NCBI RefSeq assembly: GCF_022602565.1
Contig: NZ_JALBCV010000017.1
Span: forward strand, 1 to 64,000
DNA from: Rosenbergiella metrosideri
Lineage (GTDB): Bacteria; Pseudomonadota; Gammaproteobacteria; Enterobacterales; Enterobacteriaceae
Direction of reading: 5' to 3'
DNA length: 64,000 bases
This document shows positions 1 through 64,000 of the stretch, piece by piece; position 1 is the stretch's first letter; each line of letters starts with the position of its first letter. Under the pieces are notes generated by a model that had not been told where the DNA came from, searched no databases, and was given only the letters and a program-made list of their open reading frames with translations. The translations under genes and the position numbers were made by a program.

Positions 1-1
1 G

Positions 2-77
2 TGGTGGGTGATGACGGATTCGAACCGCCGACCCCCTCCTTGTAAGGGAGATGCTCTACCAACTGAGCTAATCACCC
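2..77 (-). tRNA. valU-like: tRNA-Val (anticodon UAC)
   Basis: On the minus strand this reads as a complete 76-nt tRNA with encoded CCA. The anticodon loop is CTTACAA, giving UAC (valine). The acceptor arm begins GGGTGAT and ends with ATCACCC plus ACCA, the D stem is GCTC/GAGC and the T loop is TTCGAAT. E. coli also has valine tRNAs divergent from gltX, so this is probably the first gene of a tRNA cluster that continues to the left of the window. Confidence 0.97.
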
Positions 78-94
78 CCGCTGTGTGGAGTCGC

Positions 95-122
95 ATTATA
101 GGGATAGTTGGTTTTGAGTCAA
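95..122 (-). promoter_or_regulatory. Sigma-70 promoter for the tRNA-Val transcript
   Basis: On the minus strand a -35 box TTGACT (117-122) is followed by a 16-bp spacer and a perfect -10 box TATAAT (95-100). A GC-containing discriminator comes next, then the tRNA 5' end at 77. This is the usual layout of a strong stable-RNA promoter. Confidence 0.75.
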
Positions 123-245
123 CGCTTTTTATCACTTAATTTTCTGTTCGGTTTAAATTTCACCACTCTGTCGGCCATTTGAGCAGTTTGGCGAAAATAG
201 CCACATAATTTCCGTCACCCCGTAAGAATTAGTCATGTCTTATTA

Positions 246-273
246 TTGAGGAAAAAGCGCTAACTGTTACACT
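246..273 (+). promoter_or_regulatory. Candidate gltX promoter
   Basis: TTGAGG (246-251), a 16-bp spacer and TACACT (268-273) lie about 70 bp before the gltX start. Both boxes are imperfect, so this is a reasonable candidate and not a certain site. Confidence 0.4.
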
Positions 274-345
274 GTGCGAAGAATAATACGATTCCACAAG
301 GTTTTATCGGGTGTTCTACCCAATGTACGTTAAGGCAAACCTCAA

Positions 346-1761
346 ATGAAAATCAAAACACGTTTTGCACCAAGCCCCACAGGCTACCTTCATGTTGGTG
401 GCGCTCGCACCGCTCTATATTCTTGGCTATACGCTCGTCACAACCATGGCGACTTCGTTCTGCGTATCGAAGATACCGATCTTGAACGCTCCACACCGGA
501 AGCTATTGAAGCCATTATGGACGGAATGAACTGGTTAAGCCTTAATTGGGATGAGGGTCCTTATTACCAGACCAAACGTTTTGATCGCTATAACCAAGTG
601 ATTGACCAGATGCTCGAAGCAGATACTGCTTATCGCTGTTACTGCTCGCGTGAGCGTCTAGAAGCATTACGTGAACAGCAAATGGAAGCGGGTGAGAAAC
701 CTCGTTATGACGGTTGTTGCCGAGATACCGAACATGGCCATACTCCTGATGAACCTCATGTCGTACGTTTTCGTAACCCACAAGAGGGGTCGGTCATTTT
801 TGATGATCAAATTCGTGGACCGATTGAATTCAGCAACCAAGAACTCGACGATCTTATCATTCGCCGTACCGATGGCTCACCAACCTATAACTTCTGCGTA
901 GTCGTTGACGATTGGGATATGGGAATTACTCATGTGATCCGTGGGGAAGACCATATCAACAACACACCACGTCAAATTAATATTCTAAAAGCGATTGGCG
1001 CAGAGGTTCCTATTTATGCGCACGTCTCGATGATTTTAGGTGACGATGGTAAGAAACTCTCCAAGCGTCATGGTGCTGTCGGCGTTATGCAATATCGTGA
1101 CGACGGCTTCTTACCCGAAGCATTACTAAATTATCTGGTGAGAATGGGCTGGGCGCATGGCGACCAAGAAATTTTCACTATCGATGAAATGGTGCAACTG
1201 TTCCAGCTTGATGCAGTAAGTAAGTCAGCCAGTGCGTTCAATACCGAAAAATTATTGTGGTTAAACCATCACTACATCACCACGTTGGCGCCTGAATATG
1301 TGGCGACACAACTGCAATGGCATATTGATCAACAACAGATCGATACGCGCACTGGTCCTGAGTTGGCGAAATTAGTGACTTTATTAGGTGATCGTTGCAA
1401 AACATTGAAAGAGATGGCGGAAACCTGTCGTTATTTTTACGAAGACTTTAACGAGTTTGATGCCGATGCGGCGAAGAAACACTTACGCCCAGTCGCTCGC
1501 CAGCCGCTTGAATTGATTTCAGCGAAATTAGCTGCCTTGACCGAGTGGACGACGGAAGCCATCCATAATGCTATCGAGCAAACAGCTGCCGAGCTTGAAG
1601 TGGGTATGGGGAAAGTGGGGATGCCGTTACGCGTAGCCGTAACCGGAGCAGGGCAGTCACCTGCCTTAGATGTTACGGTTGAGGCAATTGGTCAACAACG
1701 TAGCGTTAACAGAATTGCTCAAGCACTCGCCTTTATCAGTGAGCGTGAAAACCAAGCTTAG
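346..1761 (+). CDS. gltX: Glutamyl-tRNA synthetase
   Basis: Class I aminoacyl-tRNA synthetase that charges tRNA-Glu with glutamate in the cytoplasm. The protein is 471 residues, the same length class as E. coli GltX. The HIGH signature appears as HVGG at residues 16-19 within [11 protein letters not shown], and the KMSKS motif as KLSKR near residue 238. The zinc-binding insertion is visible as CYC near residue 98 and a downstream Cys/His pair (CCRDTEH). The ATG at 346 puts the conserved FAPSPTG segment at the usual position. The neighbouring tRNA-Val, YfeC-type gene and tRNA-Ala pair match the enterobacterial gltX locus. Confidence 0.98.
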
Positions 1762-1771
1762 TATCCTAAGC

Positions 1772-1793
1772 CCCGGCAGCTTAGGCTGCCGGG
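1772..1793. terminator. GC-rich hairpin between convergent gltX and yfeC
   Basis: A perfect 9-bp stem (CCCGGCAGC / GCTGCCGGG) with a TTAG loop lies 10 nt after the gltX stop and 6 nt from the end of the convergent gene. There is no U-tract on either strand, so termination may be weak or the hairpin may mainly protect the transcript end. The inner stem and loop recur in the fabB terminator. Confidence 0.55.
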
Positions 1794-1798
1794 ACTCC

Positions 1799-2149
1799 CT
1801 ACGAATTAATGCCTAATCGCCCTAGAATGCCACTAATACCTTCTCGTAATAGAAGAGAGGTAAGCTGCGCTTTTTCATCAGGGCTCATTTGCTGGACTGA
1901 ACTCAGTAAAATCTGAGTGAGTTGATCTTTACGAACAGTATAGTGACTTCGTGGTTCAGCCGCATGGCGCACTGATTTCAGAAACTCAGTGACCTGTTGG
2001 TCAATGTGCACTAATCGTGCCTTACCCCCTTGTACTCCGGGTTTAGCAACGGTGGTCCATCCTTCACGTTTAATCCACTTATTGATGGTTTGACGCGAGT
2101 AACCCGTTTCCTGCGCAAGTTCTTCAGGTGTCATCCATTCCTTGTTCAC
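1799..2149 (-). CDS. yfeC: YfeC-type putative DNA-binding protein (DUF1323)
   Basis: A 116-residue protein. Its N-terminus (MTPEELAQETGYSRQTINKW) is a helix-turn-helix of the kind that opens YfeC/YfeD proteins. A basic GKARLVHID stretch follows, and the C-terminus ends LLREGISGILGRLGI, a hallmark of this family. It sits between gltX and the tRNA-Ala genes, exactly where E. coli carries yfeC/yfeD. The targets of the family are not known to me; DNA binding is inferred from the HTH. E. coli has two tandem paralogues here, whereas only one is present in this window. Confidence 0.82.
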   Translation of the reverse strand: MNKEWMTPEELAQETGYSRQTINKWIKREGWTTVAKPGVQGGKARLVHIDQQVTEFLKSVRHAAEPRSHYTVRKDQLTQILLSSVQQMSPDEKAQLTSLLLREGISGILGRLGINS

Positions 2150-2374
2150 AATCAGTTCCTTCTAGTTGATTGTTTTACGTTAACTCGTAATTATGAAAAT
2201 AACTTGAAGTGGAATAAAATAAAAGTGCTAATCATACAGATTATGCGTTCACTCATACTTTCTTCAATTATCAGCGCTAATTAATTAGGAAAGGTCAATA
2301 AAATTTGAGGATGATGGCTTTCTCAGCATTTTGCTGTAATTTTCAGCGATTGCGCAAGGATATAAAAAATGACG

Positions 2375-2403
2375 TTGACAGTTATCAGTCAGTTACCTAT
2401 TAT
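2375..2403 (+). promoter_or_regulatory. Strong sigma-70 promoter for the tRNA-Ala pair
   Basis: A consensus -35 TTGACA (2375-2380), a 17-bp spacer and -10 TATTAT (2398-2403) are followed by a GC-rich discriminator (CCGGCG). The first tRNA starts about 33 bp downstream. A GC discriminator is typical of stringently controlled stable-RNA promoters. Confidence 0.8.
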
Positions 2404-2436
2404 TCCGGCGTCAGTAACACTGACACCTTCATTGAA

Positions 2437-2512
<76 letters not shown>

Positions 2513-2548
2513 AACTCTTCGAGTTTGTGCAATGAAATTCCTAGATGT

Positions 2549-2624
<76 letters not shown>

Positions 2625-2780
2625 ATTCTTAATGATTTTCCTTTCGATTTAATCCCTTATTAGATTTTTATTTCTTCAGTTAAGTGAAATTTATTACTTA
2701 TTAAGCAATAATTACGCGGTAAGCCATTGACGGCTTTACGACACATATCTGAATTTTTATTTGTCAATTGAGATTACGCT

Positions 2781-3935
2781 ATGAAGCTTAAGGGAATTAA
2801 TGAAGGATTCTTCATTCTATTACTGCTATTAACGACGATTGCATTTTGCTTTGTCCTTAAGGCCTACTACTCATCGATTTTCTGGGCAATTATCCTGGCG
2901 GTACTGTTTTATCCGCTTAAAACCCGTATCAGAGCATGGTTGGGTGATCGTAATGCGCTCGCTGCGTTTCTTACCCTACTGGTGATATGCCTGATTGTTT
3001 TTATTCCATTAGTTATTGTTACTACGTCGCTGGCTTACGAGGGTAACCAACTTTACCAAAGTGTCTCTCAAAACCGAGGGAATTTTGCCGGGGACATCAC
3101 TCAGCTGATCCAGCATATGCCCGCTTTCGTTCAGAATTTCTTGGAACGTTACGGATTGACCAATGTAAACACCCTGCAGCAGAAAGTCTCTACGCTCGCC
3201 ATGCAAGGCAGTCACACACTTGCTAACAGTGCGCTATTGATTGGTCAAGGGACGTTCAGTTTCACCGTCGGCTTCGGCATTATGCTCTATCTACTGTTTT
3301 TCACCTTAAAAGATGGTTCATACTTAGTTAGCCTACTCTTAGACGCTGTGCCGTTAACGCAACATGCTAAACATCACTTACTCCTAAAGTTTGCTGCAGT
3401 CTCAAAAGCGACTGTTAAAGGCACCGTAGTGGTGGCTATCGTTCAAGGTGCTTTGGGTGGCATTGCCTTCTGGTTCTTGGGCGTCGAAGGAAGTGTGCTC
3501 TGGGGAGCATTGATGGCCTTCTTGTCCCTAATTCCCGCCGTGGGATCGGCAATTATCTGGGCGCCTGTTGCGATCTATTTCTTGGTATTAGGCCCGGTTT
3601 GGAAAGGGTTGTTCTTAATCGCCTTCTTTGTTGTGGTGGTCGGGCTAGTGGATAACTTCCTGCGTCCACTCTTAGTGGGCAAAGAGACCAGAATGCCTGA
3701 CTACTTGGTATTAATCTCGACGTTGGGTGGGATGGAACTGTTTGGGATTAACGGATTTGTGATTGGCCCGTTAATTGCCGCGTTGTTTATCTCCTGCTGG
3801 AATTTACTCTCAGGCCGAGAAAATCAAGATAACGCTGAGGAGATTGACCCTGACTTTATCGCCGAAGGGAAAGATGAAACTGAGGCAGTAAAAGCGAAAT
3901 TGGCTGAACATCAGCACAGCGATCAGTCGTCATAA
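2781..3935 (+). CDS. ydiK: AI-2E family inner-membrane permease (YdiK-like)
   Basis: A 384-residue polytopic membrane protein of the AI-2E transporter (PerM/YdiK) family. Two N-terminal membrane segments (residues about 10-45 and 55-85) are followed by a soluble stretch of about 70 residues. A C-terminal bundle of hydrophobic helices then contains the family-typical segments FGIMLYLLFFTLKDG, LSLIPAVGSAIIWAPVAIYF and VDNFLRPLLVG. The last 45 residues are acidic and cytoplasmic. The substrate of this subgroup is unsettled, since some members export signal molecules or act as antiporters. It is followed directly by a strong terminator, so it is probably monocistronic. Confidence 0.85.
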   Translation: MKLKGINEGFFILLLLLTTIAFCFVLKAYYSSIFWAIILAVLFYPLKTRIRAWLGDRNALAAFLTLLVICLIVFIPLVIVTTSLAYEGNQLYQSVSQNRGNFAGDITQLIQHMPAFVQNFLERYGLTNVNTLQQKVSTLAMQGSHTLANSALLIGQGTFSFTVGFGIMLYLLFFTLKDGSYLVSLLLDAVPLTQHAKHHLLLKFAAVSKATVKGTVVVAIVQGALGGIAFWFLGVEGSVLWGALMAFLSLIPAVGSAIIWAPVAIYFLVLGPVWKGLFLIAFFVVVVGLVDNFLRPLLVGKETRMPDYLVLISTLGGMELFGINGFVIGPLIAALFISCWNLLSGRENQDNAEEIDPDFIAEGKDETEAVKAKLAEHQHSDQSS

Positions 3936-3960
3936 TCCCTATTCTTTTAATTCAATCACC

Positions 3961-3991
3961 AAGAGCTCATCATCGATGGGCTCTTTTTTTT
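3961..3991 (+). terminator. Rho-independent terminator after ydiK
   Basis: An 11-bp stem (AAGAGCTCATC / GATGGGCTCTT, one G:U pair) with a 3-nt loop is followed directly by a run of T residues. Confidence 0.9.
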
Positions 3992-4092
3992 ACCTTTGAT
4001 TAAGCAGACTCAACAGATAAAGACGCTCAGTGCGAAAGGATTATGTGCTCTATGCTAGGCTACAGTCATGAGTAATGATTGAGTGAATAGAA

Positions 4093-4581
4093 ATGAATAC
4101 ATTTATCGGGTTTAGTCTAGTGGTAGGCATTGGATCAACGTTGGTGTTGGATCTGTGGGGGCTCATACTCTTTATGCTAAAGGGAATAACGCCCACCGAT
4201 TGGGGAAGCGTTGGCCGTTGGCTAACAGGGCTGCGGCAGGGGAAGTGGATCGCCACACAAGGAGACAATCGGCCACCTTCGGTAGTTGAAAAAGTCAGTG
4301 GCTGGTCGTTCCACTATCTCGTTGGCATCGCCTATGCGGTGATCATCGTGATCGTCTGGGGAGAGCCCTTTATCCACACACCGACATTTCCACCTCTTTT
4401 TTTAGTGGGAATAGTGCTGAGCTCTATTGCAGGGCTGGCGCTCTTTATGCCTGCGATGGGGGCTGGATTCTGCGGCAGAAAAATACCGAATCAGGCTAAG
4501 GCAATTTTGATGATGGTGATTGCCCATACCATTTTTGCGCTCGGCCAGTACGGTTTCGCATTACTTTACGCGAGCACATGA
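4093..4581 (+). CDS. DUF2938 family membrane protein
   Basis: A 162-residue protein with four predicted membrane segments. One covers residues 3-30, one lies around 75-95 (LVGIAYAVIIVIVWG), one around 103-122, and the last follows the conserved AMGAGFCGRKIPNQAKA loop. That loop and the N-terminal LVLDLWGLI stretch are typical of DUF2938. No function is established for the family as far as I know. It is convergent with nupC, with only a hairpin between them. Confidence 0.75.
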   Translation: MNTFIGFSLVVGIGSTLVLDLWGLILFMLKGITPTDWGSVGRWLTGLRQGKWIATQGDNRPPSVVEKVSGWSFHYLVGIAYAVIIVIVWGEPFIHTPTFPPLFLVGIVLSSIAGLALFMPAMGAGFCGRKIPNQAKAILMMVIAHTIFALGQYGFALLYAST

Positions 4582-4588
4582 GCGGAGA

Positions 4589-4613
4589 CAAGCGGCTTGT
4601 TCAGCCGCTTGTA
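4589..4613. terminator. Hairpin between convergent DUF2938 gene and nupC
   Basis: A 9-bp perfect stem (ACAAGCGGC / GCCGCTTGT) with a 7-nt loop lies between the two convergent stops. There is no clear U-tract in either direction, so it is only a probable bidirectional terminator. Confidence 0.5.
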
Positions 4614-4625
4614 AAGAGCAGAGCG

Positions 4626-5810
4626 TTAAAGCACTAGGCCGACAACCGCTGCGGAGAGTAAGCTGACTAAGGTTGAGCCGTAGATGAGTTTTAGCCCGAA
4701 GCCTGAGACAACATTTCCTTGTTTCTCGTTTAACCCTTTAATCGCTCCGCTAATAATACCGATAGATGAAAAGTTAGCGAAAGAGACCAAGAAGACGGAA
4801 AGTATTCCCTCGGAGCGTGGTGACAGCTGCCCGGCCATTTTTTGCAAGTCGATCATTGCCACAAACTCATTTGACATTAATTTCGTCGCCATAATACTGC
4901 CGACGCGCAACGCTTCATTGCTCGGAACGCCAATGACCCAAGCGAGTGGATAGAAAATGTAGCCGAGGATATTTTGGAAACTAATACCAAAAATAGCGGT
5001 AAATAGGGCATTGATCGCTGCAATGAGCGCGATGAAACCAATCAGCATTGCCGCAACGATCATCGCCACTTTAAAGCCAGCAAGAATATATTCGCCGAGC
5101 ATCTCGAAGAAACTCTGTCCTTCATGGGTATTCTTCAGCGACAGCTCTTCTTCTTGTTTAGCCGAGTAGGGATTAATAATCGATAACACAATGAAGGTGC
5201 TAAACATATTGAGGATCAAGGCTGCGACAACATACTTAGGCTGCAACATAGTCATGTAGGCACCCACGATAGACATCGACACTGTCGACATGGCGGTTGC
5301 AGCCATGGTGTACATACGCCGCTCAGACATCTTGCCGAGAATATCTTTATAAGCGATGAAATTTTCAGATTGACCTAAAATAAGTGAGCTAACGGCGTTA
5401 AATGATTCAAGTTTCCCCATACCGTTAATTTTCGAGAGCACTGTCCCGATAAAACGGATGATAATCGGTAGGATTTTGAAATGCTGCAAAATACCGATCA
5501 GGGCAGAGATAAAGACTATCGGACACAACACATTCAGGAAAAAGAACGCCATTCCCTTATCGTTCAAGCCGCCGAACACGAAATTTGTGCCTTCTGCTGC
5601 ATATTTAAGAAGCATGGTGAAGAAGTTTGAGAAGCCTTGAACCACCCCCAATCCAACGTTGGAGTTAAGGAAAAACCAAGCTAACACCAGTTCGACCACT
5701 AAAAGCTGTAAAATATAGCGGTAAGCTATACTTTTACGGTCTTTGCTTATAATCAGCGCTAGAACGGCTATAACTATCAGAGCGAGTACAAAATGAAGTG
5801 CTTGTGACAT
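4626..5810 (-). CDS. nupC: Nucleoside:proton symporter NupC
   Basis: Concentrative nucleoside transporter of the inner membrane that imports nucleosides, mainly pyrimidine and adenosine types, with protons. At 394 residues it is close to E. coli NupC (400). Multiple membrane helices are evident, and the family signature region is present ([20 protein letters not shown] and [10 protein letters not shown], which contribute to substrate binding). It is divergent from mntH across a 354-bp regulatory region, as in E. coli. The start at 5810 gives MSQALHF, matching the short hydrophilic N-terminus of the family. Confidence 0.95.
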
Positions 5811-6050
5811 GCATAGTGCCTTAAAACTAAAGGGATAGAACGTAGGGCGCTATTCTAGGGGAGAGTGAAAGCAAAAACGAGTAAAGTTACTCATTATAAG
5901 CATTAGATCTCATATTTTTTTGCTAGTTTTCGTGGTAAAGATCGATTTGTTATCGATAATGGAATATTAGGTTATAGGTAAGCTATCTTCAGTAAGATCA
6001 AGTAATAAAACTGTTGCTGATGAGCAAATGAACAGGTACCTTAATACAGG

Positions 6051-6068
6051 GTATAGCAAAGGCTATAC
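6051..6068. promoter_or_regulatory. MntR operator upstream of mntH
   Basis: The perfect inverted repeat GTATAGCAAAGGCTATAC closely matches the MntR box known upstream of mntH in enterobacteria, including the AGCAAAGGCT core. It lies 97 bp before the mntH start, inside the nupC-mntH intergenic region. Repression by manganese-bound MntR is expected from the known family biology. I see no convincing CRP or CytR site in the rest of the 5811-6164 gap. Confidence 0.85.
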
Positions 6069-6164
6069 TTTGTAGCGATTGCTATCAGAGTGATTACTTA
6101 TATCGATTTCTTTTCACTGATGGGATCGCCTAAAGTTGGACATCATGTTAACTAGGATTCATTT

Positions 6165-7403
6165 ATGTCTAGTCGCCAGAAAACGACAATGCCTTTTATG
6201 ACTCAACGCAAAGCTAAAATGTCGTTATTAGGTCCGGCTTTTATTGCGGCTATCGGCTATATCGATCCCGGCAACTTTGCTACCAATATCCAAGCTGGCG
6301 CCAGTTATGGTTATCAGCTGTTATGGGTAGTCGTTTGGGCCAATATCATGGCCATGTTGATTCAACTACTCTCAGCAAAGTTAGGCATCGCGACGGGGAA
6401 AAACCTCGCCGAGCATATTCGCGATCGCTTTCCTAAGCCTTTAGTATGGTTCTATTGGGTACAGGCAGAGATCATTGCGATGGCAACGGATCTGGCTGAA
6501 TTTATCGGTGCCGCGCTAGGGTTTAAACTGTTACTCGGTATAAGTCTTCTTGAAGGGGCAGTGATTACCGGAGGAGTAACCTTCCTAATCTTAATGCTAC
6601 AAAGCCGTGGTCCGAAGCCGTTGGAATGGTTAATTGGGCTAATGCTGCTTTTCGTTGCTGGGGCTTATATTGTTGAATTATTCTTCTCACAGCCTAATCC
6701 ACGTGGATTGCTGGTGGGAATGGCGGTGCCCAGATTACCTGATACTAATGCACTCTATCTCGCTGCAGGGGTGCTGGGCGCAACGATTATGCCGCACGTG
6801 ATCTATCTTCATTCTGCGTTGACGCAACGTGGTGACGATAAAAATAAAGCACAACGTTATGCCTCGACAAAACTGGATGTTGCGATTGCGATGACTATTG
6901 CAGGTTTTGTGAACTTAGCGATGATGGCGACTGCAGCGGCCGTATTCCATTTTAATGGTCATACTGGGATAAGTGAACTCGATCAAGCCTATATGACATT
7001 AAAACCTTTGCTAGGTAATGCAGCCACTGTGGTGTTTGGCTTAAGCTTAGTGGTTGCAGGGCTTTCCTCAACCGTAGTAGGGACTTTGGCGGGGCAGGTA
7101 GTGATGCAGGGCTTTGTCCATTTCAGTATTCCTTTGTGGCTACGCCGTACTATCACTATGTTGCCTTCCTTTATTGTCATCATGGCGGGTATGGACGCAA
7201 CGAAAATATTGGTATTGAGTCAGGTTGTCTTAAGTTTTGGGATTGCACTTGCTCTGATACCATTGTTGAGGTTTACTAACCAAATCGAAATTATGGGTGA
7301 TCTGGTCAATACCCGCTGGATAAAGCTAGCAGCATGGGGGATCATTCTGATTGTTGTTTCGCTTAATTTGGGATTATTATTCGGCGGCTTTATTGGATTG
7401 TAA
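6165..7403 (+). CDS. mntH: Manganese/divalent metal:proton symporter MntH (NRAMP family)
   Basis: A 412-residue polytopic protein, identical in length to E. coli MntH, that imports Mn2+ (and Fe2+) with protons. The metal-binding DPGN motif is in [14 protein letters not shown] (helix 1), and the second half-site is in [13 protein letters not shown] (helix 6). The conserved [13 protein letters not shown] segment is intact. It is divergent from nupC and preceded by a MntR operator, consistent with manganese-responsive control. Confidence 0.97.
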
Positions 7404-7440
7404 GAATAATTGTCCTCTTGACCTTTTATTGAGTTTACTG

Positions 7441-7461
7441 GCCTGCGCTTTTGGCGTAGGC
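7441..7461 (+). terminator. Weak hairpin after mntH
   Basis: An 8-bp stem with one G:U pair (GCCTGCGC / GCGTAGGC) and a 5-nt loop lies 37 nt after the mntH stop. There is no U-tract, so its termination role is uncertain. Confidence 0.35.
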
Positions 7462-7539
7462 GTAACGGAGCTCATTGAAACTTAGCTTAGGTTGTTTGAC
7501 GACTTAAGATGATTTATCCCGAGTGGAGCATTAAAAATA

Positions 7540-8505
7540 ATGACTAAATATGCATTAGTCGGTGATGTGGGTGGCACCAATGCACGGTTGGCACTTTGTG
7601 ATGTGGCTAACGGATTAATATCGCAAATTGATACTTTTCCAACATCAGACTACCCGAGCCTTGAAGCGGTGATTCGGCAGTATTTAGGTCAACAACACAT
7701 CGACGTTGTTGATGCCTGTATCGCTATTGCTTGTCCAGTTAAAGGTGATTGGATTGCTATGACTAATCACCGTTGGGCTTTCTCGATTCAAGCTATGAAA
7801 GAAAACTTACAGTTCGAACACTTCGAAGTGATTAATGACTTCACTGCAGTTTCAATGGCTATCCCGATGTTAGGAGAGAATGACGTATTAAAATTTGGTG
7901 GGGATGAACCTGTCGCCGATAAACCTATTGCTATTTATGGTGCGGGCACCGGTCTCGGCGTTAGCCATTTAGTACATGTGGATAAGCGTTGGGTCCCTTT
8001 ACCTGGAGAGGGCGGACACGTTGATTTCGCGCCGAACAGTGAAGAAGAAGACCAAATACTCGAAGTCCTACGCGAAGAGATGGGGCATGTTTCAGCTGAG
8101 CGCGTATTATCTGGTGCAGGATTAGTCAATCTCTATCGCGGTATCGTTAAGGCCGACAATCGTGAGCCAGCGGAACTTAAACCTCGCGAAGTGAGTGAAC
8201 GAGCGTTAGAAGATAGCTGTATCGACTGTCGTCGTGCACTTTCTCTATTCTGTGTCATCATGGGCCGCTTTGGTGGCAACTTAGCGTTAACCTTAGGGAC
8301 CTTCGGTGGCGTTTACATTGCCGGTGGGATTGTCCCACGCTTCCTTGAGTTCTTTAAGGCATCAGGCTTTCGCGCTGCTTTTGAGGACAAAGGGCGTTTT
8401 CGTGATTATGTTAAGGATATTCCCGTCTACATGATCACCCATGAACAGCCTGGTTTACTTGGGGCAGGGGCACATATGCGCCAAACCCTCGGTTCGATAT
8501 TGTAA
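7540..8505 (+). CDS. glk: Glucokinase
   Basis: Cytoplasmic ATP-dependent glucokinase that converts free glucose to glucose-6-phosphate. It has 321 residues, the same length as E. coli Glk. The N-terminal phosphate-binding motif is [13 protein letters not shown] (residues 8-20). The glucose-binding [10 protein letters not shown] and the ATP-site [11 protein letters not shown] are intact, as is [10 protein letters not shown]. It is monocistronic, with a terminator directly after the stop, and is followed by the divergently placed ypdK as in E. coli. Confidence 0.97.
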
Positions 8506-8515
8506 ACCGAGAGCT

Positions 8516-8537
8516 TAACAGGGCTTATGCCCTGTTA
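8516..8537. terminator. Bidirectional terminator between glk and ypdK
   Basis: A 9-bp stem (TAACAGGGC / GCCCTGTTA) with a TTAT loop lies 10 nt after the glk stop and abuts the stop codon of the convergent micro-gene. A short T-rich stretch follows on the plus strand. Confidence 0.7.
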
Positions 8538-8612
8538 TTATTTGAGCAGTAGAACGAAAGTCGCTAGCCACAGCACAACAAAAAACGAAATTCCCATCAG
8601 TGCATACTTCAT
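8538..8612 (-). CDS. ypdK: YpdK-like single-pass membrane peptide (24 aa)
   Basis: A 24-residue ORF starting MKYALMGISFF and ending LLLK, almost all of it one membrane helix. E. coli YpdK is a 23-residue membrane peptide starting MKYFFMGISF and encoded beside glk. The shared start, length, hydrophobicity and position support orthology. A good ribosome binding site (AGAGGATAT) precedes the ATG at 8612. The function of YpdK is not known. Confidence 0.85.
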   Translation of the reverse strand: MKYALMGISFFVVLWLATFVLLLK

Positions 8613-8882
8613 AAGATATCCTCTATTATCATTTTATTCCGCTGAATACCTTGGTTACAGCTTATCGTAATCGTACTACGTGATGCGTATCACGATTTTG
8701 ATCCCGCATAATGTACGTTGAGTTAACGTAAAAAGAAATATTTCCTTACTGAGAGTTAACATCATTGACACCGCAATGACATGATATGGGTAAACCTCAG
8801 CTGAGATTTTTTGATTAAATAACTTGAGAGAGTATTTAGAAAGACAGTAGAGTAAAAATATCTTCGACTCAGGGCTAATGTG

Positions 8883-9356
8883 ATGAATACAGTGGTAATG
8901 GCTATCGATCACCAGAACAATCTTTCCGCTACGATCAGTCAATTGACGCTACAAGAAGCCCTTCTTCGTAATGCGTCTGTTGTGGTGCTTTGTTGCCTGC
9001 CCACTGAGGGTGGCGTCGAGGGAGAGGTGATGAATATTGAGTGCGCGATTGACCAAGTCGTCCAACAGTATGGTCAGCCTAAAGATCTCTTAAACTGTGC
9101 TGAGACCGCTGTTCGTGCCGCATTAGTGCCTTTTCAGCAGTCTGGTATCCCCGCACGGGGCCTTCTCTGTCGCGGGAAACCGGCAGCAGTCATTGTTGAG
9201 CAAGCGAATAAGCTTTCTGCCTCCATGATCATTATGGGACGCCGGCATCTTTCTCCCTTTAACCGGCTATTTAAAGGTTCTGTTAGCGCTGAAGTGCTCG
9301 AAACCGCAAGTTGTCCGGTGTTAATCGATTTACGTGCTGGGCTGAGCGATAGCTAA
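8883..9356 (+). CDS. Universal stress protein (UspA family)
   Basis: A 157-residue single-domain USP. The C-terminal ATP-binding signature (G-2x-G-9x-G-S/T) is recognisable as MGRRHLSPFNRLFKGSVSAEV, followed by TASCPVLID. The first strand, VVMAIDH, is where the family's conserved Asp sits. I chose the ATG at 8883 over the upstream GTG at 8880 because AGGG then lies at a better spacing. USP proteins are cytoplasmic and are induced by starvation and oxidative stress, but the role of this paralogue is unknown. It appears monocistronic. Confidence 0.85.
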   Translation: MNTVVMAIDHQNNLSATISQLTLQEALLRNASVVVLCCLPTEGGVEGEVMNIECAIDQVVQQYGQPKDLLNCAETAVRAALVPFQQSGIPARGLLCRGKPAAVIVEQANKLSASMIIMGRRHLSPFNRLFKGSVSAEVLETASCPVLIDLRAGLSDS

Positions 9357-9560
9357 TGGCTCATTTCCGCGGCTAGAAGAGAAAATTAACAATTTCAGGC
9401 TTATTCTCCCGATAAAATTAGCTATATTCTAAAGAGTGAGGACTAGGTTATGATCCAGATTATCTTTTTCGTCCAATGCTTCTAATTACCCACTATTTCG
9501 TCTTTGACTCATTGTTATAGTGAAGATTAGACAGAGTAGTGAAATTAACGGATATTATTT

Positions 9561-10271
9561 GTGCGTAAAGCGACTCTTATTGTCATAATTATCATCATTT
9601 TAAGTGCTATTGGCTATCGTTTACACTCTCGTTCAACGGTTTCTCACCAGCTTGCGCAGCAACAGGCTTTAGCCCAATTCGCCACATTACCAGGCTATCG
9701 CTTACTTAAACAGCAAGAGCCGCAGCTATGGCAAGAAGTAAGAGAATCTTTTCTCCATTCATTAGCAGCAGGGCATAGTCAGCTACAAGCGATTGGCGAG
9801 GTACGTGGCCAGCTAACTGAATTAGTAAATCTCAGAATTGTTAAAGCAGATGACCTTGCGGTAACGGATTACATTACAGTCGCAGTGCAAGAGATGCAGG
9901 CATTAAATGCGGTCTTGGCAGAAAGTTGTTACCGTTTTCTTTATCCGCAGGTCTCAGGTGGCGTAAATATTGGTACTCTCTTGAGCCCCAAAATGAATCA
10001 AGCTGATCAACAAGCTTTAGAGCAACTTTTCCTTCATAGCCAAGGCAGTGATCGAGCACGCGATATCAAGGCCGCGCATAATGCACTGAACGAGGTAGTG
10101 GAAAGGCTTTATCCACACTGGGGTAACCAATTACAGCAACTTAATCAACCGGAAGATTTAGCGACAGATCACCAGAAGCTTTGTGTGATGTCGATAGACC
10201 TGTACCGCACGATTTTAAAACTTCCGCAGCCCGAGGCCGCGAACCTCATTCGACAGATGGTTGTCGGCTGA
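9561..10271 (+). CDS. Hypothetical protein with N-terminal membrane anchor
   Basis: A 236-residue protein I do not recognise. A GTG start gives one hydrophobic segment (residues 5-19, rich in Ile) followed by RLHSR, so it is either an anchored protein facing the periplasm or has an uncleaved signal. The rest is predicted mostly helical, Gln- and Leu-rich and soluble, with Cys residues at SCYRF and KLCVM. Genes on both sides are same-strand, but the gaps are over 100 bp, so it may be transcribed alone. Confidence 0.6.
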   Translation: MRKATLIVIIIIILSAIGYRLHSRSTVSHQLAQQQALAQFATLPGYRLLKQQEPQLWQEVRESFLHSLAAGHSQLQAIGEVRGQLTELVNLRIVKADDLAVTDYITVAVQEMQALNAVLAESCYRFLYPQVSGGVNIGTLLSPKMNQADQQALEQLFLHSQGSDRARDIKAAHNALNEVVERLYPHWGNQLQQLNQPEDLATDHQKLCVMSIDLYRTILKLPQPEAANLIRQMVVG

Positions 10272-10388
10272 TAATCATTAAGAATCTACTGAAAATGAAC
10301 TTCAGGGCCCTATAACAGGGTATAGGGTGCCATCATCTCGGTTATAGTAGCGAGATCGAAGGTCTGAACTCATTATGGAAGGCTTGGC

Positions 10389-10685
10389 ATGTCAAAGAAT
10401 AGGGTACTTTTGGTCGGAATAGTCGTCAGTGTATGTACCCTAATAGCCGGGTGTGCGAAGCAACAGCCAGGGGGCTTTACCGAGATTGATCACGATAAAG
10501 TTGCTCATACTTATCAATTCCGTTATCAATCCCATAAGCTCGATCACGCTGCGCTTAACGCCTACATTACACAACGTTGTGCTCAACAAGGTTTTGATAA
10601 AGTGGATCCTCTACCAGAGGAAGTTGGTTCACTGCCTGGTTACACGACACGTTGGTTCCAATGCAACTATAAGATCAAAAATTAA
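10389..10685 (+). CDS. Small predicted lipoprotein
   Basis: A 98-residue protein with a type II signal peptide. A hydrophobic stretch is followed by a LIAGC lipobox, with lipidated Cys at residue 22. The mature part is about 76 residues with three further cysteines (QRCAQQ, WFQC and the lipid Cys). No named family is recognised. The +2 residue after Cys is Ala, so outer-membrane sorting is expected. Confidence 0.65.
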   Translation: MSKNRVLLVGIVVSVCTLIAGCAKQQPGGFTEIDHDKVAHTYQFRYQSHKLDHAALNAYITQRCAQQGFDKVDPLPEEVGSLPGYTTRWFQCNYKIKN

Positions 10686-10692
10686 GGATACC

Positions 10693-10711
10693 AGCCAGCG
10701 CTTCGCTGGCT
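10693..10711 (+). terminator. Hairpin after the lipoprotein gene
   Basis: An 8-bp perfect stem (AGCCAGCG / CGCTGGCT) with a CTT loop lies 8 nt after the stop. It has no strong U-tract, so it is only a probable terminator. Confidence 0.5.
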
Positions 10712-10895
10712 AATTGTTGAGATTGTTCACACTTAACTAACACTGCCGTTCCCCTTACTTCAATTTCCCTTCTTTCCCGCTACACTTTAATTACTTTCTA
10801 TTTACTGCACACCTTTAGGTAACAGTTGGTCCACTAAAAACTCTTAAAATATTATGATTAATTCTGTTCATATCAGACGATAAGCGTAAAATAGT

Positions 10896-10909
10896 TTGAT
10901 AAAAATCAA
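10896..10909. promoter_or_regulatory. Perfect FNR/ANR box upstream of cioAB
   Basis: TTGATAAAAATCAA is an exact match to the FNR consensus TTGAT-N4-ATCAA. It is centred about 80 bp before the cioA start. Two TGTTAA elements 22 bp apart follow, and these could be ArcA half-sites. FNR-family control of cyanide-insensitive oxidase is known in Pseudomonas (ANR). Confidence 0.8.
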
Positions 10910-10981
10910 TGTGTTAAATGATTTTACTGTCTGTTAAGTTTTATCATTAATTGTCTTTTAATTGTAATGTAAGAGGTGGCA

Positions 10982-12403
10982 ATGTTCGGGCTTGATGCAT
11001 TTCATCTGGCAAGATTACAGTTTGCGTTTACTGTATCTTTCCATATTTTGTTTCCGGCGATCACGATCGGGCTAGCGAGTTTCCTCGCCGTGCTAGAAGG
11101 ATTGTGGTTAAAAACGAAGAACGAAACCTATCGCGATTTGTACCATTTTTGGATCAAAGCTTTCGCGGTTAACTTCGGTATGGGTGTCGTTTCGGGGCTA
11201 GTAATGGCCTATGAATTTGGGACTAACTGGAGCGGATTCTCCCAAGTCGCAGGAAGCATCACGGGTCCCATGTTGACCTATGAAGTGTTGACGGCGTTCT
11301 TCTTGGAAGCTGGCTTCCTTGGGGTAATGCTATTTGGATGGAATCGCGTGGGGCGTGGCTTGCACTTCTTCGCAACCTGTATGGTGGCATTGGGTACCAT
11401 CTTGTCGACCTTCTGGATTCTCGCCTCCAACAGCTGGATGCAAACGCCGCAAGGTTTCAGTATCCAAAACGGTGTAGTAATACCTGAAAGTTGGATGCAA
11501 ATCGTCTTTAACCCTTCATTCCCGTTCCGATTACTGCATATGAGTACCGCCGCTTTCTTGGCGACAGCGTTTTTCGTCGGGGCCTCAGCGGCTTGGCATC
11601 TACTGCGTGGAAATAAAACGCCTGCCATCAAGAAAATGTTATCCATGTCATTATGGATGGCTTTGATCGTTTCACCTATCCAAGCCTTCTTAGGTGATGC
11701 ACACGGCCTAAATACACTTGAACATCAACCAGCGAAAATTGCCGCGATTGAAGGTCACTGGGAAAACCCTCCGGGTGAGCCGACTCCGCTGATCCTGTTT
11801 GGTGTTCCAGATATGCAACAGGAAAAAACTAAATATGCGCTGGAAATCCCTTACTTAGGGAGTTTAATTCTGACGCATAGCCTCGATAAGCAAGTTCCTG
11901 CATTGAAAACTTTCCCGAAAGAGGATCGTCCTAACTCGACGATTGTTTTCTGGTCATTCCGTGTGATGGCTGGGTTGGGCATGCTGATGATCCTGCTGGG
12001 TGTCGCTAGTCTATGGATGCGTTATAAAAAGCGTCTTTATGATTCTCGTCCATTCTTGTGGTTCACTTTGCTAATGGGGCCTTCTGGTTTGTTAGCAATG
12101 TTAGCCGGTTGGTTCACGACTGAAATTGGGCGTCAGCCTTGGGTTGTTTACGGTGTGTTACGTACGCGTGATGCCGTTTCTCCTCATAGTGCATTACAAA
12201 TGACCTTTAGCTTGATTGCATTTATCGTCGTCTACGCATCGGTATTCGGCATTGGGTATGTGTATTTGATTCGCTTAATCAAGAAAGGCCCGGTCGAAGG
12301 CGAGGGAAGAGAAGAGATCCATGGTGGTCCAGGTCAACACCACACGCCGGCTCGTCCACTCTCTGCCGTAGACGCCTCTAAGAAACCAGAGGAGAAAAAA
12401 TAA
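10982..12403 (+). CDS. cioA: Cyanide-insensitive bd-type quinol oxidase subunit I (CioA)
   Basis: A 473-residue multi-spanning subunit that carries the quinol site and haems and reduces O2 to water in the inner membrane. The N-terminus MFGLDAFHLARLQFAFTVSFH matches CioA more closely than E. coli CydA. The Q loop is short, which is typical of the CIO subgroup. The haem and quinol motifs GRQPWVVYGVLRT and the GWFTTEIGRQ region are present. I selected the ATG at 10982 over the GTG at 10976 because AAGAGGTGG gives a proper ribosome binding site and the family starts MFGLD. The cioB start is 2 nt downstream of the stop. Confidence 0.93.
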   Translation: MFGLDAFHLARLQFAFTVSFHILFPAITIGLASFLAVLEGLWLKTKNETYRDLYHFWIKAFAVNFGMGVVSGLVMAYEFGTNWSGFSQVAGSITGPMLTYEVLTAFFLEAGFLGVMLFGWNRVGRGLHFFATCMVALGTILSTFWILASNSWMQTPQGFSIQNGVVIPESWMQIVFNPSFPFRLLHMSTAAFLATAFFVGASAAWHLLRGNKTPAIKKMLSMSLWMALIVSPIQAFLGDAHGLNTLEHQPAKIAAIEGHWENPPGEPTPLILFGVPDMQQEKTKYALEIPYLGSLILTHSLDKQVPALKTFPKEDRPNSTIVFWSFRVMAGLGMLMILLGVASLWMRYKKRLYDSRPFLWFTLLMGPSGLLAMLAGWFTTEIGRQPWVVYGVLRTRDAVSPHSALQMTFSLIAFIVVYASVFGIGYVYLIRLIKKGPVEGEGREEIHGGPGQHHTPARPLSAVDASKKPEEKK

Positions 12404-12404
12404 C

Positions 12405-13412
12405 ATGGGTATCGATCTCTCAATTATTTGGTTCACCATCATCATCTTTGCCATCTTGATGTATATCGTGATGGATGGTTTTGATTTGGGGATTGGCTTA
12501 ATCTTTCCTTTTATCAAAGACCCTGTTGAACGTGACATGATGGTCAATACAGTTGCCCCCGTGTGGGATGGTAATGAAACGTGGCTCATCTTGGGGGGCG
12601 CTGCGCTTTACGGTGCATTCCCGCTTGCGTATGCTGTGATTGCTGACGCTTTATCGATCCCTATTACACTAATGTTATTCGGATTAATTTTTCGCGGTGT
12701 GGCGTTCGAGTTCCGTTTCAAAGCGACAGAACATCACCGTCCTTTCTGGGATAAAGCCTTTATTGGCGGCTCTTTCCTTGCGACTTTTATGCAAGGTATC
12801 TCAGTCGGTACCATTCTCGATGGTATTCAGGTGACAGATCGCGTCTTTACTGGTGATGTGATGGGGTGGTTATCGCCGTTCCCGTTGTTCTGTGGTGTTG
12901 GATTGGTGTTAGCCTATGCTCTGCTAGGCAGTAGCTGGCTGATCATGAAAACTCAGCATGCGTTACACGATAAAATGTCACAACTGACCAAGCCACTGAC
13001 TATTGCGCTATTGTTTGTTATCGCGATCATTAGTATCTGGACTCCGTTGGCGCACAATGCCATTTCTGAGCGTTGGTTTACTCGCCCGAATCTCTATTGG
13101 TTCTTACCAGTACCTGTTTTAGTGATTATTTGCGGGTTAGGGATCTTGAAGGCAGTGAAACGTCGCGCGGATTATGCTCCTTTCCTTTTAACGTTGGGCT
13201 TAATTTTCCTTGGCTTTACCGGACTGGGTATTAGCTTGTGGCCAAATATTATTCCGCCGTCTATCTCCATTTGGCAGGCCGCGTCACCACCACAAAGCCA
13301 AGGCTTTATGTTAGTGGGGGGGTTACTGATTATCCCGGTTATTTTGATGTACACCTTCTGGAGTTATTACGTCTTCCGTGGAAAAATTTCTGAAGATGAA
13401 GGGTATCACTGA
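12405..13412 (+). CDS. cioB: Cyanide-insensitive bd-type quinol oxidase subunit II (CioB)
   Basis: A 335-residue membrane subunit of the CydB family, partner of CioA. The N-terminus has MDGFDLGIGLIFPF and the conserved APVWDGNETWLILGG, both diagnostic for CydB/CioB. About eight hydrophobic helices follow. Tight coupling to cioA and to the small DUF2474 gene indicates one operon encoding a three-subunit oxidase. Confidence 0.94.
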   Translation: MGIDLSIIWFTIIIFAILMYIVMDGFDLGIGLIFPFIKDPVERDMMVNTVAPVWDGNETWLILGGAALYGAFPLAYAVIADALSIPITLMLFGLIFRGVAFEFRFKATEHHRPFWDKAFIGGSFLATFMQGISVGTILDGIQVTDRVFTGDVMGWLSPFPLFCGVGLVLAYALLGSSWLIMKTQHALHDKMSQLTKPLTIALLFVIAIISIWTPLAHNAISERWFTRPNLYWFLPVPVLVIICGLGILKAVKRRADYAPFLLTLGLIFLGFTGLGISLWPNIIPPSISIWQAASPPQSQGFMLVGGLLIIPVILMYTFWSYYVFRGKISEDEGYH

Positions 13413-13578
13413 GTTGGCGGCTAAACGTCCAGTACCTATGTCGGAGGGCGCTAAGCCCTCTAGCAAACTGGGTCAGCTTCGTTGGCTATTGCTGATCTGG
13501 TTAGGCAGTATTGCCGCACTGGGTGTGGTAGCGATTATCCTCTGGCTACTGATGCACAGTGCAGGGATGACTCGCTGA
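13396..13578 (+). CDS. DUF2474 peptide, small accessory subunit of the CIO oxidase
   Basis: Its C-terminal 40 residues form one membrane helix (LRWLLLIWLGSIAALGVVAIILWLLM) ending HSAGMTR, typical of DUF2474 proteins encoded after cioAB. They occupy the position that CydX takes after cydAB. The start is uncertain. ATG 13396 overlaps the end of cioB and would be translationally coupled (60 aa), while ATG 13438 gives the conserved part only (46 aa) but lacks a visible ribosome binding site. Confidence 0.75.
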   Translation: MKGITELAAKRPVPMSEGAKPSSKLGQLRWLLLIWLGSIAALGVVAIILWLLMHSAGMTR

Positions 13579-13584
13579 AAAAAA

Positions 13585-13610
13585 GGGCTCACACTGTGAG
13601 CCCTTTTTTT
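13585..13610. terminator. Bidirectional terminator after the cio operon
   Basis: An 8-bp stem (GGGCTCAC / GTGAGCCC) with an ACT loop is flanked by A and T runs on both sides. It can serve the cio operon and the convergent acetyltransferase gene, whose stop codon overlaps its T-run. Confidence 0.9.
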
Positions 13611-14043
13611 ATTGTAAACTTAAATCGGTATAGCGCTGCATTTTAACGAATTCTACACCGTCTTTAATAAATGGCTCGCTGCAGATCTGAAAGCCCGATT
13701 TCTGATAGAAACGGATAGCCGTACGACGGCTATCAAGGATGACTTTTTTTATTCCCGCTTGGTCAACAATCGCCAAAGTCTGCTGGAGTAACTGAGTACC
13801 ATAGCCGCGAGATTGATACTCTTCAAGTGTGGCGAATTTACGAATAACCCAACAGTCATTATTGGTCATAAATAATGAAACACAGCTGATTAACTTATCC
13901 TGAACGAATAAGCCGAAATGTCGTGCCGTGTCATCGTTATCTTCAGTAAGACGCAACGATTCACGAGGGCGGTCCGGCCATAAAACGTGTTGGCGGAGAT
14001 CTAAACATTGTTCAAGAGTGATCGGCTCAATTTTCACAGTCAT
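13609..14043 (-). CDS. GNAT family N-acetyltransferase
   Basis: A 144-residue single GNAT domain. The acetyl-CoA pyrophosphate-binding motif is QSRGYGTQLLQQ (residues about 80-91), followed by the strand ILDSRRTAIRFYQKSGF, a standard C-terminal GNAT element. The substrate cannot be read from sequence. The N-terminus (LRQHVLWPDRP) resembles a small family of uncharacterised GNATs. The gene is monocistronic and convergent with the cio operon. Confidence 0.8.
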   Translation of the reverse strand: MTVKIEPITLEQCLDLRQHVLWPDRPRESLRLTEDNDDTARHFGLFVQDKLISCVSLFMTNNDCWVIRKFATLEEYQSRGYGTQLLQQTLAIVDQAGIKKVILDSRRTAIRFYQKSGFQICSEPFIKDGVEFVKMQRYTDLSLQ

Positions 14044-14207
14044 CTACCACTAGCAAAGAGTTAAGGACACAGGCTAATGTGGACATAAGTGAGGTAAAGT
14101 TCAAGTAACTTATGCTCAGAAAAAGAAAATTTAATTGAAGAGTGGGAGAGGGCGAAACTCAATACGTTAAAAAAGATGACGAGGAGGGGAGCTCCCCGTC
14201 ACTAAGA

Positions 14208-15224
14208 TTAGAAATCTGCTTTTAGAACAACACGAAAGTTCGCTTTACCCGCACGCAAATGATCCAATGCATCATTGATTTTAGACATTGGGAAGGTTTC
14301 AATTTTAGGCGTAATTTTTTTACGTGCTGCCAGTTTCAGCAATGAACGTAATTCCCCAGGTGAACCGGTTGAGGAGCCACCAATGGATTTATCGCCTGCA
14401 ATCAGGTCAAAGGCGGCAACTTCGATGGGCTTCATCACAGCGCCGACAGTGTGGAATTTTCCTTCAGGTGCTAGCGCATCAAAATAAGGTTTCCAATCCA
14501 AATCTACAGCTACGGTACTGATAATGAGGTCAAAACGTCCTGCTTGGGCCTTTAAGGCTTCAGCATCGCGGCTATTGACGACTTCATCGGCACCTAATTC
14601 GAGAATAGAGTCTTTCTTGCTTGGGTTTGAGCTGAACGCGACAACTTCGGCACCCAGCGCTTTCAGTAATTTGACGGCAAGGTGGCCTAATCCGCCAATA
14701 CCGATTACACCGACACGACTCATCGCATTGATTTGACTCATGAGTAGGGGTTTAAACACGGTAATCCCGCCACAGAGTAATGGGCCTGCGAGAGTAGGAT
14801 CTAACGCCTCAGGTAAAGGAATTACCCATTGCCAATCGGCGCGGATTTTCTCGGCGAAGCCACCACGGTTTAGAATAGTGGGAGTTGTACCTGATTCACA
14901 GTTAGAGTGATTACCGCGAATACAAGCATCGCAGTGTAAACAGCTTTTCGCAGACCAACCGATACCGACCGCTTGGCCAATTTTCAGGCCTTTATTTTTT
15001 GCACTTTCGCCCAAGGCTGACACACGGCCAGATACTTCGTGACCTGCAATCAGTGGGTAGCTCGAAATGCCCCATTCATTATCGATCATTGATAAATCTG
15101 AGTGACACAGACCGCAATAATCAACTGTGACTTCGACTTCTTCTTCACCAAGTGGTGCCGCATCGTATTCATAGAACTCTAATGGTTTACCGGCAGCAGG
15201 AGCAGCATAGCTTTTTATTTTCAT
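14208..15224 (-). CDS. Zinc-dependent alcohol dehydrogenase (YahK/CAD-like)
   Basis: A 338-residue medium-chain dehydrogenase. Catalytic zinc ligands are in CGLCHSD and GHEVSG. The structural zinc site has four Cys ([15 protein letters not shown]), and the Rossmann motif is [11 protein letters not shown]. The fold and the SLSMI/NEWG context resemble NADPH-dependent aldehyde reductases of the cinnamyl-alcohol group such as YahK. I prefer the ATG at 15224 (MKIKSYA) over 15236, because GGGAAAAGAG then forms the ribosome binding site and YahK also starts MKIK. It is divergent from a short-chain dehydrogenase gene. Confidence 0.88.
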
Positions 15225-15429
15225 CTCTTTTCCCATTTTGAGGATAAGTATTTAAAATTAGTCAGAATTATTAAACTGGTAGTTTGTCATCCTTAAAGTG
15301 TAGCTGACAAAGTCACTTTGTGCGGCACGTTGCGTATTAGTTGAGCGTAATATAGCCTTAACGGTATCTGAATATCGAACGACGAATACCGTTAGCACGG
15401 ATCGTGCCGAACTTACCTTAGGAGATGTC

Positions 15430-16284
15430 ATGAGCAAGAAAACTGTATTAATCACCGGAGCGGGGAGTGGATTTGGCCGAGAAAGTGCTTTTTTGTTGGC
15501 AAAGCAAGGTTACGATGTTATCGCGACGACCGAAATAGTTGCACAGGTCCACCCCCTGAAAAATGAGGCGAGTTCGCTGGGATTAACCCTTCAAGTAGAG
15601 AAGCTTGATATCAGCGATGAGAATGATCGGCTCCGTGCAGCGCAATGGTCAATCGATGTCTTAGTCAATAATGCTGGGATATCGGAAGGCGGTGCTGTCG
15701 TCGATCTACCGGAAGACAAACTGCGTCGGCAATTTGAAGTCAATGTGTTTGGCACAATACTGCTCACACAACACTTCGCTCGCCAATTCATTGAGAAAAA
15801 AAAGGGTAAAATAGTATTCATTTCTTCTGTAGCGGGTATCACAACAGATCCTTTTGCTGGCGCCTACTCAGCATCCAAACATGCTTTAGAAGGATTCGCA
15901 GAGGCACTCAACAGCGAGTTACAAGAATTTGGCGTGCAAGTCGCTACGGTTAATCCAGGACCAATTCTCACGGGCTTCAACGATAGAATGTTCGAAGCGT
16001 GGACTCACTGGTGGCCAGAGGACAAAATAGATACAGTATTTGATTACGAGGGGATTGCTTTTCCTCATGAACAGTTCCACCCATTCCAGGTCTCCGATGT
16101 TATCGCGCGAGTGGTTACCGGTGAGATCTCTCAATACCGTAACGTTGTTCCAGCAGAGATTATCGAAGGAACACAGCAACAGATGAAAGAAGTATGGACC
16201 CGCGAAGTCACGACCGAAGCCTCACGTCATCCGCTGGTTCAAAAAGCTTACGAGATCGATCCTGAAACCCCAAATGGTCGGTAA
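15430..16284 (+). CDS. Short-chain dehydrogenase/reductase
   Basis: A 284-residue classical SDR. The cofactor motif is TGAGSGFG (residues 8-15), followed by NNAG at about residue 80. The catalytic triad is Ser in ISSVAG and Tyr/Lys in YSASK. The start has an excellent ribosome binding site (TAGGAGATGTC). It shares a 205-bp divergent promoter region with the zinc alcohol dehydrogenase, so the two may act in one aldehyde or ketone detoxification response. The substrate is not identifiable. Confidence 0.87.
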   Translation: MSKKTVLITGAGSGFGRESAFLLAKQGYDVIATTEIVAQVHPLKNEASSLGLTLQVEKLDISDENDRLRAAQWSIDVLVNNAGISEGGAVVDLPEDKLRRQFEVNVFGTILLTQHFARQFIEKKKGKIVFISSVAGITTDPFAGAYSASKHALEGFAEALNSELQEFGVQVATVNPGPILTGFNDRMFEAWTHWWPEDKIDTVFDYEGIAFPHEQFHPFQVSDVIARVVTGEISQYRNVVPAEIIEGTQQQMKEVWTREVTTEASRHPLVQKAYEIDPETPNGR

Positions 16285-16311
16285 TCTGCCAGCAAAGATT
16301 GGTAAAGCGTG

Positions 16312-16355
16312 GAATGATTAGAGCTGTTTACTTTGAGCAGTGATGCTAATCATTC
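16312..16355. repeat. Inverted repeat after the SDR gene
   Basis: GAATGATTAG (16312-16321) and CTAATCATTC (16346-16355) form a perfect 10-bp stem around a 24-nt loop. A further CTG/CAG pairing is possible inside. It could be a transcript-end hairpin for the SDR gene or an operator for the GNAT gene that follows. Confidence 0.45.
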
Positions 16356-16409
16356 TTGTACGGGACTTAATGCTCTGATATAGATTATATTTTCTTTTGG
16401 GGATTAATC

Positions 16410-16928
16410 ATGAGCGTTAAGATTCGTGCTGTCACTCGAGAAGATGCTGCACGCCTGGCCGAGATCTACGGTCAACCCGCTACTCAGCAAAATACCTTAC
16501 AACTACCTTGCCCGTCCGTAGAGCTTTGGGAACAAAAAATCATTAACTACCCTAATGTTGGGCATATCGGGTTCGTTGCAGAGCTCGATGGGGTAGTGGT
16601 AGGAAATATTACTTTATTTACAGAAAAACTCGTTCGACTGAGGCATGTAGTGTCTTTTGGTATTACAGTTGATAGCGATTATGCCCGTCGTGGTATTGCG
16701 CGTCAGTTAATCAACTTCGGGTTGGATTATGCTTTCAATTGGTTAGCTGCGCAGCGTGTAGAGCTGAGCGTTTTCGCCGATAATCAACCCGCTATTGCAC
16801 TGTATCAACATTTAGGATTCGTTGTGGAAGGAACTCAACGACAAGCCGCATTTAAAAATGGCCGCTATCAAGATACGATTATGATGTCCAAGCTCGCCAG
16901 TGAGTATTTTGGTGAAGGATTGAGTTAG
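16410..16928 (+). CDS. GNAT family acetyltransferase, AaaT/YhhY-like
   Basis: A 172-residue GNAT protein. Segments such as IYGQPATQQNTLQLPCPS, VSFGITVDSDYARRGIARQLI (acetyl-CoA motif RRGIA) and ELSVFADNQPAIALYQHLGFVVEGT align in order with E. coli YhhY (AaaT), an L-amino-acid N-acetyltransferase. The exact substrate is inferred. A good upstream Shine-Dalgarno (TTGGGGA) supports the ATG at 16410, and a hairpin follows the stop. Confidence 0.82.
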   Translation: MSVKIRAVTREDAARLAEIYGQPATQQNTLQLPCPSVELWEQKIINYPNVGHIGFVAELDGVVVGNITLFTEKLVRLRHVVSFGITVDSDYARRGIARQLINFGLDYAFNWLAAQRVELSVFADNQPAIALYQHLGFVVEGTQRQAAFKNGRYQDTIMMSKLASEYFGEGLS

Positions 16929-16937
16929 CCGATGATC

Positions 16938-16970
16938 GAGCCATTTATTTATCGAAATAGTAAATGGCTC
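16938..16970. terminator. Hairpin between GNAT gene and convergent small gene
   Basis: A perfect 10-bp stem (GAGCCATTTA / TAAATGGCTC) around a 13-nt loop lies 9 nt after the GNAT stop. There is no U-tract. It is probably a bidirectional transcript end. Confidence 0.5.
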
Positions 16971-17006
16971 CATTGCGGAAATTATCGTAATAGTGACGAC
17001 ATCACG

Positions 17007-17192
17007 TTAATGCTGATCAACCCGGTTAAGTACATTACTGATAGTGTAGAAATCAGAATGGCTTAAACATAAGCTGTCCCGTTGTTGAGAGAGGTAAAGT
17101 AAAAGGTCATCTTTGGTGAGAGTGTTATTGATACTAAGTAACGCTATGGTCGCTTGACCGACAAGTGCATTAAGCGTGCTTTTAGTGCTCAT
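17007..17192 (-). CDS. Small AriR/YmgB-like protein
   Basis: A 61-residue soluble, helical protein. The pattern LVGQATIALLSINNTLTKDD followed by ISNVLNRV resembles the core of E. coli YmgB (AriR), a small dimeric protein that links acid resistance and biofilm formation and is controlled by the BLUF protein BluF. The match is by eye and covers only about 50 residues. AAGGG 8 nt upstream supports the start. A BluF-like gene lies in the same window, which makes the comparison worth testing. Confidence 0.5.
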   Translation of the reverse strand: MSTKSTLNALVGQATIALLSINNTLTKDDLLLYLSQQRDSLCLSHSDFYTISNVLNRVDQH

Positions 17193-17427
17193 AGAATAAC
17201 CCTTCGTTGAGTCAGATTATTAATGCTATTTTCCTTTTAGTCAGTGACTATTACACAATTAGTTATTTTCGTAAACGGTACTCATTATATCGTTACGCTA
17301 TAAGTGTTATTAACTTTAGCCATAGCACTACAGAAAATGCTATCTCCCCTTACATTGGGCCTAGAGTTAAGTTACGCATCCACTCTCGACGAGAATGGAA
17401 AGATTTCAAACTGATAGAGGTCTTTTT

Positions 17428-17553
17428 ATGAAGAAAAGTGATCGTCCAACAAAGATTTGTACAGTCTGCGGTCGTCCCTTTAGTTGGCGAAAAAAGTGGG
17501 AAAAATGTTGGGATGAGGTAAAAAAATGCTCCGAGCGCTGTCGGCGACAGTAA
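17428..17553 (+). CDS. DUF2256 zinc-ribbon-like micro-protein (41 aa)
   Basis: A 41-residue basic peptide with five cysteines (C11, C14, C27, C34, C38). The pattern [15 protein letters not shown] followed by CSERCRR is the DUF2256 signature. In other bacteria such genes often lie beside photolyase or cryptochrome genes, but none is seen here. The role is unknown; zinc binding is inferred from the paired cysteines. GAGG 7-10 nt upstream of the ATG is a usable ribosome binding site. Confidence 0.82.
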
Positions 17554-17864
17554 AATAAACGATGTTCTTTTATCCCCAATGACCATTACACAGGGGCAGT
17601 GGCTTGGGGTAATATGGCATAATTGCCAGAAATTACGTATTATTATGCTGCCGTAATCATTGGTTAAAATTAATTCCCATAAAAATCTTTTCAATAGGTT
17701 TATTACTTTATAAAATTATTTATCATTAACTTTATGAATTTTCTCTACATTATATTTATATTGTGATTTAACGCTAGTGATAGGTGTGAATATATTTTAG
17801 TACTATTTACTTTATAGAAAACGTCTTAGTGTATTTACTCCTCAACTTATTAAAAGGCGTTAAT
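17554..17864. other. AT-rich intergenic region with a short palindrome
   Basis: I see no coding sequence. The only structure is the perfect inverted repeat TGGCATAATTGCCA at 17615-17628. A TATATT-type -10 box near 17752-17760 could serve the small gene that follows. Confidence 0.4.
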
Positions 17865-18035
17865 ATGTCAGAGATCATCAATCCCATCACTTATGTCCAT
17901 GCCGCAGCCCAACAGGTAATTGTAGAACTGATCAGAGCTGGGATTTGCGCAGGAAAAACGGCCGCCGAAGCGGGTGAGATGGTTAATACCCTTTATGCAG
18001 ATATATTGAAAGGGTATAGAGCCAATAATCGCTAG
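17865..18035 (+). CDS. Hypothetical small protein (56 aa)
   Basis: A 56-residue protein beginning MSEIINPITYVHAAAQQ and ending KGYRANNR. It is soluble and probably all helical, with one Cys. AAAGGCG upstream supports the ATG at 17865 over the longer reading from 17829. I do not recognise a family. It lies 208 bp upstream of tRNA-Arg, on the backbone side of the integration site. Confidence 0.6.
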   Translation: MSEIINPITYVHAAAQQVIVELIRAGICAGKTAAEAGEMVNTLYADILKGYRANNR

Positions 18036-18074
18036 TTGGTGCCTCGTTGTTTACGCGATAACGGAGAAGTACAT

Positions 18075-18102
18075 GTGTTATACATTAACACTCCATTTTT
18101 TT
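18075..18102 (+). terminator. Weak terminator after the 56-aa gene
   Basis: A 6-bp AT-rich stem (GTGTTA / TAACAC) with a 5-nt loop is followed after four bases by a run of seven T residues. Confidence 0.35.
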
Positions 18103-18176
18103 GGGTATAAAGTAAACAACTGGAGTCTATTTTATAGCCATGTATAAGCTTGCGATAAAAATGGCTGCGTCAGTGA

Positions 18177-18206
18177 TTGATAGAAAGCCAACAAACGCGC
18201 TATCAT
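18177..18206 (+). promoter_or_regulatory. Candidate promoter for tRNA-Arg
   Basis: TTGATA (18177-18182), an 18-bp spacer and TATCAT (18201-18206) end 37 bp before the mature tRNA 5' end. Confidence 0.45.
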
Positions 18207-18243
18207 TACCATTCTTCCACGAAGTGAAAGACTTACGCGCAAG

Positions 18244-18318
18244 GTCTCCTTAGTTAAATGGATATAACGAGCCCCTCCTAAGGGCTAGTTGCAGGTTCGA
18301 TTCCTGCAGGGGACACCA
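18244..18318 (+). tRNA. argW: tRNA-Arg (anticodon CCU), phage attachment site
   Basis: A 75-nt tRNA with encoded CCA. The anticodon stem-loop GCCCCTCCTAAGGGC gives CCU. The acceptor stem GTCTCCT/AGGGGAC has a G:U at position 4, whereas E. coli argW has it at position 5. In E. coli argW is the attachment site of a prophage with a P4-type integrase (intS), in the same chromosomal neighbourhood as mlaA. Here too an integrase relic follows directly, so the 3' half of this tRNA is the likely attB core. Confidence 0.96.
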
Positions 18319-18470
18319 TCTATAAGTAAACCGACGTAAACCCAAGTCAACAAAATACCCACCTAAGCCTTACCTCACAACGAACTATAGTAAACCGCAG
18401 TCAATTGACGACTACGCTATTTTGCGGGCATATTGTGGGCGCCATTTTATACCCTCAGGATTATGACCAC

Positions 18471-19639
18471 ATGCTCACCATCAAACAGATTGATTCTGCT
18501 AAGCCGAAAGAGAGAGCCTATAGGGTCGCTGACTCTGGTGGCCTATTTTTTTTCGTACCCCCAACAAGAAAAAGGTTTGGCGGTTGCGGTACAGATTCGA
18601 TGGTAGAGAAAAAACGCTGGCTCTAGGTTCATATCCTCAGGTGTCATTGGCCGAGGCTCGGGCAAAACAATCTGAGGCTAAGCTAAAAATATCGAATGGT
18701 ATTGACTCGTCTGAAGAAAAGAAGATGAGTAAGCGATCGGAAAGTAACTCCCTGCATTGCTAATCTATTTATCATGAGTGGTATGAGCATAAGCGAAAGG
18801 TGTGGTCAGAGGGGCACGCGCAGGAACTTGGCCGGATGTTCTCCGATGATATTCTCCCTCTGATTGGCGACCGGAATATCGATGAGATAGAACCCATGCA
18901 AATTCTCTCAGTGATTCGTCACTTTGAAAATCGCGGGGCTATGGAGCGGGCTAATAAAGCTCGTCGCCGATGAGGTGAAGTTTTCCGGTACGCCATTATG
19001 ACGGGGCGAGCCAAATATAATCCCGCCCCTGACCTTGCTGATGCAATGAAAGGTTACCGTAAAAAGAACTATCCATTTTTACCTGCCGACCAGATACCTG
19101 CATTCAATAAAGCTCTTGAAGGATTTACTGGCAGCGTTATATCTCGCATAGCTACGCAAATTCTCCAGTACACAGCTATGCGCACAAAAGAGATGAGGTC
19201 TATGCAATGGGAAAACGTCGATATTGAAAACAGGCTAATCAGGATAGATGAATGAGTGATGAAAGGTAGGCGTGAGTACTTGGTCCCAATGTCTGACCAG
19301 GTACTTTCGTTAATCGAAATCATCCGACCGATGACTGAGCCGGTGTCAAATTTTGTTTTCGCAGGAAGGGTAGATAAGAAGAAGCCTATCAGTGAAAACT
19401 CGGTATTACAGGTAATCAGGCAGATAGGCTATGAGGGGATAGCATCGGGGCATGGATTCCGTCACCAATTCATTACCGTTCTTAATGAACACGGCTGGCC
19501 ACACGATGCTATTGAAAGGCAGCTTGCGCACTCTGATAGTAACTCCATCCGTGGAATATATAACCATGCGCAGTATTTGGAAAAGCGTAGAGAGATGATG
19601 CAATGGTGGGCTAACTGGATTGACGGCACACAAGAATGA
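18471..19639 (+). pseudogene. Decayed P4-type tyrosine integrase
   Basis: The full path can be followed across frames. The N-terminus MLTIKQIDSAKPKERAYRVA and the following GGLFFFVPPT arm are in one frame. A single-base shift near 18568 leads to KVWRLRYRFDGREKTLALG and SLAEARAK. In that second frame there are stops at 18761 (TAA), 18971 (TGA) and 19253 (TGA), the last at a position where related proteins have Trp. The catalytic residues remain readable: Arg in TAMRTKEMR, His/Arg in HGFRHQF and Tyr in IYNHAQYL. It starts 152 bp after tRNA-Arg, the classic arrangement for P4-like and KpLE1-like integrases. It cannot make a functional enzyme. Confidence 0.93.
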
Positions 19640-19818
19640 TGGCCGGATTGATGCTTCCACTTCTCGTATTCAGACATTGGCCAGCGTGATGTTCTGCCGT
19701 ATTTATTTGACTTGGCCAGCGTACCGATTCTGATTTGCTTATAGAAATACTGTTCTGTGTACCCCGAGTCGGCGCACATTTCCTTCATGCTTAATAATGG
19801 GTCTTGCGTTAATGCCAT
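19462..19818 (-). CDS. AlpA-family excisionase/regulator, overlapping the integrase end
   Basis: The first 60 residues (MALTQDPLLSMKEMCADSGY through RWPMSEYEKWK) form an AlpA-type winged helix-turn-helix, used by P4-like elements as excisionase and regulator. AlpA proteins are usually about 65-70 residues. Here the frame stays open for 118 residues into the antisense of the integrase, so the last 50 residues are probably not native. AAAGGAGAATGCT before the ATG is a strong ribosome binding site. Confidence 0.65.
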   Translation of the reverse strand: MALTQDPLLSMKEMCADSGYTEQYFYKQIRIGTLAKSNKYGRTSRWPMSEYEKWKHQSGHHSCVPSIQLAHHCIISLRFSKYCAWLYIPRMELLSECASCLSIASCGQPCSLRTVMNW

Positions 19819-19903
19819 AGCATTCTCCTTTACCTTCCTGCAGACATAACGATTCCGCCGATTATCGGTGCGAGAATAGGATGGGTTGGTTTAAGGGTGG
19901 GGA

Positions 19904-20116
19904 TTAGTGGTGGTTAAAAACTTTAGCGCAGGCAATCTTCTCAGCATCTTCACGACACTCCCAGCAGCAATAACTTGTACCGGTAACCGATTGATCGCCA
20001 CAATATCGGTTTCTAGAAATGACTGATACTGGTTCGGGCCTAACTCTTCTCGCCAATGCAGCGTTTACGTGCTGTTCCGCTTCTGTGTCAGCTTGGTCTG
20101 CTATATCTGCGTACAT
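19904..20116 (-). CDS. Phage-type zinc-finger protein (TraR/DksA-like)
   Basis: A 70-residue protein with an acidic helical N-terminus followed by RRVRPEPVSVISRNRYCGD and a CCWECREDAEK segment. The layout resembles the small TraR/DksA-type zinc fingers of P2-like phages, in which two Cys pairs are separated by a short loop. The first pair is reduced to one Cys here, so zinc binding may be impaired. Placement inside the phage remnant supports the assignment. Confidence 0.5.
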   Translation of the reverse strand: MYADIADQADTEAEQHVNAALARRVRPEPVSVISRNRYCGDQSVTGTSYCCWECREDAEKIACAKVFNHH

Positions 20117-20135
20117 AATGGTTTACTTTAGATAA

Positions 20136-20160
20136 TAAAAAACCGCCGAAGCGGGCGGCT
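20136..20160 (-). terminator. Terminator of the 20164-20418 gene
   Basis: On the minus strand a GC-rich stem (GCCGCC / GGCGGT) with a short loop is followed by a run of six T residues. Confidence 0.75.
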
Positions 20161-20163
20161 CAG

Positions 20164-20418
20164 TTAGCAGATTTTAGTTTTAAGAACTGCTGTATCATCG
20201 GTGTGGGATATCAGATAGTAATCTCTTCGCGGATTGGTGTCTGAGGAACAGATGATGCTTTCACCAATTTGCTTGCTAGATATATATTCCCTTGAGGAAT
20301 CATCGATTTTAACTTTTATTTCGTGTACTAAAACTCCTGAGTCATCAGGTTCACTTGAATACACACCTATAAATGTAGGTTTAATTTCTGCGGTCGTTTC
20401 TACGGTAAATTTCTCCAC
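20164..20418 (-). CDS. Hypothetical phage-remnant protein
   Basis: An 84-residue acidic, mostly beta-predicted protein. It contains FIGVYSSEPDDSGVLVHEIKVKID, which looks like a small OB- or Ig-like fold, but I recognise no family. A terminator follows it directly. Base composition is more AT-rich than the backbone genes. Confidence 0.5.
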   Translation of the reverse strand: MEKFTVETTAEIKPTFIGVYSSEPDDSGVLVHEIKVKIDDSSREYISSKQIGESIICSSDTNPRRDYYLISHTDDTAVLKTKIC

Positions 20419-20693
20419 AACTAATTCCTATTTTTAATAAGTTTAATCAGTAATGAACCTACCCTCTTACCTTGCCATACACATTTTCACATTTAAACTG
20501 AATATCTCCCATAGCTTCTACCTACTATTTATAGCTTTTTTTGAAGTAACGGCATTGTCTTGAAAAACATATAAAGAACATAGCGTTATGTGTAAATAAT
20601 GATTTTTACAGTATTTGTAAGGAAATCGAAAATAGCTTTGCCAATCATCGATTTTAGAACGATGCCATAGTCCCTTTTCTAAAAGGTAACTCT

Positions 20694-20885
20694 ATGATTA
20701 CATTGACTACTTTGCGGGGTGATAAGCTCTGCATTTTACACAGCCAGATATTTTCAGTTGAAAGTCACGGTAAGAAATCATTTCTTAAAGTTGGCATAAA
20801 TCACGATAAGGTATATGTTCAGGAAAGCTTGACGGAAGTAATGGAATTAATGGATTTAGCTAAAACCTCAAAGAATGCAAAATGA
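20694..20885 (+). CDS. FlbD-like small protein in the phage remnant
   Basis: A 63-residue protein whose sequence (MITLTTLRGDKLCILHSQIFSVE, then VYVQESLTEVMELMDL) follows the pattern of FlbD-type proteins. These are short beta-rich proteins that begin MI-LT-L-G and end with a V-ES-EEV helix. FlbD-type proteins are known from flagellar clusters, but there is none here. The ribosome binding site AAAAGGTAA is strong. It is the only intact plus-strand gene in this stretch, so it may be expressed on its own. Confidence 0.5.
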   Translation: MITLTTLRGDKLCILHSQIFSVESHGKKSFLKVGINHDKVYVQESLTEVMELMDLAKTSKNAK

Positions 20886-20905
20886 CATGGAGTGCTAAAT
20901 AATAA

Positions 20906-20933
20906 CGTACCGATAATATCACTTATCGGTACG
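20906..20933. terminator. Inverted repeat between the FlbD-like gene and convergent Ead-like relic
   Basis: A perfect 11-bp stem (CGTACCGATAA / TTATCGGTACG) with a 6-nt loop lies between two convergent genes. There is no U-tract. Confidence 0.5.
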
Positions 20934-20959
20934 AATTGACATTACACAGCTCACACATA

Positions 20960-21366
20960 TCACTCTACCAATCCGTTTAGGCGTTTGATTTCTGCGATAT
21001 ACCACTTTGTCCATTCGCTAACTGGATAACCATCACTTAACTTTGGTAACTTAATCTCCGTCACTGGTGGGGCTAGGTAAAGCTTGTAAATTTCCTCAGC
21101 AACATTTTCGGCATCCTCTTTATCGCCAGCCACCATAAATTCAAGTCCATTTTTTTAACTACTGGATATTTACATCCAGTATAATCTTTAAACGTAGCAA
21201 TAACTCTATCTGCCGTTAGGGATTCTAGGGCTATCTTCCTGACTTCCAAATTGAATAAATCTTCCTCAGTAGCAAATCCCGCCTTGAACGCAGTTTCAGT
21301 GGTTCTGATGTAGATTTTTAGCCTCGATACTAATTCTTTACGCTTCTCTTGGGTTAATGCAATCAT
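20960..21366 (-). pseudogene. Ead/Ea22-like phage protein, frameshifted at an A7 run
   Basis: The intact frame starts MIALTQEKRKELVSRLKIYI and runs to YPVVKK, where a run of seven A (T on the plus strand, 21150-21156) is met. In the neighbouring frame the protein continues EFMVAGDKEDAENVAEE and then APPVTEIKLPKLSD, ending RLNGLVE at 20960. That tail is clearly homologous to the end of the adjacent upstream gene (APPVPEIKLPETI, RLNGLGD). The two are therefore diverged tandem paralogues and this copy is broken. Confidence 0.8.
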
Positions 21367-21368
21367 AT

Positions 21369-21797
21369 TTAATCCCCCAGTCCGTTTAGGCGTTCAATCT
21401 CTGCTAGGCACTCATTCCATCCGTCATTGTGTCCGATGCCATATTCGCTATCCTGCCCCATAGATGGGATTGTTTCTGGCAACTTAATCTCCGGTACTGG
21501 AGGGGCGATGAAAAGTGGGATAAATTTAAACCCAGTTTTCATAATCGATGTCGCGACACGAGCTGGGTAAACGATGGCTTTTGAATCATAGTCACTACTA
21601 AGCGCATCCCCACTCACAAATGCAAATGGCTCTGTCGTTAGTGCTGCTAGGGCTGCTAGGGCTATGTTAACCAGTAACCAATATAATTCCGCCGCATTAT
21701 CACCTGGATTTTTCCTGACATAATAATCAAGACCCACCGACCTTAATTGCGCATCTCTTTTTAACTCTTCCCGCTTCTCTTTTGTTAATGTAATCAT
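21369..21797 (-). CDS. Ead/Ea22-like phage protein, intact paralogue
   Basis: A 142-residue protein that begins MITLTKEKREELKRDAQL and ends with the modular tail APPVPEIKLPETIPSMG followed by GWNECLAEIERLNGLGD. This combination is typical of Ead/Ea22-like accessory proteins of lambdoid phages, whose function is unknown. It overlaps the natural end of the upstream DUF3268 relic by four bases (ATGA), which suggests the two were once one operon. Confidence 0.65.
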   Translation of the reverse strand: MITLTKEKREELKRDAQLRSVGLDYYVRKNPGDNAAELYWLLVNIALAALAALTTEPFAFVSGDALSSDYDSKAIVYPARVATSIMKTGFKFIPLFIAPPVPEIKLPETIPSMGQDSEYGIGHNDGWNECLAEIERLNGLGD

Positions 21798-22074
21798 GTT
21801 GCCTCCTCACAAATTTTCTTTGCTATCTGGCACTGCCCCACAGTGAACCATCCGAAATGACACTCTCCTGTGGGTGTCCCATCTTCTCAGCAAGCCAATG
21901 ATAAGCGCGTGTCCGAGTCAGATCCCCCGACTGCCATAGTTGATTGAATACTGGCTTACAGTTCTTCCTCGCGTCCCGTAATTTATGGTCGGCCATTGTG
22001 CCTAGTGGAATTGCGGTAAAAGGATGCATACCGATATATACTCGGCAAGATGAATGGGTGCACAAGTAATCCAT
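21794..22074 (-). pseudogene. DUF3268 zinc-finger phage protein, frameshifted
   Basis: The readable frame contains YLCTHSSCRVYIGMHPFTAIPLG and RAYHWLAEKMGHPQES, matching the phage DUF3268 family (a Cys-rich N-terminus, then PLG and a WLA helix). A one-base shift near 21865 is needed to reach the family C-terminus (ECHFGWFTVGQCQIAKKIC), whose stop at 21794 overlaps the next start as ATGA. The N-terminal Cys pair also appears to be lost through another shift upstream of 22074. Confidence 0.7.
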
Positions 22075-22393
22075 GGCCAGTCACCGTAAGGTTTAGATTC
22101 GTCATATTTGTGATAACCAATGTGGTAATGCCACAAGCAATGCTCATTTACTAACTTGGGCAATCCTCAAAACCGGTTATGACATCGCTCAGGGCATCAA
22201 AGAGCAGAAAGAAGAAGCAGTGGGAAAGCCTTAGCCGCACAAAGGTGGTTTAGTCGATACTCTGGTCCAGAATGTGAGCGTAATAGGTGGAGGGAGGAAA
22301 GATTGAAGTTTAAGCCAGCCGACGAGCCGGAGATTGCCGAGCTAACGGGCCTTATTCTCTCAGCTTACTCAGTAATTAGTCGGGGCAGGCAAT
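22075..22393. other. Scrambled remnant DNA without an intact gene
   Basis: Short unrelated reading fragments are visible. On the plus strand near 22131-22233 there is LLTWAILKTGYDIAQG, and near 22305-22390 there is PEIAELTGLILSAYSVISRG. Neither has a start signal and both end in stops. I read this as joined pieces of deleted phage genes. Confidence 0.45.
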
Positions 22394-22567
22394 ATGCTGG
22401 TAGCTGCCTCACCGCTTCCCTTGTCGTTGAGTGACATTGACACATATCTTAGCAGCAGGCCCATTCAAATTAATCGAGAGCTATTCGAACAAGCAATATT
22501 TGCACTAGATGATGTTTATCGTGAAGAGGTGATGAAGGGTGAGGATGATGGTGAAGAAGAAGATTGA
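22394..22567 (+). pseudogene. Fragment of a phage tail assembly chaperone-like gene
   Basis: A 57-codon open frame reads LPLSLSDIDTYLSSRPIQIN followed by FEQAIFALDDVYREE and an acidic tail. The FALDDVYREE ending is the kind seen in small tail-assembly proteins of siphophages. There is no ribosome binding site and the N-terminal part of such proteins is missing, so I treat it as a remnant. Confidence 0.4.
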
Positions 22568-22640
22568 TAATTATTTGTGATGGATGTCTAATTTTAACGT
22601 GTTAAGATATTTCCGAATATTAATGATGGAAATATAAATA

Positions 22641-23054
22641 ATGAAAAAAATGATAGCAGCATTACTCTGTATGTCATCCCTTACAGGGTGTGCAACAATT
22701 GTTGGTGATAACACGCAGTTAATTCAGGTAAATAGCGACCCGTCTGGTTCTTCATTTAAAATTAAAGACGAAACCGGCGCTATAGTTGCCCAAGGCACTA
22801 CGCCGCAGGGAGTTACTCTTGCCAAGTCAGACGGCAGTTATTTCGGCAAGAAAAGCTATCAAATTACGTTTAATAAAGACGGCTATACTCCTGTGACGCT
22901 GCCGTTAAAGGCAAGCGCTAACGGTTGGTATATTGGCGGTAATATTGTCTTTGGTGGATTAATAGGCTGGTTAGCCGTAGACCCATTCAATGGTGGGATG
23001 TATACCTTGAAGCCAAAATCGCTAAGCCCAATTATGGCGCCTCAAGCTAAATAG
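22641..23054 (+). CDS. Phage-associated PEGA-like lipoprotein
   Basis: A 137-residue lipoprotein with the lipobox LTGC (Cys at residue 17). The mature part has a PEGA-like beta domain (VNSDPSGSSFKIKDETG, then KSYQITFNKDGYTPVTLPL) and a hydrophobic glycine-rich C-terminus (YIGGNIVFGGLIGWLAVDPF). Similar proteins occur in enterobacterial prophages and may alter the envelope of a lysogen, but the function is unproven. It is the best preserved gene of the remnant and has its own terminator. Confidence 0.75.
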   Translation: MKKMIAALLCMSSLTGCATIVGDNTQLIQVNSDPSGSSFKIKDETGAIVAQGTTPQGVTLAKSDGSYFGKKSYQITFNKDGYTPVTLPLKASANGWYIGGNIVFGGLIGWLAVDPFNGGMYTLKPKSLSPIMAPQAK

Positions 23055-23059
23055 TATCA

Positions 23060-23082
23060 AGCCACCTACGGGTGGCTTTTTT
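23060..23082 (+). terminator. Terminator of the lipoprotein gene
   Basis: A 7-bp stem (AGCCACC / GGTGGCT) with a TACG tetraloop is followed by six T residues. Confidence 0.93.
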
Positions 23083-23093
23083 GTATACACAAC

Positions 23094-23226
23094 TTAGTAG
23101 CAAGTACCGCCAGCATGGTGAGAGCCAGTTCCGCCATGTGGGTGCGGGCCTCTTGGGCAAGCCATTGCGGTTGAAGCGAAAAAAAAGGGTCATTACAACA
23201 GCTAGAATTGTGGTGATTTTTTTCAT
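23094..23226 (-). pseudogene. Secreted Gly/His/Cys-rich micro-protein, broken at an A8 run
   Basis: The start MKKITTILAVVMTLFF is a signal peptide. With one base removed from the homopolymer at 23179-23186 the reading continues ASTAMACPRGPHPHGG and ends AGGTCY at 23094, giving a 43-residue exported peptide with a Cys at each end of a Gly/His-rich body. As written, the frame runs on into basic nonsense instead. GGAGG upstream of the ATG is an excellent ribosome binding site. Confidence 0.65.
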
Positions 23227-23516
23227 TAAAGCCTCCAGTTAAAAGTGAATTTAGAATACTCTTAATCCAAGGCGGTAAATCCTGATATTTGATCAGTTGT
23301 TGCCTGGTTGCTCGGGATTTTTGCTGTGGTTATTGCTTTTTTTCTTTTTGCTCTAGAAGTAGGTTATCTATTTTGGCCTCTACATTACCCATTACTTTTT
23401 CCAAAGTACTAGCTCGAACACTCTCGATCATCGTAAGGACTTCATCTTTTGTGAAGGTTCACTCTTCTCTGTCTAGGTTTGGCGGGTTGTCAGCTAGATT
23501 CCTTTTAACTTTGAGC
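23227..23516. other. Remnant DNA with a short minus-strand reading
   Basis: On the minus strand a frame (about 23332-23458) reads TFTKDEVLTMIESVRASTLE and ends EQKEKKQ. An in-frame TGA separates it from an upstream open stretch. It looks like a coiled-coil fragment of unknown origin. No intact gene is supported. Confidence 0.35.
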
Positions 23517-23765
23517 CACAAGTTTGCCGAAGTGGGGGATGGGGTTTTCAAAACCAACGATGGCATTATCGAGGGTGACGCTCTCGATGATGCCTGAGTG
23601 CTAGGAGTGGTAACCCTAAGCGTAACTGGCAACGTTTCAGCTAGAAGCGTTAGTCCGGTCATAAAAGTTACCGCTGCACCCTAAGACTCTGATTTTTTGA
23701 CAACCCAAAATAACCTGCCTGAAATCGCTGATGGCGGTGGTGAGGCACAGGTCGAATCTCGGTAG
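23517..23765 (+). pseudogene. Phage tail fibre fragment
   Basis: The frame reads GDGVFKTNDGIIEGDALDD, stop, VTLSVTGNVSARSVSP, stop, and then LTTQNNLPEIADGGGEAQVE. These are recognisable pieces of tail-fibre proteins of lambdoid phages, whose repeats end in NNLSEIADAG-type motifs before the fibre shaft. In-frame stops and missing flanks show it is a relic. Confidence 0.55.
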
Positions 23766-23846
23766 TAGGTTCAGGGAGCCGCTGATGTTTTCCGCATGAA
23801 AAGCAGCATGACAGAAATTCCTAGGGAATTATGCCCTGTAAGCGAT

Positions 23847-24412
23847 TTATGGAAAAAATTCATATAGCATTTTTTCTTTACCCAAAGTGAATACAAAAAA
23901 ATCACTCTCTTTGAATTTATGTTCTTTGATGAGCTGTTGTTTTACGGTGTTAAATTTTTCCGTGTCGATAAAGAACAGGGCAGTGATATAATCTGAATCG
24001 ATCAAGTTCTTTTTTTCAGAAAGCTGTACAATATCGTCGTAGCAGCTTCTTTCCTTTCCTCCTAATCTTTCTTTCAACATACATTGTGTCAGTAAATAGG
24101 TACGCATGGTTTTTTTTCATAGAGGATTTTAAGGGTGTCAATTCCCTCTCTATAGCGCTTTTCGCCGATCAGACTATGGGCATACATATATAAAATATTG
24201 GTATTTTCGGGGTGCTTATTTCGGATCGTGTTAATTTTTGTGAGGATTTCAGTACTCTGCTTGGAATCTGCCACTGCCAGTTTTTCCACTAAATCTGCTA
24301 CCTCAGAGGTAGGACTGTTTTTAATTGAAAGAGGTTGGGGATAGGAATTTGTATCGCTGCATAGAAGAAAAAACAGTGCCATGACTCTGAAAGGGTATAA
24401 TATTATTTTCAT
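23847..24412 (-). pseudogene. TPR-like exported protein split at an A8 slippery run
   Basis: The upstream frame starts MKIILYPFRVMALFFLLCSD, a signal peptide. It continues with a TPR-like helical pair (STEILTKINTIRNKHPENT, then ILYMYAHSLIGEKRYREGID) to LKILYEKKP. There a run of eight A (24110-24117 on the plus strand) allows a -1 shift into the second frame, which starts TMRTYLLTQCMLKER and ends LYEFFP at 23847. Together they give about 188 residues. The two ORFs overlap by 19 nt and the second has its own ATG at 24107. It may be a simple frameshift mutation, programmed slippage or a coupled pair. Confidence 0.6.
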
Positions 24413-24560
24413 ACTAAACCTGCTTGAATTTATTCAGTGAAATATAGTGTGTTGCTTTCTTGGGGATTGGCGCTAGCGAACCGGTATGTCCTGTGTTTAA
24501 AAAATATCCTGTTTCTATTTTTAATACGGGCTGGATGTTTTTGCTTGCTTTAAGAGTGAA

Positions 24561-24857
24561 TTAAGTACCTCCAATAAGAATTTCATTCTGCGTGAGAGCA
24601 AAAGCTTTATCCTTTGAATCTAAAACGTACTTTTTATTGTCGATATTATTTTCAACTGTGCACCAGGGTTTAATTACGCCTGAACCATAAGCTCTGGCTG
24701 CGTTACATAACATCGATGCAGATAAAAATAGTTTTTTCCCCTCTTTACCATCGCTTTCCGTTACAGTCAGAAGCAAAGTATAAGATGCATGTAAAGCTCC
24801 GACCCCTTCGAGAGCCAGGTAACCTAAAGTCGAAAACCTAAATGATTTTGTTGTCAT
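24561..24857 (-). CDS. Hypothetical small protein
   Basis: A 98-residue protein starting MTTKSFRFSTLGYLALEGVG. I chose the ATG at 24857 because GGAGGATATC stands directly upstream; the longer frame to 24887 has no such signal. It has two weakly hydrophobic stretches (residues 8-35 and 45-60), two Cys and an Asn/Lys-rich C-terminal half. No family is recognised. It marks the right part of the accessory region. Confidence 0.55.
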   Translation of the reverse strand: MTTKSFRFSTLGYLALEGVGALHASYTLLLTVTESDGKEGKKLFLSASMLCNAARAYGSGVIKPWCTVENNIDNKKYVLDSKDKAFALTQNEILIGGT

Positions 24858-25517
24858 GATATCCTCCGTGATAAATCGATATAGCACTTTGCGTTCCTTC
24901 CCAGAACGCCAATCGGCTGAAACGCCGAGGTTTGCTCTATTATAATTCAGGCGATTTGGCTGTTAAGTAATCGATGTTTATTGAATATTAACTTCTACTG
25001 CTATTGCGCAAAAATTTCAGCTGCAGATTAGATAATCATAATGATCAGAGTGCTGTGTCGATATGCCGAGTTGTTGTGACTTTGCAGTCGATCACGCATT
25101 TATGACCGGATCATCGAATCTACGTCAAAACCCTTAAGGTTTTTCTTTGGCAATGTCGAGGAATAGAATCGCTGCGTTAGAGTCGTTGAATTTTTCTTTT
25201 AAAAAGCCACTTCACTGACTTCCCAGCGTAAAAAGTCGTTGAATAGACCCACGAGTAAGACCCGTCTTAATTTTCCACTATCCTTCACCCTCTTTTAGTA
25301 ATGCTTTGCTGCTGGTTAATTCATTATTCACGCTCTAACCATCTGTTTTTATGAAATTAAAAACCAACACCGAGTTAAATAATAGGTTTTGACAATTAAT
25401 GTCTTCTATTTGATTGGTATTTATTTTGTGAAGGGCTCTTTCTGCTCAGTAAAGTGCCTCAAACAGGACTTTATACATTTTCTGAACGGTGTTTACAGTA
25501 ATAATGAAAGGGCAAGG
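24858..25517. promoter_or_regulatory. Long leader/regulatory region upstream of pgaA
   Basis: 660 bp without a supported gene. In E. coli pgaA has a 234-nt leader bound by CsrA and is activated by NhaR. A weak A/T-flanked inverted repeat lies near 25127-25147. The upstream in-frame extension of the pgaA ORF (25389-25517) has no family similarity and is best read as leader. The right boundary of the phage remnant must lie somewhere here or just to the left. Confidence 0.45.
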
Positions 25518-25521
25518 ATGA
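25510..25521 (+). promoter_or_regulatory. CsrA-type site overlapping the pgaA start codon
   Basis: GGGCAAGGATGA contains CAAGGATG, which matches the CARGGAUG core of the CsrA consensus, and it covers the Shine-Dalgarno and start codon. CsrA repression of pgaA translation is established in E. coli; conservation here is inferred from this match. Confidence 0.5.
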
Positions 25522-27956
25522 GAAACCTCACTGTATTGACGGCCGGCATATTGCCTCGGCGTTGGCCAGCACTAATATGCTCGCTTCCCCTCCTTTTACT
25601 CGCGGATGCCAAGGCAACGTCTTATGACGAGCTGATCTTGCGAGCGCGGGACGGAGACACTGCCGAGTTGATGGCCTATTTTGTGGATGAATCGCAGCGC
25701 CATCCACTGAGCAGTAGTCAGATTGCGGATTGGTTACAGGTCGCGAGCTGGCAACAAGATAATGATACGGTGCTTTTGGTATGGCAGCGCTATGGTACAG
25801 AGTCGGCACTTCCGGCCAGAGCCTTTGCTGCAGTGGCGTCGGCAGAGCGTAATTTGCACCATTGGCCTAAGGCCATTGCATATTGGCAGCAAGCGCTTAA
25901 GCGTGCCCCTAATGAGATTGATTACCTCTCTGCGCTCTCCATGACGGAAGCCGATGCTGGGCAATTTACCGCAGCCAGTGAAACGGCAGAGCAGATTAAT
26001 CATTTGGGTAAAACGACTGACTACCGATTAACACTTGCTTACCTGCGTTTACGTGAACGAAAAAACGCAGAGGCTTTACTGTTACTGACTCAGGCAGAGC
26101 AACGTGATCCTGATGATCAACGTATACAGCGGCAACTTAGCGAACTTTATGCAATGAATCGTCTTTCCCGCCCCGCGCTACAGGCCGCGCAAACTTTATT
26201 ACTGCCTACGCAAAGATTAAGAGAAATACAACTTGATAGCGCTGCGGAGCTAGTACGCAATGCACTGATCCAGACTGACGATTTGCGAACCCGTTTTGAT
26301 ACTGCAGACCGAGCATTGGCCCTCTATCGCCAACTCAGCACAGCGTGGCAAGGGGTGGCCGATGCCCAACGCTCGTTGCAGCGTTTACGTTATGATCGCT
26401 TAGGGGCGTTGGTCGCACGCGAAGACTATAGTCAAGTTATTGAGGAATATCATCGATTGCTGGAGGCTAGGGCATCGTTACCTGACTATGTAAAACCCTG
26501 GATCGCGACGGCATTATTGGCATGTAAGCAACCACGTCAAGCATTAAGCGTATTATCGTCGATTCCGGTTCCTATTTCGCGGCAAGATGATGATCGTTTT
26601 TCAACCGAGTTTTACGCACTTTTGGAAAGCGGTCAGTATCACCTGGCCGGAGAAGCGTTAACCGCGCGCGCGGCGCATACCCCGTGGAAAACTCAGGTAT
26701 GGGGATTACCACTGCAACAACCCAATGATAGTTGGCTTAGCTTACAGTCTTTGAAGACTGATTACCTCGTCGATACTCAAGATCTTATCGGGGCACAGCA
26801 GTTAAGTCAGCGATTAGCGACCAGTGCCCCAGGTAATCAGGGGCTTGCTATTCAATATGCTAGGGTACTTTCTGCACGGGGAGCTGATCGCCATGCTGAG
26901 AGAATACTTAAGCGTGCTGAAAGTCTTATGCCTGATAATATTTCATTGGAAACAGAGCAAGCTTATGTTGCGGGTAACCTGCAAGAGTGGCAGCAAATGG
27001 ACCTGTTAACGGATGATCTTGTTGCCCGTTCGGCGAGTTCACCGGTTATCCAAGAATTAGAGGCGTTTCGACGAATTCAACATAGTTGGGAGCTGCAAGT
27101 AGGGGTAAATCACGGCCTCCACTCTAATAGCCCGGTAACGGGAAGTCGAGACATCGCCACGTCAAGTCGACTCTATACTCCGCCAATCGCGACTAACTTT
27201 CGACTTTTTAGTGGCTATCAATTCGAACAGAGCCATTTTGAAGAGGGTAAAAAATATGCCTCGACCCCTTCAATTGGTATCGAATGGCGCGAACGAGACT
27301 ATCAGGTGGAAATGGAGGTCAATCATCAACAGGTTTCAGGAAGAACACATACTGGTTTTCAGCTAGCAGGCTGGCACGACGTTGATGACCACTGGCGTAT
27401 CACCGGCCACGCAGCACGTTTCTCAACTCAAGCGCCCTTACGTGCACGCGCCAACCACGCCGCCGATGATGCGGGCCTTGGGCTTGAATGGCGGCAAAAT
27501 GAACGACGCGAGTACCTTTTCTCACTTAGCCCCACTCACTTTTCTGATGGAAACCACCGTATTGAATATCAGCTGTCAGGTAAAGAACGGCTATGGACTG
27601 CACCGAGAGTCGTGTTCGATTTTACCCCGGAACTGAGTGGCAGCCAAAATAGTCGGCAAAACGTCGCCTATTACAGTCCTAAAAACGATCTCTCTGTAAT
27701 CCCTGCTTTGACGCTAACCCATCAGATTAGTCAGCACTATGGGCGAGTGTGGCGCCAGCAACTAAGCTTTGGTAGTGGTATTTATCAACAGCATGGGCAG
27801 GCAACAGGTTCAACGACACAAATCAGTTACGGTCATGAAATAGAATGGAATAGACGTTTGACTACAGGGCTGACTTTACACTGGGGCCGTCAGCCTTGGG
27901 ATGGTCAGTATGAGAATACGCTCTCTGCACAGCTTGATATGACGCTGAGGTTTTAA
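25518..27956 (+). CDS. pgaA: Poly-GlcNAc outer-membrane porin PgaA
   Basis: An 812-residue outer-membrane exporter of poly-beta-1,6-N-acetylglucosamine (E. coli PgaA has 807). A signal peptide (residues about 10-35, ending in an ADAKA-type site) is followed by periplasmic TPR repeats to about residue 500 and a C-terminal beta-barrel with alternating aromatic strands ending DMTLRF, a typical barrel C-terminus. The ATG at 25518 (MRNLTVLTAG) gives a proper signal peptide; the longer frame to 25389 does not. It is the first gene of pgaABCD, and pgaB starts 2 nt after its stop. Confidence 0.93.
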   Translation: MRNLTVLTAGILPRRWPALICSLPLLLLADAKATSYDELILRARDGDTAELMAYFVDESQRHPLSSSQIADWLQVASWQQDNDTVLLVWQRYGTESALPARAFAAVASAERNLHHWPKAIAYWQQALKRAPNEIDYLSALSMTEADAGQFTAASETAEQINHLGKTTDYRLTLAYLRLRERKNAEALLLLTQAEQRDPDDQRIQRQLSELYAMNRLSRPALQAAQTLLLPTQRLREIQLDSAAELVRNALIQTDDLRTRFDTADRALALYRQLSTAWQGVADAQRSLQRLRYDRLGALVAREDYSQVIEEYHRLLEARASLPDYVKPWIATALLACKQPRQALSVLSSIPVPISRQDDDRFSTEFYALLESGQYHLAGEALTARAAHTPWKTQVWGLPLQQPNDSWLSLQSLKTDYLVDTQDLIGAQQLSQRLATSAPGNQGLAIQYARVLSARGADRHAERILKRAESLMPDNISLETEQAYVAGNLQEWQQMDLLTDDLVARSASSPVIQELEAFRRIQHSWELQVGVNHGLHSNSPVTGSRDIATSSRLYTPPIATNFRLFSGYQFEQSHFEEGKKYASTPSIGIEWRERDYQVEMEVNHQQVSGRTHTGFQLAGWHDVDDHWRITGHAARFSTQAPLRARANHAADDAGLGLEWRQNERREYLFSLSPTHFSDGNHRIEYQLSGKERLWTAPRVVFDFTPELSGSQNSRQNVAYYSPKNDLSVIPALTLTHQISQHYGRVWRQQLSFGSGIYQQHGQATGSTTQISYGHEIEWNRRLTTGLTLHWGRQPWDGQYENTLSAQLDMTLRF

Positions 27957-27958
27957 GG

Positions 27959-29965
27959 ATGAAAAAGTTAACTGATTGGGCTTTATCGCTGGTTTTTAGC
28001 CTACTGGTCACCTCACATGTTGCTCTGGCTGCTTCGGTCCCCTTCGCACCGCCATCCGAACGCGGGCATCCTTTATCTCAACAGTCATGGCCGACCAACA
28101 GTTTTCTCACTATTGCGTACCACGATGTCGAAGATGGTGGGGCGGACCAACGTTATCTGGCAGTCAGAACGAGTGCGCTGATAGAGCAGATGAATTGGCT
28201 TCGTGATAATGGCTATCAGCCAGTGAGTGTTCAACAAATTATTGAGGCACATCAGCATAAGCGTACGCTCCCCCCTAAAGCTATTTTGCTCAGTTTTGAC
28301 GATGGCTATAGTAGTTTCTACACGCGAGTTTGGCCGGTGCTTAAAGCCTGGAATTGGCCTGCACTTTGGGCGCCGGTCGGAAGTTGGGTCGATGCACCTG
28401 ATCATCAACCGATCGATTTTGGGGGTCTCTCTACCGCAAGGGAGAAATTTGCAACGTGGCAGATGGTGAAAGAAGTCAGTGATTCAGGCTTGGTCGAGAT
28501 TGGTTCTCATACTTGGAACGCTCACTTTGGCATTCCAGCCAATCCACAAGGCAGCCTAGAGCCGGCCATGACGAGTCGCTATTACGATTCTAAAGCGAAA
28601 CACTACGAGACGACCACGCAGTTTCAGCAGCGTATCAGTGCCGATATTAAAAAAATTACCGATAAATTAACACAGGTTACCGGTAAGTCACCGCGGGTGC
28701 TGGTTTGGCCCTATGGCGCAGATAACGGTGCTAGCTTAGCTTTGGCGCAGCAACAGGGTTATGAGATGGCCTTCACGTTAAACGATGGACTGGGTAATGC
28801 CAGTAATGTGATGAGTCTGCCTCGGGTACTGATTTCAGGAAATCCTTCCTTACAAAGCTTTGTGACAGAGATTGCGCAGACTGGCGACAGAGCACCGGTC
28901 AGGATGATCCATGTGGATCTGGATTACGTGTATGATCCTAACCCGCTACAACAACAGAAGAATATCGATCAACTGATTCAACGAGTCGCTGATCTACGGG
29001 TGACGCACGTATTTTTACAGGCTTTTGCCGATCCGAAAGGCGATGGTCTCGTCAAATCGCTCTATTTTCCGAATCGCCATCTTCCAGTCCGAGCGGATCT
29101 GTTTAATTTTGTCTCGTGGCAGTTACAGAATAGGGCGAATGTCAAAGTCTTCGCTTGGATGCCGGTGCTCGCCTTTGATTTGGATAAAAATCTTCCTCGA
29201 GTAGAAGGGGAGAAAGGGCACTCTACAGAACAGGGCGTGTATCAACGTCTCTCACCTTGGAGCCCTGCAGCGAGAAAGCAGATAACAGAGATTTATCAAG
29301 ATCTGGCAATTAATGCCACTTTCAGCGGGATTTTATTCCACGATGATGCCGTGCTCTCGGACTATGAAGACAGCAGTCCGCAAGCGATAAAAGCTTACCA
29401 AGAGGCAGGGTTCTCTTTATCAATGAGTGACATCCGTCAGTCGCCGGAAGCGTTATCTCGCTGGAGTGCTTATAAAAGCCAAGTGCTGATCGATTTTACC
29501 CAGCAACTGATGCATGCCGTCAGAAAAATACGGGGACCACAGATCGAATCGGCGAGGAACCTCTATGCCCAGCCGGTCCTTAACCCAGAGAGTGAGCAGT
29601 GGACGGCACAGAATCTCGCACTATTTATCAAGAACTATCGCTGGACGGTGCCGATGGCGATGCCTGAAATGGAAAATATTCCTGCCGCTGAACAAGCTCA
29701 ATGGCTTAAGCAAGTGGTGGCACGTATCAAGCAAATACCAGGGGGGCTCGATAAGACCATTATTGAATTACAGAGTGTCGATTGGCGGCATCCCGATGCG
29801 GCGCAATCGATAAATGATCGGCAGCTTGTTCAATGGATTGAAGCCTTGCAGTTACATGGTGTGCGCAATTATGGCTACTACCCAGATAATTTTTTAATGA
29901 ATAAACCGGCACTCTCGACTATTCGTCCTTATATCTCATCGGCTTGGTATCCTGCTCATGACTGA
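27959..29965 (+). CDS. pgaB: Poly-GlcNAc N-deacetylase PgaB
   Basis: A 668-residue two-domain enzyme that partially de-N-acetylates the polymer in the periplasm before export. The N-terminal NodB-like deacetylase has the metal motif [10 protein letters not shown] and the histidine motif [10 protein letters not shown]. The C-terminal part is a GH13-like hydrolase domain ([17 protein letters not shown]). E. coli PgaB is a lipoprotein, whereas this one has a plain signal peptide ending in ALA-AS and no lipobox Cys, so it is probably soluble. It overlaps pgaC by 8 nt. Confidence 0.94.
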
Positions 29966-31292
29966 TCGCATTCTTACATTCACTATTCTTTGCTTAGTGT
30001 TGAGCTTTCCATTGGGATTCGCGGCAACCTTCACTGGCGAAATTATGCTCAACTTCGTCTTTCTGTGGCCACTGTTTATGGCGGCATTATGGATCACAGG
30101 TGGTATTTACTTTTGGTTTCACCGTGAACGGTACTGGTCTCAAATACCGGAAATTGGGAATGAGGAAGGCCTCACTTCACCGCTTATCTCATTGCTGATC
30201 CCTTGTTATAACGAAGGGCCGAATGTTCGAGAAACCGTGGAGGCAGCGTTGCAACAGCGTTACTCTAATCTAGAGGTTATCGCGATAAATGACGGCTCTT
30301 CCGATAATACTGGAGATATTTTGACTCAGTTGGCAAGAGAGTATCCTAAGTTACGGGTAATTCATCTGGCTGAAAACCAAGGTAAAGCTGTTGCCTTACG
30401 CACTGGTGCTGCCGCGGCGAGAAGTGATTTTTTAGTCTGTATTGATGGCGATGCACTGCCTGACCCCAATATGGCAGCATTTTTGGTTGCGCCGCTGATC
30501 ACCTACCCTCGAGTCGGTGCGGTAACGGGTAATCCGCGGATTCGAACCCGCTCAACATTAGTGGGGAGGATTCAGGTCGGTGAGTTCTCATCAATTATTG
30601 GTTTGATCAAACGAACGCAGCGAATTTATGGACATGTCTTTACGGTCTCTGGTGTGATTACCGCCTTTCGCCGAACCGCGTTAGAAGAGGTCGGATACTG
30701 GAGCCCGGAAATGATTACTGAGGACATCGATATTAGCTGGAAGCTCCAATTACAGCACTGGTCGATCTTCTTTGAGCCACGGGCTATTTGTTGGATCTTA
30801 ATGCCAGAAACAATTAAAGGCCTGTGGAAACAGCGGTTACGCTGGGCACAAGGTGGGGCCGAAGTCTTTGTTAAAAATATGAAAAATATTTGGTCTTTTG
30901 AACACAAACGTATGTGGGTATTGCTAGGGGAATTTATGCTTTCCACCCTATGGGCATTCTCCTATGCCATGAGTGTTTTGCTTTTTGTGGTTGGGCTATT
31001 CATAACTTTGCCGAGTAATCTACAGGTTGAAACGCTATTTCCTCCACATTTCACCGGCATTACATTGGCAGTCGTGTGTTTATTCCAGTTTATCGTCAGT
31101 ATTATTATCGAACACCGTTATGAAAAGAAAATTTTCCAGTCACTATTCTGGGTGGTATGGTTCCCTGTTGTGTATTGGATGTTGAGTCTATTTACTACAT
31201 TAGTGGCCTTTCCTAAAGTAATGTTGAAAAAACAACAGCAACGTGCGCGGTGGAGCCATTCAGACCGAGGGATCGAGAGGACATCAAAATGA
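29958..31292 (+). CDS. pgaC: Poly-GlcNAc synthase PgaC
   Basis: A 444-residue inner-membrane family 2 glycosyltransferase that polymerises UDP-GlcNAc. Catalytic motifs are intact: [16 protein letters not shown], the [10 protein letters not shown] acid and QRLRWAQGG. Two N-terminal and about three C-terminal membrane helices flank the cytoplasmic domain. With PgaD it forms the complex activated by cyclic di-GMP. It overlaps both neighbours (8 nt with pgaB, 4 nt with pgaD), indicating translational coupling. Confidence 0.96.
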
Positions 31293-31708
31293 ATTCGCAA
31301 CCTATTATTATTACCGAGCCTCGTCTCTCAATCAGGATAATCGATGGTCTATTAACGCTTATCGCTTGGGGGGGATTTCTTTATCTCATTATCCATGAAT
31401 GTCAGCAATTATTTTCTGGGCAATATCAGCCAGAACTTTCTCCTGCGATCACACTACTCAATTATTTTTTATTCGCTCTTATTTATGTTTTGCTCTTTAT
31501 TTTATGGGCGAAATACAATCAGTTATTTTTTAGCAGAGAGAGAAGGAGAAGAAAGGGCATGCCTAATCAAGAGAAATTGGCAAAGAGCTTTGCTATAAGT
31601 ATTGTTGAATTAGATAAATTGGGAAGTCATAAAGTGATAAAAGTGTTTCACTCACCTTCTGGAGAGATCACGCAAAGTGAAATAATCATGCTCTCAGCAG
31701 AGCTGTGA
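31289..31708 (+). CDS. pgaD: Poly-GlcNAc synthase auxiliary subunit PgaD
   Basis: A 139-residue protein (137 in E. coli). Two membrane helices (residues about 20-45 and 58-82) are followed by a basic cytoplasmic tail starting [16 protein letters not shown]. PgaD stabilises PgaC and shares cyclic di-GMP binding with it. I take the ATG at 31289, which overlaps the pgaC stop as ATGA, rather than the upstream frame from 31250. Confidence 0.9.
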
Positions 31709-31768
31709 GAGAAACAATCTAGCTGAGCATCCTCATAATATAAACCGACATAATGAAGATGGGTCAAT

Positions 31769-31782
31769 CCATCAATTGATGG
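31769..31782. repeat. Perfect palindrome upstream of yfiR
   Basis: CCATCAATTGATGG is a perfect 14-bp palindrome about 65 bp before the yfiR start, in the short gap after pgaD. It is a candidate operator with no assigned regulator. Confidence 0.35.
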
Positions 31783-31847
31783 CACTGGTAGCGGTTAAAT
31801 GATAAAATCTTCTCATATGGTTCTAAAGGCTATTAAGCGAAAAAATA

Positions 31848-32357
31848 GTGAAATTTATCAGTAGGTTTTTGATTTTTATCTCTCTTTTTATATCCCACTT
31901 TGCTTTGTCGACCACTGGAGACAGAGAAATGCAAGTCTCTACGAATAAGATAGTTGAGGGAATATTAAGTTTCTCCCATTGGCCGAAGATTGAAGGACAA
32001 CCCTTGCTTTGTGTATCAAAGCAGGCAAACTTTTTTAATATAGAGAAGGCCGCGAGGGACCCCGTATTCAGAGTGGTTGCTATCAGTAATCCCACTGAAT
32101 TTCTATCAGCAGGATGCGATGCTATTTATTTTGGCCGAGAATCGGTTAAAGAACAGAACGATATTATCAACTCTCTCACAGGTAAAAATATTCTCACGAT
32201 TAGCGAAAATAATGCCGATTGTATTGCAGGCGCTGCTTTTTGTCTAATCAGACGACAACAGCTATTTAAATTTTCGGTCAACTTAGATTCACTGAGTCGC
32301 TCTGGTGTCAGAGTTAATTCAGATGTCCTATTATTATCCAAAGATGGGGATAATTAA
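31848..32357 (+). CDS. yfiR: Periplasmic repressor of the diguanylate cyclase, YfiR
   Basis: A 169-residue exported protein of the DUF4154 family. It starts at a GTG with a clear signal peptide, and no ATG is available upstream of it. Four cysteines are visible (LLCVSK, SAGCDA, ADCIAGAAFC). In Pseudomonas YfiR these form disulfides that make the protein redox-responsive, and the C-x6-C spacing of the last pair is kept. YfiR binds the periplasmic domain of YfiN and holds it inactive. It stands one base before the yfiN start. Confidence 0.88.
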   Translation: MKFISRFLIFISLFISHFALSTTGDREMQVSTNKIVEGILSFSHWPKIEGQPLLCVSKQANFFNIEKAARDPVFRVVAISNPTEFLSAGCDAIYFGRESVKEQNDIINSLTGKNILTISENNADCIAGAAFCLIRRQQLFKFSVNLDSLSRSGVRVNSDVLLLSKDGDN

Positions 32358-32358
32358 A

Positions 32359-33558
32359 ATGCTCCATCTGAAAAGCAAATCGAAAAGTTCAATTAGAAAG
32401 AAAATTAGAAAAGTGAGTTTACTCAATTCACTTCTAAATCTATTTGCCTGTTGGGTTTTATTATTTTCGACGGCAATATATTTTATAAAAGATTACGAAC
32501 AACGTAATATGGATTTGCTTTCGACCAGTTTAAGCAGCAGTTTAACCGCTGCAACTGTTTTTGAAGATAGCTATAATGCTAGTCGTAAAATCAATGCGTT
32601 AGGTCATCAGAAAATGTTTGACGCCGCGGTACTTTATGCAAAAGATGGCCATGTTATTGCTCGTTGGAAAGATAGCCAACAGGTGTCATATTTCTGGAAT
32701 TATCTTCATAGCTGGCTCTACCCAAATAAAAAGAAAATCGAGATTATTCACGATCAGCAGGTGGTAGGCTGGTTATTTATTGTCGGGAATGATACTTATT
32801 TATTTAATTTCGTTCTCTACTCAGTGTTAATTTTAACGATTGGAATGGTGTTGATATTTATATTCTCTTTCGTATTAAGTTCTATTATGTACAGAAAGAT
32901 CTTGGTTGCAATGAATCAAATCACGACAAAGATAAATCATGTCATCCATACCAAAGATTTCACAAAGCGTTTACCAGATAATTCATTAAAAGAGTTTCAG
33001 AATTTTTCCGACAATGTTAATAGTCTTATTAATGAAATAGAAAGACTTAATGGCGATCTAGTCCATGAAAATAAATCATTAGCCATAAAAGCTTACCGAG
33101 ATTCACTGACCGGACTTGATAATCGTGCGGCGTTCATCAGTCAGTTACAGTTTATGTTGAGTGAGAATGGCCCTTGCCCTTCTTTTTATATCTTATTTAT
33201 GGATGGGAATAAGTTTAAGAAAATTAATGACACATGGGGGCATGCCGCAGGCGATAAGGTACTACAGGAAGTGGGTAATAGATTGAAAACCTTGGTAAAA
33301 GGTGAGGATTGTGTTGCTCGATTGGGCGGTGATGAGTTCGCAATGATTCTTTCTAAAATGGAGAGCGATCATCAAGTGGAGACCTTTATTTCGGGGCTAC
33401 ATGAGAGATTCCAGTCGCCAATAGAGATTGCTGACGGTCAAACCGTTTCTTTCTCGTTGACTATCGGTTTCACCTTGGCAAATAAGGATGAAGAAGTCAG
33501 TGACATATTATTGAGAGCAGATTCTCATATGTATCGGAACAAAAAAACGGAAAGGTAA
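32359..33558 (+). CDS. dgcN: Diguanylate cyclase DgcN (YfiN)
   Basis: A 399-residue membrane enzyme that makes cyclic di-GMP from GTP. The order is a basic N-terminus, TM1 (residues about 20-40), a periplasmic domain of about 115 residues, TM2 (about 155-180), HAMP and a C-terminal GGDEF domain. The active-site motif RLGGDEFAMI is intact. The inhibitory I-site position reads KGED instead of RxxD, so product inhibition may be weaker. I place the start at 32359, just after the yfiR stop; the longer frame from 32305 overlaps yfiR. It is the middle gene of yfiRNB. Confidence 0.9.
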   Translation: MLHLKSKSKSSIRKKIRKVSLLNSLLNLFACWVLLFSTAIYFIKDYEQRNMDLLSTSLSSSLTAATVFEDSYNASRKINALGHQKMFDAAVLYAKDGHVIARWKDSQQVSYFWNYLHSWLYPNKKKIEIIHDQQVVGWLFIVGNDTYLFNFVLYSVLILTIGMVLIFIFSFVLSSIMYRKILVAMNQITTKINHVIHTKDFTKRLPDNSLKEFQNFSDNVNSLINEIERLNGDLVHENKSLAIKAYRDSLTGLDNRAAFISQLQFMLSENGPCPSFYILFMDGNKFKKINDTWGHAAGDKVLQEVGNRLKTLVKGEDCVARLGGDEFAMILSKMESDHQVETFISGLHERFQSPIEIADGQTVSFSLTIGFTLANKDEEVSDILLRADSHMYRNKKTER

Positions 33559-33563
33559 ATGAT

Positions 33564-34043
33564 ATGCGAGTTATATTGATAGGATTTTCTCTAGCTCTGA
33601 CATTGTTATTGTCAGGATGCCAAACTGATGGGCCTTTTAACGCGGTGCAAAAAAAAACGTTGCAACAGCAAGGATTTCAGTACTTAGGTTCTCGTTGGGT
33701 ATTGGGACTTAACGATAAAATTTTATTCGGAATTGAGCAATATAAACTCACCCCGGAGAGTCGTCAAAAAATTACTTCAATCGCCAATAATTTGAAAAGA
33801 GTCGGTATTTCCCATGTGGCGATTAATGGCCATACTGATAATTATGGCAAGGCCGACTATAACCAGCAGCTTTCTTATCTCCGTGCAAGAAGCGTCGCAC
33901 AGGTATGGATGAGCAGCACTGGCGACGACACGAATCATATCTTGGTGAATGGTTACGGAATGTCTAAACCGATAGCGGATAACAAGACGGCCCAGGGCAG
34001 AGCGATGAACCGTCGTGTTGCGATTGTGGTAGAGGCCCCCTGA
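33564..34043 (+). CDS. yfiB: OmpA-like lipoprotein YfiB
   Basis: A 159-residue lipoprotein (lipobox LSGC, Cys at residue 19) with a C-terminal OmpA-like peptidoglycan-binding domain. The motif INGHTDNYGKADYNQQLSYLRA includes the conserved Asp and Arg that grip diaminopimelate. In the known YfiBNR system YfiB sequesters YfiR at the outer membrane and so releases DgcN. It lies 5 nt after dgcN in the same operon. Confidence 0.9.
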   Translation: MRVILIGFSLALTLLLSGCQTDGPFNAVQKKTLQQQGFQYLGSRWVLGLNDKILFGIEQYKLTPESRQKITSIANNLKRVGISHVAINGHTDNYGKADYNQQLSYLRARSVAQVWMSSTGDDTNHILVNGYGMSKPIADNKTAQGRAMNRRVAIVVEAP

Positions 34044-34050
34044 TGGGGAA

Positions 34051-34071
34051 GAGGGGATAAAGTGTCCCCTC
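34051..34071 (+). terminator. Hairpin after yfiB
   Basis: A 7-bp stem (GAGGGGA / TCCCCTC) with a 7-nt loop lies 7 nt after the stop, without a U-tract. It is a probable end of the yfiRNB transcript. Confidence 0.45.
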
Positions 34072-34084
34072 GAATAACACTATC

Positions 34085-34425
34085 CTAATGTTCTTTACCT
34101 GGGACCCAACGCTGGGTGGATGAAACCGTCTTTACACAAGGGGTAGGGGAAACCCGTTCGATAAGCAGGCCAAATGTCGTCATACCAAATCAAATCTGAT
34201 TGCCTTCGCCTTCCTCACCGCCGAAGCAGCAAATATCGTCGGTATAAATCGAGATTGGGGCGAATCCGGTCTCAACGAAAGTATGGTTTTGATGGCTGAC
34301 AGCAGGATTTCCCCCAAACGAGATAACCCTATACAGCAGATCAGCATCAAAAGTGTGTTTAAAAAAGGCTCTGCTTTATCGGGATCTCCGACAGTTATCC
34401 CTATATGTTCAATACCTCCGACCAT
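34085..34425 (-). pseudogene. VOC/glyoxalase-family protein, frameshifted
   Basis: The start MVGGIEHIGITVGDPDKAE is the first metal-binding strand of a VOC-family protein. One base after the PF codons the frame is lost. In another frame the sequence continues FFKHTFDADLLYRVI, then HTFVETGFAPISIYTDD, and after an in-frame TGA ends TQRWVPGKEH at 34085. The middle of the domain appears shortened. Its function is lost, and the substrate of the ancestor is unknown. Confidence 0.7.
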
Positions 34426-34612
34426 AACAATGGCCTTTTTTAAAGACTTTCTAGCAAGGCTAGCATAAGGAGGTATGATCTGCGTAACAAGGCGGAACAT
34501 TGTTGGATACTGGTAAGGCGAGAAATTTTTTACAATAGAGGGAAGGTATAACAGGGGGCTGACGCGTTTATTATTCCCTCCATAGTGAAGGGAATAAGGG
34601 TTAATGCAATTA

Positions 34613-35818
34613 TTAGTGTCGAACTGGCCAGTTTATCGCGGGAAGTTTACGCGGCAGAACGCCAGCAAATAGTTCACCTTGGAATGCTTTAACGCCTGCT
34701 AGACGTAGCCACGACCACTCTTCAACTTGCGTGATACCTGAAGCGATAACTTGGATTTCAAGCGATGAGCATATTTTAATAATAGATTGATTGATCGCTT
34801 GTTTTGGTCCATTTTTATGGACATCACGTAGTATATCACTGTCAACCATCACTAATTCTGGCTGAATACGGGTCAGTAGCAACAGTCCAGCCATGCCAGC
34901 ACCAAAATTGTCGATAGCAAGACGGATTCCAGCGCGCTTTAACTTCATTATCTCGGCGTTAAAGGTCTCATCTTCGTTCACAACGCTATCTTCATCAATT
35001 GAGATAACGATCTGTTGCGGTACAAAATCATTAGCTTCGATGGCGGTTAGGAGAAAATTCACTGCTTCAGGGTTTTTGACCAAGGTCATTGGCAGCAGTT
35101 TCAGTACCAATGTGTAGTCATTTAGACCTAAGCTTTTAGCCATTTCTAAAGCGGTCTGCTTGGACACGAGATCAACTTCATAAATCTCATCGCGTTGCAG
35201 GCCTGCGAAAAATTTCAGTGGTGACTGGCCATCCGCGGCCCGCATCTTAGCTTCATAGCTTAAAATTTTGCGACAGCTAGGGTTGATGACCGGTTGGAAA
35301 CCGAAGGTGTAGGGCAATCCCTCGCTATGCTCGGCGACCACCTCAGATTGTTCGTTCAGCTCGAACTGCCACTGCTCGCTTTCACTTAATTCAAGATAAC
35401 TGGCTTTATTTTCACACTCTACGAAGGTCTTAATAAATTGTAATGTCCGGTCATCGTAGGTGAGTTTAAATTTCGATGTGGCGCGAGCGAGCACCGCATC
35501 AAGCACAGCGGATTTTTCATAGTTTCGCAAATCGAATAATTCCATTCCGGTATTTCCGAAATGGCGTTCAACTGAGTAGTCGCGGAGTAATTCCGTCAAA
35601 GAGAAGTGTCGCGAGTCTTCACAAATTACGCGATAAATCGTCTCAACTTCCTCTTCGGGTCCTTCAAGCAATTGTAAAAAATGCTCACCATCAAACAATA
35701 ATATCCCTGTTACTGCAGTTTCAGCATTGCGTTGGTTAGCCTTTTCAATAAACTTTTTCACTTCAGGTTCTGAAGTATTTTTACCGATATGACTTCTATA
35801 GATGATGGTCGTAAGCAT
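34613..35818 (-). CDS. bluF: Blue-light sensor with BLUF and degenerate EAL domains (BluF/YcgF-like)
   Basis: A 401-residue cytoplasmic protein. The N-terminal BLUF domain keeps the flavin-site residues Tyr7, Asn31 and Gln49. A linker of about 80 residues leads to an EAL-type domain whose catalytic motifs are altered: YEAKMR in place of EAL-R, DNFGAG for DDFGTG, and ASGIT for the AEGVE motif. It therefore should not hydrolyse cyclic di-GMP. This matches E. coli BluF, which acts as a light-dependent antirepressor of BluR. It is adjacent to yfiRNB and divergent from ccmA. AGGA upstream of the ATG is a fair ribosome binding site. Confidence 0.9.
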   Translation of the reverse strand: MLTTIIYRSHIGKNTSEPEVKKFIEKANQRNAETAVTGILLFDGEHFLQLLEGPEEEVETIYRVICEDSRHFSLTELLRDYSVERHFGNTGMELFDLRNYEKSAVLDAVLARATSKFKLTYDDRTLQFIKTFVECENKASYLELSESEQWQFELNEQSEVVAEHSEGLPYTFGFQPVINPSCRKILSYEAKMRAADGQSPLKFFAGLQRDEIYEVDLVSKQTALEMAKSLGLNDYTLVLKLLPMTLVKNPEAVNFLLTAIEANDFVPQQIVISIDEDSVVNEDETFNAEIMKLKRAGIRLAIDNFGAGMAGLLLLTRIQPELVMVDSDILRDVHKNGPKQAINQSIIKICSSLEIQVIASGITQVEEWSWLRLAGVKAFQGELFAGVLPRKLPAINWPVRH

Positions 35819-36184
35819 TTATTATCCTAATGAAGGATGTTAATTAGTTAGCACTCTAACAAATTTTTTGCGAATAAGATAATGATCGGTAAAATTAATC
35901 AATAGCTTACCCATACAGAGTCTTATTCAACCTGATGTTGAGGCGCAAAAGTGTCTGCTCCAAACCGTAATTGTAGTGTGATTTTTTATCTTGCGCAAAA
36001 TGTGTGAAGTGAGTTTTCGCTAATGTATAAGATTGCGTAACAAATCTTTAAAATTGCCGGTTTTATCGCCAAAAAAACGTTTTTTTTAAACCTTTATGTA
36101 ACATTTGTCCTGAAACTAGATTCGGCAATCAGACGCCTTATGGTATAGTTTCGGCCATTATAATTGCCTATTACTGATTTAATC
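35819..36184. promoter_or_regulatory. Divergent bluF-ccmA regulatory region
   Basis: 366 bp with no gene. It contains a GTTAG-CACT-CTAAC inverted repeat at 35847-35860 close to the bluF start. An unusual palindrome of A7-CG-T7 is at 36071-36086, and a -10-like TATAGT at 36143-36148 precedes ccmA. The A/T palindrome should bend DNA. Confidence 0.5.
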
Positions 36185-36799
36185 ATGTTGCAAGCCCTCA
36201 ACCTCAGCTGTTACCGCGATGAACGTGTCTTGTTTAAAGAATTAACTTTTACGCTCTCTGCGGGTGAAATCATGCAGATAGAAGGGGAGAATGGCGTGGG
36301 AAAAACCACCTTACTGCGTTTATTGACGGGGTTGAGCCGGCCAGATGAAGGCTCTATCCTTTGGAATGAATGCTCCATTCTTAAACCCTGTGAAGGATGG
36401 CCGCAACAGATGATCTATTTGGCTCATCTCCCCGGTATTAAGCAGGTCTTGACGGCCTATGAAAATCTTTGTTTCTACCATCCTAATGCTACCCGTGAGG
36501 CTATCTATCAGGCCTTGGAAGAGGTCGAGTTAACCGGTTACGAAGACACGCCAGTGGCAAATTTCTCGGCAGGGCAACAACGGCGCGTGGCGCTGGCACG
36601 CTTATGGTTAACCGATGCGACACTTTGGATTCTTGATGAACCACTCACCGCCATCGATAAGTGGGGCGTAAAGAGGCTGAATGACAAATTTACCGAACAC
36701 TTGGCACAACATGGCATTATCGTGTTAACCACGCACCAAGACCTCCCCGAGTCGACTCAGCCGATCCGAAAACTTCGCTTAAGGGGAGAGGTAGAATAA
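36185..36799 (+). CDS. ccmA: Haem exporter ATP-binding protein CcmA
   Basis: A 204-residue ABC ATPase that drives release of holo-CcmE during cytochrome c maturation. Walker A is GENGVGKTT, the signature is FSAGQQRR and Walker B is LWILDEPL. I chose the ATG at 36185 (MLQALNLSC), which matches the family start; the longer TTG frame from 36164 is unlikely. No strong Shine-Dalgarno is visible. The gene heads the nine-gene ccm operon and shares its last base with the ccmB start codon region. Confidence 0.95.
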   Translation: MLQALNLSCYRDERVLFKELTFTLSAGEIMQIEGENGVGKTTLLRLLTGLSRPDEGSILWNECSILKPCEGWPQQMIYLAHLPGIKQVLTAYENLCFYHPNATREAIYQALEEVELTGYEDTPVANFSAGQQRRVALARLWLTDATLWILDEPLTAIDKWGVKRLNDKFTEHLAQHGIIVLTTHQDLPESTQPIRKLRLRGEVE

Positions 36800-37455
36800 T
36801 GCAACGTATTCTCTTACGTGAGCTTAAAATAGCTTTCCGTCATCGCGCTGAAGTGATTAATCCACTGTGGTTTTTTTTAATTATCGTAACGCTTTTCCCA
36901 TTAGGAATCGGTCCCGAGAGCACCTTGTTAGCTCGAATCGCACCAGGAATCGTATGGGTGGCAGCACTATTGGCCTCATTATTGGGGTTGGAGAGGATGT
37001 TTCGCGATGATTACCTCGATGGCTCGTTAGAACAATTGCTATTGCTGCCGATCCCCTTACCCATGGTGGTCTTAGCGAAGGTTTTTGCACATTGGCTGAC
37101 GAGTGGTCTCCCCCTGATAATCCTGTCGCCATTGGCCTCATTATTTTTGTCATTGAATTTTACCGGCTGGTGGGGGCTGGTACTCACCTTATTATTGGGG
37201 ACGATCACCTTCAGCTTCTTAGGCGCAATTGGCGTTGCCTTAACGGTGGGCCTACGGCGTGGCGGGGTATTACTGAGCCTTCTGGTCCTCCCTTTGGCGA
37301 TTCCTATTCTTATTTTTGCAAGCAGCGCAGTAGACGCTGCCAGTCAAGGTCTAGCGATTTCGGGCTATCTGGCTATTTTGGCCGCCATGTTGATAGTCAG
37401 TGTAGTATTAGCGCCTTTTGCGATTGCCGCGGCGTTACGGGTAAGTTTGCAGTAA
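36799..37455 (+). CDS. ccmB: Haem exporter permease CcmB
   Basis: A 218-residue inner-membrane protein with six hydrophobic segments and the family N-terminus RILLRELKIAFRHRAEVINPLWFF. It forms the ABC complex with CcmA and CcmC. Its start overlaps the ccmA stop by one base. Confidence 0.95.
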   Translation: MQRILLRELKIAFRHRAEVINPLWFFLIIVTLFPLGIGPESTLLARIAPGIVWVAALLASLLGLERMFRDDYLDGSLEQLLLLPIPLPMVVLAKVFAHWLTSGLPLIILSPLASLFLSLNFTGWWGLVLTLLLGTITFSFLGAIGVALTVGLRRGGVLLSLLVLPLAIPILIFASSAVDAASQGLAISGYLAILAAMLIVSVVLAPFAIAAALRVSLQ

Positions 37456-37486
37456 AAAATAACAAAATTATAAAGTGAGCATTGTT

Positions 37487-38227
37487 ATGTGGAAATGGTT
37501 ACATCTCTTGGCTAAACCCGAAAGACTGTATCGGCTTTGTGGCCAATGGTTGCCTTGGCTTGCCGTCGCCACGGCATGTACTCTTGGCCTAGGGTGGGGG
37601 TGGGGATTTGTCTTCGCACCGCCCGATTATCAGCAAGGTGAGAGCTATCGCATCATGTATATACATGTTCCTGCGGCGATGTGGTCAATGGGGATTTACG
37701 CGGCAATGGCCGTTAGCGCTTTCACTGGATTAGTTTGGCAGATGAAAATGTCGGACTTAGTGGCCAGAGCCATGGCTCCCATCGGTGCAGCCTTCACCTT
37801 AATCGCGCTCGTTACCGGCTCAGCTTGGGGAAAACCCATGTGGGGGACTTGGTGGATATGGGATGCTCGCCTCACATCAGAGCTTATTTTGCTGTTCCTC
37901 TATATGGGGATTATCGCCCTCTATCATGCCTTTGACGATCAAAGAGCTGCTGGCCGTGCTGCCAGTATCTTGATTTTAGTCGGTGTGGTGAACTTACCGA
38001 TCATCCACTATTCGGTACAGTGGTGGAACACCTTACACCAAGGCTCCTCTGGTCTATTGCAACAAGCTATCGCACCTGAAATGCGTACCCCTTTACGTTG
38101 GTCGATCTTAGGGTATTTACTTTTCTTTATCACCTTAACGTTAAGTCGATTACGTAATTTATTGCTGCACACTGAGCAACATCGGCCATGGGCGAGAGAG
38201 ATAGCCCAACAGGAGAGCAAAAAATGA
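37487..38227 (+). CDS. ccmC: Haem handling protein CcmC
   Basis: A 246-residue inner-membrane protein that loads haem onto CcmE. The tryptophan-rich haem-binding motif is WGKPMWGTWWIWDARLTSEL, and the flanking periplasmic histidines are in YIHVPAAMWS and IIHYSVQWWNTLH. The ATG at 37487 (MWKWLHLLAKP) matches E. coli CcmC (245 aa) better than the GTG at 37475. It is followed by ccmD with an ATGA overlap. Confidence 0.95.
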   Translation: MWKWLHLLAKPERLYRLCGQWLPWLAVATACTLGLGWGWGFVFAPPDYQQGESYRIMYIHVPAAMWSMGIYAAMAVSAFTGLVWQMKMSDLVARAMAPIGAAFTLIALVTGSAWGKPMWGTWWIWDARLTSELILLFLYMGIIALYHAFDDQRAAGRAASILILVGVVNLPIIHYSVQWWNTLHQGSSGLLQQAIAPEMRTPLRWSILGYLLFFITLTLSRLRNLLLHTEQHRPWAREIAQQESKK

Positions 38228-38448
38228 GTCCTGCATTTCATTCTTGGTCGCAATTTTTGGCGATGGGCGGATATGGCTTTTATGTATGGCTCTCGGTATG
38301 CGTAGCCTTGTTAGTCATGAGTGTTCTAGTGGGACACAGTGCTTATCAACGTCGTCACTTATTGACGGTGATCGTGACGAAGCAAGATCGTGAGCAGCGG
38401 ATTCTTGCTGCAAAAAAACGCAAGCAGAACGCGGGAGCTAAACCATGA
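38224..38448 (+). CDS. ccmD: Haem exporter small subunit CcmD
   Basis: A 74-residue single-pass protein (69 in E. coli). The typical N-terminus [18 protein letters not shown] leads into one membrane helix and a basic cytoplasmic tail ([19 protein letters not shown]). It joins CcmABC and helps release holo-CcmE. It overlaps both neighbours by four bases. Confidence 0.93.
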
Positions 38449-38924
38449 ATCTTCGTCGACGTAAGCGGTTAATGACGGTATTGGCCATCGTGATTGGGTT
38501 GGGGATGGCCACGGCGTTGGTGATGTATGCCTTACGGTCGAATATCGATCTCTTCTATACCCCGAGCGAAATTCTTAACGGTAAAGGGGATGATCATCAA
38601 ATCCCGGAGCCAGGACAACGTTTACGCGTTGGCGGGATGGTCATGCCCGGTAGCGTTAAGCGCGATCCGACTACCCTTGCGGTAAGTTTCAAATTATATG
38701 ATGCAAATGGGGTAGTGTCGGTTAGCTATATCGGGATCTTACCTGACCTGTTTCGTGAAGGGCAGGGGGTTGTCGCCCAAGGTGTCTTAGCGCCTAACCA
38801 TCTGATAAAAGCCGAGCAAGTGTTAGCGAAACATGATGAGAAATATACGCCACCGGAAATTGAGGATGCGATGAAGAAGAATCACCAACAAGCGGGTGTA
38901 GCCCAGGTGGGGAATAGCGAATGA
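38445..38924 (+). CDS. ccmE: Haem chaperone CcmE
   Basis: A 159-residue protein, the same length as E. coli CcmE, anchored by one N-terminal helix with a periplasmic OB-fold. The covalent haem-binding histidine lies in [12 protein letters not shown], together with the conserved Tyr. It receives haem from CcmC and passes it to CcmF/CcmH. Confidence 0.95.
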
Positions 38925-40882
38925 TGCCTGAGATTGGGAGCTTCCTATTATGCTTAGCCACAGGGCTGTCGCTAGTGCTGAGTATCTGGCCACTCTGGGG
39001 GACAAGAACCCTTAATTTACGATTGATGGCATTAGCGCGTCCATTAAGTTATGCCCTGTTCTTGTGTATCGTCGGCGCATTCTTAATCTTGGTAAATGCC
39101 TTTGTTGAGAATGATTTTACCGTTGCGTATGTGGTCGAAAATTCGAATACATTACTGCCCGTCTGGTATCGAGTTGCAGCAACCTGGGGGGCTCACGAAG
39201 GTTCGCTATTACTGTGGTTATTGATGCTAAGTGGTTGGACCTTTGCCGTGGCCTGCTTTAGTCGAAAAATGCCACTGGATTCTGTGGCACGAGTACTGGC
39301 AGTGATGGGGATGATTAACCTCGGATTTTTGCTATTTCTGACCTTAACCTCTAACCCCTTTATCCGTACTTTACCCAACTACCCCGTCGATGGTGGCGAT
39401 CTTAATCCGATGCTGCAGGATATTGGGCTGATTTTCCATCCCCCGTTACTGTATATGGGCTATGTCGGGTTCTCAGTGGCCTTTGCCTTCGCTATTGCGT
39501 CGCTGATGACTGGGCGTCTTGATACCGCGTGGGCAAGATGGTCGCGGCCTTGGACCACCGCGGCATGGGTATTTTTAACTATCGGTATTGTCTTAGGCTC
39601 AGCGTGGGCCTACTACGAACTGGGCTGGGGCGGATGGTGGTTCTGGGATCCGGTCGAAAACGCCTCGCTAATGCCTTGGCTGGCCGGTACCGCGTTAATT
39701 CACTCCTTAGCGGTCACAGAAAAACGTGGCACCTTTAAATCTTGGACGGTGTTATTAGCGATTACCGCTTTTTCGTTAAGTCTATTAGGGACCTTCCTGG
39801 TTCGTTCTGGTGTGCTAGTGTCGGTGCACTCTTTTGCTTCCGACCCGACACGCGGGATGTTTATTCTGATTTTCCTTGTTATCGTCATCGGAAGCTCATT
39901 ATTACTGTATGCCTTAAAAGGCGGTAAAGTCCGTAGTCGTGTTGATAATCAATTCTGGTCTCGAGAGTCATTTTTACTCGGCAATAACGTTTTACTGATT
40001 GCCGCGATGTTAGTGGTGTTACTCGGTACGCTTCTGCCGCTGGTTCACAAGCAACTCGGGCTAGGTAGCATCTCGATTGGCGAGCCATTCTTTAACACTA
40101 TGTTTAGCTGGCTGATGGCTCCCTTTGCCTTATTCCTAGGGATAGGTCCGCTGGTGCGCTGGCGTCGTGATGAACCCCAAAAGTTAGTGAAGCGTTTAGT
40201 CTTGGCTATGCTGGTGACCTTGATAGCCGCGATAATCATTCCTTGGTGGTTGCAGGATCGTATTCAAGGGATGACGGTCGTCGGATTAGTGATGTCACTG
40301 TGGGTGGTTATCCTGACGATTATGGAATTACACGAGCGTGCCACTCACCGTCACCGTTTTTGGCAAGGGCTAACAAAGCTCTCTCGCAGCCATTGGGGCA
40401 TGGTATTAGGGCATCTTGGCGTGGCCGTCACAGTGATAGGGATTGCCTTCAGTACCCAATACAGTGTCGAACGAGATGTTAGGATGAAAGCGGGTGACAG
40501 TGTCTCGATTCATGATTACCAATTTACTTTCCGCGGAGTGAAACCTCTGCAAGGGGCGAACTACAGCGGCGGCTCCGGGGTTATCGATGTGACGCATCAG
40601 GGTAAGACGGAGGCAGTGTTATATGCTGAAAAACGCTTCTATACGGCTGCGAGAACGATGATGACCGAAGCGGCGATCAGCGGAGGGGTGACGCGAGATC
40701 TTTACGCTGCGTTAGGTGAAGAGCTAGAGGATGGCTCTTGGGCCGTTCGTATCTACTATAAACCTTTCGTCCGGTGGATCTGGTTCGGTGGCGTCTTTAT
40801 GGCTATAGGGGGGATTTTCTGTATTGCAGACCCGCGCTATCGCTCTGCGAAAAAAGCCCAGAAAAAAGGTGAGAAATCATGA
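38921..40882 (+). CDS. ccmF: Cytochrome c haem lyase subunit CcmF
   Basis: A 653-residue membrane protein with about 15 helices. The WWD haem-handling motif is [20 protein letters not shown], and conserved histidines are in [11 protein letters not shown] and PLVHKQLG. It carries out haem ligation to apocytochrome with CcmH and CcmI. Two adjacent ATG codons (38921 and 38924) are possible starts, both overlapping ccmE. Confidence 0.96.
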
Positions 40883-41436
40883 ATAAAAAAATCCTTTTTA
40901 TTCCCTTGGTCCTCTTCCTATTACTTGCCGCCGTGCTGCTTTGGCAATTAACCCGAAATGCACAGGGCGATGATCCGACGCGGCTTGAGTCTGCTCTAAT
41001 AGGTAAGCCTGTACCCACTTTTCGACTGGAGTCGCTGTTTGAACCGGGTAAACGCTTCGATCAACAGGTATTGATCGATGGAAAACCCTTACTGCTTAAC
41101 GTCTGGGCGACATGGTGTCCGACCTGCCGTGCTGAGCACCAATACTTGAACCATTTAGCCGAACAAGGCGTAAGAGTGGTAGGACTGAATTATAAAGATG
41201 ATCGGACTAAAGCTATTAACTGGTTGAATACCCTTGGTAATCCGTACTCGTTGAGCTTATACGATGGCGATGGAATGCTGGGGCTGGATCTCGGGGTATA
41301 TGGTGCCCCCGAGACCTTTTTGATCGATGGCCACGGCATTATTCGTTATCGCCATGCCGGCGATATGAATGAACGCGTCTGGCAGCAGGAAGTGAAGCCA
41401 TTGTGGGATAAATATTCACAGCAGGGGCCGCACTGA
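40879..41436 (+). CDS. ccmG: Thiol:disulfide interchange protein CcmG (DsbE)
   Basis: A 185-residue membrane-anchored thioredoxin-like protein. The active site is NVWATWCPTCRAEH, followed by the cis-proline loop VYGAPETFLIDGHG. It reduces the CXXCH disulfide of apocytochrome c in the periplasm, using electrons from DsbD. It overlaps ccmF by four bases. Confidence 0.95.
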   Translation: MNKKILFIPLVLFLLLAAVLLWQLTRNAQGDDPTRLESALIGKPVPTFRLESLFEPGKRFDQQVLIDGKPLLLNVWATWCPTCRAEHQYLNHLAEQGVRVVGLNYKDDRTKAINWLNTLGNPYSLSLYDGDGMLGLDLGVYGAPETFLIDGHGIIRYRHAGDMNERVWQQEVKPLWDKYSQQGPH

Positions 41437-41894
41437 TGTTTAGACAATGCTTAATAGCGCTCGCGGGTCTATTACTGACAACCACGGTTTGGGCGGCGAT
41501 CGATACTTACCACTTTTCATCGGTCGAACAGGAAGAGCAGTATCGAGAGTTGACTCAATCATTACGCTGTCCAAAGTGTCAGAACAATAGTATTGCCGAT
41601 TCTTCGGCGATGATTGCAGCCGATATGCGTGAAAAAGTCTATCAATTGATGGAGCAAGGGCAATCTCGCCAGCAAATTATCGATTATATGGTCGCCCGAT
41701 ACGGTAATTTCGTCACCTACGAGCCGCCCGTTACCCCTTCTACGCTTATCTTATGGTTAGGGCCTTTACTGTTTGTGATCGGTGGTGGTGTCGTCATCTT
41801 CCTGCGTGCCAAACGTCACCCCCAAGCTGCCAAGCTGTCGGGTGAAGAGCAACAGCGTTTAGCGAGAGTGATTGCCGAAAAGGAGCAACAGTGA
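41436..41894 (+). CDS. ccmH: Cytochrome c maturation protein CcmH (CcmL part)
   Basis: A 152-residue protein with a signal peptide, the redox motif LRCPKCQNNS and a C-terminal membrane anchor (LWLGPLLFVIGGGVVIFL). E. coli has this domain fused to CcmI in one polypeptide; here they are two genes, as in most other bacteria. It starts on the last base of ccmG. Confidence 0.94.
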   Translation: MFRQCLIALAGLLLTTTVWAAIDTYHFSSVEQEEQYRELTQSLRCPKCQNNSIADSSAMIAADMREKVYQLMEQGQSRQQIIDYMVARYGNFVTYEPPVTPSTLILWLGPLLFVIGGGVVIFLRAKRHPQAAKLSGEEQQRLARVIAEKEQQ

Positions 41895-43105
41895 TGGGAA
41901 GTTTATGGTTAGTGCTATTCGGGATATTGGCAGTAGCCTGTGTCGTGATCGCTGTTGCCCTTGGCCGGAAACCACGCGACTACGCACAGTTACGCGATGA
42001 ACTGAATACACTCTTTTACCAACAGCGGTTAAAAGAGATCGAAGAGGATGATGCGCAAGGGATCGTCACCGAAAAGTCGGAGCTGGTGACAGAATTACAG
42101 CATTCGTTATTAGCCGACTTACCTGAGAACACGACTCATACGGTACGATTAGGCAAGCCTTGGGTAATGCTACCGATTATTCTGGTAGTGATCGGCGTCT
42201 CGCTGGCAATGTATCTAAAAACCGGTGGGATAATGCAACAGATGGTGTTGAACCAAGTCGAGCAAGATTACCCGCAGCTTCGCGAAAGATTAATGAATCC
42301 ACGGGCTGAGCACCTCACCTTGGGTGAATTACAACAATTTTCCTTAGGATTGCGCGCTTCATTACAGAATGACCCTGATAATGTACAAGATTGGGCGATG
42401 TTGGGGCGTCTGGGAATGGTCCTGAATAACAGCCAGTTAGCCAGTCAAGCGTTCGAAAGGGCTTTACATTTGGCACCCGATGATGCGGGCTTAAAAAGCG
42501 ATTACGCTGAAGTATTAGTGCGTTCGCCTGATCCACAAGATAACCGTCAAGCCCAGCTCTTGTTACAAGATATGCTGACAAAACAGCCTCAGGATACGCG
42601 TCTACTGACGTTATTAGCGGCAGATTTCTTTGCGCAACAGAAATATTCTGACGCGATCCGCTATTGGCAGCAGTTGCTTCCTCAACTTGCGCCGGGTTCT
42701 GCTCAGCGGGATGCCGTAGAGAAGGGAATCGAACAGGCTAAAACTAATGCGGGTCTACAAACTAGCCAGCTAACCGTTAATATCGATTTAAGCACTTCTG
42801 CTAAAAGAATGTTACCGCAAAATGGTGTATTGTATATTTCTGTAACCGATGGTGTCTCACCTGTTCCTGTCGCGGTTAAACGCATTCCCTTAAGCCATTT
42901 TCCTTTGAGTTTGGTTCTGGATGACAGTAATGCAATGGTGCCTGAGCGGCTCCTTTCTGCTCAACATCAGTTACAAGTACGTGCACGAATTTCTCGCGAT
43001 GGTAGCGCCAAACCAGAAAAAGATGATTGGTTTGGCTTGAATTCAGTGACTCACTTTACCGGTAAACAGTCTCTGTCTGTCATCATTGATCAGCAAGAAC
43101 CTTAA
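41894..43105 (+). CDS. ccmI: Cytochrome c maturation TPR protein CcmI
   Basis: A 403-residue protein. Two N-terminal membrane helices flank a cytoplasmic loop (residues about 25-95), followed by periplasmic TPR repeats (VQDWAMLGRLGMVLNNSQLA, QAFERALHLAPDDAGL) and a C-terminal beta domain. It chaperones apocytochrome c to the ligation complex. The ATG at 41894 overlaps the ccmH stop as TGATG and is preferred to the GTG three bases earlier. It is the last gene of the operon. Confidence 0.92.
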   Translation: MGSLWLVLFGILAVACVVIAVALGRKPRDYAQLRDELNTLFYQQRLKEIEEDDAQGIVTEKSELVTELQHSLLADLPENTTHTVRLGKPWVMLPIILVVIGVSLAMYLKTGGIMQQMVLNQVEQDYPQLRERLMNPRAEHLTLGELQQFSLGLRASLQNDPDNVQDWAMLGRLGMVLNNSQLASQAFERALHLAPDDAGLKSDYAEVLVRSPDPQDNRQAQLLLQDMLTKQPQDTRLLTLLAADFFAQQKYSDAIRYWQQLLPQLAPGSAQRDAVEKGIEQAKTNAGLQTSQLTVNIDLSTSAKRMLPQNGVLYISVTDGVSPVPVAVKRIPLSHFPLSLVLDDSNAMVPERLLSAQHQLQVRARISRDGSAKPEKDDWFGLNSVTHFTGKQSLSVIIDQQEP

Positions 43106-43125
43106 AAATAATAACGGTGCGAAAC

Positions 43126-43905
43126 ATGGCAAATAACCTCTCTTACCGGCTTGCAGCATTAAGTCTAGCCACGCTAGTTTTAGCAGGATGTGCGAGTTCA
43201 AAACCTGATGAAAATCAGCAGACGTCACAACGTAGTGACCCGCTGCAAGGGTTTAACCGTAAGATGTTTAATTTTAACTATGATGTGCTGGATCCCTATA
43301 TTGTTCGTCCGGTCGCGGTAGCATGGCGGGATTATGTTCCCGTTCCAGCACGTACCGGAATTAGTAATGTGCTCGGCAACTTAGACGAGCCTTCGTCGAT
43401 GGTGAACTACCTACTGGAAGGGGACGTCGAACGGGCTGCCATTCACTTTACCCGGTTCTTCCTTAACTCGACCTTGGGTCTAGGGGGATTGATCGATGTG
43501 GCGGGTAAAGCCAATCCGCAACTCGCCCGCGAACATTCCCATGGCTTCGGTAGCACGCTGGGACATTATGGTGTGGGTTATGGTCCTTATGTGGAGCTAC
43601 CCGGCTACGGCAGTTTCACTGTCCGTCAAGACGGTGGTGACTATGTCGATAATCTTTACGCCCCCCTCAGCTGGTTAACAATTTGGTTATCAGCGGGTAA
43701 ATGGGTACTCGAAGGCGTCGAAACGCGTGCGCAGTTACTCGATTCTGATGGCATCTTACATCAGCAAAGCGATCCTTATGCCTTTATCCGTAATGCCTAC
43801 TTCCAGCGTTATGACTTCTTAGCCAATGGTGGCAAACTGAAGCCTGAAGATAATCCTAACGCACAAGCCATCCAAGGCGATTTAAAAGATATAGACTCAG
43901 AATAA
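43126..43905 (+). CDS. mlaA: Outer-membrane lipid asymmetry lipoprotein MlaA (VacJ)
   Basis: A 259-residue lipoprotein (lipobox LAGC) that removes misplaced phospholipids from the outer leaflet of the outer membrane and hands them to the MlaFEDB system through MlaC. Long stretches match E. coli MlaA: DPLQGFNRKMFNFNYDVLDP, RPVAVAWRDYVPVPAR, FGSTLGHYGVGYGPYVELPG and the end NPNAQAIQGDLKDIDSE. The ATG at 43126 gives a normal signal peptide; a GTG at 43117 is the alternative. A strong terminator follows. Confidence 0.96.
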   Translation: MANNLSYRLAALSLATLVLAGCASSKPDENQQTSQRSDPLQGFNRKMFNFNYDVLDPYIVRPVAVAWRDYVPVPARTGISNVLGNLDEPSSMVNYLLEGDVERAAIHFTRFFLNSTLGLGGLIDVAGKANPQLAREHSHGFGSTLGHYGVGYGPYVELPGYGSFTVRQDGGDYVDNLYAPLSWLTIWLSAGKWVLEGVETRAQLLDSDGILHQQSDPYAFIRNAYFQRYDFLANGGKLKPEDNPNAQAIQGDLKDIDSE

Positions 43906-43934
43906 TACAGCGGTCACGAGGCTGCGTTATTTCA

Positions 43935-43968
43935 AAAAACGCCCAGTAATGGGCGTTTTTCTTTTTTT
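43935..43968 (+). terminator. Terminator of mlaA
   Basis: An 11-bp stem (AAAAACGCCCA / TGGGCGTTTTT) with a GTAA loop is followed by a C and a further T-run. Confidence 0.95.
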
Positions 43969-44119
43969 AAGGGGATTTTTTTTGTTCGCGATTACAGCGA
44001 TTTGCAGGGTATAGGCGCGTACTAGGGTTGACTGTGTTAGAGAGCTAAGGTAAAAAAGCAGATTCACGCGCAGACAGTGACAGGCGCTGAATCAATTTCC
44101 CTTTCAGTAACGGTGCTTT

Positions 44120-44602
44120 ATGCATGTTTATATAATGCGTCATGGCGACGCAGCGCTCGATGCGGCAAGTGATGCGCAACGTCCGTTGACACATTGCGGT
44201 GTTGTCGAATCCCAGCAAATGTCTCGTTGGCTAGCAGTACAACAACCTGCTTTCGATATGACGTTGGTCAGCCCTTTTTTGCGCGCGCAACAGACATTCA
44301 ACGCTTTCTCTGAAAACGTCACAACACGCGGTGAGGTTGAAACCTTAGAGATGCTGACGCCATCCGGTGATGCTCAAGCCGTCGGTGACTACCTTCAAGG
44401 CTTAGCGAGCGAAGGGGTGGAGAGCGTGATGATTATCTCCCACTTGCCTCTAGTCGGCTACTTAGTCTCGACCCTGTGTCCAGAGCAGTGCCCGCCCATG
44501 TTTGCCACAGCGGGTATCGCGCATATCGACTATGATGCCAAATCAGCGCGCGGCACCCTATGCTGGCAGGAAAGTCCGTCACGTCTTGCCACGGCAATGT
44601 AA
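44120..44602 (+). CDS. sixA: Phosphohistidine phosphatase SixA
   Basis: A 160-residue histidine phosphatase. The catalytic RHG is at residues 7-9 (MHVYIMRHGDAALDAASD), and the second active-site His is in ISHLPLVGYLVS. SixA dephosphorylates the nitrogen PTS protein NPr and was earlier linked to ArcB. In E. coli the fadIJ genes precede it, whereas here it follows mlaA directly. The convergent smrB gene lies 20 bp downstream. Confidence 0.95.
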   Translation: MHVYIMRHGDAALDAASDAQRPLTHCGVVESQQMSRWLAVQQPAFDMTLVSPFLRAQQTFNAFSENVTTRGEVETLEMLTPSGDAQAVGDYLQGLASEGVESVMIISHLPLVGYLVSTLCPEQCPPMFATAGIAHIDYDAKSARGTLCWQESPSRLATAM

Positions 44603-44621
44603 GTTAATGCTGATCGGAAGA

Positions 44622-45170
44622 TTAAAAGAGGGGCGTTGCTAGCTCGTCAACTTCGATCAGCATCAAAATTGCCGCATTCCCGCCGAACATTTTTGGTGCT
44701 TGATGAAACGCCATGACATGTGGATGCTGAGCCAACCATAACGGTGTTTGTTGTTTAAGTATGTGCTTACCATGTCCATGCATGACTGACGCACAAAAAA
44801 GACGCTCCCTCCTGCATGCCGCGATCATCGCACCCAACTCTTTTTTTGCTTGTTGCTGAGTCAATCCGTGCAAATCTAAAAAAATCTCAGGGGTATAATC
44901 ACCCCGACGGAGTTTTTTAACCTCATAGGGGCTGACATCGGATCGGGTATAACGCACTGGACCATCTTCTGCGAGTAATGGCTGATATTCGTCGGAAAAA
45001 TAGTGGCTGTTATCGACCTGTTCGCTAATAATTCTTTTTTGCGGGAGGGCGCGCTCGATTTTCTTCGCTAGCGGATGCAAGACGGTATCTTGCTTGAGAC
45101 GACGCGTGTCACCCATGAGTGTTCTAAATAGGTCAAGATCGTCTTTATCAAGGGGGGCTTTACGGCTCAT
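44622..45170 (-). CDS. smrB: Ribosome rescue endonuclease SmrB
   Basis: A 182-residue protein with a C-terminal Smr domain (residues about 95-175). The motifs are [16 protein letters not shown] and [16 protein letters not shown]. SmrB is recruited to collided ribosomes and cleaves the mRNA between them. The N-terminal 30 residues ([19 protein letters not shown]) form the ribosome-binding hook. It is divergent from prmB, as in E. coli. Confidence 0.93.
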
Positions 45171-45343
45171 CGTCGTTCCAGCTACTAAATTATTATCTTG
45201 TCATTTTTAACGGCAATGCATCAAAAATCAAATTTCTCTTATCAATTACTGAGCAGAGGTGAAAATAGCCGTCTATTGAAGCTGAATTTAGCATAAGTTC
45301 GTGGCAAACTAGGTAAAGTTTTGTTAGTTGCCCTGGAGGGCAT

Positions 45344-46279
45344 GTGGATAAATTTTTTGCCGAAGAGGTGGTAAGCGACCTGCATACCATCCAGGATATG
45401 TTACGTTGGACAATTAGCCGTTTTTCCGCCGCCGATATTTGGTATGGTCATGGGACAGATAATCCTTGGGACGAAGCGGTTCAACTCGTTTTACCTACCC
45501 TACATCTTCCTCTCGATCTGCCTGAAGAGATGCGCACGGCAAGGTTAACGCGTTCAGAGCGTGAATTGATTGTGGAGCGTGTCACCCGTCGTGTATTCGA
45601 GCGTATACCGGTCGCCTACTTGACCAATCAAGCATGGTTCTGCGGTCACGAGTTCTACGTCGACGAACGCGTATTAGTCCCGCGCTCCCCGATTGGTGAA
45701 TTAATTAATCATGGGTTCTCTGGGTTAATTAATCGCTCGCCACGCCATATCCTCGACCTCTGCACAGGCAGCGGGTGTATTGCGATTGCTTGCGCATATG
45801 CTTTCCCTGATGCGGAAGTCGATGCGGCCGATATCTCGCCGGATGCCTTAGCCGTCACCGAGCAGAATATTGATGCCCATGGCATGATGCATCAGGTTAC
45901 CCCACTGTGTTCAGACCTGTTCGATAATATCCCACCGATTAAATACGATCTTATCGTCACGAATCCTCCTTATGTTGATGCAGAGGATATGGATGACTTA
46001 CCTGATGAATATCGTCATGAACCGGAATTAGGCTTGGCTGCGGGTCACGATGGCTTGATCCTAGTGAATCGCATGCTGGCACAAGCGACCGAATTCCTGA
46101 GTGAAGAGGGCGTGATGATTTGCGAAGTGGGTAACAGCATGGTGCATATGATTGAGCAGTACCCAGAAGTACCCTTTACTTGGCTGGAATTTGAGCAAGG
46201 GGGCGATGGCGTCTTTATGTTGGATTATCAACAGCTTCTGGACTGTAAGCCTATTTTTGAAAAGTATTCGACGAAATAA
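45344..46279 (+). CDS. prmB: Ribosomal protein uL3 glutamine methyltransferase PrmB
   Basis: A 311-residue SAM-dependent enzyme that methylates a glutamine of ribosomal protein uL3. The SAM motif is [13 protein letters not shown] and the catalytic motif is [16 protein letters not shown] start at 45344 (MDKFFAEE) with GGAGG five bases upstream fits E. coli PrmB. The ATG at 45342 is out of frame. It leads the prmB-aroC-mepA-yfcA-epmC-yfcL series. Confidence 0.95.
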
Positions 46280-46317
46280 GTCGATTTTTCAGCATAGATT
46301 AACGATAAGGATAAAAC

Positions 46318-47397
46318 ATGGCTGGAAATACAATTGGTCAACTTTTCCGTGTCACCACCTTTGGTGAATCACACGGTATCGCACTCGGGTGTATTGTCGA
46401 TGGTGTGCCGCCGGGCATTCCGTTAACAGAAGCTGATTTACAGCATGATTTAGACCGTCGTCGTCCGGGTACCTCACGTTACACCACACAGCGTCGCGAG
46501 CCTGATCAAGTCAAAATTTTGTCGGGTGTGTTTGAGGGGAAAACGACCGGAACCTCGATTGGTTTATTGATTGAAAATACCGATCAGCGCTCACAAGATT
46601 ACGGTGAAATTAAAGCGTTGTACCGCCCTGGCCATGCTGATTTTACCTACGATCAAAAATATGGTTTTCGCGACTACCGCGGGGGGGGCCGCTCCTCGGC
46701 GCGCGAAACGGCGATGCGCGTCGCTGCCGGTGCTATCGCTAAGAAATACCTGCAACTACAGCATAATGTTGTTGTTCGCGGCTATTTGGCGCAGATGGGT
46801 GACGTCTGTTGCGAATTGAAAGATTGGTCACAGGTTGAACAAAACCCGTTCTTTTCACCTGACAGTGATCAACTTGAGGCACTGGACGCGCTACTGCGTG
46901 GCTTAAAAAAAGAAGGTGATTCGATCGGCGCGAAAGTCAGCGTGGTCGCTGAAAATGTCCCCGTGGGACTAGGCGAGCCAGTATTTGACCGTCTCGATGC
47001 CGATCTCGCGCACGCCTTAATGAGCATCAATGCCGTAAAAGGTGTCGAGATTGGCGACGGTTTTGAGGTGGTCGAGCAACGCGGTAGTCAACACCGTGAT
47101 GAGATCCGTCATGATGGCTTTCAAAGTAATCACGCTGGCGGCATTTTAGGCGGTATCAGTAGTGGACAAACAATTACTGCCTCTATCGCGTTGAAGCCTA
47201 CGTCGAGTATTACCGTGCCGGGGAAAACCATTACTCGCCAAGGTGAAGAAGTGGACATGATTACGCGCGGTCGTCACGATCCTTGTGTCGGCATCCGCGC
47301 CGTACCCATTGCCGAGGCGATGACTGCTATTGTGTTAATGGATCATTTGCTAAGACATCGTGCGCAATGCGCTGATGTCTCACACCCTCAGAAATAA
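46318..47397 (+). CDS. aroC: Chorismate synthase
   Basis: A 359-residue FMN-dependent enzyme that makes chorismate from EPSP, the last step of the shikimate pathway. The signatures [33 protein letters not shown] and [15 protein letters not shown] are complete. AAGGA upstream of the ATG is a good ribosome binding site. mepA starts 10 nt after the stop. Confidence 0.98.
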
Positions 47398-47407
47398 GGC
47401 AACGACT

Positions 47408-48235
47408 ATGATGAAACAGTGGATGGCCGGCAGTGCTCTATTTATTGCTTCAGCGTGTGCAGCCGTTGCTCAGACGCCATGGCAAAAAATTCAGCAACCG
47501 ATCGCGGGGCCTGTACAACCGATTGGTAGCTATGCAAACGGCTGTATCATCGGGGCGCAAGCACTACCGCTTGAGGCGCAGCATTATCAAGTAATGCGCC
47601 AAGATCAACACCGCTATTTCGGTCATCCTTTGTTGATTCAATTTATCCAACGTTTTAGCCAAGATATTGCGCAGCAGACATCCGGTACCGTGTTAATTGG
47701 CGATATGGGGATGCCAGCGGGAGGGCGCTTTAGCAGTGGCCATGCCAGCCATCAAATAGGCTTAGATGTCGACATCTGGTTACAGCTTCCTCGCCAGCGT
47801 TGGACACCTCAGCAGTTGCTGCATCCACAGCCGCTTGATTTGGTCACCGCCGACGATAAGTCTGTTGTAAGTCGTCTTTGGAGCCGGGATATCGATACGA
47901 TGGTGCGCCAAGCTGCTGAAGATCCGCAGGTTGCGCGTATCTTTGTTAACCCGGCGATTAAACAGCAATTATGTTTGGATGCGGGGAGTGATCGTCAATG
48001 GTTACAAAAAGTTCGTCCTTGGTTCGCGCACCGCGCCCACATGCATGTGAGATTACATTGCCCAGCTAATGATACACAATGCGTCGAACAGGCACCGCCG
48101 CCAGCCGGTGACGGATGTGGCGCAGAGTTACAAAGCTGGTTCGAACCACCGAAACCTGGTGTACATCCGGTGAAACCTAAGCCACCGGTCCTGCCCGCCA
48201 ATTGCCAAGCATTATTGGACAAACATTTACTGTAA
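47408..48235 (+). CDS. mepA: Penicillin-insensitive murein DD-endopeptidase MepA
   Basis: A 275-residue periplasmic LAS-family metallopeptidase that cleaves D-Ala-mDAP cross-links in peptidoglycan. Zinc ligands are in [17 protein letters not shown] (His and Asp) and [10 protein letters not shown] (His). A signal peptide ends in AVAQ. Adjacent ATG codons at 47408 and 47411 follow the AAGGC of the aroC end. The longer frame from 47360 overlaps aroC and is not supported. Confidence 0.94.
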
Positions 48236-48244
48236 GGGATCCAC

Positions 48245-49039
48245 ATGGATTGGTTTGTTGTAACGCCTGGACTGGTCGTTTTACTGTTTTTTGTGGCAGT
48301 ACTTGCCGCCTTTATCGACTCGATTGCTGGCGGTGGCGGGTTATTGACGGTACCGGCCTTATTAGCCGCTGGCTTATCCCCCGCCCAAGTATTAGCCACC
48401 AATAAATTACAATCCGTAGGTGGTTCCTTTTCTGCGAGCCTCTATTTTGTCCGACGCAAGGCTGTTGACCTGCGTCAACAGTGGTTAAATATATTATTTA
48501 CCTTTGTTGGGGCAGTTGTCGGAACCATTACTATCCAGCATCTCAAGGCGGATATTTTACGTCAGATACTGCCATTGCTGCTGATCGGCATTGGGTTGTG
48601 GTTTCTCTTCATGCCAAAATTAGGCGAGGCGGATAAGGTTGCCCGTCTCGAAGGACTGGCCTACGCCTGTGTTGGCGGTGGCTGTGTCGGCTTTTATGAT
48701 GGTTTTTTTGGACCGGGGGCCGGCTCTTTTTATGCTTTAGGTTTTGTCACCTTGGCGGGCTTTAATCTTGCCAAAGCGACAGCGCATGCCAAGCTACTTA
48801 ATTTTACATCCAACTTTGCCAGCTTACTGTTTTTTATGATGGGTGGAAAAGTGGTTTGGGGCCTAGGTGCCATCATGCTTATCGGTGCAGTCTGCGGTGC
48901 CAGATTAGGGGCTCGCTTGGTGTTAAGCCGTGGGCAAAAGTTGATACGACCAATGGTCGTAGTGGTGTCGATGGTGATGAGTGCCAAACTATTGTGGGAC
49001 AGCCATGGGGCGGCGCTGATGCATAGCATCGGTTTATAA
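48245..49039 (+). CDS. yfcA: TauE/SafE family permease YfcA
   Basis: A 264-residue membrane protein with eight hydrophobic helices in two repeats. The hallmark motifs are GGGGLLTVPALLAAGL and FYDGFFGPGAGSFYALGFV. Members move sulfonates or organic anions, but the YfcA substrate is not established. It lies 9 nt after mepA. Confidence 0.92.
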   Translation: MDWFVVTPGLVVLLFFVAVLAAFIDSIAGGGGLLTVPALLAAGLSPAQVLATNKLQSVGGSFSASLYFVRRKAVDLRQQWLNILFTFVGAVVGTITIQHLKADILRQILPLLLIGIGLWFLFMPKLGEADKVARLEGLAYACVGGGCVGFYDGFFGPGAGSFYALGFVTLAGFNLAKATAHAKLLNFTSNFASLLFFMMGGKVVWGLGAIMLIGAVCGARLGARLVLSRGQKLIRPMVVVVSMVMSAKLLWDSHGAALMHSIGL

Positions 49040-49057
49040 TTATACGAAGAATACTTT

Positions 49058-49603
49058 ATGACTCAGCAACACGATTATCAGGACATGATCAGGATATTTG
49101 ATCACTGTTTCTTTGATGATTTTAGTACAAGACTGGTAAAGGGTGAGGATGAACCTATCTATTTACCCGCCGATGAGACGTGTGACTATCATCGAATTGT
49201 TTTTGCTCATGGTTATTACGCCAGCACACTTCATGAGATCTCACATTGGTGTATCGCCGGACCAGAGCGCCGATTACAGGTCGATTTTGGCTATTGGTAT
49301 TGCCCTGACGGGCGGGATGAAACGACCCAAGCGCAATTTGAACAGGTTGAAATTAAACCTCAAGCGTTAGAATGGATCTTTTCGGTTGCTGCCGGATTTA
49401 CGTTTAATATTAGCTGCGACAATCTTGAAGGCACTTGTGAGCCGGATCGTGTTGCTTTTCAGCGTAAAGTGCATGCACAAGTGATGCACTATCTCGAACA
49501 AGGGTTACCTGAGCGTCCTGCTCGATTGGTTGCCGCTCTACAGGATTTTTACAATACGGAACCGTTACATAGCGAACAATTCCCATGGCCTGAGACGTTA
49601 TAA
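49058..49603 (+). CDS. epmC: Elongation factor P hydroxylase EpmC (YfcM)
   Basis: A 181-residue cytoplasmic protein that hydroxylates the beta-lysylated lysine of EF-P. The metal-site region HGYYASTLHEISHWCIAG and the WYCPDGRDE motif are conserved with E. coli YfcM. It lies 18 nt after yfcA. Confidence 0.93.
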   Translation: MTQQHDYQDMIRIFDHCFFDDFSTRLVKGEDEPIYLPADETCDYHRIVFAHGYYASTLHEISHWCIAGPERRLQVDFGYWYCPDGRDETTQAQFEQVEIKPQALEWIFSVAAGFTFNISCDNLEGTCEPDRVAFQRKVHAQVMHYLEQGLPERPARLVAALQDFYNTEPLHSEQFPWPETL

Positions 49604-49630
49604 GTTACGCCAACATTTTTAGGAAAAGTC

Positions 49631-49924
49631 ATGATTACAGATCTCGAAGAGCATATCCTCGATAGTATCGACAAGACGGTAGAACACGGTTCTGACGATG
49701 AGCTTTTTGCTGGGGGGTACCTGCGGGGGCATTTGACCTTAGCGGTGGCGGAGCTGGAAGATCAGCCGTCCGCTGACCCCGAAGCTTTGAAAGTTCAAGT
49801 GGAACAGAGTCTCGCTCAAGCGATCAAAGCGGGCGAGCTCTCGCCCCCTGACCAAAAACTGGTCACGCAATTGTGGGAAGATCTCTACCACCGCGCGGTA
49901 GCAGAGTTATCTTCCACTAACTAA
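49631..49924 (+). CDS. yfcL: YfcL family protein
   Basis: A 97-residue acidic helical protein beginning MITDLEEHILDSIDKTVEHG with SADPEALKVQVEQSL in the centre. It corresponds to E. coli YfcL (92 aa) in sequence type and position between epmC and mnmC. The function is unknown. Its last 8 bases overlap the convergent mnmC gene. Confidence 0.85.
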   Translation: MITDLEEHILDSIDKTVEHGSDDELFAGGYLRGHLTLAVAELEDQPSADPEALKVQVEQSLAQAIKAGELSPPDQKLVTQLWEDLYHRAVAELSSTN

Positions 49925-51905
49925 TTGGTCTGCCTTTAATGCGTTTGCGTATCCAGAATCGACCGGGATGTAACGCATTTAAGGTAGATAAATCAAGTGG
50001 TAGTGCTTCGCCTGCGAGTTGCGAGGCGAGTAATTCCGCCGCTAACGGCGCACTGCACAGGCCCCGCGATCCCAATCCCCCCAGTACAGAGAGACCTGAA
50101 TGGTAACTCTCCGCTATCTGTTCTTTCGGCCTAGCAGGCTCCGCCACGAATTGTTGATAATCGCTTAATACGCCGACCATCGGAAGATGATCGCGTATTG
50201 CACAGCGCACGGCGATGCGAGCATGATCACTCATTACCAGTGATGATGCCCAAGTGCTATGGGGCAGGCACTGTGTTAAGCGTTGTTTATTCGTCCGTTG
50301 TTCATCCGCAGAATAATCACAATCTGTCTCCCCGCGGCGATAGCTGGCGCCAATACAATGACTTTGGTAAGTAGCGCTTAAAGGGGTTAAGTACCCCTCG
50401 TAGCAGAGTACCGTAGCGAGCTGGCTCAAGGGCTGTTGTTTATCGACATGACTCACTTGGCCGGCAACCGGATATACAGGTAAGAATTCAGTCTGCGTGA
50501 AGCGGCTTAACTGATGGCCATTGGCCAAGACTACTTGCGAATGCTGGGCATGGCCACCTTCGACAAAATCGAGTTGCCAGTCGCCGTTAGGCTGCTGGTG
50601 GAGGTTTTCGATGCCGCAGCCCCAATGACACACCACGCCTTGCGAGCTTAGCCAATCAAAAATTTTCGCGGTCAATTCGACGGGGGATAGCCAGCCCCCC
50701 TCTGGATAGAAAATACCACTATGTTCGATGGCTAATCCGGCGAGGTCACTCGCCTCGTTAGCACTGACGAATGTTGCTAACGATGGCGGTAATGAGAGCG
50801 CCACGAGTTGATCAATTTTTTTTCGACTCTTGTCATCCCATCCTAGTTGTAATACACCACACCATTGATGTTCGAAGGAGAAGGGTAGGGCTTGATAAAA
50901 TCGCTTGGCAAATGTAAATGCCGCGCTAAAAAATGTCGCAAGATGCGGGTCTTGTGCGTGCAATAGCGGATACACCGCACCTTGCCGATTTCCCGAGGCA
51001 TTTGCAGCGGGTTTGGCATCGGCACAATAATGCGTCACCTGCCAACCGCGTCGTACCAACGCGAGACAAAGACAGGCGCTGGCAATTCCGCCGCCAACAA
51101 TAGCGATCTCTTTTTTATTTGCGGCGGGGCGAGGATACCAAGGGGTAGGATGTTGGTAATCAGGCGGGGTAGCTAATTGTCCAATTAGCATTTCGCGTTT
51201 ATGGGCAAAGCCTTTACGGCGCGTCACGCTAAAGCCTACTTGCTCCAGCCCGCGCCGTACAAAGCCTGCTGCGGTAAAGGTTGCAAAGGTACCTGTTTTC
51301 TTTACTGTTGTCGCTAATGTCGCGAACAGTTGGTGGGTCCACATATCAGGATTTTTCGATGGTGCGAAGCCATCTAAAAACCATGCATCAACCTTTTGAA
51401 CTAAATTGGCTTTTAGATCCTCTAACATGTCGTTGATATCGCCGAACCACAGGTCGAGAATGATTTTTCCTTGCGCAAAGATGAGACGATGGCAGCCGGG
51501 TAGGGCGTCGGGCCATTGTTGACGGAGTGCCTGTGAGAAGGTTGCCAACTCAGGCCAATGCGCATGGGCGAGTTCTAGGTCTGCCAGTGTTAATGGGTAT
51601 TTTTCGCAACTAATAAAGTGTAATCGCGGTAATTTTAAGGTGCTATTCTGACGACCTAACTGCTGATAGCTTTGCCATAATGTCAAAAAATTCAAGCCTG
51701 TTCCAAAACCGGTCTCTGCAAGGGTAAAGGTATCCTGTTGCGAATCAATTAGGCGGGTGGAGAGGTGATTACCCTCTAAAAAGACGTAACGTGTTTCTTC
51801 TAACCCGTTATCGTTGGAAAAATAGACGTCATCGAAAAATTGCGAAACAGGTGTACCTTGTTCGTTCCAAACGAGGTCTGCATGGTTAATAGTGGCTGAT
51901 TTCAC
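49917..51905 (-). CDS. mnmC: Bifunctional tRNA 5-methylaminomethyl-2-thiouridine modification enzyme MnmC
   Basis: A 662-residue fusion enzyme that finishes mnm5s2U at the wobble position of several tRNAs. The N-terminal methyltransferase domain has ESGFGTGLNFLTLW-type and WFLDGFAPSKNPDMW motifs. The C-terminal FAD oxidase has IVGGGIASACLCLALVRRG. I place the start at the GTG at 51905 (VKSATINHADLVW), which fits E. coli MnmC. The frame stays open to 52025, but that extension would run across the FabR-like operator of fabB. Confidence 0.9.
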   Translation of the reverse strand: MKSATINHADLVWNEQGTPVSQFFDDVYFSNDNGLEETRYVFLEGNHLSTRLIDSQQDTFTLAETGFGTGLNFLTLWQSYQQLGRQNSTLKLPRLHFISCEKYPLTLADLELAHAHWPELATFSQALRQQWPDALPGCHRLIFAQGKIILDLWFGDINDMLEDLKANLVQKVDAWFLDGFAPSKNPDMWTHQLFATLATTVKKTGTFATFTAAGFVRRGLEQVGFSVTRRKGFAHKREMLIGQLATPPDYQHPTPWYPRPAANKKEIAIVGGGIASACLCLALVRRGWQVTHYCADAKPAANASGNRQGAVYPLLHAQDPHLATFFSAAFTFAKRFYQALPFSFEHQWCGVLQLGWDDKSRKKIDQLVALSLPPSLATFVSANEASDLAGLAIEHSGIFYPEGGWLSPVELTAKIFDWLSSQGVVCHWGCGIENLHQQPNGDWQLDFVEGGHAQHSQVVLANGHQLSRFTQTEFLPVYPVAGQVSHVDKQQPLSQLATVLCYEGYLTPLSATYQSHCIGASYRRGETDCDYSADEQRTNKQRLTQCLPHSTWASSLVMSDHARIAVRCAIRDHLPMVGVLSDYQQFVAEPARPKEQIAESYHSGLSVLGGLGSRGLCSAPLAAELLASQLAGEALPLDLSTLNALHPGRFWIRKRIKGRPIS

Positions 51906-51999
51906 GGCGATGGCTCTTTGCGGAAGACTTGTGAATAGTCTAGCGATATCACAATTTATAGGCAAATTTACAAAGAGTTTGAGTATAGGGGGTTGTTCG

Positions 52000-52015
52000 G
52001 CGTACAACTGTACGC
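52000..52015. promoter_or_regulatory. FabR-like operator upstream of fabB
   Basis: GCGTACAACTGTACGC is a perfect 16-bp inverted repeat that matches the known FabR site form (AGCGTACA - TGTTCGCT). It ends 43 bp before the fabB start. FabR represses fabB in response to unsaturated acyl-ACP or acyl-CoA. Confidence 0.75.
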
Positions 52016-52058
52016 TAAAGTGCACCCCATAAGATGATAGTTGTTATGAGGAATGTGA

Positions 52059-53279
52059 ATGAAACGTGCAGTGATCACTGGCTTGGGGATTGTTTCCAGC
52101 ATTGGTAATAATCAGCAGGAAGTGCTGGCTTCTCTTCGTGAGGGGCGTTCAGGAATCACTTTTTCTGATGAAATGAAAGATGCAGGCATGCGCAGCCACG
52201 TCTGGGGTAACGTTAAAATGGATACCACAGGCTTAATTGATCGCAAAGTTGTGCGTTTTATGAGCGATGCATCAATCTATGCTTATCTGTCTATGGCAGA
52301 AGCGGTAAAAGATTCGAAGCTGACCGAAGAGCAATATCAAAACAATCCACGTGTGGGATTAATTGCGGGTTCGGGCGGTGGTTCTCCGCGCTTCCAAGTT
52401 TTTGGTGCTGACGCCATGCGTAGCCCACGTGGTTTGAAAGCGGTTGGTCCTTATGTCGTGACCAAAGCGATGGCTTCAGGTGTTTCTGCCTGCTTAGCGA
52501 CGCCGTTTAAAATTCATGGTGTGAACTATTCCATCAGTTCTGCGTGCGCAACCTCTGCACACTGTATTGGTAATGCAGTGGAACAAATCCAGCTGGGCAA
52601 ACAAGATATTGTTTTCGCGGGTGGCGGTGAAGAGCTGTGCTGGGAACTGGCTTGCGAGTTCGATGCAATGGGTGCGTTATCAACTAAATATAACGACACA
52701 CCAGAGAAAGCTTCCCGTACTTACGATTCAGAGCGCGATGGCTTTGTTATTGCAGGCGGTGGCGGTATGGTCGTGGTCGAAGAGCTTGAACATGCACTAG
52801 CACGCGGTGCGCATATCTATGCGGAAATCGTTGGCTACGGCGCAACCTCTGATGGTGCCGATATGGTTGCCCCTTCAGGTGAAGGTGCAGCACGTTGTAT
52901 GAAGATGGCGATGGAAGGTCTGGACACGCCGATCGATTACCTGAATACCCACGGTACCTCGACTCCAGTTGGTGATGTGAAAGAATTAGGCGCTATCCGT
53001 GAAGTCTTTGGTGACAACACGCCGGCACTTTCTGCAACGAAAGCAATGACAGGTCACTCCTTGGGGGCTGCAGGCGTTCAAGAAGCGATCTATACCCTAC
53101 TGATGTTGGAGCACGGTTTTATTGCACCAAGCATTAACATCGAGCAAGCGGATGCGGCGGCAGAAGGGATGAACATTATCACTCAACCGACCAAGCGCGC
53201 GCTGACGACTGTTATGTCAAACAGCTTTGGCTTCGGCGGGACCAACGCGACATTGACGATGCGTAAATTTACGTCATAA
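52059..53279 (+). CDS. fabB: 3-oxoacyl-ACP synthase I (FabB)
   Basis: A 406-residue condensing enzyme, identical in length to E. coli FabB and required for unsaturated fatty acid elongation. Catalytic Cys163 is in [12 protein letters not shown], and the two histidines are in [13 protein letters not shown] and [14 protein letters not shown]. It is monocistronic, between a FabR-like operator and a strong terminator. Confidence 0.98.
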
Positions 53280-53293
53280 TGAATTTATCGTTG

Positions 53294-53323
53294 AAAAAAC
53301 GGCAGCTTAGGCTGCCGTTTTTA
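53294..53323 (+). terminator. Terminator of fabB
   Basis: An A-tract, an 8-bp GC stem (ACGGCAGC / GCTGCCGT) with a TTAG loop and a T-tract. The CGGCAGC-TTAG-GCTGCCG core is the same as in the hairpin after gltX. Confidence 0.95.
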
Positions 53324-53368
53324 TTGGCTTAAATAAAATCCCCCCGCAGTTAAAAAGGAGTCATAGTG

Positions 53369-54562
53369 ATGACAGAGGACAAGTGCCGTCCTGAAGAGCG
53401 TTCTGTAAAACCGGTAGCAGTAACCTCTTTTGCTGTATTTCTCACCTATCTCACTGCGGGTATCGCATTACCGGTTATCCCTTTATTCGTTCATGATGGT
53501 CTTAGAATGAATAATGTGATGGTTGGTATCGCGGTAGGTATCCAATTCTTTGCGACACTGGCTAATCGAGGGTTTGCCGGGAAAAAAGCGGATCAGCAAG
53601 GGGCTAAGCAGACTACCCGACTCGGCATGGGGGTGATTGCCTTGGTGGGCGTGGCGTATTTGCTGTGCGTTTTTGCTAGCCACGCTGTGTGGCTGCAATT
53701 TAGTCTACTGCTGTTAGGACGTATTTTGCTCGGCTTAGGCGAAAGCTTTTTACTGACAGGGAACTTGACTTGGGGGCTAGGCCTTATTGGGCAGCCACGC
53801 TCGGGGATTGTCATGTCTTGGAACGGTATGGCTATCTACGGCTCGCTCGCAGCAGGTGCGCCAATTGGGCTCTATCTTTATCATCATTTCGATTTTCTTG
53901 GGGTGAGTCTCGCGTGTATAGCCTGTCCAATTGTCGCGCTATTGTGTAATGCCAAAATCCCTGCGGTACCGGTAAGTGGCGGCGATCGTCCGGGCTTCAC
54001 CACCGTGTTGAAACAGATTTTGACGCCCGGTGCCGTATTAGCGCTTCAGGGGGTGGGATTTGCAGTGATTGGCGCATTTATCTCCCTCTATTTCGCTGCG
54101 GAACATTGGGGAAATGCGGGCTATACCTTAACTATTTTTGGGCTGGCTTACGTTTTAATCCGTGTCTTCTTTGGCGGAATTCCGGATAAAATGGGCGGTA
54201 TCAAAGTCACCATTATCTCGCTAGGGGTAGAAATGGCCGGCTTATTACTGCTCTGCTTTAGCCAGCAGGCATGGCATGCTTTAGTAGGTGCAGCGTTAAC
54301 GGGAGCCGGGTGCTCATTAGTCTTCCCAGCTATGGGTGTCGAAATCATGAAGCGGGTAGACGCACAGGTGCGCGGCACCGCACTCGGGTGTTTCTCTGCC
54401 TTTCAAGATGTTGCCTATGGGGCCACGGGGCCTTTGGCAGGGTTTTTAGCAAATAGCGCAGGCTACGGCGCGGTCTACCTAGCCGGCGCTTGTTGCGCGT
54501 TGATTGGGGTAATCGTCAGTCTAACGATGTTTCGCTCTGCAACACCTCGCTCAACAGCGTAA
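53369..54562 (+). CDS. yfcJ: MFS transporter YfcJ
   Basis: A 397-residue major facilitator with 12 predicted helices. The typical loop 2-3 stretch (GFAGKKADQQGAKQTTRLGM) and helix 4-5 motif (GRILLGLGESFLLTGNLTWGLG) match YfcJ/YhhS arabinose-type exporters, but the substrate is uncertain. GGAG before the start fits either the GTG at 53366 or the ATG at 53369. Its last 48 coding bases lie within the first copy of a 56-bp direct repeat. Confidence 0.9.
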   Translation: MTEDKCRPEERSVKPVAVTSFAVFLTYLTAGIALPVIPLFVHDGLRMNNVMVGIAVGIQFFATLANRGFAGKKADQQGAKQTTRLGMGVIALVGVAYLLCVFASHAVWLQFSLLLLGRILLGLGESFLLTGNLTWGLGLIGQPRSGIVMSWNGMAIYGSLAAGAPIGLYLYHHFDFLGVSLACIACPIVALLCNAKIPAVPVSGGDRPGFTTVLKQILTPGAVLALQGVGFAVIGAFISLYFAAEHWGNAGYTLTIFGLAYVLIRVFFGGIPDKMGGIKVTIISLGVEMAGLLLLCFSQQAWHALVGAALTGAGCSLVFPAMGVEIMKRVDAQVRGTALGCFSAFQDVAYGATGPLAGFLANSAGYGAVYLAGACCALIGVIVSLTMFRSATPRSTA

Positions 54563-54570
54563 CCGCTTGA
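54515..54570. repeat. 56-bp direct repeat, copy 1 (yfcJ 3' end)
   Basis: This segment holds the last codons of yfcJ and 8 bases beyond its stop. It is repeated at 56090-56145 with 53 of 56 bases identical by direct comparison (differences at three scattered positions). On the minus strand it also reads as the C-terminal end of the MocR protein. Confidence 0.95.
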
Positions 54571-54577
54571 AAAAAGT

Positions 54578-54907
54578 TTAATCGTATAACCACCGTCCGG
54601 CTTTCGCTGATTCGATCAGCATGCGCAGAGTGAAGTCAGGCACTGGTATCGGAGCTCTTTTTTTGAAAGGGTTCAACAAGAAAGGTTCATAAGGATAATA
54701 AGTTTGAAGTTTAAAATTACCCCGTGTGACATCAAACTTATCAAAAAAGTTATTCATCAGATCTTCGACTTCAAGCTCGTCAATACTGAGATCTGTATCT
54801 AAATCAGTGTCAGGTGTTAGCTCAACTTTCTTTAAGTTGAATAGATAAGTGCCAGCATAAGGGCGTACAAGTTCATAGACTCTTTGCTCAATACTTTCTT
54901 CTACCAT
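54578..54907 (-). CDS. DUF1493 family protein (acyl-carrier-like fold)
   Basis: A 109-residue acidic protein. The central LTPDTDLDTDLSIDELEVEDL followed by NNFFDKFDV resembles the DxxLDSLD / EEFDI region of acyl carrier proteins, as in DUF1493. The phosphopantetheine serine of a DSL motif is not at its place, so it probably does not carry acyl groups. It starts inside the last codons of the upstream hydrophobic protein gene (7-nt overlap, ATGGTAG), so the two are translated together. Confidence 0.72.
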   Translation of the reverse strand: MVEESIEQRVYELVRPYAGTYLFNLKKVELTPDTDLDTDLSIDELEVEDLMNNFFDKFDVTRGNFKLQTYYPYEPFLLNPFKKRAPIPVPDFTLRMLIESAKAGRWLYD

Positions 54908-55365
54908 ACTTTATCGTTGCCTCTCGCTATGGTGTTATAGTCTCGAAGGGTTCTGTAGGTAATTTGAGTGACATCAGAGGCAAGGATCATTACTCCGAGC
55001 AATGGAATAGAACGGCCAACGAAGGACGCAATGTTGTGAACCATAACGCGACGAACCGTCCAAGGTGTGTAACCACCAAGCCAGGTAGGTAATGATAATC
55101 CAAAGGGAAATTTTGTTTTACCGAATATAGCCCTCGCACTTTTGGATGCATAAGAGGTCCCTTTAGTCGTGTTGGCTAATTTTCCTCTTGTACTCAAGTT
55201 ATTTCTCCCTGAAACAATAGCGATAATTGCACTAAAATCTGCCACACCAATACCGAATTGGACTGCTGTATTTTCACAAAATATCATGAATAAAAGTTCA
55301 GCAGCGGTAAGATTTTGTCTTCCCGCATAGAAATAATTACCATTTAATTCTTCTACCGTATCCAT
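54901..55365 (-). CDS. Hydrophobic partner protein of DUF1493, possible toxin-type domain
   Basis: A 154-residue protein with two hydrophobic stretches: ELLFMIFCENTAVQFGIGVADFSAIIAIVSG (written here only as its region, residues about 23-53) and FVGRSIPLLGVMILASDV (residues about 116-133). The C-terminus is QITYRTLRDYNTIARGNDKVW. The G-R-x-P-x-x-G-x-x-x-x-A-x-D-V-x-x-I pattern recalls C-terminal domains of some Rhs/PAAR-linked proteins. I cannot assign a function. AGGAAAGG upstream supports the start. Confidence 0.65.
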   Translation of the reverse strand: MDTVEELNGNYFYAGRQNLTAAELLFMIFCENTAVQFGIGVADFSAIIAIVSGRNNLSTRGKLANTTKGTSYASKSARAIFGKTKFPFGLSLPTWLGGYTPWTVRRVMVHNIASFVGRSIPLLGVMILASDVTQITYRTLRDYNTIARGNDKVW

Positions 55366-56089
55366 TGATTCCTTTCCTATTTTTTATTCCAAGTACACAC
55401 TATGATAAGTGAACATTATAAAAATCAACCCTTAGTGAATGGATAATATTCACGGAGTGGATTGCGACAATCTTCTAGATGTTTTTAACTATTTCACTCT
55501 ATATTTATCCGGTACACGAAATGGTGCTGCAAGGTGGAATAGAGACAATGTCCTTTGCGAGCGAGTAAGGGGGGATTTTATCACTGCATAATTTTCTGCT
55601 AAAAACCGATAGGTGAGTTTAGTTTACAAGCTAGAGGCTTTTATTATTTTATATTTTATCAACCGTTGAAAAGAATTTTTAAACCGTTATCAGTCTGTAT
55701 AGCGAGAAAATCGATTATTAAGTTATTTACTCCCTGAGTGAAGTTATTACCAGATAGTTTGTTTCAACAACCTCCAACCATATCCTCTGAATTGTTTCTC
55801 TGGCAAGATGAAAATTTTATCCAAAGTATAATTTTCTTGAATAATCCCTACTTGCCCTAAAGTTATTACCTCCGGATCTCTCTATTAGTTTCTCTTTTTT
55901 AGACTACAGCATGTGTATTCAACCTTTAGCTTAATAGGAATAAAGCATCATACGATTTTTTTCGTCTCGTCTCGTCGTTGACGTTGTGGGAGGAGATAAA
56001 TATTTCTGAGCCTTAATTCGGTAATTTATTGAGATCCATAAAATGACTATGAAGGAGATAACGCTTGGCCAGTCGTCTGATCTCATTGG
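55366..56089. other. AT-rich non-coding part of the inserted cassette
   Basis: 724 bp upstream of the DUF1493 pair. No convincing gene, tRNA or terminal inverted repeat is visible. Composition is much more AT-rich than in yfcJ or the MocR gene, which fits foreign DNA. It probably holds the cassette promoter (on the minus strand, near 55400-55450). Confidence 0.45.
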
Positions 56090-56145
56090 GTCAGTCTAAC
56101 GATGTTGCGCACTGCAACACCTCGTTCAACAGCGTAACCGCTTGA
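56090..56145. repeat. 56-bp direct repeat, copy 2 (MocR 3' end)
   Basis: Near-identical to 54515-54570. Here it supplies the natural C-terminus and stop codon of the minus-strand MocR gene. The bases directly after it (56146 onward) continue the MocR coding sequence and are not repeated. Confidence 0.95.
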
Positions 56146-57530
56146 CGTATCGCTTGCGGAGTCAGCGCCGCGAAGCCGAGTATCTAGCCATTAATCATTG
56201 GAGTGGTCAAACACAGTGGGGCAAGTTCAGCGAGCTCTAGCCCTTTACGGCTGGCAGCAGCTGTGATTGCAGAGGTACTTCCTCTAAGATATTCGATAGC
56301 CAGTTGTAGCCCGCCTTCGGATGGCAGCAAACGAACGGTATCTGCTGGGCACTCTTTCAGTAACTCAATCAGCAGAGCGCGTCTTGCGGCATAGAGTTTT
56401 TTCATCAAACGAAGGTGACTCGCAAAATAACCTTCTGAAATAAACGCAGCGACTACGGCTTGTGATAATACGGCAGTGTGACTGTCGAGACGTTGCCGTG
56501 CGCTCGCTAACTGGGGGACAAGGGCGGGGGGCACGACCATATAGGCAAGTCGGATACTGGGAAAGAGTGTCTTGGAAAATGTTCCAAGATAGATGACCTT
56601 TTGGCCACGGTCGAGTCGTTGCAGGGAGGCCGGAGGGTCATTGCGGTAATGGTATTCACCGTCATAGTCATCCTCAATAATCCAGCTTTGATGTCGAGTC
56701 GCCCAATCTAGCCATTGCTGACGTCTAGAGTCGCTCATTGTCATCCCTAAAGGGTAATGATGTCCCGGTGTAAGATAAGCCAACTTGGCGTGATGGGGCG
56801 GGGGGATCGCACCGTCTTGATCCATAGTCTGGGGGGCAAGAACCGCACCCGCTTGCCGAAAGGCATTGACCGCTCCTGAGTAGCATAATGCCTCAGTCAC
56901 AACGGTCTCTCCCTCATCCAACAGTATATGAGCCAGCCATTGCAGGCCTTGTTGTGAACTGTTCATCACAATAATTTGTGAAGGCGAACAATTAACTTGG
57001 CGGGATAACGCTAAATAATGGCTAATGGCTTTGCGGCACTCTGCCAGTCCCTGCGGGTCACCGTAAAGCAGTTGCTCTGGTGATAATGATTCCATTACTC
57101 GACGAGTCACCTCGGCCCACTGTTGTAACGGAAAAGCGTTCACATCGGGTACGCCGGCACTGAATGGCTGTATCGTCCGCGGGTCGGGACACTGAGGCTG
57201 AGCTAACAGCTGTTGTCCCCGATTTGATAATGTCGGGGGTAATCCTTGGTAAGCCGGTGACGAGAGCGCTAAACCACGTTGTGTCACGAAACTCCCTTGA
57301 CCGAGAAGTCGCGTCAGGTAACCTTGTGTGGTTAACCGTTGATACGCCGCTTCCACTGTCGTTCGCGAGCAACCCAAATCTGTGGCTAATTGACGGCTAG
57401 AAGGCAAACGCTCCCCGGGGGCCAATTGCCCCTTTTCAATAGCCGCTCTCAGGACTCGGCATAGCTGTGTGACTCGATTCCCACGTTCGGCTAAGGTCAG
57501 GGATAACCAGATTGAAGAGCGCAGCGTCAT
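56091..57530 (-). pseudogene. MocR/PdxR-type regulator with an in-frame amber stop
   Basis: A GntR-type winged helix-turn-helix (residues about 12-80, LPSSRQLATDLGCSRTTVEA) is fused to a fold-type I aminotransferase-like domain. The PLP lysine is in LGTFSKTLFPS, and WIIEDDYDGEYHY precedes it. The open frame ends at a TAG (56184-56186) after 448 residues. Beyond it the same frame continues ILGFAALTPQAIRQAVTLLN to a TGA at 56091-56093, the normal MocR ending. The full-length product would be 479 residues including the amber position. It is divergent from a rhodanese gene, which is its likely target. Confidence 0.85.
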
Positions 57531-57615
57531 AGTGGTCTGATAATTTATCGAAAATGGGTCTGATTAGAGCCTTAATAATGCGATATTCTGTGTCGACCAC
57601 TCAAGGAGAATGATG

Positions 57616-58056
57616 ATGACAGACTCAATTTTTCATTACGCTGACCCTGCGGACAGTGCAGCCTACTTAACCGCCAAATTGGCGTATTATATTGATGCTT
57701 GGGACTTAGCAGAAAGCTGCCAGCGTGATAGCGCAGAATGCATCATACTCGATGTCCGTTCTGCCGAGCATTACCGCCTCGGCCATATTCCCGGCGCGAT
57801 AAACTTTCCCCATCGCGAGATGAATGCTCTGACATTGGCGACGTTATCTAAACAGGCTCATTATGTCACCTATTGCGATGGAATAGGATGTAATGGCTCA
57901 ACCAAAGGGGCGTATAACCTCGCGCAAGCCGGATTTAAGGTAAAAGAATTGATTGGCGGCTTAGATTTTTGGCGTCGGGATAACCATCCAATTATCGAAG
58001 GCAGCGAGCCAAGCACTTGGCCCACTGATGCAGCGTCGATACAGTGTGGATGCTAA
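57616..58056 (+). CDS. Rhodanese-like protein divergent from MocR gene
   Basis: A 146-residue single rhodanese domain. The motif CIILDVRSAEHYRLGHIPGA (the first rhodanese signature) is followed by the active-site loop YCDGIGCNGSTKGA and a C-terminal QCGC. The loop differs from the usual CRSGxRS form, so sulfurtransferase activity is not certain. Three successive ATG codons (57610, 57613, 57616) follow GGAG; the third has the best spacing. The divergent MocR-type regulator is its probable controller. Confidence 0.8.
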   Translation: MTDSIFHYADPADSAAYLTAKLAYYIDAWDLAESCQRDSAECIILDVRSAEHYRLGHIPGAINFPHREMNALTLATLSKQAHYVTYCDGIGCNGSTKGAYNLAQAGFKVKELIGGLDFWRRDNHPIIEGSEPSTWPTDAASIQCGC

Positions 58057-59094
58057 TTAGAGCCAGACAATAAAGAGAAACAGTAGCACTATCCCAATAA
58101 TCGTTAGGGTAACCCGGGAAGAGAATGGCCAAAAACTTGTCTGCCCCGTAACAGGCGGCGCGGGATGATAAATCGGAATAGGACCCGCGGTGAGTGCACC
58201 TTGTGGCGGCCGCCAACCGAAGCCAGCACGATGGCTAAATAGCACATTGAGAAGATCTTGTGCTTGCACACGTGATAAGCAGGCGTCTGCAGCTAAGTGA
58301 TAATGCTGTTGGCAGTATACTGCTGCCTGCTCAAGTTCTAAGCTGCTTGCAGGGTGTTTTAAGCCTTGCAATAATTGTGGCAGTAAAAGACTACTCTGTC
58401 CCACTAACTGCTGGCGAGCCTGTAAATATTGAATCAACAAAGGGTAGTGCTTGGCGGGAATCGGGTCGCCGTCTTTTAAGCCGACCAAGCTATGTAACGT
58501 TTCCCAGACACTGATAGGTGACTCGCCGTTGGCGACGGATAATTTGACCACTTGCTGACTAAGTGTCGAATGCTCGGCTGGCAGTAGGCTCCGCGCGGTG
58601 GCGGTAGTTTGTACCGGTTGCGGGATCGACATCTGCCCTTGCTGAAGACGGGTTAATACTTGCTGCAGTTGTGCCTGAGTCAGGGCACTTAGCACCGTTT
58701 GCCCAAATTGCTGGCGAATGTATTCGCTGACGGCTTGCCGATTATTACCTTGAGGAAGTAAATCGGTAAGCTGCTGTAATTGGCGGCGTGCTAGATGATT
58801 ATTCTGTTCTTGCTTAAGGACGCCTTGTAACCACTTTTCCGCTTCGGGAAAGTGCGACGAAAGCAGTTCGGCGTCGCCACTGACGTTTACGTGGTGGCGG
58901 ATTCCAGCCCAAAGCGCCGGCGGTTTAAGGCTACTGATCGCCAAAATTTTAACGATGATGCGTTCCAGCGCAGTACGTTGCGTGGAGGAAAGTGCTTCAC
59001 TGTGCAACGGCTTCGCTTTTAGGCTATTCGGGGAGGTTAAGTCGTAACGGTGTGGACCGTCGGAATATCCGCGAGGGCCGCTGAGTGGCTGCAT
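58057..59094 (-). CDS. flk: Flagellar checkpoint protein Flk
   Basis: A 345-residue protein (E. coli Flk has about 330) with a C-terminal membrane anchor (VTLTIIGIVLLFLFIVWL). The conserved blocks LWAGIRHHVNVSGDAELLSSHFPEAE (given as region, residues about 60-85), GNNRQAVSEYIRQQFGQ and LLPAEHSTLSQQVVKLS match Flk. Flk prevents premature export through the flagellar type III system. I chose the ATG at 59094 (MQPLSGPRG), consistent with the family start MIQPISG; the upstream extension to 59181 is unlikely. It is divergent from pdxB. Confidence 0.88.
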   Translation of the reverse strand: MQPLSGPRGYSDGPHRYDLTSPNSLKAKPLHSEALSSTQRTALERIIVKILAISSLKPPALWAGIRHHVNVSGDAELLSSHFPEAEKWLQGVLKQEQNNHLARRQLQQLTDLLPQGNNRQAVSEYIRQQFGQTVLSALTQAQLQQVLTRLQQGQMSIPQPVQTTATARSLLPAEHSTLSQQVVKLSVANGESPISVWETLHSLVGLKDGDPIPAKHYPLLIQYLQARQQLVGQSSLLLPQLLQGLKHPASSLELEQAAVYCQQHYHLAADACLSRVQAQDLLNVLFSHRAGFGWRPPQGALTAGPIPIYHPAPPVTGQTSFWPFSSRVTLTIIGIVLLFLFIVWL

Positions 59095-59294
59095 GGCAAC
59101 ATCCTTACAAAAACTAAGAACCGGATGACCGGAGAATAGCCCGCTATCATAACAACCCCCCAATAAAATCCCAAGCAACAATCTGCCTGTTACCGCATTA
59201 TTTGTCCTGTTGATGAGAATCGATCTCAGGTGTTTTCAGCCTAAGAATATGACAGAATATCTTAACACTCTCTTTTTACCTTCTAGGCCAAATC

Positions 59295-60425
59295 ATGAAA
59301 ATCGTTGTCGATGAAAATATGCCCTATGCGCAAGAGTTATTCAGTCGTAAAGGAGAGGTCGTACGTGTCCCAGGCCGGCCCCTGCCGGTAAGCGAATTAC
59401 AGGATGCCCAAGCACTGATGGTGCGTTCGGTCACGCCGGTTAATACGCAGCTGGTGACCCATACGCCGCTAGCTTTTGTGGGATCGGCGACGGCAGGCAC
59501 TGACCATGTCGAGTTGGCGGACCTCGAGGCGGCAGGTGTGGCGTTTTCCGCGGCACCCGGCTGTAACGCTATTGCGGTGGTAGAATATGTCTTTTCCGCG
59601 TTACTGCTATTGGCTGAACGCGACGGTTATACTTTATGTGATAAGACAATTGGTATTGTCGGTGTCGGCAATGTCGGGAGTCGTCTGCAAGCTCGCTGTG
59701 AAGCCTTGGGGATGAAGGTGCTATTATGTGACCCGCCACGAGCCGATCGCGGTGATCAAGAAACGTTCCTTTCATTAGAAAATATCGCGGCACAAGCCGA
59801 TATCTTGACCTTCCACACACCACTCATTAAACAGGGTGCCTACCAAACGTGGCACTGTGTTGATCGCCATCTGCTCGAAACATTACGGCCTGGCTGTGTG
59901 CTGATTAATGCTTGCCGAGGCGCGGTGGTAGATAACCAAGCCCTTAAGCAGGTGCTTACTGAGCGCAACGATCTGAGTGTGATATTGGATGTGTGGGAGC
60001 CAGAACCCGATCTCGACCGCCAACTGCTGGCTCAAGTCGATATCGCGACGGCCCATATCGCTGGCTACACCTTAGAAGGTAAAGTGCGGGGAACCACGCA
60101 ACTTTATGAAGCGTGGACCGCGTTTATCGGACAGCCAGAACGCATCACTCTAAGTGAATTATTGCCTCAGCCTGATATCAGCGCGATTCAGGTCACAGGC
60201 GAGTTTTCGCAGTCACTTCTAAAACGTTTAGCTCATCTCGTGTATGATGTGCGCCGCGATGATGCATTGCTTAGGCAGCATATCGCTGATGAAGGGGGAT
60301 TTGACCGGCTAAGAAAGCAATATCAAGAGCGCCGCGAATGGTCTTCATTAACCGTTAGCTGTTCGACTGCCTCGACGGCTGAACGACTTCGTCAACTCGG
60401 ATTCAATACCTTGTACTGCGCTTAG
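59295..60425 (+). CDS. pdxB: Erythronate-4-phosphate dehydrogenase PdxB
   Basis: A 376-residue NAD-dependent D-2-hydroxyacid dehydrogenase in pyridoxal phosphate synthesis. The NAD motif is [12 protein letters not shown]. Catalytic Arg, Glu and His lie in [19 protein letters not shown] and [12 protein letters not shown]. The C-terminal dimerisation domain ends with the PdxB-specific [20 protein letters not shown]. It starts the pdxB-usg-truA-dedA series. Confidence 0.97.
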
Positions 60426-60483
60426 GCTCAGTTGTTGTTGGGGTGGGTGTGACTCATCCCGTTAATTTAGTGTGGAGTACCCC

Positions 60484-61491
60484 ATGTCCCAGGGTTGGAA
60501 TATTGCTATTTTAGGAGCGACCGGTGCCGTTGGCCGAGCGTTAATCGAGTGTTTAGAGCAGCGTGAGTTCGCGGTCGGTAACGTTACGCTACTGGCCACT
60601 GAAGAGAGTGCAGGTGAATCCATTCGCTTTGCCGGAAAAAATTACCTCGTTCAGGATGCGCGCAATCATGACTGGAGCGACAGCCAATTAGCGTTTTTTG
60701 TCGCGGGACAACAAGCCAGTGCTGACTATGCGGATCTCGCCGCGGATGCAGGATGTATTGTTATCGATAGCAGTGGACTCTTTGCATTAGCCCATGATGT
60801 CCCCTTAGCCGTGGTTGGCGTCAATGACAACACACTGGCCGACTACCGTAATCGTAACATTATTGCGGTTGCCGATAGCCAAGTGAGCCAGCTGATGAAC
60901 GCTATTGCCCCACTTGATCAGGCTGCCAGTGTCCAATCTATCCAGCTGACTGAATTATTATCTGTTTCGGCCCAAGGGAAAATTGCGGTCGATGCATTGG
61001 CGGGTGAAAGCGCACGCTTACTCAACGGTATCCCGCCTGAGAACTATCACTTTGGTCGTCAATTAGCCTTCAATATGATGCCGCTGGCGACCGATGAGCT
61101 GGGCAGTGTCCCGGCAGAACGCCGTGTCGTGGACCAAGTACGCAAAATATTACAAGACGAAAGTTTCCCATTGAGTGTGACATCGCTCCAAGCACCGGTG
61201 TTTTATGGTAATGCGCAAAGTGTTCGCGTGATCACTGCGCGTCCACTGGAAGTTGATGAAGCCCAACAAGTATTGGGTGAGCAAGCTGATCTGGCGGTGA
61301 GCGAGGAACACGACTTTCCGACACCCGTAAGCGAAGGTACAGGCCAAGACCAGCTTTATATTGGTGCTATCCGTCAAGATTATGGCCAGCCTGAAGGGTT
61401 ACAGTTTTGGTCAGTAGCGGATAACGTCCGTTACGGAGGTGCCTTAATGGCAGTGAAAACTGCAGAGCGCCTGATTGAGGATTATTTGTAA
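60484..61491 (+). CDS. usg: USG-1 protein, semialdehyde dehydrogenase-like
   Basis: A 335-residue homologue of aspartate-semialdehyde dehydrogenase with the N-terminal motif [16 protein letters not shown]. The catalytic cysteine of the enzyme family is absent: where NC is expected the sequence reads [10 protein letters not shown]. This is normal for Usg, whose function is unknown. The ATG at 60484 has GGAG six bases upstream. Its stop overlaps the truA start (TAATG). Confidence 0.92.
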
Positions 61492-62315
61492 TGTCGACAG
61501 CTGAAACCCCGTACAAAATTGCACTGGGGATTGAGTACGATGGCAGCCGATATTATGGTTGGCAACGCCAACGCGAAGTACGCAGTGTTCAACAGGTCCT
61601 CGAAAAAGCCCTGACCCAAGTCGCTAATCATCCCATCGATGTCTTTTGCGCCGGGCGAACGGATGCTGGGGTACATGGGACAGGACAAGTGGTTCATTTC
61701 GAAACACAAGCTAAACGGGCGGATGCCGCTTGGACGTTAGGGGTCAATGCGAATTTACCCGACGATGTTGCGGTGCGTTGGGTTAAGGCGGTACCGGATG
61801 AATTCCATGCCCGCTTTAGCGCGACGGCACGGCGTTATCGCTATGTGATTTATAACGAGCGCTTACGTCCAGCTATTCTCGGAAAAGGGTTGACGCATTT
61901 TTATCATCCCTTAGACACCGATAAAATGCATCGCGCTGCACAGAGTCTGTTAGGAGAGAACGATTTTACCTCGTTTCGAGCAGTGCAATGCCAATCGCGG
62001 ACGCCATGGCGTAATATTTCACATATTCATGTTATACGCCAAGGTAGCTTTGTGATTATCGATATCAAAGCCAACGCTTTCGTCCACCATATGGTACGGA
62101 ATATTGTCGGCAGTCTGCTGGAAGTGGGGATGGGAAATCAGCCTGAACAGTGGATCGCGGAGCTCTTAGCATTGCGCGATCGGACTAAAGCGGCGGCAAC
62201 AGCGAGAGCGGAAGGGCTCTATTTAGTTGCCGTTGACTATCCCGAGCATTTTACACTACCAACACCTGCGTTGGGGCCGCTTTTCCTCGCAGACGATAAT
62301 TACTTTCCTCAATAA
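61491..62315 (+). CDS. truA: tRNA pseudouridine(38-40) synthase TruA
   Basis: A 274-residue enzyme that modifies U38-U40 in the anticodon arm. The catalytic aspartate is in [15 protein letters not shown]. The conserved [18 protein letters not shown] segment is intact. It is translationally coupled to usg. Confidence 0.97.
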
Positions 62316-62326
62316 GGAGTTATGCA

Positions 62327-62986
62327 ATGCTATCAATGATCATTGATTTTATATTGCATATAGATGTTCATTTAACGGCGTTAATCGCGCATTACGGATT
62401 ATGGGTCTACGCCATCCTCTTTCTTATTATCTTTTGTGAGACGGGGCTGGTGGTGACACCCTTTTTGCCTGGCGACTCCCTACTGTTCATCGCGGGTGCG
62501 CTCGCTGTTTTACCAAGTAATGCGTTAAACGTGCATATGATGGTAGGATTATTAGTGATTGCCGCCGTACTGGGCGATGCGCTGAACTACACCATCGGGC
62601 GCTTATTTGGCGAAAAACTTTTTAGCCGTCCGAATTCGCGCATTTTTCGCCAGAGCTACCTCGATAAAACGCATCAGTTCTACGATAAGCACGGCGGGAA
62701 AACCATTATCCTGGCGCGTTTTGTTCCTATCATCAGGACCTTCGCGCCTTTTGTTGCTGGAATGGGACGCATGAGTTATCGCCAATTTGGATTTTATAAC
62801 GTCATTGGTGGCATATGTTGGGTAGCATTATTTAGCTACGCTGGGGCAATTTTCGGTGATCTACCGGTGGTGAAAAGCAATATCAACTTGTTGATCGTCG
62901 CGATTATCGTGGTCTCGGTACTGCCTGGCATTATTGAAGTAATCCGCCATCGGGCGAAAAAGAATAATACAGATCCTTCAGCATAA
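62327..62986 (+). CDS. dedA: DedA family inner-membrane protein
   Basis: A 219-residue protein, the same length as E. coli DedA. The family signature [19 protein letters not shown] is followed by [13 protein letters not shown] and the arginine-containing [18 protein letters not shown]. DedA proteins are linked to lipid carrier recycling and proton motive force homeostasis. It lies 11 nt after truA. Confidence 0.96.
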
Positions 62987-63214
62987 TGCTGATATCTGTA
63001 TAATCGCTCCATATTTTTATCCACAGAACCTCACGGTTGTGGTTTAATGAGCGCTATTTATTGGCTGTTGAGTAATCATTCAGCAGAAACACAGTGACTG
63101 GTAAAACCAGGTTCAAACAGAAAGGTCCTCAATGAGCTGGATTGAGGGTGTTGCGTATAATTTCAATTTAAACAATGACTTGGGAATGTAATTCCTAAAT
63201 CGTTCGAAATTAAT
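62987..63214. other. Junction between backbone and second prophage
   Basis: 228 bp after dedA. Two small hairpins are visible: CTGGT-AAA-ACCAG at 63097-63109 and CCTCAAT/ATTGAGG around 63127-63147. The phage attachment core must lie here, because the integrase ends at 63215 and dedA is intact. The core itself cannot be named without the other end of the prophage. Confidence 0.5.
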
Positions 63215-64000
63215 TCACAATCCAACATCCAGCCATTCACTACCGCGAGAATCTATGTATCTCTCAGACATCTGCGCTGATTTATGCCCGAGTAATCTTT
63301 GTGCAAACTCATTGCTTTTGTCTGAGGCATATAGACGTGCCGAAAGGCTTCTGATTTCGTGAAATGATGGTGGGTCGCCTTCCCATTTACAACCTGATTT
63401 ATCTCTTGCTTGGGAAAATGAGCGCGATATGCTTTTCACCGTTAACATTTGACCGGTTCGCGATGCTATTAGCGTCTCACATTTACCGTACGATTCTCTA
63501 CATCTATCAATAACATCACTGAGTTTTATCTCTAAATTTGGCGCTTGGATTGATAGAGGTATGGTGAGTTTCGCCCCTGTCTTTTTCTGCTCAATCCAAA
63601 GCTTTCCATCCTTTACATCTGACCATTTCATTTTGCAAATATCACTAACCCTTTGCCCAGTGACAATTGCCAGCTCAATACTCAGGCTAACCCAGTCCTG
63701 CATTTGGTAGGATGACAGCAAAATCCCTTTCAAATCCTGCACAGAAAGTCTATTTCGTTTCACTGTTATTCTTGAGTTCCTAGTCGATTCCACAGGGTTA
63801 ACGCTTAATAATCCCTCTGATATTGCCTCACGGAACATATCAAGCATAGTAGAGCGTATCAATTTCGCCCGGGAATCCTTTCCATCCTGAACGTATTCAT
63901 CAAGAAAACTAGCAACGTCCTTAGTTCGTATTTCTGTCAGATCGCACTTATCAAATCGCGCCGAGACAGCCTTTACCCGACTACGATACTCTGACATTGA
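63215..64000 (-). CDS. int: Lambda-type phage integrase, C-terminal part (runs out of window)
   Basis: At least 260 residues of a tyrosine recombinase, cut by the window edge; the frame is open beyond 63997. The core-binding region (AKLIRSTMLDMFREAISEG) and catalytic domain follow lambda Int closely. Arg is in VTGQRVSDICKMKW, His/Arg in FHEIRSLSARLY, the second His in LLGHKSAQM and the Tyr nucleophile in ERYIDSRG. The N-terminal arm-binding domain, about 90 residues, lies outside. The protein appears intact, so the prophage to the right may be complete. Confidence 0.93.
   Translation of the reverse strand, partial: SMSEYRSRVKAVSARFDKCDLTEIRTKDVASFLDEYVQDGKDSRAKLIRSTMLDMFREAISEGLLSVNPVESTRNSRITVKRNRLSVQDLKGILLSSYQMQDWVSLSIELAIVTGQRVSDICKMKWSDVKDGKLWIEQKKTGAKLTIPLSIQAPNLEIKLSDVIDRCRESYGKCETLIASRTGQMLTVKSISRSFSQARDKSGCKWEGDPPSFHEIRSLSARLYASDKSNEFAQRLLGHKSAQMSERYIDSRGSEWLDVGL

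Follow-up and report, generated by a model that had tools for sequence, protein, structure and literature searches.

The stretch of Rosenbergiella metrosideri DNA analysed here (64,000 nucleotides, the window) carries pgaABCD, yfiRNB and bluF as direct neighbours at 25518-35818, just as the original prediction had it, and we consider it rather probable that pgaABCD and yfiRNB form a local unit that both makes and uses cyclic di-GMP (c-di-GMP), YfiN feeding the PgaC-PgaD synthase, with bluF as a separate neighbour. According to the proposed mechanism, YfiR would keep the diguanylate cyclase YfiN off from the periplasm until redox or envelope stress, acting via the YfiR cysteines and YfiB, releases it; c-di-GMP from YfiN would then act on PgaC-PgaD and switch on poly-GlcNAc synthesis, and PgaA and PgaB would process and export the polymer. 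With yfiRNB placed behind pgaD, activator and target would be inherited, and possibly transcribed, together. We infer that YfiN feeds PgaCD here, that the genes are co-expressed, that their linkage has been under selection and that BluF is inactive. The whole is a recurrent rearrangement of known parts, probably a selected one, plus a degenerate BluF that lacks BluR.

Gene content of the locus

PgaA, PgaB, PgaC, PgaD, YfiR, YfiN (DgcN) and YfiB all score above one or more NCBIfam cut-offs, and the pga, yfi and bluF genes are all open frames with lengths as in their families (Table 1). The four pga genes are consecutive, every one with its own Pfam or NCBIfam match to the PgaABCD/HmsHFRS system, and the parts of the YfiBNR/HmsCDE system, namely a four-cysteine YfiR, a CHASE8-GGDEF YfiN and an OmpA-like lipoprotein YfiB, are all present in one gene run. 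Pairwise dN/dS of the pga and yfi genes is low, 0.02-0.22, where it could be computed, which excludes the most distant pairs, with dS often above 1, so that several of the other pairs rest on such values.

Table 1. Features of the window discussed in the text, in order of position
Feature	Position	Strand	Evidence
61-aa ORF, possibly divergent YmgB/AriR-like protein	17007..17192	-	12.8 bits to home-made YmgB-family profile
pgaA, poly-GlcNAc export porin, 812 aa	25518..27956	+	PF21197 and TIGR03939 above cut-off
pgaB, deacetylase/glycosidase, 668 aa	27959..29965	+	TIGR03938 and NF011177 above cut-off
pgaC, poly-GlcNAc synthase, 444 aa	29958..31292	+	TIGR03937, 615 bits, above cut-off
pgaD, small synthase subunit, 139 aa	31289..31708	+	PF13994 and TIGR03940 above cut-off
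pgaD-yfiR intergenic region	31709..31847	+	inverted repeat 3' of pgaD; promoter-like site; alignment and pattern scan
yfiR, periplasmic YfiN repressor, assumed GTG start	31848..32357	+	NF053586 above cut-off; solved YfiR matches
yfiN/dgcN, CHASE8-GGDEF diguanylate cyclase	32359..33558	+	NF007423, PF17152, PF00990
yfiB, OmpA-like outer-membrane lipoprotein	33564..34043	+	NF053585 above cut-off; LLSGC lipobox by eye
short ORF between yfiB and bluF	34180..34500	-	two-frame match in locus L053
bluF, BLUF photosensor, EAL domain degenerate, 401 aa	34613..35818	-	PF04940, PF00563; aligned to BlrP1 3gfx

The four cysteine columns of YfiR are conserved in all 11 aligned orthologs, and redox stress is described as relieving YfiR repression of YfiN (PMC10127611). 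The YfiN of the window keeps an intact GGDEF motif and has KGED where the RxxD I-site would be expected, whereas RxxD is present in 18 of 18 Xenorhabdus sequences; the motif occurs in 26 of the 49 aligned YfiN rows, so its absence is no general feature of YfiN. Upstream of yfiR a promoter-like site, ATGGCA-18-TAAAAT (31779-31808), is present in three species in a three-row alignment; it is weak evidence, the pattern scan giving 14 such sites against 12.6 expected from shuffling, and no terminator-like site was found on the plus strand of this intergenic region by the same kind of scan. The gene may have its own promoter, and a single pgaABCD-yfiRNB operon is to that extent less certain. The short frame between yfiB and bluF, without a Pfam or NCBIfam match, is probably a piece of a decayed gene.

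Recurrence and origin of the pga-yfi linkage

Rosenbergiella is a flower-nectar bacterium and Xenorhabdus an insect-associated relative. The order pgaABCD-yfiRNB-bluF is common to four of the five Rosenbergiella species, while in the fifth (genome G121) bluF and the ccm genes are kept, pga is missing and only the tail of yfiB is left beside a transposase-like ORF; a joint loss of pga and yfi is therefore probable in that species. Across 392 genomes of the family, PgaC and YfiR occur together in 42 genomes from 16 genera, and lie within 10 kb of each other in six of these, which belong to two genera, Rosenbergiella (3/3) and Xenorhabdus (3/3). In the assemblies of the remaining 36 the two are separated, by 288 kb or more in 20 and by lying on different contigs in 16, thus the linkage is not required. 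Among 76 named pga loci, searched with a YfiR profile built from 12 sequences, the linkage was found in 21; one Brenneria has it in an inverted arrangement, which brings the count of linkage events to two clear and one probable. In a sample of the class, 23 of 369 genomes have PgaC at E<=1e-100, the genome of the window included; a YfiR search of the 22 others and of genomes G251 and G105 gave matches in two of the 22, both below cut-off, the first lying on a different contig from PgaC and the second at a distance of 1.4 Mb. Genome G251, from the Xenorhabdus genus, has YfiR and no PgaC match at E<=1e-100, and because of this yfiRNB seems able to serve other targets too. In the open-licence PMC text available to us we found no statement on pgaABCD-yfiRNB adjacency, nothing on yfiR in Xenorhabdus and nothing joining BluF, BluR and pgaABCD; earlier reports are possible.

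The gene order in relatives, which the original prediction had proposed to survey, thus speaks against random adjacency: it is kept in Rosenbergiella and has separately arisen in Xenorhabdus. It could still be argued that the two systems met by chance and were fixed once, in the Rosenbergiella ancestor, with no regulatory meaning, as they are apart in the assemblies of 14 of the 16 sampled genera with both, and yfiR is preceded by a promoter-like site of its own. We hold this to be unlikely, though deserving of some weight, for it has to face the separate linkage in Xenorhabdus and the third arrangement in Brenneria, the joint absence of pga and yfi in G121, and other GGDEF/EAL genes close to pga in 16 of another 55 named loci, the last being a raw count without a chance baseline for those genera.

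The Xenorhabdus locus, pgaABCD-yfiRN(B), is identical to that of Rosenbergiella in order and strand, which would suit a transfer of the block between genera as one cassette, as would an integrase gene beside tRNA-Arg upstream in the window, a relative of which adjoins pga in Tatumella JGM91. The trees (41 of 49 YfiN rows, eight Xenorhabdus rows being omitted, and 35 of 80 PgaC rows) speak against it: a grouping of Rosenbergiella with Xenorhabdus is rejected for YfiN (AU p 1.7e-21) and for PgaC (p 4e-5), YfiN of Rosenbergiella joins the Tatumella genus with support 100/100, and both trees place Rosenbergiella with Tatumella sp. JGM118, which has pga and yfi on different contigs. R. epipactidis, moreover, gave no integrase match in the interval corresponding to the window's integrase region. 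A cassette shared by the two genera is therefore rejected, and block transfer in general appears very improbable to us. Since both trees reject a common origin, Rosenbergiella and Xenorhabdus gained the linkage independently of each other, which makes two origins or more as judged from the trees, and it is this recurrence that argues for the local YfiN-to-PgaCD unit.

The place of bluF

The gene bluF is convergent with yfiRNB, its end lying 0.6-1.0 kb from yfiB in the four Rosenbergiella genomes with pga, and ccmA lies beyond it as its steady neighbour. Both the BLUF and the EAL domain were found by Pfam and by alignment to Klebsiella BlrP1 (3gfx), the best solved match. The photosensor half is conserved in all five Rosenbergiella species, and in all five the EAL domain has five of eight compared catalytic or metal positions changed; it lacks the intact positions that mark a light-regulated phosphodiesterase of the BlrP1 type, so phosphodiesterase activity is not expected, and such a role for BluF was ruled out. 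BlrP1 itself is an active phosphodiesterase, and degenerate BluF genes are described as usually sitting beside bluR (PMC3509220). No BluR match was obtained in four of the five Rosenbergiella genomes, and the window's genome gave one unconvincing 25% partial match, with a query that would probably also have matched the paralog MlrA; the BluF-BluR antirepressor pathway was ruled out on this ground, and the genus makes an exception to the reported pattern.

It had been suggested that poly-GlcNAc is under two local controls, with blue light acting via BluF and envelope stress via YfiRNB. The closeness of bluF to yfiB and its retained photosensor would agree with this, as would the EAL gene found 3' of yfiB in 18 of 18 Xenorhabdus loci, and one Enterobacter in which an ariR-ycgZ-bluF-bluR block begins 2.1 kb from pgaD (bluF itself at 3.5 kb). 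The altered EAL domain and the want of a convincing BluR in the five genomes point the other way, as do the position of bluF on the opposite strand, adjoining ccmA, its retention in G121 without pga-yfi, and the distance between BLUF and PgaC genes in the six other sampled genera with both (at least 61 kb or separate contigs). Dual local control is in our estimate quite unlikely: local control of poly-GlcNAc draws support from the conserved and recurrent linkage as read from sequence, and the blue-light input does not. We propose that bluF, conserved yet separate, encodes a photosensor whose EAL domain is non-catalytic and which would act through a putative partner; the light sensor looks real, and its membership in the pga-yfi circuit is a candidate only.

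The AriR-like gene at 17007, offered as a further member, fared no better. It matches the YmgB-family profile weakly (200 shuffles scored at most 5.6; hhalign probability 63), matches nothing in Pfam at E<=1 and is absent among the PF10798 matches of the genus, while clear YmgB-family genes exist in all five Rosenbergiella genomes, in the window's genome on contig C111 and not on the window's contig. It would be at best a divergent YmgB-like protein, and a place in a BluF-ymg circuit was rejected.

We may even suggest, as something of a long shot, that pga loci repeatedly gain a private c-di-GMP unit (yfiRNB at least twice, an EAL-fold gene following each time), and that Rosenbergiella BluF stands for a third functional BLUF-EAL class, one that takes effect through contact with a local partner, for example YfiN or the Pga complex. 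If true, a contact mechanism of a BluF without BluR would put the biofilm of a nectar-dwelling bacterium under light control.

Relation to known c-di-GMP systems

Research on c-di-GMP has yet to explain how a single one of many diguanylate cyclases acts on a single target, and a stress-gated cyclase separately relocated beside the same target amounts to a natural experiment on local signalling. One GGDEF-EAL gene was seen in an 800 kb sample of genome G122, a single sample which suggests that such genes are sparse in Rosenbergiella and that the genus could be a simple test host.

In E. coli MG1655 the three systems are far apart, as originally stated (pga at 1.086 Mb, bluF at 1.214 Mb, yfiRNB at 2.742 Mb). 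A c-di-GMP enzyme gene nevertheless adjoins pga there too, the divergent dgcT (ycdT), and its product differs from the yfiRNB system in having a MASE4 sensor and no YfiR or YfiB; in EHEC pdeT lies next to pga/dgcT, and c-di-GMP is described as binding the Pga machinery directly (PMC4287979). Rosenbergiella BluF shares the BLUF-EAL architecture of E. coli BluF at 48% identity, but has lost five EAL positions against two, and the E. coli BluF-BluR-YcgZ/Ymg pathway includes the BluR of which the genus gives no convincing sign. The Xenorhabdus gene 3' of yfiB, on the same strand, is an EAL and not a BLUF gene, with catalytic positions kept.

A close parallel is Yersinia, whose HmsCDE and HmsHFRS belong to the same families as YfiRNB and PgaABCD of the window, HmsD and HmsE being the equivalents of YfiN and YfiB. 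The hmsCDE and hmsHFRS genes are not known to be neighbours. Deletion of hmsCDE lowers and its overexpression raises Y. pestis biofilm, and the available passages of that work handle hmsCDE and hmsHFRS as separate operons (PMC4325325), whereas in Rosenbergiella yfiRNB adjoins pgaABCD. By analogy with HmsD and HmsHFRS, the recurrent linkage supports a local YfiN-to-PgaCD circuit.

The pga-yfi-bluF locus in Rosenbergiella

The genome carrying the window (3.34 Mb in 164 contigs) belongs to a genus associated with nectar and bees, according to passages of PMC10142583. Family scans of the window confirmed pgaABCD, yfiR, yfiN (dgcN), yfiB and a BLUF-EAL gene, bluF. Neighbouring pga frames overlap or are separated by a few bases, a gap of about 140 bp leads from pgaD to the yfiR start, and yfiR, yfiN and yfiB follow one another with almost no gaps; bluF is convergent with them on the opposite strand, and ccmA comes next. 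A short ORF between yfiB and bluF gave no family match, and by eye we take it to resemble VOC/glyoxalase proteins.

PgaC is present in four of the five Rosenbergiella genomes with 90-100% identity, and in all four, the window included, the order pgaABCD-yfiRNB-bluF-ccm is identical. The fifth genome (G121) retains the bluF-ccm block; its best match for PgaC is a 33% partial glycosyltransferase, YfiR was sought there and not found, and a match to YfiB, limited to its final 24 residues, lies about 4 kb away from bluF, next to an ORF that carries transposase-type rve domains and extends to the contig end. Our reading is that pga and yfi were secondarily lost as a pair; an omission in the assembly is a less likely alternative. 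In the pairs where dN/dS could be computed it ranged from 0.02 to 0.22 across pga and yfi genes and was 0.03-0.06 over the whole of bluF, with dS above 1 in several pairs.

Coordinates of features in the window and in compared loci
Sequence	Position	Strand	Feature
Window	18244-19639		tRNA-Arg(CCT), then an integrase gene broken into two ORFs, small ORFs beyond; resembles an integrative element in decay; R. epipactidis gave no integrase match in the corresponding position
Window	31715-31765		Inverted repeat without a T-run directly after pgaD (R. collisarenosi: ATCCTCAT...ATGAGGAT); the window and R. epipactidis have altered versions
Window	34180-34500	-	Short ORF between yfiB and bluF, probably decayed; fragment upstream of pgaA in R. 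collisarenosi
L183 (contig C111 of the window's genome)	about 9591-10358		Tandem YmgB/YcgZ-like small genes
L226 (sampled genome G035)	6575-9302		BluF gene convergent on four adjoining Ymg-like genes
L072 (Enterobacter sp. R1(2018))	6305-11843		ariR-ycgZ-bluF-bluR block, 2.1-5.5 kb downstream of pgaD

Rarity and origin of the pga-yfi linkage

Among 392 genomes of the family searched for YfiR and PgaC, YfiR was found in 110 (109 above its cut-off), PgaC above cut-off in 64, and both together in 42 genomes of 16 genera; in one of the 42 genomes, G027, YfiR is broken. The two lie at most 10 kb apart in six of these 42 (Rosenbergiella 3/3, Xenorhabdus 3/3), on one contig with at least 288 kb between them in 20, and on different contigs in 16; G251, a further member of the Xenorhabdus genus, has YfiR and no PgaC. 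In the 76 named loci where PgaC was matched at 48% identity or more, yfiR-yfiN adjoins pgaD in both Rosenbergiella loci, in 18 of 18 from Xenorhabdus and, inverted, in the single locus of Brenneria sp. hezel4-2-4. It was found beside pgaD in none of the remaining 55, some of which stop near the operon, and 16 of these 55 have another GGDEF or EAL gene near pga, within DNA of up to 10 kb on each side of pgaC. The pga operon of Tatumella sp. JGM91 (L151) is more distant; another pgaB-like stretch precedes it, and an integrase match lies on its downstream side.

In the YfiN tree (41 of 49 collected rows used) Rosenbergiella groups with both Tatumella-genus sequences (100/100) and a Rosenbergiella-Xenorhabdus clade is rejected (AU p 1.7e-21), with long branches leading to Rosenbergiella and Tatumella and odd composition flagged in three rows, two from Rosenbergiella and one from the Tatumella genus. 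The PgaC tree (35 of 80 rows used) places Rosenbergiella with Tatumella sp. JGM118 (100/100) and rejects the same clade (p 4e-5). Tatumella sp. JGM118 possesses both systems on different contigs, and this, together with the trees, argues that the adjacencies of Rosenbergiella and Xenorhabdus most likely had separate origins. The arrangement in the original observation is real and non-random: its order is shared by four Rosenbergiella genomes, and the pga-yfi linkage recurs in Xenorhabdus.

All 18 Xenorhabdus loci (L096-L099, L101-L111, L113, L114, L136) also carry a membrane EAL gene 3' of yfiB on the same strand, about 0.3 kb past it; in L097, where the yfiR frame is short and yfiB was not detected, it follows yfiN. 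All 11 aligned sequences retain its catalytic positions, and for one locus the EAL domain was confirmed by Pfam. This version combines a cyclase and the target machine with a putative phosphodiesterase, a locus to make, break and use c-di-GMP. An RxxD motif (RKTD) stands five residues ahead of GGDEF in 18/18 Xenorhabdus YfiN versus 0/4 from Rosenbergiella, and product inhibition may differ between the two linked systems.

Envelope stress, light and poly-GlcNAc

The c-di-GMP binding site of the Pga machinery is PgaC-PgaD. Binding of c-di-GMP by this machinery is described in parts of PMC4287979, and sections of PMC10127611 describe YfiN as repressed by periplasmic YfiR, with redox stress lifting the repression; in Y. 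pestis, as far as excerpts of PMC4325325 go, biofilm decreases on hmsCDE deletion and increases on hmsCDE overexpression. The window's YfiN keeps GGDEF, with KGED at the RxxD position, and all 11 aligned YfiR orthologs share four cysteine columns. A pattern scan found no terminator-like site on the + strand between pgaD and yfiR; an alignment shows a promoter-like site upstream of yfiR in three species, but the scan gave 14 such sites versus 12.6 in shuffles, no excess. Read-through from pgaD to yfiR and separate control of yfiR are both possible. An even sample of 800 kb of G122, another Rosenbergiella genome, contained one GGDEF/EAL gene, which suggests, from this quarter of one genome outside the yfiN/bluF locus and not as a census, that few enzymes compete with YfiN.

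The BLUF half of Rosenbergiella BluF aligns along its full length with BlrP1 and E. coli BluF. We compared eight EAL positions, whose roles we take from the EAL/BlrP1 literature: in 5/5 Rosenbergiella the first E, the first D and the Q are kept and the others changed (N to K/R, E to S, second D to N, K to M/L, last E to S). Two of the eight are changed in E. coli BluF, and all eight are intact in three BLUF loci without BluR within about 1.5 kb. An E. coli BluR query found nothing in four of the five Rosenbergiella genomes; in the window's genome it gave a partial match of 25%. PF10798 matches occur in 5/5, distant from bluF; the clear Ymg-like genes and bluF are on separate contigs, so a BluF-Ymg link independent of BluR may exist. 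The constant neighbour of bluF is ccmA, even where pga-yfi is lost. Because the EAL domain is degenerate, BluR was not detected and ccmA stays beside bluF after that loss, we treat bluF as a conserved neighbour whose role in poly-GlcNAc is unproven. Enterobacter sp. R1(2018) offers a second example, its BLUF gene also lying close to pga.

Of the proposed local control of poly-GlcNAc by envelope stress (YfiR/YfiB) and blue light (BluF), the former half is plausible and has gained support, and the latter draws no support from the anatomy.

According to portions of PMC3509220, degenerate BluF genes usually adjoin bluR and a ycgZ-ymgAB-like unit; in contrast, Rosenbergiella is an exception, with a degenerate BluF and no detected BluR. 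Two sampled genomes may be exceptions too, as far as local DNA goes: in G035 four of the eight positions are changed and the 18 kb searched gave no BluR, and in G031 one is changed and 16 kb gave none. Closeness of c-di-GMP genes to pga is a known theme, as passages of PMC4287979 indicate, since dgcT adjoins pgaA in E. coli. The individual parts are already known, and the repeated assembly of pga and yfi is the new point.
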